From Gammaproteobacteria bacterium RIFOXYD12_FULL_61_37 (GTDB lineage Bacteria > Pseudomonadota > Gammaproteobacteria > Chromatiales > Chromatiaceae), in assembly GCA_001801995.1 (NCBI GenBank), contig MGZB01000017.1:1-64000 (forward strand): a stretch of DNA of 64,000 nucleotides, read 5' to 3'. Shown in pieces: positions 1-64,000 of this stretch. Within the stretch, counting starts at the first letter, position 1. The number at the start of each line of letters is the position of its first letter. A program made the translations under genes and the position numbers. The notes under the pieces were generated by a model. The model worked only from the letters and a program-made list of their open reading frames with translations. It was not told the origin of the DNA and searched no databases.

Positions 1-165
1 ATTCCACCATCGGTTATCAGTCACCCGCAAGATTCGAGCAAAGTGTTCAACATGCCGCGTGATTTTGTGTCCGGAATAGGCTTGCCAGATCACGATGGCG
101 GCGGCCTCGCCGCCGCGGGTGTTGCCGGCGAAGAGCCAGTTCTTGCGGCCAAAGACTCACCTGGA
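1..165 (-). pseudogene. IS66 transposase (TnpC) C-terminal fragment
   Basis: The minus strand reads GRKNWLFAGNTRGGEAAAI, the conserved C-terminal block of IS66-family TnpC transposases. A stop lies a few codons upstream of this block, so only about 50 residues remain, and the fragment runs off the left window edge with an atypical tail. It lies downstream of tnpA and tnpB remnants in the normal IS66 order A-B-C on the same strand, so most of tnpB and tnpC has been lost between positions 166 and 396, where I see no gene. Inactive remnant. Confidence 0.6.
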
Positions 166-396
166 CGCCGTCCCTCGCCACGGAGGATACTGGCGCTGCA
201 ACCGTGCCCGGCACGGCTGGGGCGCGGCACCGGAACAGATTTGGCGATCAGCTGCCGGTGTCGCGACCGCTCCTTCGACTGCTCCCCTTTCTACCCCTTA
301 CCCCTGGCGCCCGTCAGCTACCCCCATCCCTTGACCGTACAACCCCCTACCGCGCTCTGAATCCTTCGCCGGATTTACGCGGATTTTGGTCACTGT

Positions 397-501
397 TCAC
401 AGCAGGCTGGCTTCCACCCAGGATGCCAAACCGTCGATGGACTTTCTCATGTCGACGGCTTCCAGCGCGACATAGACCGGCACCCCGGTGCCGATCAGCA
501 T
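397..501 (-). pseudogene. IS66 TnpB N-terminal fragment
   Basis: A 34-residue reading frame that overlaps the end of tnpA contains VYVALEAVDMRKSIDGLAS, the typical start of IS66 TnpB (Orf2 accessory protein; full proteins are roughly 110-120 residues). It stops after about 34 residues, so it is a truncated copy. The overlap with tnpA is the usual IS66 arrangement. Confidence 0.7.
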
Positions 502-830
502 CGGGATTCCAGAACGTCGAGCAGGCGGAAAAGACAGGCGGCGTCGAAGTCGGCCGCCAGGCGGATGCGCCATCCGGGGCGGGCGGCGGCGAGTTCGATG
601 GGCACAGTATCGGTCGCGACGGGACGCTCCGGACGGAGCGGGATCAGCGTCAGCGGCGAGCATCCTTGCACACTGCGGCTGGCAGGAAGGCGCCCCTTCC
701 AGTATTCCAGCGCGTCCCGCGAGAGGCCGCGCTCACGCGCCCAGGCAGACAATCGCTCGCCGCTCGCGCGCCAGGCGTCGATCTCCGCTTGCCACCGCTC
801 CCGGTTGGCTTGCCGCTGTTCCTGCTTCAT
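495..830 (-). CDS. tnpA: IS66-family accessory protein TnpA
   Basis: This 111-residue protein has the helix-turn-helix layout of IS66 TnpA: an N-terminal segment with RWQAEIDAWRASGERLSAW followed by a recognition-helix-like SRDALEYWKGRL. In complete IS66 elements it acts with TnpB and TnpC in transposition. The length is close to the family norm and the frame is open, but the partner genes are broken, so the product is probably functionless. The start is the first ATG, 6 residues ahead of the conserved region. Confidence 0.7.
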   Translation of the reverse strand: MKQEQRQANRERWQAEIDAWRASGERLSAWARERGLSRDALEYWKGRLPASRSVQGCSPLTLIPLRPERPVATDTVPIELAAARPGWRIRLAADFDAACLFRLLDVLESRC

Positions 831-965
831 GATCCTTCCCCGTCAGAAAAGCCGTCACGGTGCCACACCCGCTACAGGGATTGAAGGTGTCGTCGACCGG
901 ACGGATACCCCACAGGTCGGCGGCTGCCCACAAGCTCCACAGCGCTCGATTCGATCAGTATAAAA

Positions 966-1802
966 TCCGGGAAAGTCAAACTCGCCCGGATCGGCGAGGC
1001 GGATCTGGTCCTGATGGAGGCCACCTACGGCGACCGCCTGCACCGGGACCGGGGAGAGACCATCCGGGAGATCGGCGAGATCATCCGCGCGGCCCGTCAC
1101 GACAAGGGCAACATCCTGATCCCGGCCTTCGCCGTCGGCCGCAGCCAGGAGATTCTCTACTACCTGGGCCTGCACTACGACGAATGGGATCTGGACCGCT
1201 GGCAGGTCTTCCTCGACAGTCCCATGGCCATCGAGACCAGCCGCATCTATTGGGAATATCCGCAGCTTTACGATGCGGAGGCCACCAAACTGCGCCGCCA
1301 GCTTCACGAGATGCCGCAACTGCGCAACCTGCACCTGACGGCCACGCCCGAGGAGTCCATGGCCATCAACCGGGTGCGGAACGGGGCCATCATCATCGCC
1401 GGCAGCGGCATGTGCAACGGCGGGCGCATCGTCCACCATCTGAAGCACAACATCGAAAACCGGGGCAACCACGTCATCATCGTCGGCTACCAGGCCAACG
1501 GCACCCTGGGCCGGCGGCTGGTCAACCGGGAACAGGAGGTGCGCATCCACCGCGAGACCTACAGCGTCATGGCCCAGATCCACACGGTGGGCGGCCTCTC
1601 GGCCCATGCCGACCAAGAGGGCCTGCTACGCTGGCTGGGCGGCTTCGACAACCGGCCCCAGGTCTATCTGGTCCACGGCGAGGACGAGGCAAAGCAAGCC
1701 TTCAAGCAGAAGATTGGCGAAACCCTGGGGTTGGAGACGAAGATCGCGGGGATGGGGGAGAGGCTGGATTTGACATCGTTCCCTACAACCCTACCGGTAT
1801 AG
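966..1802 (+). pseudogene. Beta-CASP/RMMBL metallo-hydrolase, N-terminally truncated
   Basis: The readable frame covers the C-terminal ~275 residues of an MBL-fold beta-CASP hydrolase of the RNA-processing exonuclease type. Visible landmarks are EATYGDRLHRD, the beta-CASP motif LIPAFAVGRSQE, GSGMCNGGRIVHHL, and the RMMBL stretch VGGLSAHADQEGLLRW with a late HGE. The N-terminal metal-binding HxHxDH region is missing; upstream sequence belongs to the IS66 remnant, with no Met until position 1014. Without the first metal ligands it should be inactive. The stop codon lies inside a 13-bp repeat flanking a REP palindrome. Confidence 0.75.
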
Positions 1803-1864
1803 TAGGTCGGCCTTCAGGCCGGCATAACGGCCTGAAGGCCGACCTACAGCCCCTACCGGTATAG
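1790..1864. repeat. REP family 1 palindrome flanked by 13-bp direct repeats
   Basis: An inverted pair built on GTAGGTCGGCCTTCAGGCC occupies about 1803-1851. It is flanked by identical 13-mers CCTACCGGTATAG at 1790-1802 and 1852-1864. The left 13-mer supplies the TAG stop of the beta-CASP relic. The right one supplies, on the other strand, the stop of the convergent namZ-like gene. The layout looks like a target-site duplication. Related palindromes occur at 3664, 12554, 21915, 61177 and 62794. Confidence 0.8.
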
Positions 1865-3058
1865 AAGAAAAGGCTCCAGCTCTTCCCGCCAGGCCTGTTC
1901 ATCGGGCAGGGTCAGGGCGTCCAGGTCGCCGGGGGTGGCGGCGGGGTCGTCCACCCATTGGCGCAGCAGTTCGCTGCCGTTGATGAGGTCGATGGCCAGG
2001 CGGTCGAATTCGTATTCGTAGGGGAAATCCCGCCAAAGGTCATAATCGGGCTGCAATTGGCGCAGGGCTTTGAAGGCCAGGGCCATCAGACGCCAGGGGC
2101 GGAAGGTCTGGTGGTCATAGCAGGGGCCTTCGGCGTGGATCTGCACCCCGGCGCAGAGCTTGCCCGCGTGCTTATGGAAGGTGGGTTCGAACCAGCATTC
2201 CCGAAGACGGCAGCCTTGCAGCCATTGGGGGGCGAGTCCTTCCATGGTGGCGATCAACTTGCGGGGATCGATGTCCGGGGCACCGAAGATCTCCAGGGGG
2301 CGGGTGGTACCGCGCCCTTCCGAGAGGCTGGTCCCTTCCAGCATGACGGTCCCGGCGTAGCAGCGGGCCATCCCGAGGTTGGGGGCGTTGGGGCTGGGGT
2401 TGATCCAGGTCCGTTCATGGAGGGGCCAGCCGTGGCCGGGGGCGGCATCGGGCTCCCAGCCTTCCATGCCGAGCACAGCGTAGTCCAGATCCAGCTTCAA
2501 CGACGAAACAAACCAATCGGCCAGTTCGCCCAGGGTGAGGCCGTGGCGCATGGGCATGGGTCCTGCGCCGACGAAGCTCTCCCAGCCGGGGCGCAGGGTC
2601 AGACCTTCCACCGGCCGGCCCGCAGGATTAGGCCGGTCCAGGATGACGACCTGCTTGCCGTACAGGGCGGCGGCCTCCAGCACATAGCGCAGGGTGGTGA
2701 TGAAGGTGTAGATGCGGCAGCCCAGGTCCTGGAGGTCCACCAGCAGGACATCGAAGCTGTCCATCATGGCGGGGGTGGGCCGGCGCACATCGCCGTAGAG
2801 GCTGAAAACAGGGATGCCGAGCTGCGGATCTTGGAAATCCGGCGACTCCACCATGTTGTCCTGCTTGTCGCCGCGCAGGCCATGCTGCGGGCCGAAGGCG
2901 GCGGTGAGCCTGATGTCGCCGAGGGCCGCCAGGGCATCCAGGGAATGGGTGAGATCCCGCGTCACCGAGGCGGGATGGGCCAGCAGCGCCACACGGCGCC
3001 CTTGCAGCGGCTTGCGCAAATCGCGGTCTTCCAGCAGACGGTCGATGCCGAATCTCAT
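1853..3058 (-). CDS. DUF1343 family exo-beta-N-acetylmuramidase NamZ-like
   Basis: This 401-residue protein matches the DUF1343 family, whose characterised member NamZ is an exo-beta-N-acetylmuramidase of muropeptide recycling. Family landmarks are GPQHGLRGDKQDNM, LVDLQDLGCRIYTF, DRPNPAGR, RHGLTLGELA, the NPSPNAPNL loop and EGTSLSEGRGTTRPLE. I see no convincing signal peptide. I chose the ATG at 3058 because it overlaps the stop of the upstream DOMON-like gene by 4 bp (ATGA), implying translational coupling; a longer in-frame extension has no family support. The substrate is inferred from the family only. Confidence 0.85.
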   Translation of the reverse strand: MRFGIDRLLEDRDLRKPLQGRRVALLAHPASVTRDLTHSLDALAALGDIRLTAAFGPQHGLRGDKQDNMVESPDFQDPQLGIPVFSLYGDVRRPTPAMMDSFDVLLVDLQDLGCRIYTFITTLRYVLEAAALYGKQVVILDRPNPAGRPVEGLTLRPGWESFVGAGPMPMRHGLTLGELADWFVSSLKLDLDYAVLGMEGWEPDAAPGHGWPLHERTWINPSPNAPNLGMARCYAGTVMLEGTSLSEGRGTTRPLEIFGAPDIDPRKLIATMEGLAPQWLQGCRLRECWFEPTFHKHAGKLCAGVQIHAEGPCYDHQTFRPWRLMALAFKALRQLQPDYDLWRDFPYEYEFDRLAIDLINGSELLRQWVDDPAATPGDLDALTLPDEQAWREELEPFLLYR

Positions 3059-3588
3059 GCGAGCTGTTCCAGGGTAAGGGCGAAGGCGCCAGTATAGTGG
3101 AAGTCGGGTCGGCCGGACGGGTGGCGCAAGGCCCAATAACTGAGTCGGCCGTTCGTCTCTTCAATGACGGCAGAGAGCCCCAGGCGCAGGACCGGTCCCG
3201 GAGGCAGCGGCGACAGGGCCACCGCCAGGGAACAGGCTTGGGGCGAACGGCCGCACAGGCTGGGGGAAAGCGCAATCGCCGCAGGTTCGCCCCCATCCCG
3301 GTAGCCCCGGAAATCGTAGGCCTGCCAGGCCCCGGAGGGGGAGAGGTTGAACTCCCGGTAGCCCGGTCCCTCCCCCGCCATGACAAAGGCCTCAAGACAG
3401 GTATGTTGCCAAAGGCCATCCACCCGCGCCGGCGGCACGGGGTCCGGGATGCGCAGGGCGACCATGTCCCCTTCGATCCGGTAGTCCAGCAGCAAGGCCC
3501 CGTCCGGACGGAAGCGGAGCAGAACCTGGATCGCCTTTACCGCGGAGCAAGGGGTGTCGGGATGGGGTTGGAGGGACGCAATTTGCAT
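3055..3588 (-). CDS. DOMON-like domain protein
   Basis: A 177-residue protein resembling the short DOMON-like proteins of proteobacteria: a beta-rich chain with VDGLWQHTCLEAFVMAG, YREFNLSPSGAWQAYDFRGY and a C-terminal SYWALRHPSGRPDFH. Family function is unproven; DOMON folds often bind haem or sugars. No signal peptide is visible. Its stop overlaps the start of the namZ-like gene by 4 bp, so the two form an operon, which hints at a cell-wall sugar connection (inference). The ribosome binding site is weak. Confidence 0.7.
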   Translation of the reverse strand: MQIASLQPHPDTPCSAVKAIQVLLRFRPDGALLLDYRIEGDMVALRIPDPVPPARVDGLWQHTCLEAFVMAGEGPGYREFNLSPSGAWQAYDFRGYRDGGEPAAIALSPSLCGRSPQACSLAVALSPLPPGPVLRLGLSAVIEETNGRLSYWALRHPSGRPDFHYTGAFALTLEQLA

Positions 3589-3638
3589 GGCTTTCTGTAT
3601 CCAAATCGACTGAGATGCTGTAAAAACTCGATCAAGAA

Positions 3639-3727
3639 GTCAGTCAATCTGAAACAGTGGGATGTAGGTCGGCCTTCAGGCCGACATGCCGGGCTAACTG
3701 ATGGCATTTCATGTTGACTGGCTACTA
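3639..3727. repeat. Composite palindromic element, copy A (REP family 1 core)
   Basis: An inverted-repeat element: the left arm GTCAGTCAATCTGAAAC (3639-3655) faces TTTCATGTTGACTGGCTACT (3707-3726) around a GTAGGTCGGCCTTCAGGCC core. The same arms, in opposite orientation, frame another REP core at 12518-12627. In this copy the outer CTAG supplies the TAG stop of hrcA. It looks like a MITE-like or enlarged REP element inserted at gene ends. Confidence 0.7.
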
Positions 3728-4777
3728 GACATCCTTGCGCAGAGCGGCGCCCACCAGGCGGGCGGTCACGTCCACCAGGGGAATCACGCGATCGTAGGCC
3801 ATGCGGGTCGGACCGATGACACCGAGCATACCCATGACCTGATCATCGACCTTGTAGGGCGCCGTGACCAAGCTGCATCCATCAAAGGATTTGTAGCCGG
3901 ACTCGCGGCCGATGAAGATCCGGATACCCTCGGCCGACATGCAGTCGTCCAGCAGGTGGATGATCTCGTGCTTCTCAGTGAAGGCGTCGAACAGGCGCCG
4001 CAGCCGCTCCATCTCGGCCAGTTCGTCCATGCCCATCAGGTTGGTCTGTCCCGAGATGAGGCAATCGCCCTCCTCGCTCACTCCCAGCACCTGTTCGGCC
4101 ATCTCCACGGCGCGGCGCATGATCTGGTTCATGTCGTCGCGGGCCTGCTGCATGTCGGAAAGCAGCCGCTCGCGGACCTTGGCCAGGGAAAGGCCGCTGA
4201 AGGTCTCGTTGAGAAGCCGGGCGGTCTGTTCCAGTTCAGAAGGGGTGTAGTCGCGCCGTGCTTGGATCACGCGGTTGATCACCTCGCCGTCGACTGTCAC
4301 CAGGATGGCCAGGACGCGGGCGGCGGAAAGACGCACGAATTCGATCTGCCGGAAGACCACCTGCTCCGGCTTCGGCATGGTGACCACGCCGGCCATGTGC
4401 GACATCTCGGACAACCAGCGCGAGGCGGAGGAGAGTACCGAGCTGGTATCGCCGGTCAAAGACAGTTGGCCCTGAAACTGCTCAACCTGCCGGTCATCCA
4501 GTGGCTTGACGGTGAGGAGGGAGTCGATGAAGAGGCGGTAACCCCGCACGGTCGGTATCCGTCCGGCGGAGGTGTGGGGCGATACGATCAGCCCCAGGTC
4601 TTCCAGGTCCGCCAGGACGTTGCGGACAGTGGCGGGGCTGAGGTCGAGGCCGCTGTCGCGCGCGAGGACGCGGGAACCGACCGGCTGGCCGTCACGGATA
4701 TACCGCTCGATGAGCGTTTTCAGAAAATGCTGGGCCCGTTCGTCTACGATCCCGTCCCATTTCGCAACCTTCGACAC
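3725..4777 (-). CDS. hrcA: Heat-inducible transcription repressor HrcA
   Basis: HrcA represses chaperone genes by binding CIRCE operators. The N-terminal winged helix is clear (ERAQHFLKTLIERYIRDG, SRVLARDSGLDLSPATVRN, DLEDLGLIVSPHTSAGRIP), followed by the GAF-like regulatory domain ending in LGVIGPTRMAYDRVIPLVD. I chose the GTG at 4777 because AGGGG lies 7 bases upstream and the result (350 residues) fits the family; ATGs at 4804 and 4837 would add unconserved residues. A TTGACA-like box upstream at about 4850 could be the promoter. No CIRCE was seen in the window, and the usual grpE/dnaK neighbours are absent. The stop lies in a composite palindrome. Confidence 0.93.
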   Translation of the reverse strand: MSKVAKWDGIVDERAQHFLKTLIERYIRDGQPVGSRVLARDSGLDLSPATVRNVLADLEDLGLIVSPHTSAGRIPTVRGYRLFIDSLLTVKPLDDRQVEQFQGQLSLTGDTSSVLSSASRWLSEMSHMAGVVTMPKPEQVVFRQIEFVRLSAARVLAILVTVDGEVINRVIQARRDYTPSELEQTARLLNETFSGLSLAKVRERLLSDMQQARDDMNQIMRRAVEMAEQVLGVSEEGDCLISGQTNLMGMDELAEMERLRRLFDAFTEKHEIIHLLDDCMSAEGIRIFIGRESGYKSFDGCSLVTAPYKVDDQVMGMLGVIGPTRMAYDRVIPLVDVTARLVGAALRKDV

Positions 4778-4911
4778 TGACGCACCCCTACAAGCCCCCG
4801 ACATGAGGGCGCGTTGAACTTGTATCTGCTTCGGCAAATGGCTGTCAAGTGGAGGGTCGCGGGCCTGCTAGAATTACCTCCAACCCCTTACAACCGGACA
4901 GGAGACACGCC

Positions 4912-5430
4912 ATGCACGAAAAGAGCATCGATCTGTTGAACCGCGCGGTTGCCGACGAACTGGCAACCGTTCACCAATACATGTATTTCCACTTCCATTG
5001 CGACGACCAGGGCGTCGATCTACTTTCCGCCCTGTTCAAGCGGACGGCCATCCAAGAGATGCTGCACATCGAACGGCTGGCGGACCGCATCCTCTTCCTC
5101 AAGGGCGATGTCGTCATGGAGGCCGCCGCCAAGGTCGAACCCATCCATGATGTGAAGGCCATGCTGGAATGGGCGGACAGTTCTGAACAATCGGCCATCC
5201 GCATGTACAACCAGTTCGCCGTCGAATGCGCGGCCAACGCCGACTCCGCCACCAAAAAGCTGTTCGAGGACCTGGTCATGGACGAGGAGCGCCACTACGG
5301 GCAATTCGACGATGAGATGGAAAACGTCAAACGCTACGGCGACAGCTATCTGGCACAACAAGCCATGGAGCGCAGCAGGGCTGCCGCCGCGCCCCAGCCC
5401 GCCGGCCCCCCCAAGGCGCCGAAGCCCTGA
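4912..5430 (+). CDS. bfr: Bacterioferritin-like ferritin-family protein
   Basis: A 172-residue ferritin-like protein for iron storage or detoxification. Di-iron ligands are visible in order: E in DELATVHQYMY, ExxH in QEMLHIERLADRILFL, E in the SSEQSAIRMYNQF helix, and ExxH in DEERHYGQF. The Met after the first ExxH Glu matches the haem-ligand position of classical bacterioferritins. The C-terminus carries a Pro/Ala-rich tail (PQPAGPPKAPKP) not typical of Bfr. The start is the ATG at 4912 behind CAGGAGA. It precedes the iron-uptake region. Confidence 0.85.
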   Translation: MHEKSIDLLNRAVADELATVHQYMYFHFHCDDQGVDLLSALFKRTAIQEMLHIERLADRILFLKGDVVMEAAAKVEPIHDVKAMLEWADSSEQSAIRMYNQFAVECAANADSATKKLFEDLVMDEERHYGQFDDEMENVKRYGDSYLAQQAMERSRAAAAPQPAGPPKAPKP

Positions 5431-5498
5431 CCTTTCCCTTCCCCTCAAGGAGGCTGTCGTAAAACTCGGTGAACGCAGGCCGGATAAGCGACACCCTC

Positions 5499-5792
5499 TC
5501 AAAGGGAGGGAAAAATTCGCAGCGTCAGCTCTATGCCGGTTTTTGCGTTAATACCCAAACTACTGGGCTGACACATGGCTTCCCCCCCGGCGACCGCGCC
5601 TCTGATAACCTGCCAGATGGCGCCAATGGGCCGCCAGGCGGCGATAGACGCAACGCTGCTCGTCGCCGCCATGAAAGGGGAGCGGTGCCGCTGATAGCGC
5701 AGCATGACGAACTCCAGGTCCTGTTCGAGGATCTCGGAATCGAGGTGGTTCAGCGCTGCAATGGCAATAGCTTTGTGATCGTTCGAGGACAT
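5499..5792 (-). CDS. Hypothetical protein downstream of hemP
   Basis: I do not recognise this 97-residue protein. It begins MSSNDHKAIAIAALNHLDSE after a good AGGAG site 9 bases upstream, which argues it is real. The N-terminal half looks helical and the middle (MAATSSVASIAAWRPIGAIW) is hydrophobic enough for one weak membrane segment. It follows hemP on the same strand with a 78-bp gap and could be co-transcribed from the Fur-controlled hemP promoter. Confidence 0.5.
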   Translation of the reverse strand: MSSNDHKAIAIAALNHLDSEILEQDLEFVMLRYQRHRSPFMAATSSVASIAAWRPIGAIWQVIRGAVAGGEAMCQPSSLGINAKTGIELTLRIFPSL

Positions 5793-5870
5793 GCCGGCGT
5801 TCTCCTGGTGGGGATGGTTGCGTCAATCCGGCTGGCGTCGCTGCTATCGGTCGGCTGGCGGGACAGAGAT

Positions 5871-6059
5871 CTATTTGGTCAGTATCAGTTTGCTGTTACG
5901 GGTGATGAGCAAGCAGTAGTCCTGTCCGCCATGGGTGATGATCAGCCGGGAATCCCCTAGGAAAAGGCTGTCAGACGCGATGCGCCGAACCGTTTTTTTC
6001 GTGGAGTCCGGAAGATCCGGCGTCTGCTTTTTCAACGAGAGATTTGCATTCGAGTTCAT
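5871..6059 (-). CDS. hemP: Hemin uptake protein HemP
   Basis: A 62-residue HemP-family protein: the conserved C-terminal half reads RIASDSLFLGDSRLIITHGG and ends ITRNSKLILTK, the family hallmark. HemP proteins act in expression or function of haem uptake systems in proteobacteria. The start region is divergent from a small Cys-rich gene, and a Fur-box-like palindrome lies between them. No haem receptor gene is adjacent; the next same-strand iron gene is the LbtU-type porin at 6453. Confidence 0.85.
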   Translation of the reverse strand: MNSNANLSLKKQTPDLPDSTKKTVRRIASDSLFLGDSRLIITHGGQDYCLLITRNSKLILTK

Positions 6060-6093
6060 GAGCTTTGCTTATAGGTCACCTGATGTTTTGCAA

Positions 6094-6116
6094 ATGATAA
6101 TGGTTCGCATTATAAT
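6094..6116. promoter_or_regulatory. Fur-box-like palindrome between hemP and a small Cys-rich gene
   Basis: The sequence ATGATAATGGTTCGCATTAT closely matches the Fur consensus GATAATGATAATCATTATC as imperfect inverted halves. It lies 35 bp upstream of hemP and 14 bp upstream of the divergent gene, so it could control both. A fur gene is present at 24736-25161. Confidence 0.75.
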
Positions 6117-6129
6117 TGTCAAACGGGCA

Positions 6130-6360
6130 ATGAATTCACTCCGCCGGATCACAAACCGTATGAATATGAACGACGCGACGATTACCCCCGAAAAGGGCAA
6201 TGACTGGGTCCGGGTCCAAATACCCAGGACCCAAGTGCTTGAGTTTCTGAAGGCGGGCCTCATCTGTACATCCGACATGAGATGCCTGGGCTGCGACTCG
6301 AAAAATTGCCTTTGGAAGCTGGTCTTGAAGGCGAGCGCTTACCGGATGGGGCGTTCTTGA
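6130..6360 (+). CDS. Small Cys-rich protein divergent from hemP
   Basis: I cannot name this 76-residue protein. Its C-terminal half has four closely spaced cysteines (ICTSDMRCLGCDSKNCLWK) suitable for metal or Fe-S binding, and the centre reads VRVQIPRTQVLEFLKAGLI. The ATG at 6130 is used; an in-frame ATG at 6160 is equally possible and neither has a clear ribosome binding site. Sharing a Fur-box region with hemP suggests an iron-starvation role (inference). A strong hairpin follows. Confidence 0.5.
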   Translation: MNSLRRITNRMNMNDATITPEKGNDWVRVQIPRTQVLEFLKAGLICTSDMRCLGCDSKNCLWKLVLKASAYRMGRS

Positions 6361-6410
6361 GGGGGGGAAGCGGGATGCAAGGCAGAGTTCATCCCTGAAC
6401 CCCAGGAATC

Positions 6411-6431
6411 TCCCCCGCCAGCGGCGGGGGA
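6411..6431. terminator. GC-rich hairpin between convergent genes
   Basis: TCCCCCGCC-AGC-GGCGGGGGA gives a 9-bp stem with a 3-base loop between the Cys-rich gene and the lbtU-type porin, which converge here. No clean T-run follows on either strand, so termination is inferred from position. Confidence 0.5.
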
Positions 6432-6452
6432 AATTTGCATGATTTCTTTGCG

Positions 6453-7481
6453 CTAAAACTCGACCGCCAACTGGGCGGTGTAGCTGTTGGAATAATCACC
6501 GGTCCCGCCATCGGCTAGGCCGTAGTCCTTGTCATGGAGCCATTCGAGGCCCAGCTTGATCTTCTCGAAGAGGGCGATCGAAACGCCCAGGGAGCGCCGC
6601 TCCTCGGGCAGGCCCAGTGCCTGGGCCTCGGCGGTGCCCTGTACCCCTGCGGCAATGGTGGTCTCTCGTCCGAGGATGCCATTTTCGAAGGTGTAACCCG
6701 CCTCCAGATTCCAGGCTTCCGGCCTGGCGCCCAGGCCGTTGAATGCCAGTGTGCCGGCATCGAAGGATTCGGTGGCGGCCAGATATTCGCCGATCAGGTT
6801 GAACCGGCCCAGGGTGAACTTGGCGTGCGCCTCTGCGCCGGGAATGTTGGAAGCATAGGGATTGGCGCCGATGGCATCGGTCAGCCCGCCGGAATCGCCG
6901 ATATCGTTGATCCAGCCCATGCCGGCCGTGAAATTGCCGTTTCCATAACCCAGGGCCGCGCCCAGGTTATCGAGCTTATTGCCGCCGCCGGCATCCAGAT
7001 CGCCATTGAAGGTGTAAAGGCTGGCGGTAAAGCCCTTTGCTTCGTAGCCCAGCATCGCGACTTCCTCCTTGGTTTCGCCCATCTCCAGGGTAAGCGGGTC
7101 AGTGATCAGGTTGGTCTCAAAGGCGCCGAAGGGGACCGGCAGGCGTCCGGCCGTCAGGGAGAAGGGTGTCCGATCCCCGCTGGCAATGGTGATGTTGTAC
7201 TCATCGACGGTCATTTCCTTGCCGCCACTATCCCCTTCCTCCATGAGGAACAGTAAGTGGGTCTTGGCCCAGTCGCTGAGATCGACATCGACGCCCAGCT
7301 CGATTTTGGGCACATCGAGCTTGTTGAGATCAGTGTTGACGACAGGGTCGAACAGATCCCTGTCATCCGTTCGCATGGCCTCGATCTCGACCAGCCAGCT
7401 TATGTTCACAGCGGAACCGGCATCGGCGCCCCCTTGCCATAGCAAGGCGCCAATGGCGGCAGTCAATAACCTCTTTCTCAT
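6453..7481 (-). CDS. LbtU-family siderophore porin
   Basis: A 342-residue outer-membrane beta-barrel protein of the LbtU family, named after the TonB-independent legiobactin receptor of Legionella. The start ATG (7481) follows CAGGAG. An N-terminal signal peptide (MRKRLLTAAIGALLWQGGADA) is visible, followed by alternating beta strands and a terminal aromatic (LAVEF) typical of outer-membrane barrels. Motifs TAGRLPVPFGAFETN and DPLTLEMGETKEEV are family-like. A Fur-box-like site at 7641 suggests induction by iron limitation. The siderophore cannot be read from sequence. Confidence 0.75.
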   Translation of the reverse strand: MRKRLLTAAIGALLWQGGADAGSAVNISWLVEIEAMRTDDRDLFDPVVNTDLNKLDVPKIELGVDVDLSDWAKTHLLFLMEEGDSGGKEMTVDEYNITIASGDRTPFSLTAGRLPVPFGAFETNLITDPLTLEMGETKEEVAMLGYEAKGFTASLYTFNGDLDAGGGNKLDNLGAALGYGNGNFTAGMGWINDIGDSGGLTDAIGANPYASNIPGAEAHAKFTLGRFNLIGEYLAATESFDAGTLAFNGLGARPEAWNLEAGYTFENGILGRETTIAAGVQGTAEAQALGLPEERRSLGVSIALFEKIKLGLEWLHDKDYGLADGGTGDYSNSYTAQLAVEF

Positions 7482-7640
7482 GGAGTGCTCCTGGATCAAT
7501 CAAATTCTGAATGTGGACAGGCTCTATTCCTCGCGGCTCTGAGCCCCCTTTCGGGGACGGGGAGGAGACGGTGAGGACCTGAGGCAAAAGCAGGCTGGCT
7601 GGTTCTTGACTGGCTGGCGATGATTCAAATACCGCTCTTG

Positions 7641-7659
7641 ATGATAATGGTTATCGATA
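7641..7659. promoter_or_regulatory. Fur-box-like site upstream of the LbtU-type porin
   Basis: ATGATAATGGTTATCGATA resembles the Fur consensus and lies 160 bp upstream of the porin start in an AT-richer stretch. The gap between porin and ftrD (7482-7793) holds no gene that I can support. Confidence 0.65.
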
Positions 7660-7793
7660 CGATGTCAACCAACTCATCACTAATGAGGTCATAGCCTATA
7701 CGTTATTTTGTAACGCATACATCAAATAACGCTACGGATTAAAGGCGCAGGCCGGTCGCCTCCTCGCAGCCCATTTGCCGCGAAAGAGCCCAC

Positions 7794-9248
7794 TCACGGC
7801 CCGAAGATGGCCGGCCACCAGGCCAAGCCGACCACCGCGCTGCCAAGGATGCCCGGCAACAACGGCAGCCAGCGGCGGGGGGCGGGCACCCCCTGGCGGG
7901 CGAGGATGCGCTCGCCGAGCCAGAGGCTCCAGGCCACGCTGGCGAGAAACAGCAGCGCCTTCGCGCCCTGCACGCCCGCCGGGCCGAGCGGGGTCTCCTT
8001 GATCGGCTCGAACAGCATGCTGCCGAGGCCGACGATCAGCGACACCATCGCCACCGGCGCGTACTGGTAACCGAGTTCGGTGAAGCGTTGGCGAAGACTC
8101 GAATCGCCGCCCATCAAGCCGGACAGCCAGGCCGCGGCGGCGGTCAGCCCGCCCAGCACAACGGCCATGGCCACCATGAAGCCCGACATGAAGGAGACGA
8201 TCATCACGAAATCCAGCCACCAGAAAATCTCCGCGCGTTCCGGATGCACGCTCATCAGCCAGGACGGCCCTGCTTGGAACAGCCAGGACCAGTCGCGCCC
8301 AAGGGCGTATTCCGCCAGCGCTTGGCGCATCTGCTGGTATTGCGGCAGGATCAGCCAGAGGAAACCGCCGAGCGCCACGCCGGTGTCGAGGAAGAGCAGC
8401 CAGGCCTCGGCGAAGTTGGCGCGGTGGTCACGGATGTGTTCGATCTCGCTGCCGAGGCGGCGAAAGACCATGCGCACGCTGCCCTTGGCGCCGGGATTGA
8501 CGCAGCGGAAGCATTCGATGCAGTGGCGCGATTCCGACTTATGCGGCAGATCGATCATCGTCGGACAGGCGCCCTTGAGCGAATAGATGTCACGGCCCGG
8601 AATCTTGACCTGCGGCTCGAAGTTGACCGGGCCGAGGCGCGAGTAGAGACCCAGCACGCGGCCGATCGGGCAGAGGTGGCGGCACCAGGCGCGCTTCTTG
8701 CGGCCGTAGAGAAAACCGGCCAGCATCGCCATCGCCATGGTGCCGCCAAAGAGGATGGCCGCCCCTTCTGGGTGATCGCGCACGCCGAGCGTCTGGCCGA
8801 GCAGGGTGACGAGGATGAAGCTCACCGCCGGGGTGCCCTCCCAGCGCATCCAGCGCGGAATCCGCCATTGCAACCCCAGCTTGTTGGTCCACTCGGTGGC
8901 GGCGCCCATCGGGCAGAAGATGCCGCACCAGGAGCGCCCGGTGAAGATCACCGAGAGGAACACCAGCGGAAACCAGACGCCCCAAAGCAGATAGTTGGCG
9001 AAGCTGGTGTAGTGCGTCCAGGGCGTCGCGGTCTCGGGCGGGTCGGGCAGGAACAGCGGCACGACGATGACGGCAAGGAACAGCACGAACATCGCCGCAT
9101 GTACCCAGACCAGCTTGTCGCGGTGGCGCAGGAAAAAGGCCTCGACGACTTCCGAGCGGCGCGTGGTGCGGGCACCGTTATGGATGAGCACCCTTTTCGT
9201 CCGGCACGCGGTCGCGGCGACGCTTGGAATGATTTCGGGTTCAAACAT
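7794..9248 (-). CDS. ftrD: FtrD-like polyferredoxin membrane protein
   Basis: This 484-residue inner-membrane protein fits FtrD, the Fe-S electron-transfer partner of the FtrABCD ferrous-iron uptake system known in Bordetella and Brucella. It has about six hydrophobic helices, two NapH-like C-x3-CP motifs (WCGIFCPMGAATEW and CRHLCPIGRVLGLYSRLG) and a ferredoxin-type cluster CIECFRCVNPGAKGS. I use the ATG at 9248. A GTG at 9287 overlapping the ftrC stop by 4 bp (GTGA) would add 13 residues and permit translational coupling. It is last in the ftrABCD order. Confidence 0.82.
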   Translation of the reverse strand: MFEPEIIPSVAATACRTKRVLIHNGARTTRRSEVVEAFFLRHRDKLVWVHAAMFVLFLAVIVVPLFLPDPPETATPWTHYTSFANYLLWGVWFPLVFLSVIFTGRSWCGIFCPMGAATEWTNKLGLQWRIPRWMRWEGTPAVSFILVTLLGQTLGVRDHPEGAAILFGGTMAMAMLAGFLYGRKKRAWCRHLCPIGRVLGLYSRLGPVNFEPQVKIPGRDIYSLKGACPTMIDLPHKSESRHCIECFRCVNPGAKGSVRMVFRRLGSEIEHIRDHRANFAEAWLLFLDTGVALGGFLWLILPQYQQMRQALAEYALGRDWSWLFQAGPSWLMSVHPERAEIFWWLDFVMIVSFMSGFMVAMAVVLGGLTAAAAWLSGLMGGDSSLRQRFTELGYQYAPVAMVSLIVGLGSMLFEPIKETPLGPAGVQGAKALLFLASVAWSLWLGERILARQGVPAPRRWLPLLPGILGSAVVGLAWWPAIFGP

Positions 9249-9283
9249 GGCAGCGATTGGTCCAATGGACGAACATGCGGCAA

Positions 9284-10096
9284 TCACCCCCGGACGGACG
9301 GCGGCATGCGGTCGATCCTCCCCATGCGCCAGAGGGCATAGGACCAGAACGCCGCGATTGCGATCACCAGTGTGGCGGCGGGGCGCGCGCGGTAGCCGAC
9401 GAAATCCGCGAGGAAGCGCCCTGGGCCGCGACCGTCCGGCAGCCAGGCCGCCGTGTCCCAGAGCGGATCGATGATCGGCGGCAGCCATTCCATGCCGATC
9501 AGGCGGTCGATGCCGGCGGCCAGGAGTGCTGTGGCGATCAGGAGCAACAGGAATTCGCTGGCGCGGAAAAGGGTGCGGACGTTGAGATGCCGCGCACCGC
9601 GTGCGACGAGCCACGCAGTGGCCACCGCCAGCGCGAATCCCGCCGCCGCGCCACTGAACAGGCGCGTCGTCTCGCCCTCCATGCCCAGACCGTAGAGGAA
9701 GACGACGGTCTCCGCCCCCTCGCGCGCCACCGCCAGCGCCGCGATGGCGGCGATGCCGAATGCGCCCATCGCCTGCTCCGCCTGGCGCTCCAGTTCACGC
9801 TTCATGTGGCGGCCGTGCGCGTGCATCCAGAGCACCATGTGGAGGATCAGCGCGGCTGCGCCCAGCACCATGGCAAGCTGGAACTTTTCGAGCGCCGCGC
9901 CCGCGAACTCGCTTTGCGCCGCCCAGGTCGCGAAACCGAGCGCCCCCGCGAGCCCGACCCCGGCGGCCACGCCAGCCCACAGGCCACGCGCAAGCGGTAA
10001 CGGCGTTTCCTGGCGTGCGATCCAGGAGAGCAGCACACCGATGACCAGCATGGCTTCGAGGCTCTCGCGCCAGACGACGATAAAGGCATTTCCCAT
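9284..10096 (-). CDS. ftrC: FTR1-family iron permease (FtrC)
   Basis: A 270-residue FTR1/EfeU-type permease with seven predicted hydrophobic segments. The two REXXE-type iron-binding motifs are present: RESLEAMLVIG near the N-terminus and REGAETVVFLYG mid-protein. It would move oxidised iron across the inner membrane after periplasmic capture by FtrA and FtrB. It follows ftrB with a 9-bp gap and may be coupled to ftrD. Confidence 0.88.
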   Translation of the reverse strand: MGNAFIVVWRESLEAMLVIGVLLSWIARQETPLPLARGLWAGVAAGVGLAGALGFATWAAQSEFAGAALEKFQLAMVLGAAALILHMVLWMHAHGRHMKRELERQAEQAMGAFGIAAIAALAVAREGAETVVFLYGLGMEGETTRLFSGAAAGFALAVATAWLVARGARHLNVRTLFRASEFLLLLIATALLAAGIDRLIGMEWLPPIIDPLWDTAAWLPDGRGPGRFLADFVGYRARPAATLVIAIAAFWSYALWRMGRIDRMPPSVRG

Positions 10097-10105
10097 ATCT
10101 ACCCC

Positions 10106-10453
10106 CTACTTGGCGATGACCCGCATCTTGCCGGTGTCCATGTGAAACTCATCGATGAACTCGTATTCGCCGGGATTGAGCTTCGGCAGCACGACGAAGG
10201 AGCTGGCGCCGGGCGCCAGCACCTTCTCGACGCGCATATCGAGGTTCTCAAACTCGATCGGCCCCTTGCCCTGGTTCCGGACAACCAGCTTGATGCGCTG
10301 GCCGGCGGGAACCTCAAGCCGTTCGGGGAACAACCGGCCCTCCTTCGCGATGACCTCGAAGGTCGGCAGTTCCTCCGCAGGGGTGTCGGCCGCCCAGCCC
10401 AACCCGAGCCAAAACGCGGCAGCCAACATGAGATGGGACAGGACGACAGGCAT
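10106..10453 (-). CDS. ftrB: Cupredoxin-domain periplasmic protein (FtrB)
   Basis: A 115-residue protein with a signal peptide (MPVVLSHLMLAAAFWLGLGWAA is mostly hydrophobic) and a cupredoxin-like domain: GRLFPERLEVPAGQRIKLVV, GPIEFENLDM, PGEYEFIDEFHMDTGKM. In the Ftr model FtrB oxidises Fe(II) for the FTR1 permease. The typical type-1 Cys ligand is not visible; His and Met near the C-terminus could bind copper. Position between ftrA and ftrC supports the call. Confidence 0.8.
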   Translation of the reverse strand: MPVVLSHLMLAAAFWLGLGWAADTPAEELPTFEVIAKEGRLFPERLEVPAGQRIKLVVRNQGKGPIEFENLDMRVEKVLAPGASSFVVLPKLNPGEYEFIDEFHMDTGKMRVIAK

Positions 10454-10516
10454 GGCGGACCTCCTTAAAAACAGGGTTTGGCGCGCAACAGGGTGGCAAT
10501 CGGTGTCCTGCCCATA

Positions 10517-11065
10517 TCAGTACCCGCCCTTCTTGCCGACGCCGGCGTAGGTGAACTCCCACTCCGCCTCGACGGGCTTGAACCAGGGACTTACGCCGGT
10601 GGCACGGTCGGTGTGGCGTCCGAACATATGGCCAGCGGGGTTTTCCTTGGCGCTGGGCGGATAAACGGTGAATTTGAGCTTGTACTTGCCGGGACCCTTG
10701 AGCTTGACGTTGTCGCCGTAGTGCGGGCCGTCGCTGGCGACCATCGGCATCATGTCGCCCTTGATGGCCTCGCTGTCGCCGTCCTTGATCAGCTCGTACT
10801 TGACGAGGATGTGCGGCACCCAGAAGCCCTCGGGAATGCCGTTTGGGTTCTTGGCGAGGGCGTGGATGTCGGCCTCAAGGTGGATATCGGATTCCGACGC
10901 CTTCCTCATGTGGCCTTCCGGCTCCATCTCGACCGGCTGGAGATAGACGGCGGCGATCTCCATCTCGGCCAGGTTCTGCGGCGTACCGACCGGGAATTCA
11001 AGGGCGAAGGCGGATGTCGCCCAGAGGGCGGCGAATGACAACGACAATGTGCGTTTGAAATACAT
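10517..11065 (-). CDS. ftrA: P19/Tp34-family periplasmic iron-binding protein (FtrA)
   Basis: A 182-residue P19-type protein with a signal peptide (MYFKRTLSLSFAALWATSAFA). Family landmarks are the EMEPEGHMRKASESDIHLEADIHA block with the metal-binding Met/His/Glu, the PHILVKYEL strand, MPMVASDGPHYGDNVKL, and HMFGRHTDRATGV. P19 proteins bind copper and iron in the periplasm. First gene of ftrABCD; a double Fur-box-like region lies upstream and is shared with the divergent feoC-like gene. Confidence 0.88.
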   Translation of the reverse strand: MYFKRTLSLSFAALWATSAFALEFPVGTPQNLAEMEIAAVYLQPVEMEPEGHMRKASESDIHLEADIHALAKNPNGIPEGFWVPHILVKYELIKDGDSEAIKGDMMPMVASDGPHYGDNVKLKGPGKYKLKFTVYPPSAKENPAGHMFGRHTDRATGVSPWFKPVEAEWEFTYAGVGKKGGY

Positions 11066-11263
11066 AACAAACCTCTAACGGATAAAATGAAAGATCCGGC
11101 TGGCTTGCCGCAGATGCCGACGGGCAAACGGCTGACTGGCTGAATGAAACGGGGCGAGCACCTGTGCAGCCCCTGCTTCGTCGGGATCGAGTGATTCTGG
11201 TTTTTCAGCTCCGGCGAAGTAGTACGACGCAGGATTGACACGGCCATCAATTACTCGATATCT

Positions 11264-11303
11264 TGAGAAGCATTCTCATCTTATATGAGAATGGTTATCA
11301 TGA
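11264..11303. promoter_or_regulatory. Tandem Fur-box-like sites between ftrA and feoC-like genes
   Basis: Two neighbouring imperfect palindromes, TGAGAAGCATTCTCA (11264-11278) and TGAGAATGGTTATCATGA (11286-11303), resemble Fur half-site arrays. They sit in the 270-bp divergent promoter region between ftrABCD and the feoC-like/dmeF pair; the rest of that gap holds no gene I can support. Confidence 0.7.
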
Positions 11304-11335
11304 CCAATCTTTTTTCGTCTGGCCAGGAGTACTCC

Positions 11336-11563
11336 ATGATCCTTTCCCAACTCCGCGACTATTTGAAAACCAATCGCCGCGCCGCCCTGGCCGACATGGC
11401 CATCCGCTTCGACGCTGATCCGGGCGCCCTGCGCGGCATGCTGGAACGGCTGATGGCCAAGGGCCTGGTGGAAAGGCTCCCCCAGGGCACCGCCTGCGGC
11501 GGCGGATGCTGCAAATGCGACAGTGCCACGGTGGAGATCTATGCTTGGAGGGAGAACGATTGA
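11336..11563 (+). CDS. FeoC-like transcriptional regulator
   Basis: A 75-residue FeoC-type winged-helix protein: MILSQLRDYLKTNRRAALAD, then DPGALRGMLERLMAKGLVER, then a Cys cluster CGGGCCKCD in the wing, the place where FeoC proteins bind an Fe-S cluster. The ATG at 11336 follows CCAGGAG. No feoA or feoB is present here; the gene is divergent from ftrABCD and directly upstream of dmeF, so it may serve the Ftr system instead (inference). Confidence 0.82.
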   Translation: MILSQLRDYLKTNRRAALADMAIRFDADPGALRGMLERLMAKGLVERLPQGTACGGGCCKCDSATVEIYAWREND

Positions 11564-11571
11564 GACGGCCC

Positions 11572-12555
11572 ATGCACGACATCAGCCACTGGCAGCACCA
11601 CCACGACTTCCGCCTCGACCAGCACAGCGCCGAGCGGCGCACCCGCTGGGTCATCGCCCTGACCGCCGTCACCATGCTGGTGGAGGTGGCCGCGGGCACC
11701 CTCACTGGCTCCATGGCCCTCCTGGCGGACGGCTGGCACATGGCGACCCATGTGGGGGCGCTCGGCATCGCAGCCTTCGCCTACCACATGGCCCACCGCC
11801 ACGCCGCCGATCCCCGCTTCACCTTCGGCACCGGCAAGGTGGCCATTCTCGGCGGCTACACCAGCGCCGTGGCGCTGGCGCTCGTGGCCCTGCTCATGGC
11901 GGCGGAATCCCTCTCGCGCCTGTTCGAACCGGTGAACGTCCACTTCAGCGAGGCCATGGTGGTGGCCTGGATTGGCCTGGCGGTCAATTTGGCCAGCGTC
12001 TGGCTGCTGGATGACCATGACCATGACCATGACCATCAGCATTCCGATCATGAACATCACCAGGACCACAACCTGCGCGCCGCCTATCTCCATGTGGTCG
12101 CGGACGCCCTGACCTCGGTCCTGGCCATCCTCGCCCTCTGGACCGGTTCCGCCTTCGGCTGGATCTGGATGGACCCCCTGATGGGCATAGTCGGGGCACT
12201 GGTCATCGCCCGTTGGGCCATGGGCCTGCTGCGCGACACGGGACGGATCTTGCTCGACGCCGAGGACCACGACGACCTGGAGGGACAGATCCGCGCCCTG
12301 GTGGAGGCCGATCCCGACACCCGCATCGCCGACCTGCACCTCTGGCGCGTCGGGCCGGAAAGCCGCGCTTGCATCCTCTCCCTAGTGACCCACAGCCAGA
12401 AGCACCTCCCCTACTACAAGGATCAACTCGCGCAGGTGCCGAACCTTGATCACCTGACCATCGAGGTCAATCTCTGCCTGCCCGGCCAATGCCCCGCAAC
12501 CCGCAACCCGCAACGAGTGTCAGTAGCCAGTCAACATGAAACGCCACCACCGTAG
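11572..12555 (+). CDS. dmeF: Cation diffusion facilitator DmeF (Co/Ni/divalent metal efflux)
   Basis: A CDF-family inner-membrane exporter of 327 residues. It has the DmeF start (MHDISHWQHHHDF), about six membrane helices with metal-site motifs HMATHVGALG and HVVADALTS, a His-rich cytoplasmic loop (DDHDHDHDHQHSDHEHHQDH) and the C-terminal ferredoxin-like domain. Metals inferred for the subfamily are Co(II) and Ni(II). I use the ATG at 11572; a TTG at 11560 overlapping the feoC-like stop is an alternative. The last dozen codons (VSVASQHETPPP) are encoded by an inserted palindromic element. Confidence 0.87.
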   Translation: MHDISHWQHHHDFRLDQHSAERRTRWVIALTAVTMLVEVAAGTLTGSMALLADGWHMATHVGALGIAAFAYHMAHRHAADPRFTFGTGKVAILGGYTSAVALALVALLMAAESLSRLFEPVNVHFSEAMVVAWIGLAVNLASVWLLDDHDHDHDHQHSDHEHHQDHNLRAAYLHVVADALTSVLAILALWTGSAFGWIWMDPLMGIVGALVIARWAMGLLRDTGRILLDAEDHDDLEGQIRALVEADPDTRIADLHLWRVGPESRACILSLVTHSQKHLPYYKDQLAQVPNLDHLTIEVNLCLPGQCPATRNPQRVSVASQHETPPP

Positions 12556-12627
12556 GTCGGGCTTTAGCCCGACATGCCGGCCTGAAGGCCAACCTACAGC
12601 CCGCCGTTTCAGATTGACTGACGACTA
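12518..12627. repeat. Composite palindromic element, copy B (REP family 1 core)
   Basis: The arms AGTAGCCAGTCAACATGAAA (12522-12541) and GTTTCAGATTGACTGAC (12606-12622) surround an imperfect REP pair (GTAGGTCGGGCTTTAGCCC and its facing half). These are the arms of copy A at 3639-3727 in opposite orientation. The left arm encodes the last residues and stop of dmeF; the right end supplies the TAG stop of the convergent glutaredoxin-like gene. Confidence 0.75.
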
Positions 12628-13068
12628 GAGGGGCCTATAAAGCTGATCGAACAGCGATTGCGAAAAGCCGGTCATGCGTGACTCGCCCACCAGGATGAGG
12701 GGTACGCCTTTTCCGTTCAGGCGCTTGTAGTCCCGGCGGCCCTGTTCCGACCGTTCCACGTCGAATTCGGTGTAGGGGATGTTTCTGGCCTGGAGATAGG
12801 ACTTGGCCTTTTTGCAGGCGCCGCACCAAGTGGTGGAGTAGACCACCACCGCCTTGACGCTACTGGCGGCGGCCGGTCGCGCCTCGCTCCGCTCCGGGGG
12901 ACTGTAGGTATTGATGTGGAGATCGAGGGATTGGGCGTTCACGTTTGCGGGTGGGCGGTCGCCAAGCTGAACCCGTCCCTGGTCATCGACCCAGCGAAAG
13001 ACCTCTGCCGGGCAATCGAAACTCAGCGCCGACAGCAGTAGCCAGATAAGGATGCGCCGGATATCCAT
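12625..13068 (-). CDS. DUF4124-glutaredoxin-like exported protein
   Basis: A 147-residue protein with a signal peptide (MDIRRILIWLLLSALSFDCPA), a DUF4124-type segment (EVFRWVDDQGRVQLGDRPP) and a C-terminal glutaredoxin-like domain with a redox-active CGAC motif in YSTTWCGACKKAKSYL, plus GVPLILVGE with the cis-Pro. It probably acts as a periplasmic thiol-disulfide protein (inference). The ATG at 13068 follows GGGAGGAG. The TAG stop overlaps the palindromic element at 12518-12627. Confidence 0.75.
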   Translation of the reverse strand: MDIRRILIWLLLSALSFDCPAEVFRWVDDQGRVQLGDRPPANVNAQSLDLHINTYSPPERSEARPAAASSVKAVVVYSTTWCGACKKAKSYLQARNIPYTEFDVERSEQGRRDYKRLNGKGVPLILVGESRMTGFSQSLFDQLYRPL

Positions 13069-13129
13069 GACTCCTCCCCGCCCGATCGGTTGACGCTTCC
13101 AGTCTAGGCAGCCGCCAGCGGCCAAACCG

Positions 13130-13948
13130 TTAACTGTGTCGCATCAGGTTCATCCGGTGCATGACGGCGGTGGCGATCTCCTCGATGGAGAGGGAACTGC
13201 TGTTGACCAGGGGAATGCCTTCCCGCTGATAGAGTTCCTCGGCCTGGCGCACCTCGCGCCGGCAGGTCTCCAGTGATGCATAGCTGCTGCCCGGACGGCG
13301 CGCTTCGCGGATTTTGGCGAGGCGTTCGGGGATGATGGTGAGACCAAACAGGAGCGGTTTGTGGGCGGCCAAGGCGCGGGGCAGGCCGCCATGATCGAGA
13401 TCGTCCTGGGTCAAAGGGTAGTTGGCGGCATAGATGCCGTAATGGAGGCTGAGATAGAGACAGGTAGGCGTCTTGCCGGAACGGGAGACCCCCAACAGGA
13501 TCACATCGGCTCGCTCCAGATTGGTGAGCCGCGCCCCGTCGTCGTAGCTGAGGGTGAAGTTCATGGACTCTACCCGCCGCTCGTATTCTTCCAGGTTGCC
13601 GATCCCGTGGGAACGGCCCACGGCACAAACCGAATGGGACTCCAGGTCCCGTTCCATGGCGGAGATGAAGGTGTCGAACAGATCGTAGACGCTACAGTTG
13701 GAGTGGCGCAGCCGCTCCCGCAACTGGCCCTGGACCAGGGTGGAAAAGACCAGCGGGGGATGGTGTTCCGCCTCCGCCGCCGCCTCGATGCGGCGGATGG
13801 CGTCCTCCAGTTTCTCCTCCGTGTCCAGGTAGGGGATATAGATCCGGTTGAAGTCGATGCCGTCGAACTGGGACAGGAGACTGCTGCCAAAGACATCGAC
13901 GGTGATGCCGGTCCGGTCGGAAAGGAAAAAGACGGTTCTTGTGGCCAA
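13130..13948 (-). CDS. ppsR: Phosphoenolpyruvate synthase regulatory protein (bifunctional kinase/phosphorylase)
   Basis: A 272-residue DUF299 protein, the family that phosphorylates and dephosphorylates PEP synthase in response to ADP and Pi. Features are RTVFFLSDRTGITVDVFG at the N-terminus, the P-loop GVSRSGKTPTCLYLS, and the C-terminal VNSSSLSIEEIATAVMHRM. The frame opens with TTG (13946-13948) and has no in-frame ATG before the conserved region; upstream CGGGGG could be a weak ribosome binding site. Full family length. The pps target is not in the window. Confidence 0.88.
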   Translation of the reverse strand: MATRTVFFLSDRTGITVDVFGSSLLSQFDGIDFNRIYIPYLDTEEKLEDAIRRIEAAAEAEHHPPLVFSTLVQGQLRERLRHSNCSVYDLFDTFISAMERDLESHSVCAVGRSHGIGNLEEYERRVESMNFTLSYDDGARLTNLERADVILLGVSRSGKTPTCLYLSLHYGIYAANYPLTQDDLDHGGLPRALAAHKPLLFGLTIIPERLAKIREARRPGSSYASLETCRREVRQAEELYQREGIPLVNSSSLSIEEIATAVMHRMNLMRHS

Positions 13949-14227
13949 CTGGGCACCCCCGAGAAGCTGAAAACACCCTATGGGACTAGAGACTGGAAAA
14001 TGGGCAAGTACCCGGCCCTCTCTCCCTTAGCAAAGGCTTACGCTGATGATACCCCCAAATGCGGATCAATCCATGTAATGACAATTCATTGATAGTCTTC
14101 GTGATTTTCGTATTTCTCGGCTTATACCCCATTCCCTATTGGTCCGATGGGTTACAATCCTGGACCGGACCCCGGTTTCGCCAAGCTGTCAAGCTGCGCC
14201 CCGCAAAATGCATGGCGGCGGAGGGAG

Positions 14228-14345
14228 GCTGTAGTAATCCCATCGTTCCCACACTGGAGCATGAACCCACACACAACCAACACACCACACACACAGCCGG
14301 CTGTAGTAATCCCATCGTTCCCACACTGGAGCATGGGGACGATCA
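14228..14345. repeat. Two direct copies of a CGTTCCCAC palindromic repeat (family 3)
   Basis: GGCTGTAGTAATCCCATCG followed by TTCCCACACTGGAGCATG occurs twice, near 14229-14263 and 14301-14335, separated by an ACACAC-rich spacer. Related sequences occur at 15616-15647 and 63392-63412. The region 13949-14372 has no gene that I can support. The repeats lie just before the N-acetyltransferase gene. Confidence 0.7.
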
Positions 14346-14372
14346 AAACTGTAAATATTTAGGCGTACAAGC

Positions 14373-15143
14373 ATGAAAGCTGACAACTTCGTCCTTCAAG
14401 ACTATTTCAATAGAGTTGGTTATCGAGGCGATGCAAAGGCGGATATTGCCACCGTAACCCGATTGATGAGGTGTCAGTTATTTACCGTACCGTTTGAGAA
14501 CCTCGATGTTCAGGCAGGCAAGGTTGTTTCGTTGGTTCCGGAGGAGATTGTTGAGAAGATTGTCGAGCGTAATCGTGGTGGATATTGCTATGAGGTAAAT
14601 GGTCTTTTCTCCATGGCGCTTTATGCACTCGGCATTCCTTACCGGTTTGTAGCTGCACGGCCCATGTTCTACCCCGTGAGAAGACCAAAAACACACATGG
14701 CTATTGTGTTGGAGATGGATGGCGAGGAATGGCTATGTGACTTAGGTTTTGGCAGTTATGGCATTAGAGCGCCCATGCGGCTTGATGCAGTTAATATTGA
14801 AATAACACAGGACGATGACACCTTTGTACTGATCAATGAGAATAACCGCGACTATTTGTTGAAGGCATTCGTCGATGGAGAGTGGGCAAATCAATATGCG
14901 TTCGATTTGTCACCGCAAGAGTGGATTGATTTCGTGCCTGCCAATTACCTTAACTCCACGCACCCGGACGCCGTTTTCGTACAAAAACTGCTTGTCGTGC
15001 TTCATGACCAAACTGGAAGAACGATCCTTTTCGGTGATGTGCTAAAGACCGTAAGGAATGGGAAAGTGGAAAAAGAGACCGTGGCTCTAGGAGATCGCGA
15101 TTCCATCTTGGCAAATAGATTCGGCCTGGCATCGAATGGCTAA
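14373..15143 (+). CDS. nat: Arylamine N-acetyltransferase
   Basis: A 256-residue NAT-family enzyme that transfers acetyl from acetyl-CoA to arylamines or hydrazines. The catalytic triad is visible: Cys in RNRGGYCYEVNGLF, His in KTHMAIVLEM and Asp in WLCDLGFGSYGIRAPM. N-terminal PFENLDVQAGK matches the family. The gene is visibly more AT-rich than its neighbours and is framed by family-3 repeats, suggesting transfer. No strong ribosome binding site is visible at the ATG used. Confidence 0.87.
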   Translation: MKADNFVLQDYFNRVGYRGDAKADIATVTRLMRCQLFTVPFENLDVQAGKVVSLVPEEIVEKIVERNRGGYCYEVNGLFSMALYALGIPYRFVAARPMFYPVRRPKTHMAIVLEMDGEEWLCDLGFGSYGIRAPMRLDAVNIEITQDDDTFVLINENNRDYLLKAFVDGEWANQYAFDLSPQEWIDFVPANYLNSTHPDAVFVQKLLVVLHDQTGRTILFGDVLKTVRNGKVEKETVALGDRDSILANRFGLASNG

Positions 15144-15600
15144 CGGGCATCTCAAAAATTCAATCGCTGCCAGCCATGGAGAGCGAAGCGAAGGCTGGTA
15201 GTCCCCGATAGGCGTAGGGCGCGTGCGTGGGGCCGGAGTTGGTGGAGGGATTGGAAATCCCGCAACCAGCGGAGGCCCTATGCAGAGCGCATCCCGGCAC
15301 GCCGTTAAGCCATTTGCGGGAGTTGTGACGGAGGGCTCCCCACGAGGGAGTCCGGAGTCGCAACGGACGCAGGGCGATCGGGGCACAAAAAGTTGTCGAA
15401 GATCGAGTGCGTTTTGGGGACTTGGATGTCCCAAAACGTATAACGAGATCGAAGACACCCCGATTTCTAAGCCAGGCGAGGCGCAAGGATGCGCCGAATA
15501 ATAAATGATATGTAAGGAGTAATTCTTTGTGAGCAACACAGCATGGCAACGAAAATTGGATTTTTAGAGGTGCCCTAATGTGCGCCAACAATTACTCTCA
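15144..15600. other. Intergenic stretch with hairpins, no supported gene
   Basis: About 450 bases between nat and the ABC permease. Frames in both directions are short and lack recognisable motifs or ribosome binding sites. Inside are an imperfect hairpin GGGCTCCC-CACGA-GGGAGTCC near 15331 and other short complementary runs. It could be a decayed mobile element or a structured RNA. Confidence 0.4.
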
Positions 15601-15615
15601 CCGACATCGCCCGAG

Positions 15616-15647
15616 ACGTTCCCACGCTGGGCCATGGGAGCGATCAT
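15616..15647. repeat. Family 3 palindromic repeat
   Basis: ACGTTCCCACGCTGGGCCAT followed by GGGAGCGATCAT is an imperfect palindrome related to the repeats at 14228-14345. It lies 4 bases upstream of the chosen permease start, so residues read upstream of that ATG are repeat-derived. Confidence 0.7.
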
Positions 15648-15651
15648 AGCC

Positions 15652-16491
15652 ATGACAAATTCATCACCCCGCCTCTTCGGCATCCACGCCCAGCCCGGCA
15701 AGCTGCTGGGCTGGGCGCTGGCCGCCCTGCCCTTTCTGCTGGCGCTGGGGCTCTATCTCTGGGCCTCGGACATCCGCCACCGGGACAATCCCAACGACAA
15801 GCTGTTGCCGGCGCCCGTGCAGATGGCCGAGGCGTTCGATCGCATGGCCTTTCAGCAAGACCGCCGCACCGGGACCTATCCCATGGCCCAGGACACGATT
15901 TCCAGCCTCAAGCGGCTGCTGACCGGCGTGACCTTGGCGGCCAGCGCCGGGCTGCTGCTGGGGCTGAATATGGGGCTGTTTCCGGGCATGAGCGCGACCC
16001 TGAGCCCCTTCGTCACCTTCCTTTCCATGATCCCGCCCCTGGCCATCCTGCCGATCCTCTTCATCAGCTTCGGGGTCGATGAGCTGGCCAAGGTGATGCT
16101 GATCTTCATCGGTCTCTTCCCGCTGATCACCCGCGACATCCAACTGGCCGTGCGCAAGCTGCCGGGGGAGCAGATCACCAAGGCCCTGACCCTGGGGGCA
16201 TCCTCCTTGGCGCTGGCCTACCGTATCGTTCTGCCGCAGATCCTGCCCCGGCTGATCGAGGCGGTGCGCCTGTCGTTGGGCGCCGCCTGGCTGTTCCTGA
16301 TCGCAGCCGAGGCCATCGCCGCCGACGACGGGCTGGGCTACCGCATCTTCCTGGTGCGCCGTTATCTGGCCATGGATGTCATCCTGCCCTACGTGCTCTG
16401 GATCACCCTGCTGGGTTACGGCATGGACCTGCTGCTGCGTTACCTGCTGCGATGGGGCTTCCCCTGGTACGCCAACAGGGAGGGGGAATAG
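15652..16491 (+). CDS. ABC transporter permease, NitT/TauT (SsuC-like) type
   Basis: A 279-residue inner-membrane permease with about six helices and the BPD-type coupling segment EQITKALTLGASSLALAYRI. Sequence such as LSMIPPLAILPILFISFGVDELAK and FLVRRYLAMDVILPYV resembles permeases of the nitrate/sulfonate/taurine group and of urea-carboxylase-associated transporters. The ATG at 15652 is used because upstream sequence is a repeat. It overlaps nothing and precedes the ATPase gene by one base, but no substrate-binding protein or substrate-metabolising enzyme is adjacent, so the substrate is unknown. Confidence 0.85.
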   Translation: MTNSSPRLFGIHAQPGKLLGWALAALPFLLALGLYLWASDIRHRDNPNDKLLPAPVQMAEAFDRMAFQQDRRTGTYPMAQDTISSLKRLLTGVTLAASAGLLLGLNMGLFPGMSATLSPFVTFLSMIPPLAILPILFISFGVDELAKVMLIFIGLFPLITRDIQLAVRKLPGEQITKALTLGASSLALAYRIVLPQILPRLIEAVRLSLGAAWLFLIAAEAIAADDGLGYRIFLVRRYLAMDVILPYVLWITLLGYGMDLLLRYLLRWGFPWYANREGE

Positions 16492-16492
16492 C

Positions 16493-17380
16493 ATGGATCT
16501 GGAGAATGGCCTGATCGTCGAGGATGTCTACAAGTCCTACGGGACCAAGGTGGTCCTGGACAATCTGGATCTGCGGGTGCGCAACGGCGAGTTCTGCACC
16601 CTGGTCGGACCCAGCGGCTGCGGCAAATCGACCCTGCTGCGGCTGATCCTGGGCGAAGAACAGCCCTCCGCCGGACGGATCAGCCTAAACGGCAAGCTGC
16701 TGGGACCGCCCAGCGTCCAACGCGGCATCGTCTTCCAGCGCTATTCGCTTTTTCCCCATCTGAGCGTCGCCGACAACGTCTCGCTCGGGTTGAGGTTGGG
16801 AAACCGCGTCTCCGCCAAGGAGGCCCGCGCCGAGGCGATGCAATACCTGGAGCGTATGCGCCTGGCGGAGCACGCTGGCAAATACCCCCACCAGCTCTCG
16901 GGCGGCATGCAGCAGCGGGTCGCCATCGCCCAATCCCTGATCATGAAGCCCGAGATCCTGCTCATGGACGAGCCCTTCGGCGCGCTGGACCCGGACACTC
17001 GCGAGGACATGCAGCTCTTTCTGCTGGAGCTGTGGGAACAGGAGCAGATGACCCTCTTCTTCGTCACCCACGACCTGGGAGAGGCCGCGTTTCTCGGCAC
17101 CCGCCTCCTGGTGCTCTCCCAGTACTACACCGACGACCGGGGCGACGGGGACGGCATCAACCGGGGCGCCAAGATCGTTGCCGACCATCAACTCCCCCGC
17201 TCCCCCTTCGGCACCGGGGAGAAATTCAGCCAAGGATTCGGCCAACTGATCGATCAGATCCGGGAGGAGGGATTCGACCCCGCCTACCGGCAACACGCGC
17301 GGGATTTCAACCTGAAGCACCCCGATGCCTTCCAGACCCTGACGGAGATGGAGTTGCGACGGGGAAGGGAATCACCGTGA
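16493..17380 (+). CDS. ABC transporter ATP-binding protein, NitT/TauT type
   Basis: A 295-residue ATPase with Walker A GPSGCGKSTLLRLI, Q-loop VFQRYSLFPHL, signature LSGGMQQRVAIAQ, Walker B LLMDEPFGALD and H-loop FVTHDLGEA. A C-terminal extension of about 70 residues (from LPRSPFGTGEKF) goes beyond the catalytic core, as in ATPases paired with urea-carboxylase-linked permeases. It sits one base after the permease stop behind a strong AGGGAGGGGG site. Confidence 0.88.
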   Translation: MDLENGLIVEDVYKSYGTKVVLDNLDLRVRNGEFCTLVGPSGCGKSTLLRLILGEEQPSAGRISLNGKLLGPPSVQRGIVFQRYSLFPHLSVADNVSLGLRLGNRVSAKEARAEAMQYLERMRLAEHAGKYPHQLSGGMQQRVAIAQSLIMKPEILLMDEPFGALDPDTREDMQLFLLELWEQEQMTLFFVTHDLGEAAFLGTRLLVLSQYYTDDRGDGDGINRGAKIVADHQLPRSPFGTGEKFSQGFGQLIDQIREEGFDPAYRQHARDFNLKHPDAFQTLTEMELRRGRESP

Positions 17381-17471
17381 ATTTGTTCCCCCTTCCAATC
17401 CTCCCCCAAAGAGGGAGGATGCCGGAAAGCGGGAGAGAACCGCCAACCCCTGATAAGGGGGGATTCAGGGC

Positions 17472-20400
17472 TCAGGGATTCGTCGGCAGCGTCCCAATCT
17501 CGTCCATCACCGACTCCAGTTCCTGTTCCACGGCCGAGAGGGGTTTAGCGACATCTTCATGGCCGGACTTGAGGCACTCTTCCAGGGTGGCGGCCAGGGT
17601 CCTGAGCCGGGTGGCGCCGATGCTGGCGGCGGTGCTTTTCAGGGTATGGGCAGCGCGGGTCGCGGCGGGACGGTCGGCCCTTTCCAGGGCGCCTCTGATA
17701 TTCGCCGTCGCGTCCTTCTGATCAACGGCGAACATCTTGAGGATGTTGAGGTAGAAGGGGAGATTCCCCTCCAGCCCATTGAGACCGGCGCCGGCGTCGA
17801 TGTGTATCAGTTGCGGCAGGGGGTCCCCCCCCGGCAGGTCCCAGGGGTCTAATCCCTCAGGGCCGGAGAGCTGGGGATTGGACACCTGGACCCATTTGGC
17901 CAGGGTGATGAACATCTCCCGCACATTCAGCGGCTTGGCGATGTGGCCGTTCATGCCGCATTCCAGTGCCTTCTGGACATCGCTCACCATGGCGTTGGCG
18001 GTCATGGCAATCACCGGCAGTTGGGCGAGGCGTTCGATCTTGCGGATCTCGCGGGTCGCGGTGTAACCATCCATGACCGGCATCTGGCAATCCATCAGGA
18101 CGCCGTCGAAGGGTTCCTCCGCCAGCATGTCCAGCGCTTCTTGGCCCTGGGTGGCCACCGCCACCGAGATACCGTTGGCGCTGAGCAATTCGATGGCCAG
18201 TTCCTGGTTGAATTCGTTGTCCTCGACCAGCAGCAGCCGCGCCCCCCGCAGGCGCTGGGTCGCTTCCCGGTAGTGCTTGTCGCGCTTGCCTTCCCGTCCG
18301 CCCTTGACCAGGCCCCGCCCCAGGGAGACGGAGATGGAGTCGAGCAGATTCGAGGCCGTCACGGGCTTGGTCAGGATGTTGTCGATGTTGAGGTGGTTCG
18401 TTCGCGCCTCGCGCAGGACGTTGTCGCGGCCGAAGGCGGTCACCATGATGACGAGGGGCGGCGAGGAGAGGCGCTGGCGGATTTGGGAGACGCAGCTCAC
18501 CCCGTCCATCTCCGGCATCTGCCAATCCATCAGCACCAGATCGAACTTGCGGCCGGCGACGGCGGCGTATTCCAGTTGCTTCAGGGCCTCGCTGCCGTTT
18601 CGGGCCGTGGCGATGTCGAATCCGCTGTCGGCGGCCATACGGCCGAGGATCTCCCTGGCGCTGGCGTTGTCGTCCACGATCAGGACCCGCAGGGAACCCA
18701 TGTCCGGTTGCGAGGGCCATTGGACCTCTTCCTCCTGCCGCCAGCCCAGCTCGATGGTGAAGTGGAAGATGCTGCCCTCGCCGGGCGTACTTTCGACCCA
18801 GATCTCCCCGCCCATCATCTGGGTGATGCTCTTGGAAATGGCCAGGCCGAGGCCGGTCCCGCCGAAGCGGCGCGTGGAGGAGGCATCGACCTGACTGAAG
18901 GAGTGGAACAGTCTCGCCTGTTGCTCCCCGGTCATGCCGATGCCGCTGTCGCTCACGGAAAAATGCAGCCTTGCCCGATCCCCCTGCGACTCCAGAAGGC
19001 GCACGGCGACGATGATCTCCCCCTTGTCGGTGAACTTGACGGCGTTGTTGCCCAGATTGATGAGGATCTGCCCCAGCCGCAGGGGGTCGCCAAGCAGGGC
19101 AGTCGGCACGTCGGCCGCCACGTCGAAGAGCAGTTCCAGCCCCTTCTCTTCCGCCCTGAGACCTACCAGGTTGGTCAGATTGTCGAAGACCTCCTCCAGC
19201 CGGAAGTTGCGGATCTCCAGATCCAGCTTGCCGGCCTCGATCTTGGAGAAATCGAGGATGTCGTTGAGGATGCCGAGCAGCGACTCGGCGGAACGGTGGA
19301 CCTTGTCGATGTAGCCGCGCTGCTTGGGCGTCAGATCGGTCCGCAGGGCCAGATAGGACAGGCCGATGATGGCGTTCATGGGGGTGCGGATTTCGTGGCT
19401 CATGTTGGCCACGAACTGGCTCTTCGAGCGATTGGCCGTCTCCGCCGCCTCGCGGGCGTCGATCAGCGCCTGTTCCGCGATCTTCTCCTGGGTGACATCG
19501 CGGATGACGGCGCTGTATTGCCTGCCGTCGTCCAGGTCGATCTCGCCGAGGGTGACCGCCACGTCGATCTCGCTCCCGTCCCGGTGGAGCAGCCGCAGAT
19601 GCCGCGCCTGTCCCTGCCTGTCGCCGCCGTTCCCGCCACGCTTGAAGAGGGACTTCAGCGATTGCTCGGCCTGACCGCGCAAAGGCTCCGGGATCAGGCT
19701 GTCCACGTCACTGCCCGCCAGCGACTGCTGCTCGTGACCGAGGATGCGCTGGATGGCGGGATTCGCAGAGACGATGGTCCCCTTGGCGTCAAGAATCAGC
19801 AGACCGTCGCCCATGGTGTTCAGGATGGCGCGCTGGCGCGATTCGCTCTCCTGGACACCGGCCAGGGCGTGGCGCAACTCGTCGTTGGAATATTGCAGCT
19901 CGCCCCGCATGGCGTGGAAGGCCATGCTGAGGCGGCCGATCTCGTCCTGGCCGAAGGGGGGCAGCTCGACCTTGAAATCGCCCTCGGCGATACGCTCCGC
20001 CGCCCGTTCCAGGCGGCGCAAAGGGAGATGCAGCAGGTGACGCTGGCTGATGAAGCCGGTGAACAGGAGTATCCCCATCAGCCAGAGAATCAGCTTGTTC
20101 AGACCCTGGAGCCCTTCCATGGCCTGGACCCTGGCCTCGGTCCAATCCACATCCACTTCCAGGCGGCCCAGCTTGGTCCCCCCGGCCATCAGGAAATGCT
20201 GGACATGCACCAGATTCTCCTGCGCGGGAAGAGTGGAAGGGGTCTTATCGAACAGGGGATAGAGACGTTTACCGGCGCCGCTGTAGAGGCTGAGGTTGTA
20301 CCACTGCCCCTGATGCTGTTCTTCGTGGTGATTCATCGCGGCGAACAGCGCAGCCAGGTCGCGCGTCTGCAAGCTGCGCACCACGTCCGATTCGCCCGCC

Positions 20401-20549
20401 CGCAGCACTTCGACGGCCCTGGCCTCGAAGGCGACCCTGGCCTTTTCGATCTGGCGCGGCTCCCAATGAAAATGGATCAGACTGACAATCAAGGCCATCG
20501 CAATCAGCGGCGGCAGAAGCAGCTTGCCTTGAATGCTTGTGAAACCCAT
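17472..20549 (-). CDS. Hybrid sensor histidine kinase (HAMP-PAS-HK-REC-REC-Hpt)
   Basis: A 1025-residue BarA-like phosphorelay kinase. Order: a membrane helix at ~8-28, a periplasmic sensor to ~150, a second helix to ~170, HAMP, a PAS domain from ~240 to 355, HisKA with [14 protein letters not shown], HATPase_c with [16 protein letters not shown] and [11 protein letters not shown], a first receiver ([16 protein letters not shown]), a second receiver ([18 protein letters not shown]), and a C-terminal Hpt with [14 protein letters not shown]. No partner regulator is adjacent, so its output is unknown. The signal is presumably periplasmic. Confidence 0.92.
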
Positions 20550-20565
20550 GCGTCTCCCCGGGGGA

Positions 20566-20602
20566 AAAACAAAAAAGCCCGGTTCAACTGAGCGCGGGCT
20601 TT
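20566..20602 (-). terminator. Rho-independent terminator of dsbC
   Basis: On the minus strand AAAGCCCG and CGGGCTTT form a stem ending in TTTTTTG and a second T-rich run. It lies between dsbC and the hybrid kinase and should end the yajQ/dsbC transcript. Confidence 0.75.
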
Positions 20603-20625
20603 GCTGAAGTCGATTTCAGGGGCGG

Positions 20626-21375
20626 TCAGTCCGCCTTCTTTTCGCCTTGCTTCAAATATTGGGCCAGTTTATCGGCCGGCACATACCCTGGCAGCACCTC
20701 GCCACCGGGAAGCACCATCGCCGGAGTGCCCTGCACCCCGATCATCTCGCCTAGGCGCATGTGATCGGCCACGGGATTGGTGCAATCCTTGGGCTCGACC
20801 TTGCCGTCGGCCTTGGCCGTGGTCATCGCCTTGTTGCGGTCGGGGGCGCACCAGACCGAAACGGCCTTCACATAAGAAGGACTATGCATGCCCGAGCGCG
20901 GATAGAAGAGATACCGGATGCGGATGCCTTCCTTGTTGTAGCTCTCCATCTCCTTATGCAGCTTGCGGCAGTAGCCGCAGTCGATGTCGGTGAAGACAGT
21001 CACGGTGTGGGCGGCCTTCTTGTCGCCGAAGACCACCATATTTTCCTCACCCACCTTATCAACCGCGTCGGAGACAGCCTTTTGCCGGCGGGGCTCGGTG
21101 ATGTTCTTCTCGTTATCCAGATCGATGATGCTGGCCTGCAACAGGTAGCGGCCGTCATTGGTCATATAGACCACACGGGGGCCGATGACCACCTCGGACA
21201 GGCCGGGGATGGCGCTGGGGCTGACGCTGTCGGGCTTCACGCCCGGCATCATCTGCTGCAACCGCTCCAGCAGCTTGGCATCAGCCGCCGGTCCCTTGCC
21301 TTCTTCCGCCGCAAGAGAAACCGTGACGGCGCCGAACAGGGCTGCAAGGAAAAAAATGGGTCTCAGTATGTGCAT
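20626..21375 (-). CDS. dsbC: Thiol:disulfide interchange protein DsbC
   Basis: A 249-residue periplasmic disulfide isomerase: signal peptide (MHILRPIFFLAALFGAVTVSLA), an N-terminal dimerisation domain (MPGVKPDSVSPSAIPGL), and a thioredoxin-fold domain with the CGYC active site in DIDCGYCRKLHKEM and cis-Pro in GVQGTPAMVLPGG. Extra Cys residues at WCAPDR and PKDCTN match the structural disulfide of DsbC. It is 15 bp downstream of yajQ on the same strand. Confidence 0.92.
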   Translation of the reverse strand: MHILRPIFFLAALFGAVTVSLAAEEGKGPAADAKLLERLQQMMPGVKPDSVSPSAIPGLSEVVIGPRVVYMTNDGRYLLQASIIDLDNEKNITEPRRQKAVSDAVDKVGEENMVVFGDKKAAHTVTVFTDIDCGYCRKLHKEMESYNKEGIRIRYLFYPRSGMHSPSYVKAVSVWCAPDRNKAMTTAKADGKVEPKDCTNPVADHMRLGEMIGVQGTPAMVLPGGEVLPGYVPADKLAQYLKQGEKKAD

Positions 21376-21390
21376 GGAACTACCTTAAAT

Positions 21391-21873
21391 TCAGTCTCTA
21401 AAATTGGTGAATTGCAGGGGCAATCCGAAATCGGCTTGACGGAGGAAGGCGATAACCTGTTGCAGATCGTCCCGGTTCTTGCCGGTCACCCGCACCTGCT
21501 CACCCTGGATCTGGGCCTGGACCTTGATCTTGGTCGCCTTGATGTCCTTGACCATCTTTTTTGCGGTATCGGACTCGATCCCCTGGCGGACCGTCACCGT
21601 CTGTCGCGCATCGCTCAGATTGACGACAGAGTCCTTCTTGTCGAGGCAACCGATGTCCACAGACCGTTTGACCAGCTTCATTTCCAGGATATCCATCATC
21701 TGCTTCAACTGGAAATCATTTTGCGCCCGCAGGGTTACATCCGCGCCGCTCAACTCGAACTCGGCCCCGCTTCCCTTGAAGTCGAACCGCTGGCCTACCT
21801 CGCGGTTAGCCTGATCCACGGCATTGCGGACCTCTTGCAGATCCACCTCGGAAACCACATCGAACGAGGGCAT
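21391..21873 (-). CDS. yajQ: YajQ-family nucleotide-binding protein
   Basis: A 160-residue YajQ protein (DUF520), a family that includes c-di-GMP-binding effectors. The start MPSFDVVSEVDLQEVRNAVD follows GGAGAG, and the protein ends VTGKNRDDLQQVIAFLRQAD plus FGLPLQFTNFRD, both family hallmarks. Longer upstream frames run into a REP palindrome and were rejected. It is followed closely by dsbC. Confidence 0.92.
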   Translation of the reverse strand: MPSFDVVSEVDLQEVRNAVDQANREVGQRFDFKGSGAEFELSGADVTLRAQNDFQLKQMMDILEMKLVKRSVDIGCLDKKDSVVNLSDARQTVTVRQGIESDTAKKMVKDIKATKIKVQAQIQGEQVRVTGKNRDDLQQVIAFLRQADFGLPLQFTNFRD

Positions 21874-21914
21874 TTTTTCTCTCCGCTGAGATTGTCTGGT
21901 TAGGACGTTGTTGG

Positions 21915-21971
21915 GTAGGTCGGCCTTCAGGCCGACTGCGGCGCTGATAGTCGGCCTGAAGGCCGGCCTAC
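21915..21971. repeat. REP family 1 inverted pair
   Basis: GTAGGTCGGCCTTCAGGCCG faces GGCCTGAAGGCCGGCCTAC across a short spacer, upstream of yajQ and of the divergent nadK. The composite arms seen at 3639 and 12518 are absent. Confidence 0.8.
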
Positions 21972-22144
21972 CCCTTTTCATCTACCGGGGCGGTTGCCCG
22001 GCCCCATGATCGTTAAGGTAACGAAAAGGGCGCCGCCGCGCCAGAAAAAGGAGCCACGGGGCTTGCGGCCGCTGACGGTTGGCGCACCTCGCCGCGCGTG
22101 TTAACGTTCCACGCATCGACCCTATTTCTGTCCCAAAGCGGCCC

Positions 22145-23032
22145 ATGACACTTGAGTTCAACAGAATCGGCCTTATCGCCAAGCTCGATCCAGGCGTATC
22201 TGAGACCTTGGCGACCCTGGCCGCTTTCCTCTCCGGCCTGGGCTGCACCGTGGCGCTGGAGCGGGAGACGGCTTCGCTTCTGCCGGGCTCTGGGCACGAG
22301 ATCTACGAGGCCCCTGCCCTGGCTGCCTCGGCCGATCTGTTGATTACGGTCGGGGGTGACGGTACGCTGCTGGGCGCCGCCCGTTTGCTGGCCGACCGGG
22401 ATATCCCGCTGCTGGGCGTCAACCTGGGCCGCCTGGGCTTTCTCACCGACATCTCCCCCACCGGCATGACCGAACGGCTGGCGGCCATTCTTCAGGGGGA
22501 GTTCGACGAGGAGCGGCGTTTCCTGCTGCGCACGGAGATCCTGCACGAGGGCCGCGTCACCACCAGCCAGCTCGCCTTCAACGACGCCGTGATCCACAAG
22601 TGGAACACGGCCCGGCTGATCGAGTTCGAGACCTACGTCAACGGCCGCCTGGTCGAGTTCCAGCGTTCCGACGGGCTGATTATCTCCACCCCCACCGGCT
22701 CCACCGCCTATGCCCTTTCCGGCGGCGGTCCGCTGATGGAGCCCAGCCTGGACGCTATCCTGATGGTGCCCATCTGTCCCCATACGTTAAGCAACCGGCC
22801 CATCGTGGTGGGCGGCGGCAGCCTGATCGAGCTCATCGTCTGCGGCTCGACCGATCCGCAAAATGTCCGCGTCAGTTGCGACGGCCAGCCCGGCCAGGCC
22901 ATCGAACGGGGCGATGTGGTGCGCATCAGCCGCCATCCCCGCGACATCCGCCTGATCCACCCCAAGGGCCACGACCACTTCAATATCATGCGCACCAAGC
23001 TGGGCTGGAGCGAGCACCCAACCCCATCCTGA
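22145..23032 (+). CDS. nadK: NAD kinase
   Basis: A 295-residue ATP-NAD kinase that makes NADP. Visible are the GGDGTLLGAAR catalytic loop, LGVNLGRLGFLTDI, the NDAVIH segment, DGLIISTPTGSTAYALSGGG and the C-terminal DGQPG. The ATG at 22145 gives the family length. recN starts 2 bases after its stop. Confidence 0.93.
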   Translation: MTLEFNRIGLIAKLDPGVSETLATLAAFLSGLGCTVALERETASLLPGSGHEIYEAPALAASADLLITVGGDGTLLGAARLLADRDIPLLGVNLGRLGFLTDISPTGMTERLAAILQGEFDEERRFLLRTEILHEGRVTTSQLAFNDAVIHKWNTARLIEFETYVNGRLVEFQRSDGLIISTPTGSTAYALSGGGPLMEPSLDAILMVPICPHTLSNRPIVVGGGSLIELIVCGSTDPQNVRVSCDGQPGQAIERGDVVRISRHPRDIRLIHPKGHDHFNIMRTKLGWSEHPTPS

Positions 23033-23034
23033 TT

Positions 23035-24714
23035 ATGCTGACATCCATTCACATCACCAATCTGGTCATAGTGACCGAACTGGAGCTGGACTTCCGCGCC
23101 GGCATGACGGCCCTCACCGGCGAGACCGGCGCGGGCAAGTCGATTCTGATCGAGGCCCTGGGGCTGGCCCTGGGGGACAAGGGCGACCCGGCCATGATCC
23201 GCGCCGGCGAGGAGCGGGCCGAGATCACCGCCACCTTCGACCTGGGCGACTGCCCCGAGGCCCTGGCCTGGATGGAGCGCAACGACCTGGCCGTGGCGGA
23301 CAACGAGTGCATCCTGCGCCGGGTGCTGACCCGCGACAAACGGACGCGGGCCTACATCAACGGCGTCACCGCCCCCACGCCCCTGCTCCAGGAGCTGGGC
23401 GAGCTGCTGCTGGACATCCACGGCCAGCATGCCCACCAATCCCTGCTGAAACTCAGCCATCAGCGCGACCTGCTCGACGACTTCGCCGGGCTGGGCGGCG
23501 AGCGGCGCGAGATCCTAGAGATCCATCGCCAATGGCGCCAGGCGGACGAGGAATTCGAGCGCCTGCGCCAGGCATCGGAGGAACGGAGCGCCCGCATCGA
23601 CCTGCTGCGCTTCCAGACCGGCGAGCTGGAGCAGTTGAACCTCAAGCCCGGCGAGCTGGCCACCCTCGACGAGGAGCACGGCCGACTCAGCCATGCCGGC
23701 CGGTTGCAGGAGGGTTGCAGCCGGCTGTTGCAACAATTCAGCGAGAGCGACTACCCCTTGCGCGGCCAGCTCTCCCAGGCCCTGCATGAGATTCACGAAC
23801 TGACCCGGCTGGACAAGGGGCTGGAGGATGTCTCCCAGGCCATCGACGGCGCCTTGATCCAGATCGACGACGCCATCTCCGGCCTGGGGCGTTACCTCGA
23901 CAACCTGGAGCTAGACCCGGCCCGGCTCCAGATGCTGGAGCAGCGGTTGTCGGACATCCACGACATCGCCCGCAAGCACCGGCTCCACCCGGAAGAGCTG
24001 CCGGACCACTTTTCCGCCCTCCAGCAAGAACTGGACGGACTGGAACACGCCGATCAGACCCTGGACGGCCTGCTACAACAGAGCGAGGCCCTCAAGCAGC
24101 GCTACCTGGAACTGGCCGCCCGCCTGCGCGAGGCCCGCTACGGGGCGGCCGGCCGCCTGACTCAGGAAGTCACCGCCTTCATGCAGGAAATGAACATGAC
24201 CGGCGGACGGTTCCAAATCGGTTTCGAAAAACTGGAACTGGATCAGGCAAGCCCCGCCGGGCTCGACAAGGTGGGCTTCCTGGTCAGCGCCAACCCCGGC
24301 CAGCCCTTGCAGCCCCTGGCCAAGACCGCCTCCGGCGGCGAACTCTCGCGCATCAGCCTGGCCATCCAGGTGGCGACGGCCGATTGCACCCGCGTACCCA
24401 CCCTCATCTTCGACGAGGTGGATGTGGGCATCGGCGGCGGCGTGGCGGAGATCGTCGGCCGGCTGCTGCGGCAGTTGGGCAAGAACCGGCAGGTCATGTG
24501 CGTCACCCACCTGGCCCAGGTGGCCGCCCAGGCCCATCACCACTGCCAAGTACGAAAAAGGACCGACGGCGAGACCACGGTGACGGAGATCCAGCCCTTG
24601 GATACTCACCAACGAATCGACGAAGTGGCCCGCATGCTCGGCGGCGTGGACATCACCCAGCAGACCCGCGCCCACGCCAAGGAGATGATCGGGCGGGCGC
24701 AAAGCGGCGCCTGA
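23035..24714 (+). CDS. recN: DNA repair protein RecN
   Basis: A 559-residue SMC-like ATPase of double-strand-break repair. Walker A GETGAGKSILIEAL is at ~29-42, a long Glu/Leu/Gln-rich coiled coil fills ~150-390, and the C-terminal head has the signature TASGGELSRISLAI and Walker B PTLIFDEVDVGIGGG. The ATG at 23035 begins MLTSIHITNLVIV, the family start. It is co-directional with nadK (2-bp gap), the common nadK-recN pair. Confidence 0.93.
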   Translation: MLTSIHITNLVIVTELELDFRAGMTALTGETGAGKSILIEALGLALGDKGDPAMIRAGEERAEITATFDLGDCPEALAWMERNDLAVADNECILRRVLTRDKRTRAYINGVTAPTPLLQELGELLLDIHGQHAHQSLLKLSHQRDLLDDFAGLGGERREILEIHRQWRQADEEFERLRQASEERSARIDLLRFQTGELEQLNLKPGELATLDEEHGRLSHAGRLQEGCSRLLQQFSESDYPLRGQLSQALHEIHELTRLDKGLEDVSQAIDGALIQIDDAISGLGRYLDNLELDPARLQMLEQRLSDIHDIARKHRLHPEELPDHFSALQQELDGLEHADQTLDGLLQQSEALKQRYLELAARLREARYGAAGRLTQEVTAFMQEMNMTGGRFQIGFEKLELDQASPAGLDKVGFLVSANPGQPLQPLAKTASGGELSRISLAIQVATADCTRVPTLIFDEVDVGIGGGVAEIVGRLLRQLGKNRQVMCVTHLAQVAAQAHHHCQVRKRTDGETTVTEIQPLDTHQRIDEVARMLGGVDITQQTRAHAKEMIGRAQSGA

Positions 24715-24735
24715 ACAACCAGGTGAATTCAGGGT

Positions 24736-25161
24736 CTAACGGTTTCGATTGGGGCAGTTGCCCCGCGAACAGTGGGCGTAGAGGATCAAGGCGTGTTTCT
24801 CCAAGGCGAAGCCCTTTTCCTTGACGATGGTGCGCTGGCGCTTCTCGATGACCTCGTCGATGAACTCTTCCACATGGCCGCAGTCAAGACATACGATATG
24901 GTCGTGGTGTCCGCCCCGGTCCAGCTCGAACACCGACTGTCCGCCCTCGAAGTTATGGCGTTTGACGAGACCGGCGCTCTCGAACTGGGTCAGGACTCGG
25001 TAAACCGTGGCCAGACCGACATCCGATTCGCACCCGATGAGCAGTTTGTAGACATCTTCAGCGGACAGGTGACGATCGGTATGTTCCCGCAACAGTTCAA
25101 GGATCTTGATGCGCGGCAGGGTCACCTTCAAGCCCGCTTTACGGATTTCCAGATCGTCCAC
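24736..25161 (-). CDS. fur: Ferric uptake regulator Fur
   Basis: A 141-residue Fur repressor. The winged helix includes LPRIKILELLRE and SDVGLATVYRVLTQFESAGL; metal sites include GGHHDHIVCLDCGHVEEF; a structural CxxC pairs with the late CSRGNC. It would use Fe(II) to repress iron uptake genes, and Fur-box-like sites are visible before hemP, the LbtU-type porin and ftrA in this window. Divergent from bamE, convergent with recN. Confidence 0.93.
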   Translation of the reverse strand: MDDLEIRKAGLKVTLPRIKILELLREHTDRHLSAEDVYKLLIGCESDVGLATVYRVLTQFESAGLVKRHNFEGGQSVFELDRGGHHDHIVCLDCGHVEEFIDEVIEKRQRTIVKEKGFALEKHALILYAHCSRGNCPNRNR

Positions 25162-25253
25162 GATTGACTCCGAAGTCGCTACGCCGGGATTACGCTTGAG
25201 ACCACCGGCGGATTAAGATCATGTTAATATACGCGAAAATTTGAGGCTGTTAA

Positions 25254-25865
25254 ATGCGAATTCTTCTCGTTTGTACACTGGCAATCAGCGCCCACGGCCT
25301 CTCCGGCTGTATCAGCAACAGTGACATGAGCGATCCTATCACGGACACCATGGCGCAAACCCCCTTCATGTACAAGGCCGATGTCCAGCAAGGAAATGTC
25401 ATTACGCAGGAACAGGTCAATAAGCTCGAACCGGGCATGAACAAGACCCAGGTGCGTTACATCATGGGTACGCCCATGCTGGTCGATACCTTCCATCAGG
25501 ACCGCTGGGATTATATCTACACCTTCAAGAAAGGCGGCCGCGTGCAGGAAAAGAAGCGCGTTTCCCTCCTGTTCAAGGATGATCTTCTGGTCAACGTGGA
25601 GGGTGATCTGCGCCCCGAGCCGGGCGCCGAAACCATCGAGAAGGAAACCATCGTCACGGTGCCGGACAACAAGGAACGCACCGGTATCTTGAGCGGCGCG
25701 CTCCAGGCGGTCGGTCTGCAAGACGACGGAATGCCCAAGCGGAAAAAGGACGCGCCTGCAAAGGAAACCACCGAAAAGGACGCGGCGAAACAGGAGAAGG
25801 AGCTCCCTGATGATGCCGCCCCGGAGAAGACTGCAAGCGGTGCCAAACAGACTCCGGCCGAATAG
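25254..25865 (+). CDS. bamE: Outer membrane assembly lipoprotein BamE
   Basis: A 203-residue SmpA/OmlA-family lipoprotein of the BAM complex. The lipobox LSGC ends the signal peptide at Cys19. The BamE core reads QGNVITQEQVNKLEPGMNKT, VRYIMGTPMLVDTFHQDRWD and YIYTFKKGG. A hydrophilic Lys/Glu/Ala-rich tail of about 80 residues follows the core, longer than in E. coli BamE. Divergent from fur, the usual gene order in gammaproteobacteria. Confidence 0.9.
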   Translation: MRILLVCTLAISAHGLSGCISNSDMSDPITDTMAQTPFMYKADVQQGNVITQEQVNKLEPGMNKTQVRYIMGTPMLVDTFHQDRWDYIYTFKKGGRVQEKKRVSLLFKDDLLVNVEGDLRPEPGAETIEKETIVTVPDNKERTGILSGALQAVGLQDDGMPKRKKDAPAKETTEKDAAKQEKELPDDAAPEKTASGAKQTPAE

Positions 25866-25903
25866 CTGTAAAAAAGGCTGCCGTGAAGACTGAGGCTGGC
25901 GGA

Positions 25904-27463
25904 ATGGACAGTTACGACGAAATTCCCTACGAGAGTACCCCCTTCCCCGAGACCCATCCCGCCGCGCTCGCCCCCCTGGCGAGGCTCTTCGGCATAGAGG
26001 CCCCGGACCCCGAGGGGTGCCGGGTTCTGGAGATCGGCTGCGCCAGCGGCGGCAACCTGATTCCCATGGCCCTGGAGCTGCCGCAAAGCCGCTTCCTCGG
26101 CATCGAACTCTCCGAACGCCAGGCCGCCGATGGGGCCGGATTGATCCAACGGCTAGGACTCGGCAATATCCAGATCCGCCAGGGCGACATCGCCCAGTTC
26201 AACGAGGCGGGGGAAGGCTTCGACTACATTATCGCCCACGGCATCTACTCCTGGGTGCCAGCCGGAGTCAGGGAAGGGATGCTGACCCTCATACGTCAAC
26301 AGCTCTCCCCCAACGGCATCGCCTACATCAGTTACAACACCCTGCCCGGCTGGCGCTGGCGCGGCATCCTGCGCGACATGCTGCTGTTTCACGTCCGCGA
26401 GGCGCGCACGGCGGGAGAACGGATGGAGCGGGCCTGGCAGTTGCTGGATTTCGTCGAACAGGGCATGGCGAACGACCAGAGCCTCAATGCCCGTTTCCTG
26501 CGCCAGGAGCTGAAGCGCATCCGCGGCCATCACCCGAGCTACCTCTACCACGAGTACCTGGAGAGCGAGAACCACCCCTTTCTCTTCACCCAATTCGTCG
26601 CCGACGCCGGGCGGCATGGCCTGAGCTACGTCTGCGAGTCCGATCTGCAAGCCATGTTCAGCCAATCCCTGGGGGACGAGACCGGCGCCTGGGTGGAACA
26701 ACAGAGTGGCGACATGCTGACCCTGTGGCAATATCTCGACTTCGCCGCCAACCGCAACCTCCGCCAAAGCCTGCTATGCCGCGACGACCGGACGCCGCGT
26801 TACGAAATCGACCTCGGCCGGTTTACCGGCTACAGCTTCTTCGCCAACCTGCGCCCGCCCAACAAACTCGACCTTCGCCGGGGCAACAAGGACGTCGAAT
26901 TCATCCGCCCCGGCGGCGAACGCCATTCAGTGGAACACCCCCTGACCCAGGCTGCCCTCTCGCTGCTGGGCGAATGCTATCCCGATGCCATCCCTTTGAA
27001 TGCCTTGACCGAGGAAGCCCGCCAACGGGTTGCCCAAGCGGGCAACCCGCGCCAGGCGGAGGAAGTGGATGCCATGCAGAGCGAGCTGTTCGCCCTTTAC
27101 AGCCATCAGGCCGTAGGGGTGCGAATCAAGCCCCGTCAATGGCCAGAGGGAAATCCGGCCGTGCCCCGCCTAAACGCGCTGGCACGGGAACAGCTCGCCC
27201 TGGGCATGCGGCAACTGACCGCAGCCCACCTCGCCAGCATCAAGCTTGATCCCTTTGGCTACCGGATAGCGCTCCTCTGTAATGGCAGTAACCCATTGGA
27301 AGCAATCATCGAAGCGATGACGGCCATAATGCCGTCGGAACCCGAACTGGCAAAACTGCTGTCACCAGGGCAAAAGAACCACCCGCAACGTCTACGCCAA
27401 TCAGTCGAGGAAGGCTGCCGGGAGATGATTGGCCTCTTCGCGCACCATGGGCTGCTGGAATAA
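25904..27463 (+). CDS. SAM-dependent methyltransferase with regulatory domain (PKMT-like)
   Basis: A 519-residue class I methyltransferase: MDSYDEIPYESTPFPETHP start, SAM motif LEIGCASGGNLIPMALELP, and the post-motif FDYIIAHGIYSWVP. The middle and C-terminus match the methyltransferase regulatory domain of outer-membrane protein lysine methyltransferases (PKMT). The ATG at 25904 matches the family start; a GTG at 25883 would add 7 residues. Substrate is inferred from family only. Confidence 0.8.
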   Translation: MDSYDEIPYESTPFPETHPAALAPLARLFGIEAPDPEGCRVLEIGCASGGNLIPMALELPQSRFLGIELSERQAADGAGLIQRLGLGNIQIRQGDIAQFNEAGEGFDYIIAHGIYSWVPAGVREGMLTLIRQQLSPNGIAYISYNTLPGWRWRGILRDMLLFHVREARTAGERMERAWQLLDFVEQGMANDQSLNARFLRQELKRIRGHHPSYLYHEYLESENHPFLFTQFVADAGRHGLSYVCESDLQAMFSQSLGDETGAWVEQQSGDMLTLWQYLDFAANRNLRQSLLCRDDRTPRYEIDLGRFTGYSFFANLRPPNKLDLRRGNKDVEFIRPGGERHSVEHPLTQAALSLLGECYPDAIPLNALTEEARQRVAQAGNPRQAEEVDAMQSELFALYSHQAVGVRIKPRQWPEGNPAVPRLNALAREQLALGMRQLTAAHLASIKLDPFGYRIALLCNGSNPLEAIIEAMTAIMPSEPELAKLLSPGQKNHPQRLRQSVEEGCREMIGLFAHHGLLE

Positions 27464-27502
27464 GGCGGGGCAGATCTATTCCTGAGCCTCTCTGATGGCC
27501 TC

Positions 27503-27531
27503 GTAGGGGCGGGTTTCAAACCCGCCCCTAC
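27503..27531. repeat. Isolated perfect palindrome (family 4)
   Basis: GTAGGGGCGGGTTTC and its complement AAACCCGCCCCTAC form a near-perfect hairpin after the methyltransferase gene. It shares GTAG...CTAC ends with the other REP-like families but has a distinct core. It may serve as a terminator. Confidence 0.6.
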
Positions 27532-27589
27532 TGAGCAGCCTCCCTCGAACCTCAAGCCACCAGGCGCAAAGGGAATTACGGGAATTCCG

Positions 27590-27720
27590 GCGTAGGGATG
27601 CCCGTTACCGGGCACCCCCGCCACAGACCCGGACGTGCGGTTTTCCCGCATCCGGTTCCTCGGTTGCAGGAGGTAGGGCAACGCCTGGTGCAGTTGCCGA
27701 GGCACGAACCGCACAAATCG
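27590..27720 (-). mobile_element. Group II intron 3'-end remnant with domain-V-like hairpin
   Basis: On the minus strand at 27626-27661 the sequence folds like intron domain V: GAACCGGATGCGG, a GAAA tetraloop, then ACCGCACGTCCGGGTC. Translation of the flank gives [13 protein letters not shown], seen as spurious peptides next to bacterial group II introns. The adjoining 49 bp (27672-27720) recur at 34147-34195. No reverse transcriptase is left. It lies just past a copy of the htpG terminator, and class C introns are known to insert after terminators (family knowledge; class not proven here). Confidence 0.55.
27672..27720. repeat. ~49-bp junction repeat, left copy
   Basis: GGTAGGGCAACGCCTGGTGC and the following AGTTGCCGAGGCACGAACC match 34147-34195 with a few differences and in the same orientation. 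Both copies are next to a copy of the htpG terminator, so they mark both ends of the 28-34 kb island. Confidence 0.8.
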
Positions 27721-27759
27721 CAGACGGCAAACGATGCTTCGCTATCGCAGTGCCCCACG

Positions 27760-27786
27760 AAAAAACCGCCCGAAGGCGGTTTTTTC
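27760..27786. terminator. Duplicate of the htpG terminator
   Basis: AAAAAACCGCC-CGAA-GGCGGTTTTTT is identical in stem and loop to the hairpin at 34224-34250 behind htpG. Here it is preceded on the minus strand by a broken htpG fragment. Confidence 0.85.
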
Positions 27787-27790
27787 ATTT

Positions 27791-28007
27791 GGAGGATTTC
27801 GCGCGAGACGTTGAGGGGCAAGTCGTCGGAATCGACCACGCCCTTGATGAAGCGCAGATAGTGCGTCATGAGCTTTTCGGCCTCGTCCATGATAAAGACG
27901 CGGCGCACGTAGAGCTTGACGCCGTGCTTGGGGTCGCGGTCCCCCATGTCGTAGGGCACGTGGCAGGTTATGGATGTGGAGCAGCGGCTCCTCGAAGTCG
28001 TGGGCGA
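27791..28007 (-). pseudogene. Internal htpG fragment (duplicate)
   Basis: The minus strand encodes [20 protein letters not shown] and, further on, [20 protein letters not shown], matching the middle of htpG at about 35141-35400. A ~50-bp internal deletion has removed the stretch corresponding to about 35300-35350, and the rest of the gene is missing. Differences from intact htpG are scattered silent and missense changes, so the copy is old or came from a relative. No function is expected. Confidence 0.85.
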
Positions 28008-28088
28008 AATTTCTTCAAAAACCCCCTCGTTGGCCTTGGCCCTACTACACAAGTTAAGATGCTGCAACTTGATGCAAATAGATGAGAC

Positions 28089-28217
28089 ATGAAAACTGCT
28101 CGAATATCGCTGCGCCGCTCGCTCTACGAACAGATCGACCACACCGAACTCAAGCTTACGATCTACGCCGCCAGCCGCGAGAAAAACGGGCTGCTGGCGC
28201 AGTTCGCGGCAGAATGA
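28089..28217 (+). CDS. Short unidentified frame, possibly a gene remnant
   Basis: A 42-residue frame ([20 protein letters not shown] then [20 protein letters not shown]) between the htpG fragment and mntA. I do not recognise it, and it has no clear ribosome binding site. It may be the C-terminal stub of a gene lost when the island formed. Confidence 0.2.
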
Positions 28218-28243
28218 CCGCAGCGACACTTCGGAGAAACAAG

Positions 28244-28534
28244 ATGCGCAAACAGGATGCCTTGCAACTGCTGGCTCAACACAAAGCGGAACTGATCCAG
28301 CGCTTCGGAATTACCGATCTCGCCCTGTTCGGCTCCACCGCCCGCGATGAAGCCCGTGACGGCAGCGACATCGACGTGATGGTGAGTTTCGATGGACGCT
28401 CCACCGCCAAACGCTATTTCGGGGTGCAGTTCTATCTGGAGGACTTGCTGGGCTGCCCGGTGGACCTGGTGCAGGAAGGCGTCATCCGTCCCGAATTGCA
28501 GCCCTATATCGAAAAGGATCTGATCCATGTCTGA
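28244..28534 (+). CDS. mntA: MntA-like nucleotidyltransferase antitoxin
   Basis: A 96-residue minimal nucleotidyltransferase with the signature [20 protein letters not shown], in which GS and DxD form the active site. MntA antitoxins neutralise HepT toxins by adding AMP to a tyrosine. It overlaps the next gene by 8 bp, the usual operon layout. A GGAGA site precedes the ATG. Confidence 0.87.
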
Positions 28535-28895
28535 GCCAGCGTCGAGAGAATGGCGGTTCTATATCGCCGACATGATCGGCTTTGCCGAAAAGGTCATCGC
28601 CTACACCGACGGCATGGATGAGGCGCGATTCGTCGCCAGCGGCCTCAATTACGATGCCACGCTGCACAACCTCATCCTGTTGGGCGAAGCTGCAACCCAC
28701 GTTCCCGACCATGTGCGGGACTTTGCCGGTGACATCGCCTGGCGGCAGGTCGTCGGCACGCGCAACCGGCTGATTCACGGCTACCTGGGAATCAAGGATG
28801 AAGTCGTGTGGGACATCATCCAAAACGAGATTCCCCTGCTGATCGAACAACTCCAGGCGTTGAAGAAGGCAGCCGATGAAGATCGAATTCGATAG
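28527..28895 (+). CDS. hepT: HepT-like HEPN ribonuclease toxin (DUF86)
   Basis: A 122-residue HEPN-domain protein. The RX4-6H RNase motif appears as RNRLIHGYLGI, containing the RNxLIHxY sequence whose Tyr is the AMPylation target in characterised HepT. It is encoded directly after mntA with overlapping ends. As a toxin it would cleave RNA until modified by MntA. Confidence 0.87.
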   Translation: MSEPASREWRFYIADMIGFAEKVIAYTDGMDEARFVASGLNYDATLHNLILLGEAATHVPDHVRDFAGDIAWRQVVGTRNRLIHGYLGIKDEVVWDIIQNEIPLLIEQLQALKKAADEDRIR

Positions 28896-28926
28896 CAAGC
28901 CGCCACTATTGGAATGACGCATGACG

Positions 28927-28992
28927 GTAGGTGCGAATTCATTCGCACCACCTCGGAACGCGCTTACCCGGTGCGAATAAATTCGCACCTAC
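28927..28992. repeat. REPIN a (family 2) between hepT and mod
   Basis: GTAGGTGCGAATTCATTCGC faces GGTGCGAATAAATTCGCACC around a 20-bp spacer. The right end is 11 bp before the mod start, so the mod ribosome binding site (ACAGGA) borders the repeat. Confidence 0.9.
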
Positions 28993-29003
28993 AGGACCGA
29001 TCG

Positions 29004-30680
29004 ATGAGCAAGCAAAAACTGGAACTCACCTGGCCCGGCAAGCAGAACCGGCCCCGCCTGGAGCCGCGCATCCTGCTCGAAGAGAAGGCGTTCTCCCATC
29101 ACGCCGCGCCGCCGCCCGCCGCCGATTTGGTGGAGCAGGCTGCGGATGCGCCTGCCGTCTTTTATGACAACCTGCTGATCCACGGCGACAACCTGCTGGC
29201 CCTCAAGGCGCTGGAAGGCAAATACGCCGGCAAGGTCAAATGCGTGTTCATCGACCCGCCCTACAACACCGGCAGCGCCTTCACCCACTACGACGACGGG
29301 GTGGAGCATTCGATGTGGCTGACGCTGATCCGCGACCGGCTGGAGATCATCCGCACGCTGCTGGCGGAGGATGGCTCGTTGTGGATCACGATAGACGACA
29401 ACGAGGCGCACTATCTCAAGGTGGTTTGCGATGAGGTGTTTGGGCGCGGGAATTTTGTGACCTCGTTTATTTGGAAAAAGGTCGATAGTCCGAACGACAA
29501 CAAGGTGCCGATCACGCCAGACCACGAGTATCTGTTGTGCTTCAGCAAGACGCAGGGGCTTCGTCCATTCAAGCAAAGGTCTGACATCTCAATTCTCGAT
29601 GCCTATCGAAAACCCGACGCTGAATCGGACCGCCCTTATCGAGACCGTCTGCTAAAGAAGAACGGCAAAAATAGCCTCCGATCAGACAGGCCATCAATGT
29701 TTTTTCCGGTTTCTGCACCAGATGGCACCGAGATATTTCCCATTCACGACGATGGCCGAGAGGCGCGTTGGGCTCTAGGCAAAAAAGCGGTTGACAACCT
29801 CATAGACAAGAATGAACTGATCTGGAAAAAGCGAGACGGTGCAGATGGGCAACGTTGGGTGCCGTACACGCGAGAGTTTGCGCCAAGCAATCCATCACGT
29901 CCTCATCCAACCATCTGGAATGACTTGGATACGACGCGCCAAACTAAAGCACATCACAAAACTCTGTTTGGTGAGGAAGACGTCTTCGAAACCCCAAAAC
30001 CAGAAGACATGCTTCAACGAGTGTTGGACATGTCTACCAACCCCGGCGACCTCGTCCTCGACTCCTTCGCCGGTTCCGGCACCACCGGCGCGGTGGCGCA
30101 CAAGATGGGGCGGCGCTGGATCATGGTCGAGCTGGGCGAGCACTGTCATACCCACATCGTGCCGCGCCTGAAAAAGGTCATCGACGGCCAAGACCCCGGC
30201 GGCATTACCAAGGCGGTGGGCTGGCAGGGTGGCGGCGGTTTCCGCTATTACCGGCTGGCGCCGTCGCTGTTGAAGAAGGACAAATGGGGCCACTGGGTCA
30301 TCAACCCGGAATACAACGGCGAAATGCTCTCCGAGGCCATGTGCAAGCTGATGGGCTTTACCTACGCGCCCAGCCAGACCACGTTCTGGCAGCACGGCCA
30401 GAGTACCGAAACCGATTTCATCTACGTCACTACCGGCAGCCTCAGCCATGACCAGTTGCGCGTCATCAGCAAGGAAGTCGGGAACGAGCGTTCGCTGCTG
30501 ATCTGCTGCAAGGCTTTCATGGGCAACATCGCCGCCTTCCCCAACCTGACTTTGAAGAAAATCCCCAAGACGGTGCTGCACAAGTGCGAATGGGATCAGG
30601 ACGACTACAGCTTCACCGTTGACGTGCTGGCCGAACCGGAGCCGCTGCCCGAAGAAGACGAGGACGACGATGATGTGTAG
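29004..30680 (+). CDS. mod: Type III restriction-modification DNA methyltransferase (Mod)
   Basis: A 558-residue adenine N6 methyltransferase of the beta class. Motif IV DPPYNTGSAF lies at ~84, before motif I FAGSGTTGAVAHKMGRR at ~355, the type III Mod order. The central region (about 150-330) is the variable target recognition domain. It modifies the asymmetric site that Res would otherwise cut. Its TAG stop is part of the REPIN that follows, and a RAYT gene separates it from res. The acidic C-terminus (EPLPEEDEDDDDV) is notable. Confidence 0.92.
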   Translation: MSKQKLELTWPGKQNRPRLEPRILLEEKAFSHHAAPPPAADLVEQAADAPAVFYDNLLIHGDNLLALKALEGKYAGKVKCVFIDPPYNTGSAFTHYDDGVEHSMWLTLIRDRLEIIRTLLAEDGSLWITIDDNEAHYLKVVCDEVFGRGNFVTSFIWKKVDSPNDNKVPITPDHEYLLCFSKTQGLRPFKQRSDISILDAYRKPDAESDRPYRDRLLKKNGKNSLRSDRPSMFFPVSAPDGTEIFPIHDDGREARWALGKKAVDNLIDKNELIWKKRDGADGQRWVPYTREFAPSNPSRPHPTIWNDLDTTRQTKAHHKTLFGEEDVFETPKPEDMLQRVLDMSTNPGDLVLDSFAGSGTTGAVAHKMGRRWIMVELGEHCHTHIVPRLKKVIDGQDPGGITKAVGWQGGGGFRYYRLAPSLLKKDKWGHWVINPEYNGEMLSEAMCKLMGFTYAPSQTTFWQHGQSTETDFIYVTTGSLSHDQLRVISKEVGNERSLLICCKAFMGNIAAFPNLTLKKIPKTVLHKCEWDQDDYSFTVDVLAEPEPLPEEDEDDDDV

Positions 30681-30734
30681 GTGCGAATTCATTCGCACGT
30701 CCGGGGCGTTTCGTGCGAATGAATTCGCACCTAC
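30677..30734. repeat. REPIN b (family 2) between mod and rayt
   Basis: GTAGGTGCGAATTCATTCGC faces GTGCGAATGAATTCGCACC at 30713-30734. Its own TAG (30678-30680) is the stop codon of mod, and the rayt ATG follows after 5 bases. Confidence 0.92.
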
Positions 30735-30739
30735 GGGCC

Positions 30740-31192
30740 ATGCCCTACGATAGCCTCCGCATCGGCCGCTTCAGTGAAGCGAACCGGGCTTATTTCGTCA
30801 CGACCGTATTGGCGGAACGTGACCGGCGTTATTTCACCGACCTATGGCTGGCACGCATCATGGTTGCCGAAATGCGCCGGCTTCACGACGCGGGCGTTGT
30901 ACATTCCCTGGCCTGGGTGGTAATGCCCGATCACTTGCATTGGCTTTTTCAGATAGGTGAGGCAGCGACCCTGGCCCAGGTTGTCAAGAACCTCAAGGCG
31001 CGCTCTGCCCACCGAATCAACCAGCGCTTGAACCGGCAGGGCCCGCTCTGGCAGAAGGCCTACTACGACCACGCCCTGCGCCGGGACGAAGATGTACGGC
31101 AGATCGCTCGTTACATTTGCGCCAACCCGCTGCGGGCAGGGCTGGTCCGGATGGTTGGCGACTACTCCCATTGGGACGCGATTTGGCTGTAG
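30740..31192 (+). CDS. rayT: REP-associated tyrosine transposase (RAYT)
   Basis: A 150-residue Y1/HUH transposase of the TnpA_REP group. It has the start RIGRFSEANRAYFVTTV, the HUH motif in MPDHLHWLFQ and the catalytic Tyr in QKAYYDHALRRDED, plus YICANPLRAGL. RAYTs act on REP palindromes as single-stranded DNA. This gene lies between two copies of REPIN family 2 and two more are within 2 kb, so it probably mobilises this family. Its stop codon is supplied by the following REPIN. Confidence 0.92.
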   Translation: MPYDSLRIGRFSEANRAYFVTTVLAERDRRYFTDLWLARIMVAEMRRLHDAGVVHSLAWVVMPDHLHWLFQIGEAATLAQVVKNLKARSAHRINQRLNRQGPLWQKAYYDHALRRDEDVRQIARYICANPLRAGLVRMVGDYSHWDAIWL

Positions 31193-31248
31193 GTGCGAAT
31201 TCATTCGCATCGACTCAGACAACCCGGTGCGAATGAATTCGCACCTAC
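31189..31248. repeat. REPIN c (family 2) between rayt and res
   Basis: GTAGGTGCGAATTCATTCGC faces GGTGCGAATGAATTCGCACC at 31226-31248. Its TAG (31190-31192) is the rayt stop; the res ATG is 14 bp past its right end. Confidence 0.92.
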
Positions 31249-31262
31249 ACCGGAGAGGACCG

Positions 31263-34127
31263 ATGAACGACCCTATCGACGGCAGCCGCGCCGCGCAGCA
31301 AATCGCCGCCCGGCTTTCCCTGCGCGGACCGCAACGCGAATCGCTGGACATCCTTGCCGGGCTGCTGGAAAAGCTGGAACTGGAGAAGGACGCCGACCTG
31401 CAACATTGGCTGAAAACCATCCGTGCCCAGTACCCGACGGTGGAGAAATTCGAGCGCGATTTCCCGACCCTGTGTTTCGCGCTGGCCACCGGCGTCGGCA
31501 AGACCCGGCTGATGGGCGCCCTCATCGCCTGGCTGTTCATCACCGGACGCAGCCGCCATTTCTTCGTGCTCGCCCCTAACCTGACCATTTACGAAAAGCT
31601 CAAGAACGATTTCACGCTGGGTAATCCGAAGTATGTGTTTGCCGGCATTCCCGAACTGGCCCAGATGCCGCCGGTCATCGTCACCGGCGAGGATTACGAG
31701 GACGGGCGCGGCGTGCGGCTGGATTTTGCCGTGCCGGCGACCTTGAGCGGCGACCTGTTCGGCGCGGACTCGGCGCCGCATATCAACATTTTCAACATTT
31801 CCAAGATCAACGCCCGCGACAACAAGAAGGGCGCGGCCAAGTCGAGCGTGGCGCGGGTGCGCCGTTATCAGGAATACCTGGGCGAGTCCTATTTCGACTA
31901 CCTGGCGACCCTGCCCGACCTGGTGGTGCTGATGGACGAGGCGCACCGCTATTACGCCAGCGCCGGAGCCAAGGCGATCAACGACTTGAAGCCGGTGCTG
32001 GGCATCGAACTGACGGCGACGCCCAAGACCGTGGGCGCCAATCCGCGCCAGTTCGCCAACATCGTGTATCACTACCCGCTCTCCCGCGCCTTGCAGGATG
32101 GTTACGTGAAGATTCCGGCGGTCGCCACCCGCAAGGACTTTCGCGCGGAGTTGTACAGCCCCGAGCGGCTGGAGGAAATCAAGTTGGAGGACGGCATTCA
32201 CCACCACGAATTCGTCAAGGTGGAACTGGAGAACTACGCCCGCAGCTTCGAGCAGCCGGTGGTCAAGCCCTTCATGCTGGTGGTGGCTCAAGACACGGCC
32301 CATGCCTCGGCACTGAAGGCCAAGATCGAATCCGAGGGTTTCTTCCAGGGTCACTACCAGGGCCGGGTCATTGAGGTGCATTCCAACCAGTCCGGCGAGG
32401 AATCCGACGAGGCCATGCAGCGCCTGCTGGCGGTGGAACAGGACGCGCTCACCGAGGTGGTGATTCACGTCAACAAGCTGAAGGAGGGCTGGGATGTCAC
32501 CAATCTCTACACCATCGTCCCGCTACGCGCTTCGGCCTCGGAGATTCTGACCGAGCAGACCATCGGCCGGGGGCTGCGCCTGCCCTTCGGCAAGCGCACG
32601 GGGGTGGAAGCGGTGGACCGGCTGTGCATCATCGCCCATGACCGTTTTCAGGAAATCGTGGATCGTGCCAACGACCCCGAATCGATCATCAAGAAGACCG
32701 TTTACATCGGCGCCACGGAAGATGCCGAAGTGCCCGACAAGCAGCCGCAGTTGCTGAGTACCGGGTCGATGGTGGACATACTCTGCACCGGGCATCTGCC
32801 GGAACAGGATGGAAAGACAGTCACTGATGCCATCATCTGGCCTACGCCCGCGAAGCCCATCAGTCCAGGGGAGTCCCGCCTGGCGGAGCTGGCCTTGCGC
32901 GCCTTGCAGCAGGAGGCGGCCAGCCTGCCTTCGAGCAAGGCTTTGAACGATACCGAAGTGCAGCAACGGTTGGTCGCCAAGGTCCGGCGTTGGGCTGAGG
33001 AAGCCGCGCCGGCGCAGCCGCAGTTGCCGGGATTGAACGAGGGTAGGTGCGAATTCATTCGCACCGTATCGCCAAACGGTGCGAATGAATTCGCACCTAC
33101 ACCGGGAGACGAGCAGATTGCGCAGGTAGTCCGCCACGTGACCGAGCGCCTGATCAAACTGACCATCGACGTGCCCCAGATCGTGGTTTTGCCGACGCGG
33201 GAGGTCAATTACCGCTTTCAGGAATTCAAACTTGAAGGTCTGGAGAAAATCAACTTCCAGCCGGTCAGCCAGGAACTGTTGTTGCGCCACCTTGAAGACA
33301 ACCGGCAAGCACGTATCCAGTGGGAGGGTTCCGATGTTCAGGAAGTCCGCCCCGAGGATTACATCGTCCGCCAGTTGATCGACCAGGACGCCATCGATTA
33401 CGACGAACACGCCGACCTGCTTTACGGGCTGGCCGGTCAACTCGTCGCCCGTTTGCGCGAGCACCTGAGCGGCGATGCGGAAAAACTGGAAAACGTGCTC
33501 ATCTACTGGCAAAGGCAATTGGGCGAGTTCGTCTGGGCGCAGATGCAACAACATGTCTGGATCACCCCCACGGATTACGTCGGCAAGGTCACCCAGGGCT
33601 TCGATGTACTGAAACCCGCCAGTTTCACACTGGCGGCCGGCGAGCAGCCCCGCGACTTCCGCGCCCCTATTGTGGACAAGCGCCTGATTCGCCAGATGGT
33701 GTTCAAGGGCTTCCGGAAGTGCTGCTACCCCTACCAGAAATTTCAGTCGGTGGAAGGCGAATGGCGGCTGGCACAAGTACTGGAGGACGAACCGGCAGTA
33801 CTGAAATGGATGAAACCGGCGCCGGGACAATTCCGCATCGAGTACCTGAGCGGAAGAAACTACGAGCCGGATTTCGTGGTGGAAACGACAGATGCTTGCC
33901 TGCTTATCGAACCCAAACGGGCAGATCAAATGGAACAATATGAAGTTCAGGCCAAAGCGCGGGCGGCAGTACGCTGGTGCGGCTATGCCAATCAGCATGC
34001 TGCCGAAATCGGAGGGAAACCCTGGCATTACCTGTTGATCCCGGATACGGCTATTCAACTCGGGCACTCACTGGCAGGCTTGCAGGCCGAGTTTGAATGG
34101 CGGGGTGAGGGCCGTAGTGTGCGGTAA
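31263..34127 (+). CDS. res: Type III restriction endonuclease subunit (Res), with REPIN insertion
   Basis: A 954-residue SF2 helicase-nuclease. Walker A ATGVGKTRLMGALIA lies at ~73-87, the Walker B DEAH box in MDEAHRYYASAGA at ~225, a helicase C domain with GRGLRLPFGKR, and a C-terminal PD-(D/E)xK nuclease in EPDFVVETTDACLLIEPK at ~868. It forms with Mod an ATP-dependent type III nuclease. A REPIN lies inside the gene in frame and encodes GRCEFIRTVSPNGANEFAPT at about residues 594-613, between helicase and nuclease parts; the frame stays open, so the enzyme may tolerate it. Confidence 0.9.
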   Translation: MNDPIDGSRAAQQIAARLSLRGPQRESLDILAGLLEKLELEKDADLQHWLKTIRAQYPTVEKFERDFPTLCFALATGVGKTRLMGALIAWLFITGRSRHFFVLAPNLTIYEKLKNDFTLGNPKYVFAGIPELAQMPPVIVTGEDYEDGRGVRLDFAVPATLSGDLFGADSAPHINIFNISKINARDNKKGAAKSSVARVRRYQEYLGESYFDYLATLPDLVVLMDEAHRYYASAGAKAINDLKPVLGIELTATPKTVGANPRQFANIVYHYPLSRALQDGYVKIPAVATRKDFRAELYSPERLEEIKLEDGIHHHEFVKVELENYARSFEQPVVKPFMLVVAQDTAHASALKAKIESEGFFQGHYQGRVIEVHSNQSGEESDEAMQRLLAVEQDALTEVVIHVNKLKEGWDVTNLYTIVPLRASASEILTEQTIGRGLRLPFGKRTGVEAVDRLCIIAHDRFQEIVDRANDPESIIKKTVYIGATEDAEVPDKQPQLLSTGSMVDILCTGHLPEQDGKTVTDAIIWPTPAKPISPGESRLAELALRALQQEAASLPSSKALNDTEVQQRLVAKVRRWAEEAAPAQPQLPGLNEGRCEFIRTVSPNGANEFAPTPGDEQIAQVVRHVTERLIKLTIDVPQIVVLPTREVNYRFQEFKLEGLEKINFQPVSQELLLRHLEDNRQARIQWEGSDVQEVRPEDYIVRQLIDQDAIDYDEHADLLYGLAGQLVARLREHLSGDAEKLENVLIYWQRQLGEFVWAQMQQHVWITPTDYVGKVTQGFDVLKPASFTLAAGEQPRDFRAPIVDKRLIRQMVFKGFRKCCYPYQKFQSVEGEWRLAQVLEDEPAVLKWMKPAPGQFRIEYLSGRNYEPDFVVETTDACLLIEPKRADQMEQYEVQAKARAAVRWCGYANQHAAEIGGKPWHYLLIPDTAIQLGHSLAGLQAEFEWRGEGRSVR
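33043..33100. repeat. REPIN d (family 2) inside res
   Basis: GTAGGTGCGAATTCATTCGC (from 33043) faces GTGCGAATGAATTCGCACC (33079-33100) within the res coding sequence. The reading frame crosses it without a stop because the repeat's TAG is out of frame here. Confidence 0.92.
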
Positions 34128-34146
34128 TGCCTCCACGGATGGAGGT

Positions 34147-34195
34147 GGTAGGGCAACGCATGGAGCAGTTGCCGAGGCACGAACCGCACAAATCG
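34147..34195. repeat. ~49-bp junction repeat, right copy
   Basis: Matches 27672-27720 in the same orientation. It lies between the res stop and the htpG terminator; a small CCTCCACGGATGGAGG hairpin at 34130-34145 precedes it. No gene is present in 34128-34273. Confidence 0.8.
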
Positions 34196-34223
34196 CGGGC
34201 AGTACGCCACCCTAGTTCGCCAC

Positions 34224-34250
34224 AAAAAAACCGCCCGAAGGCGGTTTTTT
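34224..34250. terminator. Bidirectional Rho-independent terminator of htpG
   Basis: AAAAAAACCGCC-CGAA-GGCGGTTTTTT has A- and T-runs on both sides and a 6-bp GC stem. It ends htpG on the minus strand and could end the res transcript on the plus strand. Confidence 0.85.
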
Positions 34251-34273
34251 CATTTCCTTGAGGCGCCAGTGGC

Positions 34274-36169
<1,896 letters not shown>

Positions 36170-36236
36170 AGTTCAATAACCTCCGGAAGATGTGGTTCAT
36201 GGGCGTCGTCAGACGACGGGAAAAAGGGAGTAGGCG

Positions 36237-36266
36237 CAATATGGCCATTATTTCCGGGATTTCAAG
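36237..36266 (-). promoter_or_regulatory. Sigma-32-like heat-shock promoter of htpG
   Basis: On the minus strand CTTGAAA is followed after 15 bases by CCATATT, a partial match to the sigma-32 pattern CTTGAAA-N11-16-CCCCATnT. It lies about 70 bp upstream of the htpG start. The -10 match is incomplete. Confidence 0.5.
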
Positions 36267-36302
36267 GGTGTTTTTTGGCATCCCCGGACGGTCGTGCCGG
36301 GC

Positions 36303-37892
36303 TCAAGCCGGGGGTTCTTCCGGGGATGCAACGACGCGGTTGCGGCCATCCCGTTTCGCGAGATAGAGCGCGATGTCGGCACGCTTGAGCAGATCGCACA
36401 GGATCTCGCCCCGCCGGTATTGGGCAACGCCCAGGCTGATGCTGGCGGGGCCTGTGTCGTCGAAGGGGTTTTCGGCCATGGCGGCGCGGAAGCGTTCGGC
36501 GAGCCCCTGCGCGCCAGCGAGGTCTGTTTCAGGCAACAGGAGATGGAACTCGTCGCCGCCGGTGCGATAGACCCTATCGATGGGGTGGCGGATGGTTTCC
36601 CTTGCGATGCCGGCCAGGCGGCGGATGACCCCGTCGCCCGCCTCGTGTCCGTGCATGTCGTTGATCTCCTTGAAGCAGTCGATGTCGAAGGCGACCACTG
36701 AAAAGGCGCGGTCGTAACGGTCTGCCGTCTCGATCTGGCGGGCCAGTGCCTCGTCGAACGCCCGGCGGTTGCCGGCGCCGGTGAGGGGATCGACGGTGGC
36801 CAGCTCCTGGAGGCGGCGGATGAAGCGCCCCTCGCCACGGTAGTAGGCGGCGAAGAGAAACAGCACGAGTGCCAGGGTGGCGGTGAAGGCGGCCGCACCC
36901 AGGCCGAGCCGGGTACGCAGGCGGTCGATGCGGTGTTCGAGCAGGGAGACCAGGAGGGCGCGCGCCTCCCGGCAGACGCCGCGGCAGAGGCTGATCGCCT
37001 CGCTCCCCAGTTCAAAAAAGAGCAGTGAATCGGGACCCTTTCCCGTGGCGATGGCCAGGGAGGCCGCCAGGAACTGTTCAATGTGGTCGCGGGAGGCATC
37101 GAAACGCTGCTCGATCGACCGGCCCTCGGCCTGCTGGAGGGCGCGCACCATGCGGCCGACGACCGCCATGTCGTGGCGGATGCCCTCCACGCGCCGTTCC
37201 ACCAGGGAGAGTTGCTCCCGGTCCATGGCGCCCGCCACATGGAAACCGGCGCCGAGGCCGCGAAGCTGGCCGATCGATTCGATGAGGGAGGGCACGCGGT
37301 CAACGAGCAGCGTCACCAGATAATAGCCATCGATATCGGGATCGAGCAGCAGGCGGGACCGCTCGGCCGTCCGCAGCAACAGCTCGCGCAAACGGTCGAT
37401 CTGCGCGGTCAGCCGCGCGAAGGAATCAGGCGCGGCAGGCCGGTCCAGCTCTTGCCAGAGGGTCCGTTCGATCTCCAGGACCTCCCCGTGCAGGCCGAAG
37501 GCCTCGCCGGCGGGGTCGGCGAGGACATCGGCGAGTTCGGCCTCCAGGCTCACCCGGTCCACGGCGATCTGGGATTCGACCCCCACATCGCCGGCCGCCC
37601 GCATGCGGGTCAGGCCCCGCAGCCGCGCCAGGGCCATGTTTGTGTGCTGGAGCTTGCGGGCATATTCCACCCCCTGCAACTCCAGGCGCGCGGAATGGAG
37701 CTGTTCGAGAAGATCGGCGCAGTAGAGAACAAAGGTGAGACTGAGGAGGGTCAGGGGGACCGCCGCCAGGAGGATGAAACGGGGCAGCCGCGGGCGAGGA
37801 CTGCATTCCGCCGCCCGGCCCGCTCCCTGCGCGCCCGTCCTTCGCTTTGCATCATCATGACCGGTATCGGGGGCTGAGGGTTGTCGTTGCAT
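36303..37892 (-). CDS. Membrane-bound diguanylate cyclase (GGDEF)
   Basis: A 529-residue protein with a membrane helix at ~37-60, a periplasmic helical sensor of about 270 residues, a second helix (FTATLALVLFLFAAYY) and a C-terminal GGDEF domain. The sensor has DPDIDGYYLVTLLVDRVPSL then IGQLRGLG, a pattern typical of periplasmic helical bundles of chemoreceptors and kinases. The active site reads YRTGGDEFHLLLPE. The RxxD inhibitory site is not evident (HPID at that place). I use the ATG at 37892; the earlier in-frame stretch is unlike protein. Confidence 0.85.
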   Translation of the reverse strand: MQRQPSAPDTGHDDAKRRTGAQGAGRAAECSPRPRLPRFILLAAVPLTLLSLTFVLYCADLLEQLHSARLELQGVEYARKLQHTNMALARLRGLTRMRAAGDVGVESQIAVDRVSLEAELADVLADPAGEAFGLHGEVLEIERTLWQELDRPAAPDSFARLTAQIDRLRELLLRTAERSRLLLDPDIDGYYLVTLLVDRVPSLIESIGQLRGLGAGFHVAGAMDREQLSLVERRVEGIRHDMAVVGRMVRALQQAEGRSIEQRFDASRDHIEQFLAASLAIATGKGPDSLLFFELGSEAISLCRGVCREARALLVSLLEHRIDRLRTRLGLGAAAFTATLALVLFLFAAYYRGEGRFIRRLQELATVDPLTGAGNRRAFDEALARQIETADRYDRAFSVVAFDIDCFKEINDMHGHEAGDGVIRRLAGIARETIRHPIDRVYRTGGDEFHLLLPETDLAGAQGLAERFRAAMAENPFDDTGPASISLGVAQYRRGEILCDLLKRADIALYLAKRDGRNRVVASPEEPPA

Positions 37893-38153
37893 GCCTTTAG
37901 TGTAGCGATCATGGGGCGAGGCGAGCCACTCCAAATACATGAAAAAGGCGCCTCGCCCCTTGATCGATCCCCCACCCCAACCCTCCCCCGGAAGAGGGTA
38001 GGGAGCGAAGGGGCTTCGCGTATTTTTCGGTAACCGAAAGCCGGGACCCGATATGCGAAGGGCCATTTCCCCTCCCGTCCTGGCCGTTACCCTCGGCGCG
38101 CTGGGCTACACTTTTAAGCAATCTCCAGAAATCCATCGGCAGAGGCGAGCCCC

Positions 38154-39464
38154 ATGTCCCAGATTGCAACCCTGATCCTCGACGGCGAGTCCCACGACTT
38201 TCCCGTCATCGTCGGTACGGAAAACGAGCCTGCCATCGACATCTCGACCCTGCGGGCGCGGACGGGGCTCATCACCCTGGATCAGGGCCTCGGCAATACG
38301 GGCAGTTGCCGCAGTGCCATCACCTATATCGATGGCGAGCGGGGCATCCTGCGCTACCGGGGCATCCCCATCGAGCAATTCGCCAACGGCCCCAATTTCA
38401 TCGAGGTGGCCTGGCTGCTGATCTTCGGCCGCTTGCCCACCAGCGACGAATATGCCGGGTTCGCCCGCGAGCTGACCCATCAGGCCAACATCGACGAGGG
38501 GATGAAGCACCACTTCGACAGCTTCCCGCGCAAGGCGGCGCCCATGGCGATCCTCTCCTCGATGGTCAACGCCCTCTCCTGCTTCCACCCCGAGTTCCTG
38601 GAGCTGGACAGCCCGGAGAAGTTCTGGGCCGCCGCCGCCCGTCTCATGAGCAAGATCCGCACCATCGCCGCCTTCGCCTACCGCCATTCGCGGGGCCTGC
38701 CCTACATGTACCCGGACCCCAATCTGAAGTACGTGCCCAACTTCCTGCACATGATGTTCTCCATGCCCTACGACCACTTCATCTGCGACGAGCTGGTGCG
38801 GGACGCCTTCAACCTGATCCTGATCCTGCACGCGGACCACGAGCAGAACTGCTCCACCTCGACGGTGCGCATGGTCGGTTCCAGTCGCGCCAATCTGTTC
38901 GCCTCCTGCTCGGCGGGCATCAGCGCCCTCTGGGGACCCCTGCACGGCGGGGCCAACGTGGCGGTGCTGGAGATGCTGCAAAAGATCCACGAGGGCCACC
39001 TGACGCCCCAGGAATACATGAGACTGGCCAAGGACAAGGCCAGCGGCGTGCGTCTGATGGGCTTCGGCCACCGGGTCTACAAGAACTTCGACCCCCGCGC
39101 CAAGCTGCTGGGCCAAATCGCGGAGGAGCTGCTGCCCAAACTGGGCAAGAAGGACCCCCTGCTGGACATCGCCCGCGGTCTGGAGGCGATCGCCCTGGAA
39201 GATCCCTACTTCGTGGAGCGCAAGCTCTATCCCAACGTCGATTTCTACAGCGGCATCATCCTGCGCGCCATCGGCATCCCGGTGAACATGTTCACCGTCA
39301 TCTTCGCCATGGGCCGGCTACCCGGCTGGATCGCCCACTGGTGGGAACAGAACCAATCCGAAACCCGCATCGCCCGCCCCCGCCAGATCTACACCGGCAA
39401 CGGCCTGACCGACTATACGCCCATGCCGGGGCGTGGCCGTACCCCGGCGGCCACGGAAGGGTGA
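38154..39464 (+). CDS. gltA: Citrate synthase
   Basis: A 436-residue citrate synthase. Catalytic His are visible in WGPLHGGANVAVLEML and MGFGHRVYKNFDPRA, with the Asp in the late YPNVDFYSGIIL. An N-terminal beta-rich domain (ATLILDGESHDFPVIVG) marks the GltA type. GAGGCGAG precedes the ATG. First gene of the TCA/dsr run. Confidence 0.95.
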   Translation: MSQIATLILDGESHDFPVIVGTENEPAIDISTLRARTGLITLDQGLGNTGSCRSAITYIDGERGILRYRGIPIEQFANGPNFIEVAWLLIFGRLPTSDEYAGFARELTHQANIDEGMKHHFDSFPRKAAPMAILSSMVNALSCFHPEFLELDSPEKFWAAAARLMSKIRTIAAFAYRHSRGLPYMYPDPNLKYVPNFLHMMFSMPYDHFICDELVRDAFNLILILHADHEQNCSTSTVRMVGSSRANLFASCSAGISALWGPLHGGANVAVLEMLQKIHEGHLTPQEYMRLAKDKASGVRLMGFGHRVYKNFDPRAKLLGQIAEELLPKLGKKDPLLDIARGLEAIALEDPYFVERKLYPNVDFYSGIILRAIGIPVNMFTVIFAMGRLPGWIAHWWEQNQSETRIARPRQIYTGNGLTDYTPMPGRGRTPAATEG

Positions 39465-39996
39465 GATGCGCTGAAGTTACTTCCCCGAAGAACGCGGAAA
39501 CTGCGTATCCTATTAATAATAGTAAATATTCATTCCGTTAATCTTCTGATAAACCAATCAAATAACGCTAAAATTCAATGCGTTAACTGATTGCGTCTTT
39601 CGTGCCCGGCCTGCCGTGTGACCTCCATTACTCAAAGCATTAATTCATCCAGCACAAAATTGTTTTATGGAGAATCTGGCCTGGATCAACAAAAACAGTT
39701 ATTTTCTTTTGGAGAATAACAAGGCATATTGACCCTTTATTGCATACTGAATTATTTTCCCGCGAACTATTTTGAGACCCGTCACCGGCGGCCACACAAT
39801 AACTCGCTGTTGTAGTATTAATAATATTAATAGACCAGGCCAATGAACGGCCAGATGGGCTTGACGCTCGCCAAAGGCAAACCAGACAAGGCCGCGCCCC
39901 TTGATTCGTCGAAGTGCCCCGAGATCGGCCCTGAAAACAGTTTTTTGAACTCGACAGAAACGATAACTAACGCATCCATTTAGGAGAATTCTTATC
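39465..39996. promoter_or_regulatory. AT-rich intergenic region upstream of aconitase
   Basis: About 530 bases without a supported gene and visibly more AT-rich than the flanking genes. A possible promoter is TTGACC (39729-39734) and TTATTT (39752-39757) with a 17-base gap. AGGAG lies just before the acn ATG. The long leader suggests independent control of acn from gltA. Confidence 0.4.
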
Positions 39997-41916
39997 ATGA
40001 AGCCATTGAATCTGACGGAAAAAATCCTGCTCGACCACTTGGTGGACGGCAAAGAGCTGCCGGTACCCGGCACCGTCATCAAGATCCGCGTGGACGAGGC
40101 CTTCACCCAGGACGCCACCGGCACCATGACCATGCTGCAACTGGAAGCCATGGGCGTGAAGCAGGTCAAACCCCTCTCCGTCAATTTCGTCGATCACAGC
40201 ATGTTGCAGATGGGTTTCGAGAACCCGGACGACCATGAGTATCTGAAGACCGTGTCCCAGAAGCTGGGCATCGTTTACTCCCCGGCCGGCACCGGTATCT
40301 GCCACTTCCTGAACATGGAAAACTTCGTCAAGCCCGGCATGACCGGCGTGGGCGCGGACAGCCACACCGTCAACGCCGGCGGCTGCGGCGCCATCTACAT
40401 GGGCGCGGGCGGCTACGACGTGGCCCTGGCCATGGCGACCGGCGAATACAGCCTGCCCATGCCCAAGGTGGTCAAGGTCAACCTGACCGGGGCCTTGAAG
40501 CCCGGCGTCATGGCCATGGACGTGATCCTGAAGATGCTGGAGATCAACGGCGTCAAGGGCGGCAAGGGCGTGATCTTCGAATACGCCGGCCCCGGCGTGA
40601 CCAGCCTGTCGCTGACCGAGCGCGCCACCATCACCAACATGGGTGCCGAGATGGGGGCCACCACCTCCATTTTCCCCAGCGACGAACGCACCAAAGAATT
40701 TTTGGAAAGCCGTGGCCGTGGTCAGGACTACAAGTCCCTGGCGGCCGACGAAGGCGCCGCGTACGCCAATGTCATCGACATCGACCTCTCCGCCCTGGAG
40801 CCCCTGATCGCCATCTACCCCTCCCCCGGCAATGTGGAGAAGGTATCGGCCCGCGCCGGCGCCAAGATCCACCAGGTCTCGGTGGGTAGTTGCACCAACA
40901 GCTCCTACGAAAACATCGCCTCCTTCGCCGAGTTGCTCAAGGGCAAGCGCGTGGTGGTGGACACCCTGCTCTACCCCGGCTCCCGCGCGGTCGCCATGCA
41001 GTTGGCCGAGGCCGGCTACATGACCTCCCTCTACGCCTCCGGCGTGCGTATCCAGGAAAATGGCTGCGGCGCCTGCATCGGCCAGGGCGGCTCGCCGGTG
41101 AGCAAGGGCATCTCCCTGCGCACCTTTAACCGCAATTTCCCCAAGCGTTCCGGCACCCCGGACGCCGAGGTCCATCTGGTCAGCCCCCTGGTGGCGGCGG
41201 CTTCCGCCCTTACCGGCGTCATCACGGCGCCCCAGGGCGACGTGAGCTTCAAGCAGCAGCCGGTCATGCTGGATACCGCCTCTTTCCTCAAGCCCCTGCC
41301 CCAGGCGGAGGCCGAAAAGGTGCAAGTCATCCGCGGCCCCAACATCATGGCCCTGCCGGATTTCGCACCCCTGCCCGCCAAGCTGGAGGGCGAGATCCTG
41401 CTGAAGCTGGGCGACAACATCAGCACCGACGACATCCAGCCCGCCGGGAAATTCCTGCCGTTGCGCTCCAACGTCAAGGAATACGCCATGCGCGCCACCT
41501 TCAATCAGGTGGACCCGAGCTTCTCCAAGCGCGCCTGCGAGCATCGCGATGCCGACGGACACGGCATCATCGTCGGCCGCGAGAACTATGGCCAGGGCAG
41601 CTCCCGCGAGCACGCGGCCCTCTGCCCCCGCTGGCTCGGCGTGCGCGCCGTGGTAACCACCCAGTTTGCCCGCATCCATGTGGCCAACCTGGTCAATTTC
41701 GGCATCGTCCCCCTGACCTTCGCCAACGCCTCGGACTACGACAAGCTCGGCCAGGGCGACAAGGTCTCCATCGATGTCAGCAACCTGGAAGGCGACATCT
41801 TCCTGGAAGTCAACGGCGAGAAACTCCCGCTCAAGCCCGCCTTTGAACCCGGCGACGTGGAAACCCTGAAAGGGGGTGGCGCCCTGCCATTGTTCAAGGC
41901 AACCTATAAGGGTTGA
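39997..41916 (+). CDS. acn: Aconitate hydratase (short ~640-residue type)
   Basis: A 639-residue aconitase, shorter than AcnA or AcnB of enteric bacteria and matching the compact form found in many anaerobes and sulfur bacteria. The Fe-S ligands are in VGSCTNSSYENI and ENGCGACIGQGG; substrate residues include GADSHTVNAGG and NYGQGSSREHAALCP. Followed by pntA after 27 bp. Confidence 0.92.
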   Translation: MKPLNLTEKILLDHLVDGKELPVPGTVIKIRVDEAFTQDATGTMTMLQLEAMGVKQVKPLSVNFVDHSMLQMGFENPDDHEYLKTVSQKLGIVYSPAGTGICHFLNMENFVKPGMTGVGADSHTVNAGGCGAIYMGAGGYDVALAMATGEYSLPMPKVVKVNLTGALKPGVMAMDVILKMLEINGVKGGKGVIFEYAGPGVTSLSLTERATITNMGAEMGATTSIFPSDERTKEFLESRGRGQDYKSLAADEGAAYANVIDIDLSALEPLIAIYPSPGNVEKVSARAGAKIHQVSVGSCTNSSYENIASFAELLKGKRVVVDTLLYPGSRAVAMQLAEAGYMTSLYASGVRIQENGCGACIGQGGSPVSKGISLRTFNRNFPKRSGTPDAEVHLVSPLVAAASALTGVITAPQGDVSFKQQPVMLDTASFLKPLPQAEAEKVQVIRGPNIMALPDFAPLPAKLEGEILLKLGDNISTDDIQPAGKFLPLRSNVKEYAMRATFNQVDPSFSKRACEHRDADGHGIIVGRENYGQGSSREHAALCPRWLGVRAVVTTQFARIHVANLVNFGIVPLTFANASDYDKLGQGDKVSIDVSNLEGDIFLEVNGEKLPLKPAFEPGDVETLKGGGALPLFKATYKG

Positions 41917-41943
41917 GCAATAACCTAAAGGTAACCTAAGACA

Positions 41944-43509
41944 ATGGCCATGAAGATCGGTATTCCCAAAGAGTGTCACGAGGGGGAACGGCGGGTCGCC
42001 GCCACCCCCGAGACGGCCGAAAAGTTGAAGAAGCTTGGTTTCTCGGTCGCCATCCAGGCGGGCGCCGGGGCCGATGCGAACTTCAGCGATGAGGCCTATC
42101 GCGAGGCGGGGGTCGAAATCCTGGAGGATGTGAAGGCACTCTGGGCCCAGTCCGACATCGTTCTCAAGGTGCGCGCGCCTGAAGCGAACCCTGCGGCATG
42201 CGCCCACGAGACCGATCTGCTGCGCGAAGGGGGCAACCTGATCAGCTTCATCTGGCCCGCCCAGAATCCCGAGCTGATGGAGAAGCTGAAGGCACGCCAG
42301 GCCACGGTGCTGGCCATGGACAGCGTGCCCCGCATCTCCCGTGCCCAGAAGCTGGACGCCCTAAGCTCCATGGCCAATATCGCGGGTTACCGCGCGGTGG
42401 TGGAAGCGGCCAATAACTTTGGCCGCTTCTTCACCGGTCAAGTCACCGCCGCCGGCAAGGTGCCGCCGGCCAAGATTCTGATCATCGGCGCCGGCGTTGC
42501 CGGCCTGGCCGCCATCGGCGCCGCCAATTCCATGGGCGCTCTGGTACGCGCCTTCGATACCCGCCCCGAGGTGAAGGAGCAGGTGGAGAGCATGGGCGCC
42601 GAATTCCTGATGCTGGAATTCAAGGAGTCCGACGACGGCTCCCCCAACACCGGCTACGCCAAAACCATGAGCAAGGAGTTCATCGAGGCGGAGATGAAGC
42701 TGTTTGCCGAACAGGCGATGGAGGTGGACATCATCATCACCACCGCCCTGATCCCCGGCAAGCGCGCACCCGAACTGATCACCGCCGGCATGGTGGAATC
42801 CATGAAGGACGGCAGCGTCATCGTGGACTTGGCCGCCGAGCAGGGCGGCAACTGCGCCCTGACCGAGCCGGGCAAGGTGGTGGTGAAGCACGGCGTCAGC
42901 ATCGTCGGCTACACCGACCTGCCCAGCCGCATGGCGGCCCAGTCCAGCCAGCTCTACGGCACCAATCTGGTCCATCTCCTCTCCGATCTGACTCCGGAGA
43001 AGAACGGCGAGATCAACGTCAACATGCAGGACGATGTGATCCGCGGCGCCACCGTGGTCAAGGCGGGCGAGATCACCTGGCCCCCGCCGCCGATCCAGGT
43101 ATCCGCGGCGCCAAAGCCCAAACCCGCCACGGCGGCCCCGCCGCAACCGGTGAAGGAAGAGAAGAAGGACGGACTGGGGGGCGTCATCGGCCTGGGCATC
43201 GGCGGCCTGCTGCTGGCGGCCCTGGGTCAGGTATCGCCGCCGGAGTTCCTCTCCCACTTCACCGTCTTCCTGCTGGCCTGTTTCGTGGGCTACATGGTGA
43301 TCTGGAACGTCACACCCGCCCTGCATACCCCGCTCATGTCGGTGACCAACGCCATCAGCGGCATCATCGTCATTGGCGCCCTGTTGCAGATATCCAGTGC
43401 GGGCGGACTGGTGGTCGGGCTGGCGTTCGTCGCCACCCTCATCGCCACCATCAACATTGCTGGGGGCTTCCTCGTGACCCAGCGCATGTTGAACATGTTC
43501 CGGAAATAA
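41944..43509 (+). CDS. pntA: NAD(P) transhydrogenase subunit alpha
   Basis: A 521-residue PntA with domain I (AlaDH/PNT fold: [56 protein letters not shown]) and, after a Pro/Ala/Lys linker near residue 390, four membrane helices, so both alpha parts are on one chain as in E. coli. With PntB it couples hydride transfer between NADH and NADP+ to proton flow. Translationally close to pntB (12-bp gap). Confidence 0.93.
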
Positions 43510-43521
43510 GGGGAAGTGGCA

Positions 43522-44937
43522 ATGAATTCAGGTTTACAAACGGCTTTTTATCTCATCTCCGCCATCCTCTTCATCCTGGCCCTGGGCGGCCTGAGCCATC
43601 CGGAAACGGCCCGGCGCGGTAATGCCTACGGCATCGTCGGCATGCTCCTGGCACTGGTGGCGACCATTTTCATGGGCGATCAGGTCCATGGCGGCGGCTA
43701 TGCCTGGTTAAGCGGGGCCATGATCGTCGGCGCCGCCATCGGCTTCTTCCTGGCCATCAAGGTGCGGATGACCGAGATGCCGGAACTGGTGGCCATGCTC
43801 CACAGCTTCGTGGGGATGGCTGCGGTGCTCGTCGGCTACGCAGGCTACTTCGGTCCTGTGGACGACCCGGCCCACACCCTGGCCGGCGCGGCGATGATCA
43901 TCCACGAGACCGAAATCTATCTCGGCGTCCTGATCGGCGCGGTCACCTTTACCGGTTCGGTCATCGCCTTCGGCAAGCTGCGCGGCATCATCACCAGCAA
44001 GCCCCTGATGCTGCCGGCGCGCCACTGGCTCAATCTGGGTCTGGGCGTTGCCTGTATCGTCCTGGGCGCGCAATTCGTCGGCGGCCATCACAGCACCGCG
44101 GCCATTACCGCCCTGGTGCTCATGACCCTGATCGCCTTCGTCTTCGGCGTCCACATGGTCATGGCCATCGGCGGCGCCGACATGCCGGTGGTGGTCTCTA
44201 TGCTCAACAGCTACTCGGGTTGGGCGGCGGCAGCGACCGGCTTCATGCTGAACAACGACCTGCTGATCGTCACCGGCGCCTTGGTCGGTTCCTCGGGCGC
44301 CATCCTCTCCTACATCATGTGCCGCGCCATGAACCGCAAGTTCCTGGCGGTCATTGCCGGCGGCTTCGGCACGGCGGGCGGCACGGTGGCGGCGGCCAGC
44401 GGCGAGCAGCAGGAATACGCCCCTGCCATCGCGGGCGACGAGGTGGCCGAGATGCTGTCCAACGCCAAGGAAGTGGTCATAGTGCCTGGCTACGGCATGG
44501 CCGTGGCCCAGGCCCAGCACACCGTCAACGACATCACCCGCAAGCTGCGCGCCAAGGGCGTGACGGTCCGCTTCGGCATCCATCCGGTGGCCGGACGCAT
44601 GCCGGGGCACATGAACGTGCTCCTGGCCGAGGCCCGAGTCCCCTACGACATCGTGCTGGAGATGGACGAGATCAACGAGGACCTGCCGCACACCGACGTG
44701 GTGCTGGTCATCGGCGCCAACGATATCGTCAACCCCAGCGCCCTGGACGATCCCCACAGCCCCATCGCCGGCATGCCGGTGCTGGAGGTCTGGAAGGCAG
44801 GCGCGGTGGTGGTGATGAAGCGCGGCAAGGGTGTCGGCTATGCCGGCGTGGACAACCCGCTGTTCTTCAAGGACAACACTCGCATGCTGTATGGCGATGC
44901 CAAGGCGAGTGTGGAGGCTATTCTGGCCAGCCTCTAG
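43522..44937 (+). CDS. pntB: NAD(P) transhydrogenase subunit beta
   Basis: A 471-residue PntB: about eight or nine membrane helices followed by NADP-binding domain III with [37 protein letters not shown] and [14 protein letters not shown]. The ATG at 43522 follows AAGGGG; a GTG 6 bases earlier is less likely. Together with pntA it can supply NADPH or NADH to neighbouring redox enzymes. Confidence 0.94.
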
Positions 44938-44988
44938 GCCGTCCAGGAGCCCATTTATTCTTCCATTCCGTTCTGCAAGGAGACCTCT

Positions 44989-45975
44989 ATGGCCAAAGCT
45001 CCCGCACGTGTAGCTATTTCCGGCGCCGCCGGACAGATTGGTTATGCCCTGCTGTTCTGCATCGCCAGCGGCGAAATGCTGGGCAGGGACCAACCTGTCA
45101 TACTGCAACTGTTGGAGCTCCCTAACGAACGAGCGCAGCAGGCCCTGAAAGGGGTCATGATGGAATTGGAGGACTGCGCCTTCCCCCTGCTGGTGGATAT
45201 CGTCGGCACTGACGACCCCAAGGTCGCCTTCAAGGACGCGGACTATGTGCTTCTAGTCGGCGCCCGCCCCCGTGGCCCTGGGATGGAACGCAAGGATCTG
45301 TTGCTGGCAAACGCCAAGATATTTACCGAGCAGGGCCGGGCGTTGAATGAAGTGGCTTCGCGAGACGTGCGTGTACTGGTGGTCGGCAACCCGGCCAACA
45401 CCAACGCCCTGATCGCCATGAACAGCGCCAAGGATCTGCCCAGGGAGAATTTCACCTCGATGATGCGCCTGGACCACAACCGGGCCATGTCCATGCTCGC
45501 CGGCAAGATAGGCGAGCCGGTGGATTCCGTTGAACGGCTGGTGGTCTGGGGCAACCACTCTCCCTCCATGTATCCCGACATCCGTTACACCACCGTTGCC
45601 GGGCGCAAGGCACAGAAGCTGATCGACGAGGACTGGTACCTGAACGAATACATCCCCAGGGTGGGCAAGCGGGGCGCCGCTGTCATCGACGCTCGCGGGC
45701 TCTCCTCCGCTGCCTCGGCGGCCAACGCAGCCATCTCACACATGCGCGACTGGGTGCTGGGTTCAGATGGCCGCTGGGTAACCATGGGGGTTGTGTCGGA
45801 CGGCTCATTCGGCATCCCCGAGGGCATGATCTACGGCGTGCCCTGCGTCTGTGACGGCAGACACTGGGAAAGGATCAAGGATGTGGAGATAGATGACTTC
45901 TCCCGGCAAATGATGAACAGATCGTTGGACGAACTCCAGCAGGAGCACGACGAGATCAGGCACCTCTTCGCCTGA
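44989..45975 (+). CDS. mdh: Malate dehydrogenase
   Basis: A 328-residue NAD-dependent malate dehydrogenase of the cytosolic type. It has the Rossmann start [17 protein letters not shown], the substrate loop [15 protein letters not shown] with its Arg residues, [14 protein letters not shown], and the catalytic His in [13 protein letters not shown]. An AAGGAG site precedes the ATG. A strong terminator follows, separating this gene from the dsr genes. Confidence 0.94.
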
Positions 45976-45991
45976 TTGGATACGAAATGGA

Positions 45992-46036
45992 AAGGCGCTC
46001 AGGGGCAATGTCCCTGAGCGCCTTCTCCCTTTTTAC
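45992..46036 (+). terminator. Rho-independent terminator after mdh
   Basis: AAGGCGCTCAGGG-GCAATG-TCCCTGAGCGCCTT forms a 13-bp stem and is followed by CTCCCTTTTT. The remaining 290 bases up to the dsrC-like gene hold no gene I can support and must carry its promoter. Confidence 0.88.
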
Positions 46037-46326
46037 CCCCGCGCAAAGCCTTCCGGACCTGCCGTTTATAACCCCGGATCAGCACCAACGAAGGCGTCCC
46101 GAATCTGCGCCATAAGTTGACCTCGATCACTTTCCGAACAAGCCCAGGCTACAGCGTCATGCTATCGTAGGTTCAAGGGATGTTTATCACTTCTACCAAT
46201 GTCCCGAGGGAGAAATCGCAGAGTGGTGACCGCGTCCGGACATACCGGCCCGAGGCGAAAGCCAATAGTCACCCTTGTGCAATTATTCCCACAATCTAAT
46301 CCACAGACCCCTAGGAGGGAGTGAAG

Positions 46327-46683
46327 ATGGCGCTTGAAGTTAACGGTAAAATCATTGAAACGGATGAAGAAGGTTTTTTGGTCAATCTGGATGATTGGAA
46401 TGAGGACGTGCCCGCCGCCATGGCTGCGCTGGATGGCTTCGAGCTGAAGGACGATCATGAGGGACTTATTGACTTCTTCCGCGAATATTTCGAGGAGCAT
46501 CAGACCCACCCCACGATGCATCAGCTTTGCAAGGAGATCGGTGGATGCATCGGCGAAACCCATCAGAACCATAAGGCCTTAGGCAAGCACCTTTACAAGA
46601 TCTTCAACTGTGCTCAGTGCGATCCCGTCGCCGAATTGTGCAAGCTATCAGGCCTGCCCAAGCCCCTGCCCGACGGTCAGTAA
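46327..46683 (+). CDS. DsrC/TusE-family protein lacking the penultimate cysteine
   Basis: A 118-residue DsrC-fold protein: DEEGFLVNLDDWNEDV, FFREYFEEHQTHPTMHQL, then LCKLSGLPKP. In DsrC two C-terminal cysteines carry sulfur: CysB (before the GLPKP) and penultimate CysA. Here CysB is retained, but the tail is PLPDGQ, so CysA is missing; TusE shows the opposite pattern. Four other Cys lie in HQLCKEIGGC and NCAQC. The ATG at 46327 follows AGGAGG. It precedes dsrA with a long leader, so a role with DsrAB is likely but chemically different. Confidence 0.85.
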   Translation: MALEVNGKIIETDEEGFLVNLDDWNEDVPAAMAALDGFELKDDHEGLIDFFREYFEEHQTHPTMHQLCKEIGGCIGETHQNHKALGKHLYKIFNCAQCDPVAELCKLSGLPKPLPDGQ

Positions 46684-46692
46684 GGACCCGCT

Positions 46693-46770
46693 GGCGGGGC
46701 TATTCACTGCCCCGCCGTGGGTTCCAGCGGATGGTGGATATAGCTTGCCCGATGCACCGGGCAAGCTATA
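46693..46770. promoter_or_regulatory. Two strong hairpins after the dsrC-like gene
   Basis: GGCGGGGC-TATTCACT-GCCCCGCC (46693-46716) is followed by a 13-bp perfect stem TATAGCTTGCCCG / CGGGCAAGCTATA (46739-46770). Neither has a T-run, so they are not classical terminators. They could be an mRNA-stabilising or attenuating element, or a protein-binding palindrome for dsrA. Confidence 0.55.
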
Positions 46771-47171
46771 GCAGTTAGGTCTTTCCAGTCTCCCCGGCCC
46801 CTTCTTATTACTTCCCAAATACCACAATTGAGAACAGGTTATTGTCTTAATCGGCAGCTTGTCGAGATAGGGGCGCCGGTAGGGACAACCCATTTCACAC
46901 AATGCCATTTGCTTGGCTTATTATACGATTAATAAAATAAATATATATTATTATCAAAAGGATGAGCGTCGCCGGGCATCTGATTCAGAGAATCCGTCCA
47001 GCGAAGGCCCAGGAAGGCGCCGGTCGCCACCTGAATAAAGCCTGAAATATAGATAAGGATCAACAAAACGATCGAATTTGCTGTTGCTCGACCAATTTGC
47101 AGGGACTTAGACTCGGCATTACTTTTTTCATCAACAATATTGAGTTCAAGCTCAGTGCGGGAGGTTTGGTA
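46771..47171. promoter_or_regulatory. Leader and promoter region of dsrA
   Basis: About 400 bases without a supported gene. A strongly AT-rich block near 46915-46965 (TATTATACGATTAATAAAAT) is the best place for a promoter. GGAGG lies 8 bases before the dsrA ATG. I saw no clear regulator palindrome here beyond the hairpins just upstream. Confidence 0.4.
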
Positions 47172-48461
47172 ATGGCTGATAACACCACGGAGAAGAAGGG
47201 GGCGCTAAAGATGGACCTCAATACCCCGATGCTCGATCAACTCGAAGACGGCCCCTGGCCCAGCTTCGTGACAGACCTGAAAGGGCTGGCTGAAAAACGG
47301 CCACAGGTAGGTCAACTCCTCAATCAGCTGGAGGAGTCCTACGAAAACCGCTGGAACTACTGGACCGGCGCAGTCGTTAACGTCTCCGGCTACGGCGGCG
47401 GCGTCATCGCCCGTCTCTCGCAGAAGGCCGATAAATACCCGGACTTGGCCCAGTTCAATACCATTCGACTGATCCCACCTCCCGGCTTCGTCTATAACAC
47501 CGCCAAGCTGCGCGAACTGGCCGACATCGGCGAGAAGCACGGCGCCGGCATCATGCAGTTGCATGGCATGACCGGCGACCTGCTGGTGCTGGGCTTCGAC
47601 AACGAAGGCACCTTTGCCGCCGCTGAAGAGTACATGAAGGCCGGATTCGACATCGGCGGCTCGGGCGGCGCCCTGCGCACCCTGCAATGCTGCGTCGGCC
47701 AGGCCCGTTGCGAAATGGCCTGCTTCGACACCATGAAGGCCACGCGCTTCCTCACCAACCACTACATCGACTTCCTGCACATGCCGGAATTCATGTACAA
47801 GTTCAAATTCAAGCTCTCCGGCTGCGCCAACGATTGCGCCAATGCCACGCACCGCTCCGACATGCCCATCATCGGCACCTGGCGCGGTCCCATGCAAATC
47901 GACCAGGCCAAGGTGGCTGAGTTTATCGACGAAAAGGGCATTGAGGCCGTCATCGACAACGTCCTCACCCGCTGCCCCACCCGCTGTATGTCCTTGAAGG
48001 GCAAGGAACTGGTGGTCGATAACGATAACTGCGTCCGCTGCATGCACTGTATCAACGTCATGCACAAGGCGCTCAAGCCCGGCCTGGACAAGGGGATCTC
48101 CGTCCTCCTCGGCGGCAAGCGCAGCCTGAAGATCGGCGACACCATGGGCTTTATGCTGGTGCCCTTCATGAAGCTGGAGTCCGACGAGGATTACGAGAAG
48201 CTGGCGGAACTCATCGACCAAGTTTGGGAATACTGGAACGACAACGCTCACGACCACGAGCGCGTCATCGAGTTCATTTCGCGTGCCGGCCTCGCCACCT
48301 TCCTCAAAGGGATCGGCATGGAGCCGGACCCCAACATGGTGGCCCGCCCCCGCACCTCGCCTTACATCAAGTTCGAGGAACTGGCGCCGCCGCGGCTCGG
48401 CGGAGAGCAAAACCAGAATCCTCCCGTCTGGCAAAGGGAACCTGAAGTATTGGAATCCTAA
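47172..48461 (+). CDS. dsrA: Dissimilatory sulfite reductase alpha subunit, divergent (DsrA)
   Basis: A 429-residue DsrA. Start TPMLDQLEDGPWPSFVTDLK is family-typical. Sirohaem/Fe-S ligands lie in CCVGQARCEMACFDT (~172) and SGCANDCANATHRSD (~215), preceded by the sulfite-site lysines YKFKFK. A ferredoxin domain has CPTRCM and NCVRCMHCINV (~288). Several normally conserved stretches differ: WTGAVVNVSGYGGGVIARL and GAGIMQLHGMTGDLLVLGF versus WKHGG and GSTGDIVLLG of usual DsrA. Pairs with DsrB in an alpha2beta2 enzyme. Sequence style is closer to oxidative (reverse) Dsr, but the direction is inferred. Confidence 0.92.
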   Translation: MADNTTEKKGALKMDLNTPMLDQLEDGPWPSFVTDLKGLAEKRPQVGQLLNQLEESYENRWNYWTGAVVNVSGYGGGVIARLSQKADKYPDLAQFNTIRLIPPPGFVYNTAKLRELADIGEKHGAGIMQLHGMTGDLLVLGFDNEGTFAAAEEYMKAGFDIGGSGGALRTLQCCVGQARCEMACFDTMKATRFLTNHYIDFLHMPEFMYKFKFKLSGCANDCANATHRSDMPIIGTWRGPMQIDQAKVAEFIDEKGIEAVIDNVLTRCPTRCMSLKGKELVVDNDNCVRCMHCINVMHKALKPGLDKGISVLLGGKRSLKIGDTMGFMLVPFMKLESDEDYEKLAELIDQVWEYWNDNAHDHERVIEFISRAGLATFLKGIGMEPDPNMVARPRTSPYIKFEELAPPRLGGEQNQNPPVWQREPEVLES

Positions 48462-48519
48462 GGGCCAACCGGCACGATCACAGGCTTGATCAAACGAATT
48501 GAATTTTGAGGGGAAAAAG

Positions 48520-49593
48520 ATGAGCGAATCTACCATGGGGCCCAGAAATCAGGGGGCTCCCGATTACAACCTGCACCTCCATCCCATGATGGCGAAGAAC
48601 TACGGCAAATGGGACCATCACGAGCGGCTGAAGCCCGGCGTCATCCGGTATACCGCCGAGAGCGGCGACAACCTCTACGTGGTCCGCGCCGGCTCGCCGC
48701 GCACCATGAGCCCGGCCACGGTCCACAAGATCTGCGATATTGCCGACCGTTTTTGCGATGGTTTCGTGCGCTTCACCATCCGCTGTAACGTGGAGTTCTC
48801 CACCGATAAGGCGGAAAATATCGAGCCCATCATCAAGGCGGTCAAAGAGGAGTTGGGCTTCCCCATCGGCGGTACCGGCAACTCCGTCTCCAACATCGCC
48901 CACACCCAGGGCTGGCTGCACTGTAACCTGCCTGCCACCGATGCCTCGGGTGCGGTGAAGGCGTTGATGGACGACCTGATCGACGAGTTCGAGAAGGAAG
49001 AGATGCCCAACCGCGTCCACATCTCCACCTCCTGCTGCCAGATCAACTGCGGTAGCCATGCGGACATCTCCATCATCGTCCAGCACCACCATGCCCCTCG
49101 CATCGACCATAAGAATATGATGATCTGCGAACTGCCCAAGGTGGTTGCCATCTGTCCGGCAGCGGCCATCCGGCCGAAGATGATGAACGGCGCGACCTCC
49201 GTCGAGGTGGTGGAAGAGAAGTGCATGTACTGCGGCGCCTGCCATGGCCAGTGCCCCAGCATGGAAATCCGCGACGCCGATACCGACACCCTGTCCATCT
49301 GGGTCGGCGGCAAGGCCTCCAGCACCCGTGGCGGCCCATCCCAAATGAAACTGGCGGTGTGGGGCATCCCCAACAACCCGCCCCGTTGGCCCGAAGCATC
49401 GGACGCCGTGCGCAAGATACTTGCAGCCTATAAGGAAGGCGGCAAGCCCTGGGAACGTGTCGGCGAATGGATCGAGCGCATCGGTTGGGCGAAATTCTTC
49501 GAGAAGACCGGCTTCCCCTTCACCAGGTACCACATCGAGGATGGTCCGGACGCGCTGACGACCTTCAACCGGTCGTCCCATGTCCGTCTCTAA
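48520..49593 (+). CDS. dsrB: Dissimilatory sulfite reductase beta subunit (DsrB)
   Basis: A 357-residue DsrB. HTQGWLHCNLPATDASG and STSCCQINCGSHADISII (~170) give the sirohaem-cluster ligands, and the ferredoxin domain has EEKCMYCGACHGQCPSMEI (~233). GGTGNSVSNIAH and the CCQINCG form are of the oxidative rDsr style rather than the CCxNMCGAVHCSD form of sulfate reducers. The C-terminus WIERIGWAKFFEKTGFPFTR is family-like. 58 bp after dsrA, 36 bp before dsrL. Confidence 0.93.
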   Translation: MSESTMGPRNQGAPDYNLHLHPMMAKNYGKWDHHERLKPGVIRYTAESGDNLYVVRAGSPRTMSPATVHKICDIADRFCDGFVRFTIRCNVEFSTDKAENIEPIIKAVKEELGFPIGGTGNSVSNIAHTQGWLHCNLPATDASGAVKALMDDLIDEFEKEEMPNRVHISTSCCQINCGSHADISIIVQHHHAPRIDHKNMMICELPKVVAICPAAAIRPKMMNGATSVEVVEEKCMYCGACHGQCPSMEIRDADTDTLSIWVGGKASSTRGGPSQMKLAVWGIPNNPPRWPEASDAVRKILAAYKEGGKPWERVGEWIERIGWAKFFEKTGFPFTRYHIEDGPDALTTFNRSSHVRL

Positions 49594-49629
49594 CGCCACC
49601 CTGTACAACAAACGAGAGGTACAAGGTTA

Positions 49630-51501
49630 ATGGAACGCACAATATATGCTGATGGGCTATCGCGCGATGAGGTCGAGGACAGCCTCAAACTCTTCGACGC
49701 CCATGATATCGTGGTCCGCAATGGCCGGAGCTGGAAATGCCCGGTCTACGTGCAACGCACGCCGCCCTGCCGGGACGCCTGTCCCAGCAGCGAGGACATT
49801 CGCGGCTATCTGACCAACATCGCCCAGGCCGATTATTTCGGCAAGGGCATGGAACAGGTCCTGGACGAGGCCTGGCACACCATCACCGACAAAAACCCGC
49901 TGCCTGCCGTACACGGCCGCATCTGTCCGCACCCCTGCGAGACCGGATGCAACCGCAAGCACAAGGAAGACGGGGCCGTCGCCATCAACAACATGGAACG
50001 CTTCATCGGCGATCATGGGCTGAAGCGCAATCTCCAGCTCAAGCGGATCAGCGACGAGGCCAAAGGCAAGAAGGTGGCAGTGATCGGGTCGGGACCATCC
50101 GGGCTCTCGGCAGCCTATCAGATGGCCCGCCGGGGCTATCAGGTAACGATGTTCGAGTCCTTCGAGAAAGCGGGCGGCATGCTGCGTTACGGCATTCCCA
50201 ACTACCGCCTGCCGGAAGCCGTCCTCGACGGAGAGATCCAGAAGATCCTGGACCTGGGTGTTGAACTGAAGTGCAACACCAAGATCGGTGTGGACATCTC
50301 CTTCGAAAAGATCCGCGAGGATTACGATGCGGTCTATCTCGCCATGGGCGCCCACAAGGGCGCGAACATGGGTGTCGATGGCGAAGACTCCGCGAACGTC
50401 TTCACCGCCGCCAGCTTCCTTAACCGGGTCAACAGTGGAGCCCAGGTGGACATCGGCCGTCGGGTCGTGGTGGTCGGCGGCGGGGATAGCGCCGTCGATG
50501 CCGCTCGTGTCTCCCTGCGTATGCACCAGTTGATGGAAGACGAGAAGCATCACCTGGATGCCAATGACGAGGCCAAGATCGAGGCTGCGGTGGAGGAAGA
50601 GATCGCCACCGAAGAGACCGTCTCCAACAAGGCCATGGTGGATGCCGCGCGCGCCAGTAAGCGGAAATCCAAGTACTCTGAGGTCATCATGCTCTATCGC
50701 CGCACGCGCGAGGAGATGCCCGCCATCTCCCACGACGTGGACGATGCCTTGACCGAGGGTGTTCGGATCGAGTATCTGGTCGCGCCGGTCGGCTTCGAGA
50801 CCGATGGCGGCCGTGCCACGGCCATCAAGTGCATCCGCATGGCGCTGGGCGAGCCTGACAAGTCGGGCCGCCGCCGTCCGGTTCCCATCGAGGGCTCGGA
50901 GTTCAGCGTCGCCGTTGACACGGTCCTGGTCGGTATCGGCCAGACCCCCGATCTGGCGGGCGGCCTTGAGGCCCTCGCCAACAAGTGGGGCTGGGTCGAT
51001 GCCAACAACGTCCAGGCCACCTCCCAGCAGGGCATCTTCGCTGGCGGGGACGTGCTGGGACTGGGGATCTCCACCAAGGCCGTGGGCCAGGGCCGCATTG
51101 CTGCTCGCGCCATGGACGCCTATCTCACCGGCAAGGAGTACAGGAAGCCGAACATGGGCACTCCGGTCAAGGTGACGGACCTGCGGCTTGACTACTACAA
51201 GCCCGCCGCGCGCAACGAAGAGGGGCAGATCGACCTCGACGATGCAATCACCGGCTTCGGAGAGATCAAGCAGACCATCTCGACCCAGCAGGCCATCAAC
51301 GAGGCGTCCCGCTGCTTGAGCTGCGGCCTCTGCAACGTCTGCGACCAGTGCCGGGTGTACTGTCCCCAGGAGACCATCCATCGCGACAAGAAACGCCCCA
51401 AGGGCACCGTGATGTTCACGGACTACACCGGCTGCACCGGTTGTCATGTGTGCTTCGAGGCCTGCCCGACGGGTTACATCCAGATGGGAATGGGGTTCTG
51501 A
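49630..51501 (+). CDS. dsrL: NAD(P)H:acceptor oxidoreductase DsrL
   Basis: A 623-residue GltD-like iron-sulfur flavoprotein. N-terminal Fe-S region has TPPCRDACPSSEDI and GRICPHPCETGCNR; the FAD motif VAVIGSGPSGLSAAYQMARR is at ~148, the NAD(P) motif VVVVGGGDSAVDAAR at ~277; the C-terminal two-cluster ferredoxin has CLSCGLCNVCDQCRVYCPQ (~560) and CTGCHVCFEACP (~600). In Allochromatium DsrL moves electrons between NAD(H) and rDsrAB. Third in dsrABL; a strong terminator follows. Confidence 0.92.
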   Translation: MERTIYADGLSRDEVEDSLKLFDAHDIVVRNGRSWKCPVYVQRTPPCRDACPSSEDIRGYLTNIAQADYFGKGMEQVLDEAWHTITDKNPLPAVHGRICPHPCETGCNRKHKEDGAVAINNMERFIGDHGLKRNLQLKRISDEAKGKKVAVIGSGPSGLSAAYQMARRGYQVTMFESFEKAGGMLRYGIPNYRLPEAVLDGEIQKILDLGVELKCNTKIGVDISFEKIREDYDAVYLAMGAHKGANMGVDGEDSANVFTAASFLNRVNSGAQVDIGRRVVVVGGGDSAVDAARVSLRMHQLMEDEKHHLDANDEAKIEAAVEEEIATEETVSNKAMVDAARASKRKSKYSEVIMLYRRTREEMPAISHDVDDALTEGVRIEYLVAPVGFETDGGRATAIKCIRMALGEPDKSGRRRPVPIEGSEFSVAVDTVLVGIGQTPDLAGGLEALANKWGWVDANNVQATSQQGIFAGGDVLGLGISTKAVGQGRIAARAMDAYLTGKEYRKPNMGTPVKVTDLRLDYYKPAARNEEGQIDLDDAITGFGEIKQTISTQQAINEASRCLSCGLCNVCDQCRVYCPQETIHRDKKRPKGTVMFTDYTGCTGCHVCFEACPTGYIQMGMGF

Positions 51502-51543
51502 TCCACTGACCCCAGGCCAGGAGGCCAAGGGGATTCAGGCAAC

Positions 51544-51578
51544 AACGTCCGGCGGCGAAAGCCGCCGGACGTTTTAGT
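51544..51578 (+). terminator. Rho-independent terminator after dsrL
   Basis: AACGTCCGGCGGC-GAAA-GCCGCCGGACGTT forms a perfect 13-bp stem with a tetraloop followed by TTAGTT. It ends the dsrABL unit before sucC. Confidence 0.85.
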
Positions 51579-51728
51579 TATGGGACTCCCCTGCCCTGCC
51601 TGCCCAACCGCGCGTCCCCGCGATTCAACCAGGACCGCCCGAGGTCTCCCCCGATGTGGACGCAAAACACTGCTGTGATACGATCGGCAACATTATTGTA
51701 AGACCACAGAAACACAAGGAAACTCTCC

Positions 51729-52895
51729 ATGAAGATTCACGAATACCAGGGCAAGGAGATCCTGCGCAACCATGGGGTCACCACCCCGCGCGGCGTCCCC
51801 TGCTTCTCCGTGGACGAGGCGGTCAAGGCCGCCGAATCCCTCGGCGGCAACGTCTGGGTGGTCAAGGCCCAGATCCACGCGGGCGGCCGCGGCAAGGGTG
51901 GCGGCGTCAAGGTGGCCAAGTCCCTGGACCAGGTGCGCGAATACGCCGACCAGATCCTGGGTATGCAGCTCGTGACCCACCAGACCGGCCCCGAGGGCCA
52001 GAAGGTCCGTCGCCTGCTGATCGAGGAAGGGGCGGACATCAAGAAGGAACTCTACGTGGGCATGGTGGTTGACCGCGTCACCCAGCGGGTCTGCCTCATG
52101 GCCTCTTCCGAAGGCGGCATGGACATCGAAGAGGTGGCCGCCCACACGCCCGAGAAGATCCACAAGGTCTTCGTCGATCCAGCCAAGGGACTCACCGACG
52201 CCGAGGCCGACGACGTGGCCCGCAAGATCGGTGTACCCGATGCCAGCATCACCCAGGCCCGCACCCAGTTGCAGGGTCTCTACAACGCCTTCTGGGGCAC
52301 CGATGCCTCCCTGGCCGAGATCAACCCCCTGATCCTGACCGGCGACGGCAAGGTTATCGCCCTCGACGCCAAGATGAACTTCGACTCCAACGCACTCTAT
52401 CGCCACGAGGACATCCTCGCCATGCGCGATCTGGACGAGGAAGACCTGGCCGAGATCGAGGCCTCCAAGCACGACCTCTCCTACATCTCCCTGGACGGCA
52501 ACATCGGCTGCATGGTCAACGGGGCCGGCCTGGCCATGGCCACCATGGACACCATCAAGCTGTTCGGCGCGGAACCGGCCAACTTCCTCGACGTGGGCGG
52601 CGGCGCCACCGTGGAGAAGGTGACCGAGGCCTTCAAGCTGATGCTCGCCAACTCCAAGGTCAAGGCCATCCTGGTCAACATCTTCGGCGGCATCATGCGC
52701 TGCGACACCATCGCCGACGGCATCATCGAAGCGGCCAAGCAGACCCATCTCTCCGTGCCCCTGGTGGTGCGCATGCGCGGCACCAACGAGGAGATCGGCA
52801 AGCGGACCCTCGAACAGTCCGGCCTGCCCATCATCACCGCCAACGACATGGCGGAGGCCGCCCAGAAGGTCGTTGCCGCCGTTGCCGGCCACTAA
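51729..52895 (+). CDS. sucC: Succinyl-CoA synthetase subunit beta
   Basis: A 388-residue ATP-grasp subunit: [17 protein letters not shown] start, [57 protein letters not shown], and the late [17 protein letters not shown]. It forms the nucleotide-binding half of succinyl-CoA synthetase with SucD. AAGGAAA precedes the ATG; 18 bp before sucD. Confidence 0.95.
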
Positions 52896-52913
52896 GAGGT
52901 AAGAGGAATCCCC

Positions 52914-53798
52914 ATGAGCATCCTGATCAACAAGGACACCAAAGTCGTCACCCAGGGCATCACCGGCAAAACCGGCCAGTTCCACACCAGCGCCTGCAAG
53001 GCCTACGCCAACGGCGCCAACTGCTTCGTCGCGGGCGTAAATCCCAAGAAGGCCGGCGAGACCTTCGAGGAGATCCCCATCTACGCCACCGTCAAGGAGG
53101 CAAAGGAAAAGCAGGGCGTCACCGCCTCCGTCATCTACGTGCCGCCACCCTTCGCCGCTGCCGCCATCTGGGAGGCCGTCGAGGCCGAGCTGGACCTGGT
53201 CATCTGCATCACCGAAGGCATCCCGGTGCGCGACATGGTCGAAGTCAAGAACCGCATGCGCGAGATGGGCAGCAAGACCATCCTCTGCGGTCCGAATTGC
53301 CCCGGCATCATCACCCCGGACGAGATCAAGATCGGCATCATGCCCGGCCATGCCCACAAAAAGGGCCGCATCGGCGTCGTCTCCCGCTCCGGCACCCTGA
53401 CCTATGAAGCGGTCGGCCAGCTCACCGACTTAGGGCTCGGCCAGTCCACCGCCGTCGGCATCGGCGGCGACCCGGTCAATGGTCTCAAGCACAAGGAGGT
53501 TCTGGAACTGTTCATGAACGACCCGGACACGGACGCGGTCATCATGATCGGCGAGATCGGCGGCTCCGATGAAGAAGACGCGGCCCGCTGGTATGCCGGT
53601 TGCTCCAACAAGAAACCGGTGGTCGGCTTCATCGCCGGGGTCACTGCCCCAGCCGGAAAGCGCATGGGCCATGCAGGCGCCATCATCTCCGGCGGCAAGG
53701 GTACGGCCCAGGAAAAGCTGGCCACCCTGGAAGAATGCGGCATCCGCACCACCAAGAACCCGGCCGAAATGGGCCTGTTGCTCAAGTCCGTACTCTGA
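52914..53798 (+). CDS. sucD: Succinyl-CoA synthetase subunit alpha
   Basis: A 294-residue CoA-binding subunit. The start [38 protein letters not shown], and the phospho-His site [18 protein letters not shown] are clear. With SucC it links succinyl-CoA and succinate with ATP or GTP. It ends the sucCD pair; a hicAB module follows. Confidence 0.95.
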
Positions 53799-54021
53799 TC
53801 CTCCTTGCCCCCCCTCCCCACATGCTGTGGTGGCAGGGGGGAGCAAGAATCCTGGACTACCCCAATCAATTCAAGTTTCCACTGACAAAGCTCGACAATT
53901 CCTGGATGACATTCATGGACAAGGAGTCGTAGGATGATTCTGTGGGTTCAGGTCCATCGATGTCCCGCTGCACGGCGATAAACGGGGACAATCCCGGCAG
54001 GAATGCGGGGGGATGTGCTGA

Positions 54022-54210
54022 ATGAAAGTCAGCGAGGCACTCAGAATGCTTCAAGATGATGGCTGGTTTCTCGTCGGGACGCGGGGCAGCCACCGCCAGT
54101 TCAAGCACTCCATCAAACCGGGCCGCGTGACCGTTCCCGGCAAGCCCGGCGATGATCTTGCCCCAGGCACCTTGAATAGCATTTTGAAGCAGGCCTGTTT
54201 GAAGAAATGA
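54022..54210 (+). CDS. hicA: HicA-family mRNA interferase toxin
   Basis: A 62-residue double-stranded-RNA-binding-fold toxin: MKVSEALRMLQDDGWFLV, catalytic His in GTRGSHRQFKHSIKPGRVTV, and GTLNSILKQA. HicA cleaves mRNA and is neutralised by HicB, encoded 7 bp downstream. The gene lies between sucD and fumarase, in line with the TCA genes. Confidence 0.9.
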   Translation: MKVSEALRMLQDDGWFLVGTRGSHRQFKHSIKPGRVTVPGKPGDDLAPGTLNSILKQACLKK

Positions 54211-54217
54211 GGTTCCA

Positions 54218-54430
54218 ATGCGTTACGCCATCGTCATTGAAAAAGCCGAGAACAACTATTCCGCCTATGTTCCCGACCTTCCCGGCTGCATCGCCACAGG
54301 TTCGACGCTGGAGCAGGTCGAGGAGGAGATCCGGGAGGCCATTGAGTACCATCTCGAAGGCCTGCGGGAAGATGGCCTGCCGATCCCAAATCCGGCGAGC
54401 CGGGTTGAGTATATAGATGTTGCGGCATGA
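54218..54430 (+). CDS. hicB: HicB-family antitoxin (short form)
   Basis: A 70-residue HicB antitoxin with the partial RNase H fold: YAIVIEKAENNYSAYVPDLP, GCIATGSTLEQVEEEIREAI, EYHLEGLREDGLPIPNP. No DNA-binding helix-turn-helix is appended, so it is the short form. Its stop overlaps an ATG (54427) of the fumarase frame by 4 bp. Confidence 0.9.
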   Translation: MRYAIVIEKAENNYSAYVPDLPGCIATGSTLEQVEEEIREAIEYHLEGLREDGLPIPNPASRVEYIDVAA

Positions 54431-54483
54431 GTTACCACGCGAAAAACCCCCCACTAGAAACCTCTCATCCAAACGGACGCACC

Positions 54484-55995
54484 ATGACCCTCATCAAACA
54501 AGAAGACTTTATCCAGAGCATCGCCGACGCCCTGCAATTCATCTCCTACTACCACCCCAAGGACTACATCCAGGCCCTGGGCGCGGCCTACGAGCGGGAA
54601 CAGTCGCCCGCCGCCAAGGACGCCATGGCCCAGATCCTCTACAACTCGCGCCTCTGCGCCGAGGGCAAGAGGCCCATCTGCCAGGACACGGGCTCTGTGG
54701 TGGCCTTCGTCAAGGTGGGGATGGAGGTGCGCTGGGAGAGCGGAATGGACCTGGCCGCCATGGTCAACGAAGGGGTGCGCCGCGCCTACACCCACCCCGA
54801 CAATGTGCTACGGGCCTCCATAGTGTCCGACCCCCTGGGCGCCCGGACCAACACCAAGGACAACACCCCGGCGGTCATCCATGTGGAGTTGGTGGCCGGG
54901 GACAGGGTTGAAGTCAAGCTGGCGGCCAAGGGCGGCGGTTCGGAGAACAAGGCGAAATTCACCGTGCTCAACCCCTCCGCCAGCCTGGTGGACTGGGTGC
55001 TGGAGACCGTCCCCAAGATGGGCGCCGGCTGGTGCCCGCCGGGGATGCTGGGCATCGGCGCCGGCGGCAGCGCCGAGAAGGCCATGCTGCTCGCCAAGGA
55101 ATCGCTGATGGATCACATCGACATCCAGGAACTCCAGGCCCGTGGCCCCGCCAACCGCCTGGAGGAGCTGCGCCTCGAACTCTATGAAAAGGTCAACGCC
55201 CTGGGGATCGGCGCCCAGGGGCTCGGCGGCATGACCACGGTGCTGGACGTGAAAATCAAGGACTTCCCCACCCACGCCGCCTCCCTGCCCGTGGCCATGA
55301 TCCCCAACTGCGCCGCCACCCGGCATGTGGAATTCGAGCTGGACGGCTCAGGCCCCGCCCGGCTGGAACCACCCCGCCCCGAGGACTGGCCCGATGTCAC
55401 CTGGAAGCCCAGCGACCAGGCCATCCCCGTCGATCTGGATACCATCACCCGCGAGGAGATCGCGAAGTGGCGGCCGGGCGACCGGCTGCTCTTGAACGGC
55501 AAACTTCTCACCGGCCGCGACGCCGCCCACAAGCGCATCCAGGACCTGCTGCGCGCCGGCCAGCCCCTGCCCGCCGACTTTAGAAACCGCTTCATCTACT
55601 ACGTCGGCCCGGTCGATCCCGTGCGCGACGAAGTGGTCGGTCCCGCTGGCCCCACCACCGCCACCCGCATGGACCAATTCACCGAAATGATGCTGGGCGA
55701 GACCGGCCTCATGGGCATGGTGGGCAAGGCCGAACGCGGCCCGGCGGCGATCGAATCGATCAAGAAGCACGGCGCCGTCTACCTCATGGCCGTGGGCGGC
55801 GCGGCCTACCTCGTCGCCCAGGCGATCCGTGCCTCCCGCATGGTCGCCTTCGAGGACCTGGGGATGGAGGCCATCCGCGAATTCGAGGTGGAAAACATGC
55901 CCGTCACCGTCGCCGTGGACAGCCGGGGCGAAGCCATCCACCAAAGCGGTCCGGCCGAATGGCGCGTGCGCATCGCCGATATCAAGAAAATCTGA
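54484..55995 (+). CDS. fumA: Class I fumarate hydratase (iron-sulfur)
   Basis: A 503-residue [4Fe-4S] fumarase, oxygen-sensitive as a class. Cluster cysteines are in RPICQDTGSVVAFVKVG, a central Cys near WCPPGMLG and PNCAATRHVEF; other landmarks are GGGSENKAKF and GPTTATRMDQFTEMML. I use the ATG at 54484 (MTLIKQEDF, family start). An ATG at 54427, overlapping the hicB stop, would add 19 unconserved residues but allow coupling to hicB. No good ribosome binding site precedes either. Confidence 0.93.
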   Translation: MTLIKQEDFIQSIADALQFISYYHPKDYIQALGAAYEREQSPAAKDAMAQILYNSRLCAEGKRPICQDTGSVVAFVKVGMEVRWESGMDLAAMVNEGVRRAYTHPDNVLRASIVSDPLGARTNTKDNTPAVIHVELVAGDRVEVKLAAKGGGSENKAKFTVLNPSASLVDWVLETVPKMGAGWCPPGMLGIGAGGSAEKAMLLAKESLMDHIDIQELQARGPANRLEELRLELYEKVNALGIGAQGLGGMTTVLDVKIKDFPTHAASLPVAMIPNCAATRHVEFELDGSGPARLEPPRPEDWPDVTWKPSDQAIPVDLDTITREEIAKWRPGDRLLLNGKLLTGRDAAHKRIQDLLRAGQPLPADFRNRFIYYVGPVDPVRDEVVGPAGPTTATRMDQFTEMMLGETGLMGMVGKAERGPAAIESIKKHGAVYLMAVGGAAYLVAQAIRASRMVAFEDLGMEAIREFEVENMPVTVAVDSRGEAIHQSGPAEWRVRIADIKKI

Positions 55996-56115
55996 TGGGT
56001 TGAAAGGTAGTGAACCGCATCATTTGGCCCAGCAGACACGAATGATGCGGTTCGTGCCTCATCGCATCCTACGAACCGATTATTTCTTGTAGACAACGCG
56101 AGATGTAAGGGGGAA

Positions 56116-56394
56116 ATGATCGTGCCTACAATTTCAATGTTCTATGGCATTCTCATCAGAATGTTTTTCTATGATACGGACAAACATCATGTACCCCATA
56201 TACATGCGGAATATCAAGGTCAGATTGCTGTCTATGCAATCGAGGATGGGACTGTGTTAGCGGGTGAGCTGCCCAGAAGGAAACACAAACTCGTCGTAGC
56301 CTGGATTGAAATACATCAAGAAGAGTTATTGGCGGATTGGCAACTCGCTGTTATCGGTAGCAAACCATTTTCAATCAGAGGGCTTGATCAATGA
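56116..56394 (+). CDS. DUF4160 domain protein
   Basis: A 92-residue DUF4160 protein with the family pattern FYGILIRMFFYDTDKHHVPH and HAEYQGQIAVYAI, and a later LVVAWIEIHQEELLADW. Function unknown. AAGGGGGA precedes the ATG. It overlaps the DUF2442 gene by 4 bp; such pairs are frequent in bacteria and look like toxin-antitoxin or accessory modules (unproven). Confidence 0.85.
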   Translation: MIVPTISMFYGILIRMFFYDTDKHHVPHIHAEYQGQIAVYAIEDGTVLAGELPRRKHKLVVAWIEIHQEELLADWQLAVIGSKPFSIRGLDQ

Positions 56395-56630
56395 GACTTG
56401 TCGAAGTTAGGCCTCAAGATGATTTTATCCTTTATGTCATGTCGGAGAACGGAGAGACGGGAGTATTCGACGTAAGCCCATATTTGAATTCCGAGGCTTT
56501 TCAGCCGTTAAAGAACAAAGAGGAATTTAAGAAGATACATAACGGCGAATACTTCGTTGAATGGGCATGTGGAGCTGACTTATCCGCTGACACAATCGAG
56601 GCGCGTTGGAAAAAGCATCAAGCACGATAG
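56391..56630 (+). CDS. DUF2442 domain protein
   Basis: A 79-residue DUF2442 protein (LVEVRPQDDFILYVMSENGE, GVFDVSPYLN, YFVEWACGADLSADTIEAR). Function unknown; partner of the overlapping DUF4160 gene. The pair is more AT-rich than its neighbours, suggesting recent acquisition. Confidence 0.85.
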   Translation: MRLVEVRPQDDFILYVMSENGETGVFDVSPYLNSEAFQPLKNKEEFKKIHNGEYFVEWACGADLSADTIEARWKKHQAR

Positions 56631-56639
56631 GTAAACGCC

Positions 56640-58091
56640 ATGCCATCGACCGACGAAAAGCTGCTCAAATCCCAGGCCTTCATCGCCGGAGAATGGATCG
56701 ATGCCGCCAGCGGCGCGGTCTATCCGGTGACCAACCCCGCCGATGGCGGTCTGTTGGGCCATGTCCCCGACATGGACGGCGATGACGCCCAGCGGGCCAT
56801 CGCGGCGGCGGAGGCCGCCCTGCCCGCCTGGCGGTTCCGGACCGCCGCCGGGCGTGCCGCCCTGCTCATGCGCTGGCACGACCTGATCCTGGAGAACGCC
56901 GAGGACCTGGCCCGGATCATGACCCTGGAGCAGGGCAAGCCCCTGAGCGAGTCCCGGGGCGAAGTGAAATACGGCGCCGCCTTCCTGCAATGGTTCGCCG
57001 AGGAGGGCCGGCGGGTCTACGGCGATGTCATCCCCTCCCCCGCCCATGACCGCCGCCTCCTCGCCATCAAGCAACCCATCGGCGTCGCCGCCCTCATCAC
57101 CCCCTGGAACTTCCCCCTGGCCATGCTGACCCGCAAGGCGGGCGCGGCACTGGCGGCGGGTTGCACGGTGGTCGCCAAGCCGGCCGAGGACACGCCCTTG
57201 ACCGCCCTGGCCTTTGCCGAGTTGGGACAACGCGCCGGGATACCGGCCGGGGTATTCAACATCCTTACCACCCAAAACCCGGCACCGGTGGGGCGCGCCT
57301 TCACCCAGAGCCCGGCGGTGCGCAAGCTCTCCTTCACCGGTTCCACCGAGGTGGGCAAGAGACTCATGGCCGACTGCGCCGCCACGGTGAAGCGGATCAG
57401 CCTGGAGCTGGGCGGCAACGCCCCCTTCATCGTCTTCGACGACGCCGACCTGGACGCGGCGGTGGCCGGGGCGCTCGCCTCCAAGTACCGCAACAGCGGC
57501 CAGACCTGCATCTGTGCCAACCGCTTCCTGATCCAGGACGGCATCTACGACACCTTCGCCGAACGCTTCACGGCGGCGGTTCGGGAACTGCGGGTGGGAC
57601 CGGGCATGGAAGACAGCGGACAGGGGCCTCTGATCAACCAGGCAGCCATCGACAAAGTGGAGTCCCTAGTGGCCGATGCGGTCGCCAAAGGCGCCACCGC
57701 CCTCTGCGGCGGCAAACGCCATGCTTTGGGCGGGACCTTTTACGAACCCACGGTGCTGACGGGTGTGAACGAAGGGATGGCCTGCGTACAACAGGAGATC
57801 TTCGGCCCCGTGGCCCCCCTGATGCGCTTCCAGGATGAGGCCGAGGCGATCCGTCTGGCCAACGACACCCCCTACGGCCTTGCCGCCTACTTCTACGCCC
57901 GCGACATCGGCCGCGTCTGGCGTGTCTCCGAGGCGCTGGAATACGGCATGGTCGGCGTCAACCAGGGCCTCATCTCCACCGAGGTCGCCCCCTTCGGCGG
58001 CGTCAAGGAATCCGGCCTGGGGCGAGAGGGCTCCCGCTACGGCATCGACGAATACCTGGAGATCAAGTATCTCTGCATGGGCGGGTTATAA
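56640..58091 (+). CDS. gabD: NAD(P)-dependent succinate-semialdehyde dehydrogenase
   Basis: A 483-residue aldehyde dehydrogenase of the GabD group. ALDH motifs: ALITPWNFPLAMLTRKAGAA, FTGSTEVGKRLMADCAA, catalytic Glu in LELGGNAPFIVFDDADLD and catalytic Cys in NSGQTCICANR; the end GGVKESGLGREGS fits. It makes succinate, so it could bypass 2-oxoglutarate dehydrogenase and succinyl-CoA synthetase, which fits beside sucCD and fumarase (inference). Confidence 0.88.
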   Translation: MPSTDEKLLKSQAFIAGEWIDAASGAVYPVTNPADGGLLGHVPDMDGDDAQRAIAAAEAALPAWRFRTAAGRAALLMRWHDLILENAEDLARIMTLEQGKPLSESRGEVKYGAAFLQWFAEEGRRVYGDVIPSPAHDRRLLAIKQPIGVAALITPWNFPLAMLTRKAGAALAAGCTVVAKPAEDTPLTALAFAELGQRAGIPAGVFNILTTQNPAPVGRAFTQSPAVRKLSFTGSTEVGKRLMADCAATVKRISLELGGNAPFIVFDDADLDAAVAGALASKYRNSGQTCICANRFLIQDGIYDTFAERFTAAVRELRVGPGMEDSGQGPLINQAAIDKVESLVADAVAKGATALCGGKRHALGGTFYEPTVLTGVNEGMACVQQEIFGPVAPLMRFQDEAEAIRLANDTPYGLAAYFYARDIGRVWRVSEALEYGMVGVNQGLISTEVAPFGGVKESGLGREGSRYGIDEYLEIKYLCMGGL

Positions 58092-58097
58092 CCCGAT

Positions 58098-59615
58098 TCA
58101 GAAACTGAGTTCGAACCCCACGGGCTTCAGGCGCAAGGCCTCTTCTTCCAGTTCCGCCCGCGTGAGGGGATGGGCATCCAGCCAGCCCTCGGGGAAACCG
58201 ATCTGCAAGCGATTGCCGCTGATCTTCAGCAGGGGGGCGGGTTTGCCGGCGGGCGAACGGGACCGGTGCAGCAGCACGGCAAGCCGCAGCAATACGCAGA
58301 GCCGTATGACGTTGGGACGGACCGCTTCAGCCAGGGCGCCGAAGATATCCTGCACCGGGAATTTCCGCCTGTGGCCGCGCACCAGGGCCGCGAGCAGCAT
58401 CTGTTCCTGGCGCGAAAAACCCGACATGTCGGCGTTTTGCAGGATATAGCCACCGTGTTTCTGATATTGGACGTGGGAGACGGCCACGCCGATTTCGTGC
58501 AAACGGCAGGCCCAGCCGAGCATATCGGCAGTGTCGGCGGAGCCGAAGGACCACGCCTGCCGCGCCTGGTTCAATAAGGCCTTCGCCGTGCCCTCAACCC
58601 GTTGGGCGTGGGCCTCGTCGATTCCGTAGCGCCGCGAGATCGAGGCAACCGTGCGATCTCGCACATCCTCATGGCGGATGCGGCCCAGCATGTCGTAGAG
58701 AAGCCCCTCCCGCAGGGCCTGATCGGACACCATCATCCGCTCGATATCGAGCGCCTTGAACACGGAGAGCAGCACGGCCACGCCGCCGGGAAAGACAGGA
58801 CGACGGTCGGGTGTCAGGGCGGGAAAGTCGAGCCGGTCCAGACTGCCGGCCTCGATGAGGGCCTTTCGCAAACGCCTCAGCGCGGTGTAGGTAATGCCCT
58901 GATCGCTCCAGCCCTCGCCCTTGACCACCTCCCGAATCGCCCGGATGGTCCCGGAACTGCCCACGGCGGCCGTCCATCCCGCAGCGAGGAATTCCGATTT
59001 GACCGGGCGCAGTTCCAAGGCGCCCATGGTTTCGGCCCGCTTCATCGACTCGGCGGTGATCTTGCCGTCCGGAAAATGGGCCAGGGTCATGCTGACGCAA
59101 CCCATGTGCAAACTCTCCCGCTCGATGGGGACAAAACCCTCACCGACGATAAGCTCGGTACTGCCGCCGCCGATATCGACCACCAGACGCCGCCCTTCCT
59201 TGGCCGCCAAGCCGTGGGCAACCCCGAGGTAGACCAGCCGGGCTTCCTCGCGTCCCGCGATGATCTCGATGGGATGACCGAGCGCCCGCTGCGCTTCAGC
59301 GATAAACGCCTCCCCATTACGCGCCTGCCGCAAGGTATTGGTGCCCACGGCCCGCACCGCTCCCTCGGGCAAGGCCTTGAGGCGCTGACCGAAGCGGCTC
59401 AGGCAGCCGAGGGCGCGCTCCCGCGCCGCCGGAGTGAGGAACTTCCCTTCATCCAGCCCGGCGGCGAGACGGACCATCTCCCGCAACCGGTCCACCACCT
59501 GCAAATGACCGTCCTCGTCCATCTTGGCCACGATCATGTGAAAGCTGTTGGAACCCAGATCGACAGCGGCGACCGTCTGCAATGGGTTTTCCAGGAGAGA
59601 AGGGGAGAGAAACAT
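58098..59615 (-). CDS. ppx: Exopolyphosphatase
   Basis: A 505-residue Ppx/GppA-family enzyme. ASKHA phosphate loops are AAVDLGSNSFHMIVAKMDED and VDIGGGSTELIVGEG; SHVQYQKHGGYILQNADM matches the Ppx C-terminal domain. It would degrade polyphosphate or pppGpp. On the opposite strand to gabD (convergent, 6-bp gap), upstream of no further same-strand gene except sixA and the DUF455 gene. Confidence 0.92.
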   Translation of the reverse strand: MFLSPSLLENPLQTVAAVDLGSNSFHMIVAKMDEDGHLQVVDRLREMVRLAAGLDEGKFLTPAARERALGCLSRFGQRLKALPEGAVRAVGTNTLRQARNGEAFIAEAQRALGHPIEIIAGREEARLVYLGVAHGLAAKEGRRLVVDIGGGSTELIVGEGFVPIERESLHMGCVSMTLAHFPDGKITAESMKRAETMGALELRPVKSEFLAAGWTAAVGSSGTIRAIREVVKGEGWSDQGITYTALRRLRKALIEAGSLDRLDFPALTPDRRPVFPGGVAVLLSVFKALDIERMMVSDQALREGLLYDMLGRIRHEDVRDRTVASISRRYGIDEAHAQRVEGTAKALLNQARQAWSFGSADTADMLGWACRLHEIGVAVSHVQYQKHGGYILQNADMSGFSRQEQMLLAALVRGHRRKFPVQDIFGALAEAVRPNVIRLCVLLRLAVLLHRSRSPAGKPAPLLKISGNRLQIGFPEGWLDAHPLTRAELEEEALRLKPVGFELSF

Positions 59616-59637
59616 GGCTGATGGCTTCCCGAATTAT

Positions 59638-60147
59638 TCAGCCACCGGCAAGGAGCCGCAATTGCCCCGGCGTCAGCAGCCACTGGAGTTCGGCCCTGGC
59701 GGCGGCCGGTTTGCCGCTGCATTCCAGCAGCGCGGCGCCGCCCTTCTTCATCCGCACGAAGCTGCTTTCTTCACCGGTGGTCAACCAGCCGATCAGACGG
59801 GAGAGATCCGGTTCATGCCCAACCAAGGCCACTGGGGCATCTGGACTGGCGTGGCTGAGCCAGTGGCCGATGGCCTGGGCGCCGACACCGGGTTCCAGTT
59901 CATCGGCCTCGACCCGTTTTGCCTTGGCGTACCGGGCACAAAGGATATCGGCGGTCTGCTGGGCGCGGAGCAAGGGGCTGTGGCCGATGATGCCGATTTC
60001 CGGCAATAGCTTGAGGAGCCCTGCGACGCCCTGCTCCATCCTGACCCGTCCCTGAAGCGTCAAGGGGCGCCTTCTGTCATCGCTGATACCTGGGGAGGAT
60101 TCCTCCGGCTCTTCTGCCACGGCGTGGCGCAGTATCAGTATTTTCAC
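59638..60147 (-). CDS. sixA: Phosphohistidine phosphatase SixA
   Basis: A 169-residue SixA-family phosphatase: start VKILILRHAVAEE with the RHG-type catalytic His, DDRRRPLTLQGRVRMEQG, SPLLRAQQTADIL, and the second His in VALVGHEPDLSRLIGWL. I chose the GTG at 60147 because it overlaps the stop of the DUF455 gene by 4 bp (GTGA); an upstream ATG frame reads into unrelated residues. Confidence 0.87.
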   Translation of the reverse strand: MKILILRHAVAEEPEESSPGISDDRRRPLTLQGRVRMEQGVAGLLKLLPEIGIIGHSPLLRAQQTADILCARYAKAKRVEADELEPGVGAQAIGHWLSHASPDAPVALVGHEPDLSRLIGWLTTGEESSFVRMKKGGAALLECSGKPAAARAELQWLLTPGQLRLLAGG

Positions 60148-61004
60148 GTTGGCTGGCCGCCGGGGACTGGAATTTTCCGGGTTAAGGCAGGGCGCGCGCA
60201 CAGGGTCTCCAGCCGCCGGATCTCGGCGGGACTGAAACCCGCCTGCAAGCGGGCCTCCTTGTGGAGGGGACAGCGCACCTCGCCCTTCATGTAGCGGTCC
60301 AGCAGCTCGAAGTAGGTCTCCTCCGGCTCCAGTCCCCGTTGCGCGCAGAGATAGTGGAACCAGCGGCTTCCCGCCTCCACATGGCCGATCTCGTCGCGCA
60401 GGATGACCGTCAGCGCCTCGGCGGTCGTCTCGTCTCCCACCTGCCGGAAGCGTTCCATCATCCCCGGATTGACATCGAGCCCGCGCGCCTCAAGCATCCG
60501 GGGGATGATGGCCATGCGCACCAGGGGATCGTGGAGGGTTCCGAGCGCCGTCTCCCACAGGCCCAGATGCACGGGGAAGTCGCCATAATCATGGCCGAGC
60601 TGGCGCAGACGGCCCCGCAGCAGAATGAAGTGATCGACCTCCTCCGCCGCGATGCGCAGCCAATCGTCGTGAAAGGCCGGCGGCATCTCGCGAAAGCGGA
60701 AAACGGCATCCAGGGCCAGGTTGATGGCGCTGAATTCGATGTGAGTGACGGCATGAATCAGGGCCGCCCGGCCCTGGGGGGTATGAAAACTGCGCTTGGG
60801 CAGCTTTCTCGGAAACACCCGTGCGATGCCGTCGGGAAAACCGGCCTCCACCACATCCGGCAGATCGATGGCCTCGGTCGAGAGCGAGCCCGATTGCCAT
60901 TCTTGATAGAGGGCCTTGACCGCCGCCAGCTTCCCGTCCGGATCGGACAAGAGCAGGCAGAGGCGAGCGCGGGCGAAGAGGTTGTTCCGGTCGTTGTCGT
61001 TCAT
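60144..61004 (-). CDS. DUF455 ferritin-like protein
   Basis: A 286-residue DUF455 protein, a ferritin-like di-iron family distantly related to MiaE. Ligand-bearing helices show IHAVTHIEFSAINLALDA, AAEEVDHFILLRGRL and ILRDEIGHVEAGSRWFHYL. Function unproven. The ATG at 61004 gives the conserved start. It overlaps sixA by 4 bp and should be co-transcribed with it. Confidence 0.83.
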   Translation of the reverse strand: MNDNDRNNLFARARLCLLLSDPDGKLAAVKALYQEWQSGSLSTEAIDLPDVVEAGFPDGIARVFPRKLPKRSFHTPQGRAALIHAVTHIEFSAINLALDAVFRFREMPPAFHDDWLRIAAEEVDHFILLRGRLRQLGHDYGDFPVHLGLWETALGTLHDPLVRMAIIPRMLEARGLDVNPGMMERFRQVGDETTAEALTVILRDEIGHVEAGSRWFHYLCAQRGLEPEETYFELLDRYMKGEVRCPLHKEARLQAGFSPAEIRRLETLCARPALTRKIPVPGGQPT

Positions 61005-61176
61005 GGCGGGGATGGTACCACCATCCGGCAACTGGCCGAATGGCAGGCAGCCCAGCAAAATCAGAAAATTCCTACAAAATCTTCAGCCATTTCCGATAGC
61101 AATCCTTGTTGCCGACGATAGACTATCGGCTAACGACCATGGGGCGAAGCGAACCACCCCGGAAGATGAAAAAAGG

Positions 61177-61233
61177 GTAGGACGGCCTTCAGGCCGTCCA
61201 TCGGCGCGGCAGCCGGCTTGAAGGCCGACCTAC
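61177..61233. repeat. REP family 1 pair
   Basis: GTAGGACGGCCTTCAGGCCG and the facing GGCTTGAAGGCCGACCTAC form an imperfect hairpin before the fimT-like gene. The two halves differ from each other more than at other loci. Confidence 0.75.
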
Positions 61234-61290
61234 CCACCAACGCAGGATTCGCTACTTTCACGTTAATCGCATTCAGAAGGGAGACGGCAG

Positions 61291-61836
61291 ATGGAGAACC
61301 GGAAGCGTTGCTGGCAACAGGGATTCACCCTGATCGAATTGATGATCACCCTCACGATCATCGGCATCACCCTCTTTACCGCCATCCCCTCCTTTTCCGC
61401 CCTGTTGGCCAACAACCGCCTCGTCGCGACCCTGAACGAATTCAACGCCGTCATGAGCTACGCCCGCAGCGAGGCCATCAAGCGGGGAACGCGGGTGGTG
61501 CTCTGCCCCACAGCCGACAACCTGAACTGCGCCGGCATCAATACCTGGCAGGAGGCGGTCCTGCTCTTCGTCGATACCGATGCCGACGCCGATCACGATG
61601 AAGAAGAACCCCTGTTGCGCATCCACCGCCCCCCCAACGATGAGATCGGCATCTACTCGGGCAGCAAAAGCAAGATCACCTATCAGTCGAACGGGTCCAG
61701 CCCCGGATCAAACCTTACCCTGACCTTCTGCGACCCGGACCAAAAGGTAGCCCCCATCGCGCTCATCCTGGCCAACAGCGGACGCCTGCGCAGCTCGGAC
61801 AAGGCCGCCGACGGTAGCTTGCTGAGCTGCCCCTGA
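61291..61836 (+). CDS. GspH/FimT-family pseudopilin
   Basis: A 181-residue type IV pilin-like minor subunit. The prepilin peptidase site follows a short basic leader: QQGFTLIELMITLTIIG, with Glu at +5 and the hydrophobic N-terminal helix. The mid-region YARSEAIKRGTRVVLCPT is typical of GspH/FimT, and a late Cys pair could form a disulfide. It stands alone here with no other pilus genes. GAAGGGAGA precedes the ATG. Confidence 0.88.
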   Translation: MENRKRCWQQGFTLIELMITLTIIGITLFTAIPSFSALLANNRLVATLNEFNAVMSYARSEAIKRGTRVVLCPTADNLNCAGINTWQEAVLLFVDTDADADHDEEEPLLRIHRPPNDEIGIYSGSKSKITYQSNGSSPGSNLTLTFCDPDQKVAPIALILANSGRLRSSDKAADGSLLSCP

Positions 61837-61975
61837 AAGTGGATCGCTGGGATTAGGACCGGATGCGGTGAGACACAAGCCGCATCGAGCCCCCCTTCCC
61901 TCGTGACGGCAAACTTGACTTGATCGGCACCAACGGCACACAATTTCCTGGTTCTTATCATTAAAGAGGTCACAA

Positions 61976-62239
61976 ATGGAAGTCTCCATGCGTGAATTCA
62001 AGTCCCATTTATCTCAGTACGTGTTGCTGGCGCAAGCCGGGCAGCCGATTGAGCTGACTTCACATCGCAAGGTGGTGGCGCGTCTCATAGGGGTGCCGCC
62101 GACGGATAGCACGGGCGTCGCCCGCTTGCTGGCGGCGGGCGTGGCAAGCTGGCAGGGCGGCAAACCCGAGGGCGCGGCATTGGCGTTGCAAGCCGGTGGT
62201 AAGCCGATGTCCGCACTGGTGCTGGAAGATCGCGGATGA
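61976..62239 (+). CDS. Phd/YefM-type antitoxin
   Basis: An 87-residue antitoxin with the Phd/YefM N-terminus EVSMREFKSHLSQYVLLAQA, GQPIELTSHRKVVARLIG. An AAAGAGG site precedes the ATG at 61976; an ATG at 61988 is an alternative start. It overlaps the toxin gene by 4 bp. Confidence 0.87.
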   Translation: MEVSMREFKSHLSQYVLLAQAGQPIELTSHRKVVARLIGVPPTDSTGVARLLAAGVASWQGGKPEGAALALQAGGKPMSALVLEDRG

Positions 62240-62658
62240 TCCTGTTTTGCGATACTTCGGCGCTGCTCAAGCTTTACATCATCGAAGCGGGCAGCGAAGC
62301 GGTGAAGGCGCGGGTGGCCGAGGCTGAGGCCGTGGCCCTGTGCCGCATCGCCTGGGCGGAAGCTCATGCCGCTTTGTCGCGCCGGGCGCGCGAGGTGCCG
62401 GAAGACGCGCCCGTGATCGAACAGGCCAAGGCGGCGCTGGCGCAGGATTGGCCGCGCTTTGTGGTGATGGAGGTGGATCAGCCGCTGGTGGTGCGTGCCG
62501 GCGATTATGCCGATACCTTTGCCTTGCGCGGCTACGATAGTGTTCAGCTTGCCGCTGCGTTCGAGACCGGGCGTATCGCGCAAACACCCGTCTGTTTTGC
62601 CTGTTTCGATACGCGCCTGAACAAGGCCGCCAGGGTGCTGGGAATGACCTGCCTGTAA
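62236..62658 (+). CDS. vapC: VapC-type PIN-domain toxin
   Basis: A 140-residue PIN-domain ribonuclease. Acidic residues are in place: Asp in MILFCDTSALLKLY, Glu in IAWAEAHAAL, Asp in ALRGYDSVQLAAA, and Asp in CFDTRLNKAARVLGM. It forms a toxin-antitoxin pair with the overlapping Phd-like gene. Confidence 0.88.
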   Translation: MILFCDTSALLKLYIIEAGSEAVKARVAEAEAVALCRIAWAEAHAALSRRAREVPEDAPVIEQAKAALAQDWPRFVVMEVDQPLVVRAGDYADTFALRGYDSVQLAAAFETGRIAQTPVCFACFDTRLNKAARVLGMTCL

Positions 62659-62712
62659 CGGACGGTCAACGGCGGTTGTCCTTGATCCAGTGCCATGGGA
62701 GTTATGGGGTTT

Positions 62713-62928
62713 CCTGATTACCCATGTATCTCAGCCAGGATCTGAGGTTGAGCTTGCCGCGCAGCATAGGGCGGGCCACGCTCGCCGCCAGGGGTAGGTC
62801 GGGCTTCAGCCCGACAGCCGCTGGCAGGACGTGGCCACAAAGCAACGGCCGCATTCAGCCAGTCCGCAGCGCCTCAGTCGGCCTGAAGGCCGACCTACAG
62901 GACTGGCTGAGGTTTGTGGGTAATCAGG
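62713..62928. repeat. Composite palindromic element with REP family 1 pair
   Basis: CCTGATTACCCATGTATCTC (from 62713) faces GAGGTTTGTGGGTAATCAGG (to 62928) as imperfect outer arms; inside, GTAGGTCGGGCTTCAGCCC (62794) faces GGCCTGAAGGCCGACCTAC (to 62899). The arms differ from those at 3639 and 12518. The stretch 62659-63046 has no supported gene. Confidence 0.65.
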
Positions 62929-63046
62929 TGGGGTTTTGTTTTATTGCATGTGCTTAGACGGGAACTGTAACTCATAACTCAGAATGGCTTCATTCAGGGC
63001 AACGTTGCTGTAAATCAATCGAGTCCGACCCCATTGATCCTACACC

Positions 63047-63292
63047 GTCAAACCCGTTGAGCTGAGCTTCTACCGCACCACCGACGGCAGGCAGATGACC
63101 GCCATCGAAGTCAAGGCGGCCTTCTCAGTCACCCCCGCCGATTTCACGCACATAAAACACTTCATCGAACAAAACCCCGGCCGGGTCCGGCAAGGAACCC
63201 TGATTTATGGGGGAAAAAGGCCTTTGCCTTTTGGCGAACATCAGGGAACGCCGCTCTGGGCACTGCCGCTGGGGATGTTTGCCGGGGGCTGA
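63047..63292 (+). pseudogene. C-terminal relic of a DUF4143 AAA ATPase
   Basis: The frame reads VELSFYRTTDGRQMTAIEVK, then AAFSVTPADFTHIKHF and GTLIYGGKRPLPFGEHQGT, the nuclease-like C-terminal part of the bacterial ATPase family with DUF4143. The ATPase and most of DUF4143 are missing and there is no start codon before the conserved part. Non-functional fragment. Confidence 0.6.
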
Positions 63293-63391
63293 GCCCCTGT
63301 CACCCCAGAGGTTGCGAAAGTAATAGTTGGCCTGATCCAGCACCGCCTGCTCCACCGGCTGTCATATTGGGCCTCGTACCTCAGCCCAACC

Positions 63392-63442
63392 GCTGGAGCC
63401 TGGGAACGATCAAAAATCGCGCGCCAGGGGCTCCGCCCCTGG
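63392..63442. repeat. Family 3 half-repeat and a GC hairpin
   Basis: CGCTGGAGCCTGGGAACGATC (63392-63412) matches the right half of the repeats near 14228 and 15616. CCAGGGGC-TCC-GCCCCTGG (63424-63442) is a perfect hairpin just after. The stretch 63293-63486 holds no gene I can support. Confidence 0.6.
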
Positions 63443-63486
63443 ACCCCGAAAGGCAACATCCAATAAGGAGTAAAGGGGTAAAGGGC

Positions 63487-64000
63487 CTAAGGTGAAATGA
63501 TCCTGGCGAGACGAAAGCCGTAGCTGCCGTACCGGTTCGACGAGATGCCGCACCTGCTGCGATTGGCTGAGCGGACGAACCTGGGAAAGCTGAACCAGGA
63601 ACCGCCGCGCGCCACACGAGGGACATTGGCATCATTCTTGCCGGCACACTGCTGCTCCCCGCCACCGTACCCTGCGTCATAGCCCGAGCAGGTCCACTCC
63701 CAGACGTTGCCGTGCATGTCGTACAGGCCCCAGGGGTTGGGCCGCTTCTGACCCACCGGGTGGGGAACGCCACCGGCGTTACCGTCGTACCAGGCGTAAT
63801 TGTCCAGCTCGCGTTCATCGTCGCCGAAGGACCAGCGGCCGGTGGTGCCGGCCCTGGCGGCGTATTCCCATTCGGCCTCGGTCGGCAGCCGGTAGTTTTC
63901 GCCGGTTTCCCGGCTGAGCCAGTCGGCGTAGTCCATGGCGTCATGCCAGTTCACCCCGACCACCGGCTGATCTTCGCCATTGAGGCCTTGCCCGCTGTCA
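63487..64000 (-). CDS. SUMF1/FGE-like domain protein, partial
   Basis: The C-terminal ~170 residues of a formylglycine-generating-enzyme-like (SUMF1) protein, continuing past the right window edge. Motifs include VVGVNWHDAMDYADWLS, RLPTEAEWEYAARAG, WGLYDMHGNVWEWTCSGYD and RGGSWFSFPRFVRSANRSRC, then YGFRLAR. Such domains occur in sulfatase-maturing enzymes, ergothioneine synthases and many effector-like proteins; the role cannot be set without the N-terminus. Confidence 0.85.
   Translation of the reverse strand, partial: DSGQGLNGEDQPVVGVNWHDAMDYADWLSRETGENYRLPTEAEWEYAARAGTTGRWSFGDDERELDNYAWYDGNAGGVPHPVGQKRPNPWGLYDMHGNVWEWTCSGYDAGYGGGEQQCAGKNDANVPRVARGGSWFSFPRFVRSANRSRCGISSNRYGSYGFRLARIISP

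Follow-up and report, generated by a model that had tools for sequence, protein, structure and literature searches.

DsrC2, a DsrC-family protein encoded in the 64,000-nucleotide stretch of DNA analysed here (hereafter, the window), which comes from a gammaproteobacterial sulfur oxidizer, has lost the penultimate arm cysteine (CysA) and kept the other one (CysB). This loss of CysA is real, old and conserved, and it travels with a second DsrAB; the job of DsrC2 therefore differs from the usual carrying of sulfur. We tentatively propose that DsrC2, a member of a CysA-less clade that is encoded in a dsrC2-dsrA2-dsrB2-dsrL2 block, may serve as a dedicated non-carrier partner (a pseudo-DsrC) of an NADP(H)-linked DsrAB2, a reading drawn from sequence comparison that we hold to be possible rather than probable.

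A DsrC-family protein without CysA

As read from the sequence, dsrC2 opens with an ATG at 46327 and closes with a TAA stop.

46327..46683, + strand: dsrC2, encoding a CysA-less, CysB-containing DsrC-family protein of 118 aa with cysteines C68, C74, C95, C98 and C105 (from the ORF, profiles and alignment)
46313..46318, + strand: Shine-Dalgarno-like AGGAGG upstream of dsrC2 (read from the sequence)

The protein matches two family profiles over its full length, Pfam DsrC (PF04358; 91.3 bits against a cut-off of 24.9) and TIGR03342 (86.7 bits against a cut-off of 53.5), and the 57.5 bits given by the TusE model NF008562 lie below its cut-off of 191, placing DsrC2 outside TusE. Among PDB sequences, A. 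vinosum DsrC (1yx3) is the closest. An AlphaFold2 model built from 22 sequences has a pLDDT of 62.5, too poor for cysteine distances; at this low confidence it shows five helices and a beta hairpin, as expected, and all of its top eight PDB matches are DsrC-family proteins (best 1yx3, E 4e-5). A phage or plasmid origin of the gene was rejected, as matches there are only TusE-level (32-35%).

CysB of DsrC2 is C105, within ELCKLSGLPKP. The tail, ..GLPKPLPDGQ, stands where canonical DsrC has ..GLPKPTGC[VI], and CysA is absent. When canonical DsrC is defined by CysB plus a penultimate CysA (a CxxxxxxxxxxC arm), DsrC2 falls outside the definition for want of CysA. The first, sequence-only reading of this DNA had described the same arrangement, with CysB kept before GLPKP, CysA lost and the end PLPDGQ, and both the ORF and the alignment agree. 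The four extra cysteines it had counted, an NCAQC pair among them, were likewise found (C68, C74, C95 and C98), C95 and C98 arriving in the alignment with a 3-residue insertion.

Another species of the genus (G001, locus L126, contig JAHJDE010000117) has a dsrC2 that is 91% identical at the amino-acid level, stands in the same gene order and ends in PLPDGQ as in the window, with each of the five cysteines present. Comparison of the two genes gives a dN/dS of about 0.06 (0.040/0.70), showing that dsrC2 is under purifying selection. A GCV tail was sought in every reading frame across and after the dsrC2 stop, and none was found. The contigs are draft, but the identical tail in an independent genome of the same genus, the low dN/dS and the lack of GCV in any frame rule out a frameshift or assembly error hiding such a tail, which the sequence-only reading had named as one case that would overturn it, and leave practically no chance that a sequencing error or a decaying pseudogene conceals one.

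The second dsrABL and its link to dsrC2

The dsrA ORF lies 522 bp downstream of dsrC2. The genes and features around dsrC2 are as follows.

41944..45975, + strand: pntA and pntB (NAD(P) transhydrogenase) and mdh, the left flank of the block
46685..46723, + strand: strong GC-rich hairpin of -36 kcal/mol (z -3.9) immediately downstream of the dsrC2 stop, with no T-run
47214..48461, + strand: dsrA2, a second DsrA, whose ORF opens with TTG at 47097 and whose conserved part runs from about 47214
48499..49593, + strand: dsrB2, with the cluster/siroheme cysteines HTQGWLHC and SCCQINC conserved
49630..51501, + strand: dsrL2, an NAD(P)H:acceptor oxidoreductase of 623 aa (from profiles and motif)
51729..53798, + strand: sucC and sucD, the right flank of the block

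By the motifs given in PMC8190135, DsrA2 retains the substrate-binding R, R, KFKFK and HER as well as the Fe-S cysteines. DsrL2 carries a YRR motif (VIMLYRRTREEMPA) that is absent at that position from DsrL1, and YRR is the mark of NADP(H)-specific DsrL-2 (PMC7596348). A genome scan with DsrA2 gave identities of 92% within the genus, 72-76% (best segment) in gammaproteobacterial MAGs, 66-72% in Magnetococcales, 61-65% in Nitrospinota and 59-61% in actinobacterial MAGs, and returned contigs of UR-1, SURF_19 and UBA9963. SURF_19 and UBA9963 have an oxidative-type DsrA with DsrL-2 (PMC7596348), and the type of the second dsrAB of Ca. Magnetaquicoccus UR-1 is said to need confirmation (PMC6783814). 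Taking the reference lineages of rDsrABL-2 as defined in PMC7596348, the window neighbours combine YRR at the DsrL NAD(P) site with a DsrA in the SURF_19/UBA9963 oxidative-type lineage; by these marks, the genome's second dsrAB set, the one in the window, is of the rDsrABL-2 type and its DsrL is NADP-type.

The set counts as the second because canonical DsrC lies in a full dsr operon elsewhere in the window genome (G000). Contig C11 holds dsrA1B1, dsrEFH, a canonical dsrC (CRYAGLPKPTGCV) and homologs of dsrM, K, L1, O, P, N and R, all named by position and sequence inspection; this dsrC adjoins dsrEFH/dsrMK, and DsrA2 is 49% identical to the DsrA1 of the genome. The canonical dsrC that had been suggested as a check on the earlier reading is thus present, which rules out DsrC2 as the sole DsrC of a genome that has six DsrC-family genes (dsrC2 and five others). 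A DsrC paralog without an arm cysteine, ending GLPHVNRKGGY, lies upstream of dsrA1 in opposite orientation (C11, 35589-35894; L002), and Cys-less paralogs of this RKGGY type occur in many dsr-bearing gammaproteobacteria.

Siroheme-type matches in the window genome comprise the two DsrAB sets and a single NirB-like protein of 838 aa, with no CysI/Sir-type assimilatory sulfite reductase seen there, and in several relatives the two DsrAB sets are the only such matches. CysI/Sir-sized siroheme enzymes are absent from the window genus and most relatives. Replacement of a missing assimilatory sulfite reductase by DsrABL2 was rejected as a general explanation because one relative (G405) has such an enzyme beside the block.

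At all eight loci of its subclade (the window, L126, L127, L128, L130, L131, L132 and L170), dsrC2 adjoins dsrA2-B2-L2, so that the neighbourhood with dsrAB first noticed in the window proves to be a real and conserved link. The flanks of the block, whose genes were named by inspection, fall into four contexts.

Window genus: TCA/pnt cluster
L128, L130, L131 and L170: gpsA/secB-like genes
L127: molybdopterin oxidoreductase cluster, with dsrC2 divergent from dsrA2
L132: other genes

Simple co-transcription of dsrC2 and dsrA2 is disfavoured by the distance of 522 bp between them, by the hairpin that follows dsrC2 and by their divergent arrangement at L127. A weaker hairpin stands at the matching place in the same-genus genome; the very stable one at 46685-46723 could mean that processing or attenuation takes place between the two genes. 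In another genome of the same family (G033), pntA-pntB-mdh-sucC-sucD are contiguous, and in the window genus four dsr genes stand between mdh and sucC, a position that insertion of one block would give, the alternative being loss in G033. The block is enclosed by a TCA-cycle cluster (38154-58091; citrate synthase, aconitase, pntAB, mdh, sucCD, fumarase and aldehyde dehydrogenase), and the rTCA cluster of Endoriftia likewise includes pntAB (PMC11636981).

Each genome with the dsrC2 block (G000, G001 and G401-G406) has one DsrK of >60% identity in addition to canonical DsrC. In two genomes with a sister DsrAB2 (G228 and G409), the dsrAB2 contig itself encodes canonical DsrC together with a second DsrMK. 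The presence of a CysA-less DsrC and the absence of a dedicated DsrMK go together.

Other extra dsrAB genes were also observed. Two genomes, G366 and G088 (L186:9608-12645 and L187:6463-10171), have another extra dsrAB, with DsrA at 62-63% to DsrA1, no dsrL found near it and a different CysB-only DsrC (..CKIAGM[KR]RPRAWSTG) just downstream of dsrB; a CysA-less DsrC is here paired with an extra dsrAB for a second time, apparently separately from the dsrC2 block. Extra dsrA-dsrB pairs occur at L188, L189, L190 and L191 as well (62-66% to DsrA1), with no other dsr genes found within several kb of them.

The CysA-less clade and the proposed role of DsrC2

In a tree of the DsrC family, 30 CysA-less proteins with a KLAGLP-type arm are monophyletic (support 0.99) and the eight dsrAB2-linked DsrC2 proteins form a subclade (support 0.97), deeper nodes being weakly supported. 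The clade is separate from canonical DsrC, from the Cys-less RKGGY paralogs and from a second CysB-only group (GMRxP). All 21 clade members in the class sample are hosted by dsrA-positive genomes, which make up 117 of the 369 genomes overall (nominal p about 1e-11, shared ancestry ignored), and the clade has so far been found only in dsr-bearing gammaproteobacteria. Most members are unlinked to dsrAB and belong to genomes without DsrAB2, which argues that the original role of the clade was not DsrAB2-specific; constant neighbours of these unlinked members were sought, and none were found. Two adjacent and different DsrC-family genes on opposite strands were seen at L256:4456-5286 (G322), and at L267:1-2040 (G097) a motif (..QQFAAEN.. 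/ ..RFSAANCCGLIEA..) is repeated in spurious ORFs near a CysA-less dsrC, which resembles a CRISPR array or another kind of repeat array.

The penultimate Cys111 is the sole binding site for persulfide and sulfite in A. vinosum DsrC, where binding does not require Cys100 (CysB) (PMC3397948). CysA is also the residue on which canonical DsrC takes up sulfur from DsrEFH. Because CysA alone binds sulfur, DsrC2 is unable to carry sulfur in the known way or to form a CysA-CysB trisulfide, which bears out the initial view that standard DsrC chemistry is closed to it. An accessory or gating partner is favoured because DsrC2 has kept CysB, the arm as far as KP and its link to a DsrAB whose catalytic residues look intact, with an NADP-type DsrL. 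We infer that DsrC2 would dock on DsrAB2 via the retained arm (CKLAGLPKP), with no persulfide to present and no trisulfide to form. As an accessory or gating subunit, it might fill the DsrC site of DsrAB2 and shut out canonical DsrC, and hence DsrMK; DsrAB2 could then work directly with DsrL-2 and NADP(H), in the direction of either sulfite reduction or sulfide/sulfur oxidation, the NADP(H) of DsrL2 plausibly being balanced in the window genus by the neighbouring PntAB. Sulfite reduction with NADH has been obtained in vitro with DsrABL-1A (PMC7596348). That DsrC2 acts as a cap or gate on the DsrAB2 channel for DsrC and uncouples the enzyme from DsrMK, so that one cell has a soluble DSR branch linked to NADP(H) as well as the classical one coupled through DsrC/DsrMKJOP, is a more speculative proposal, suggested by gene content and motifs, which we regard as rather unlikely.

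Unlikely, too, is that DsrC2 acts as an RspA-like transcriptional or redox regulator, which would bind DNA or sense sulfur via CysB and control dsrAB2L2 or other dsr genes. Most clade members are solitary and have no fixed neighbours, dsrC2 is divergent from dsrA2 at L127, another, Cys-less DsrC paralog lies upstream of dsrA1 in the window genome, and canonical DsrC of A. vinosum has been proposed as a DNA-binding regulator, all of which would suit such a role. A regulator would not obviously need the CKLAGLPKP arm, however, which is the best-conserved part of the clade (mean top-residue frequency of 0.83 in residues 100-113 versus 0.61 in the rest), and DsrC2 stands apart in trees from the RKGGY paralogs adjoining dsrA1.

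Even less can be said for a one-cysteine thiol partner, in which C105 would form a mixed disulfide or hold sulfur of its own, for example by acting in trans to resolve the persulfide on CysA of canonical DsrC, or by being reduced by DsrL2. All eight dsrAB2-linked members have CysB, and each of their genomes has a canonical DsrC, but across the clade CysB is kept in 25 of 30 members, with Ser or Ala in the other five, and Cys100 of A. vinosum binds neither sulfur nor sulfite (PMC3397948).

The four extra cysteines occur in the window genus only, and neither the other six dsrAB2-linked orthologs nor the unlinked relatives have them; the suggestion of a sulfur carrier using another Cys pair therefore fails as a general mechanism. 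An innovation of the window genus, in which C68, C74, C95 and C98 would ligate a metal ion or an Fe-S cluster, or act as an additional redox pair, is improbable. Both genus members share the C-x5-C and the C-x2-C, the latter made by the 3-residue insertion, but relatives beside the same dsrAB2 do without these cysteines, the predicted structure is too poor to place them, and their conservation is weak evidence because it spans two species at 91% identity.

The reading of DsrC2 as a non-carrier partner bears on how the pathway is understood, since DSR pathways are regarded as centred on DsrC-trisulfide chemistry and CysA as indispensable. A CysA-less DsrC that is conserved, under selection and linked in a block with an NADP-type DsrL and a DsrAB that looks catalytically intact suggests that certain DsrAB enzymes may bypass the DsrC trisulfide/DsrMK step. 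Labelling CysA-less genes dsrC overstates their function.

Comparison with known systems

The nearest known kind is that of DsrC-like proteins without CysA. What appears to be new is the conserved coupling of a CysA-less DsrC to a second, NADP-type dsrABL in gammaproteobacteria; within the limited coverage of the open literature, no prior report of this coupling was found, nor any relevant paper on RspA with DsrC or on CysA/CysB with DsrC.

DsrC2 shares with the DsrC proteins of A. vinosum (1YX3) and D. vulgaris (2V4J chain C) the family, CysB, the GLPKP arm and a dsrAB neighbour. Unlike them, it is without CysA, has a 4-residue insertion ahead of the fourth helix and another tail, and cannot make a CysA persulfide or a CysA-CysB trisulfide. 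With TusE it has in common the Pfam/TIGR family and a single C-terminal arm cysteine, but TusE keeps CysA and is without CysB, whereas DsrC2 is the reverse. RspA proteins are DsrC-like proteins that are CysA-less or Cys-less, and DsrC2, having no CysA, presumably qualifies as RspA-type. Under that definition, DsrC2 shares the absence of CysA and its place among several DsrC paralogs per genome, but it falls in a different clade from the Cys-less RKGGY paralogs that adjoin dsrA1, and it is linked to a second dsrABL.

Compared with the second dsrABL of Magnetococcales and the rDsrABL-2 of Nitrospinota and Gaiellales (PMC6783814, PMC7596348), DsrA2 and DsrL2 belong to the same lineage. The Magnetococcales genomes tested have one DsrC, which is canonical, and none near dsrABL, and Nitrospinota clusters hold a canonical DsrC, whereas the window block holds a CysA-less one.
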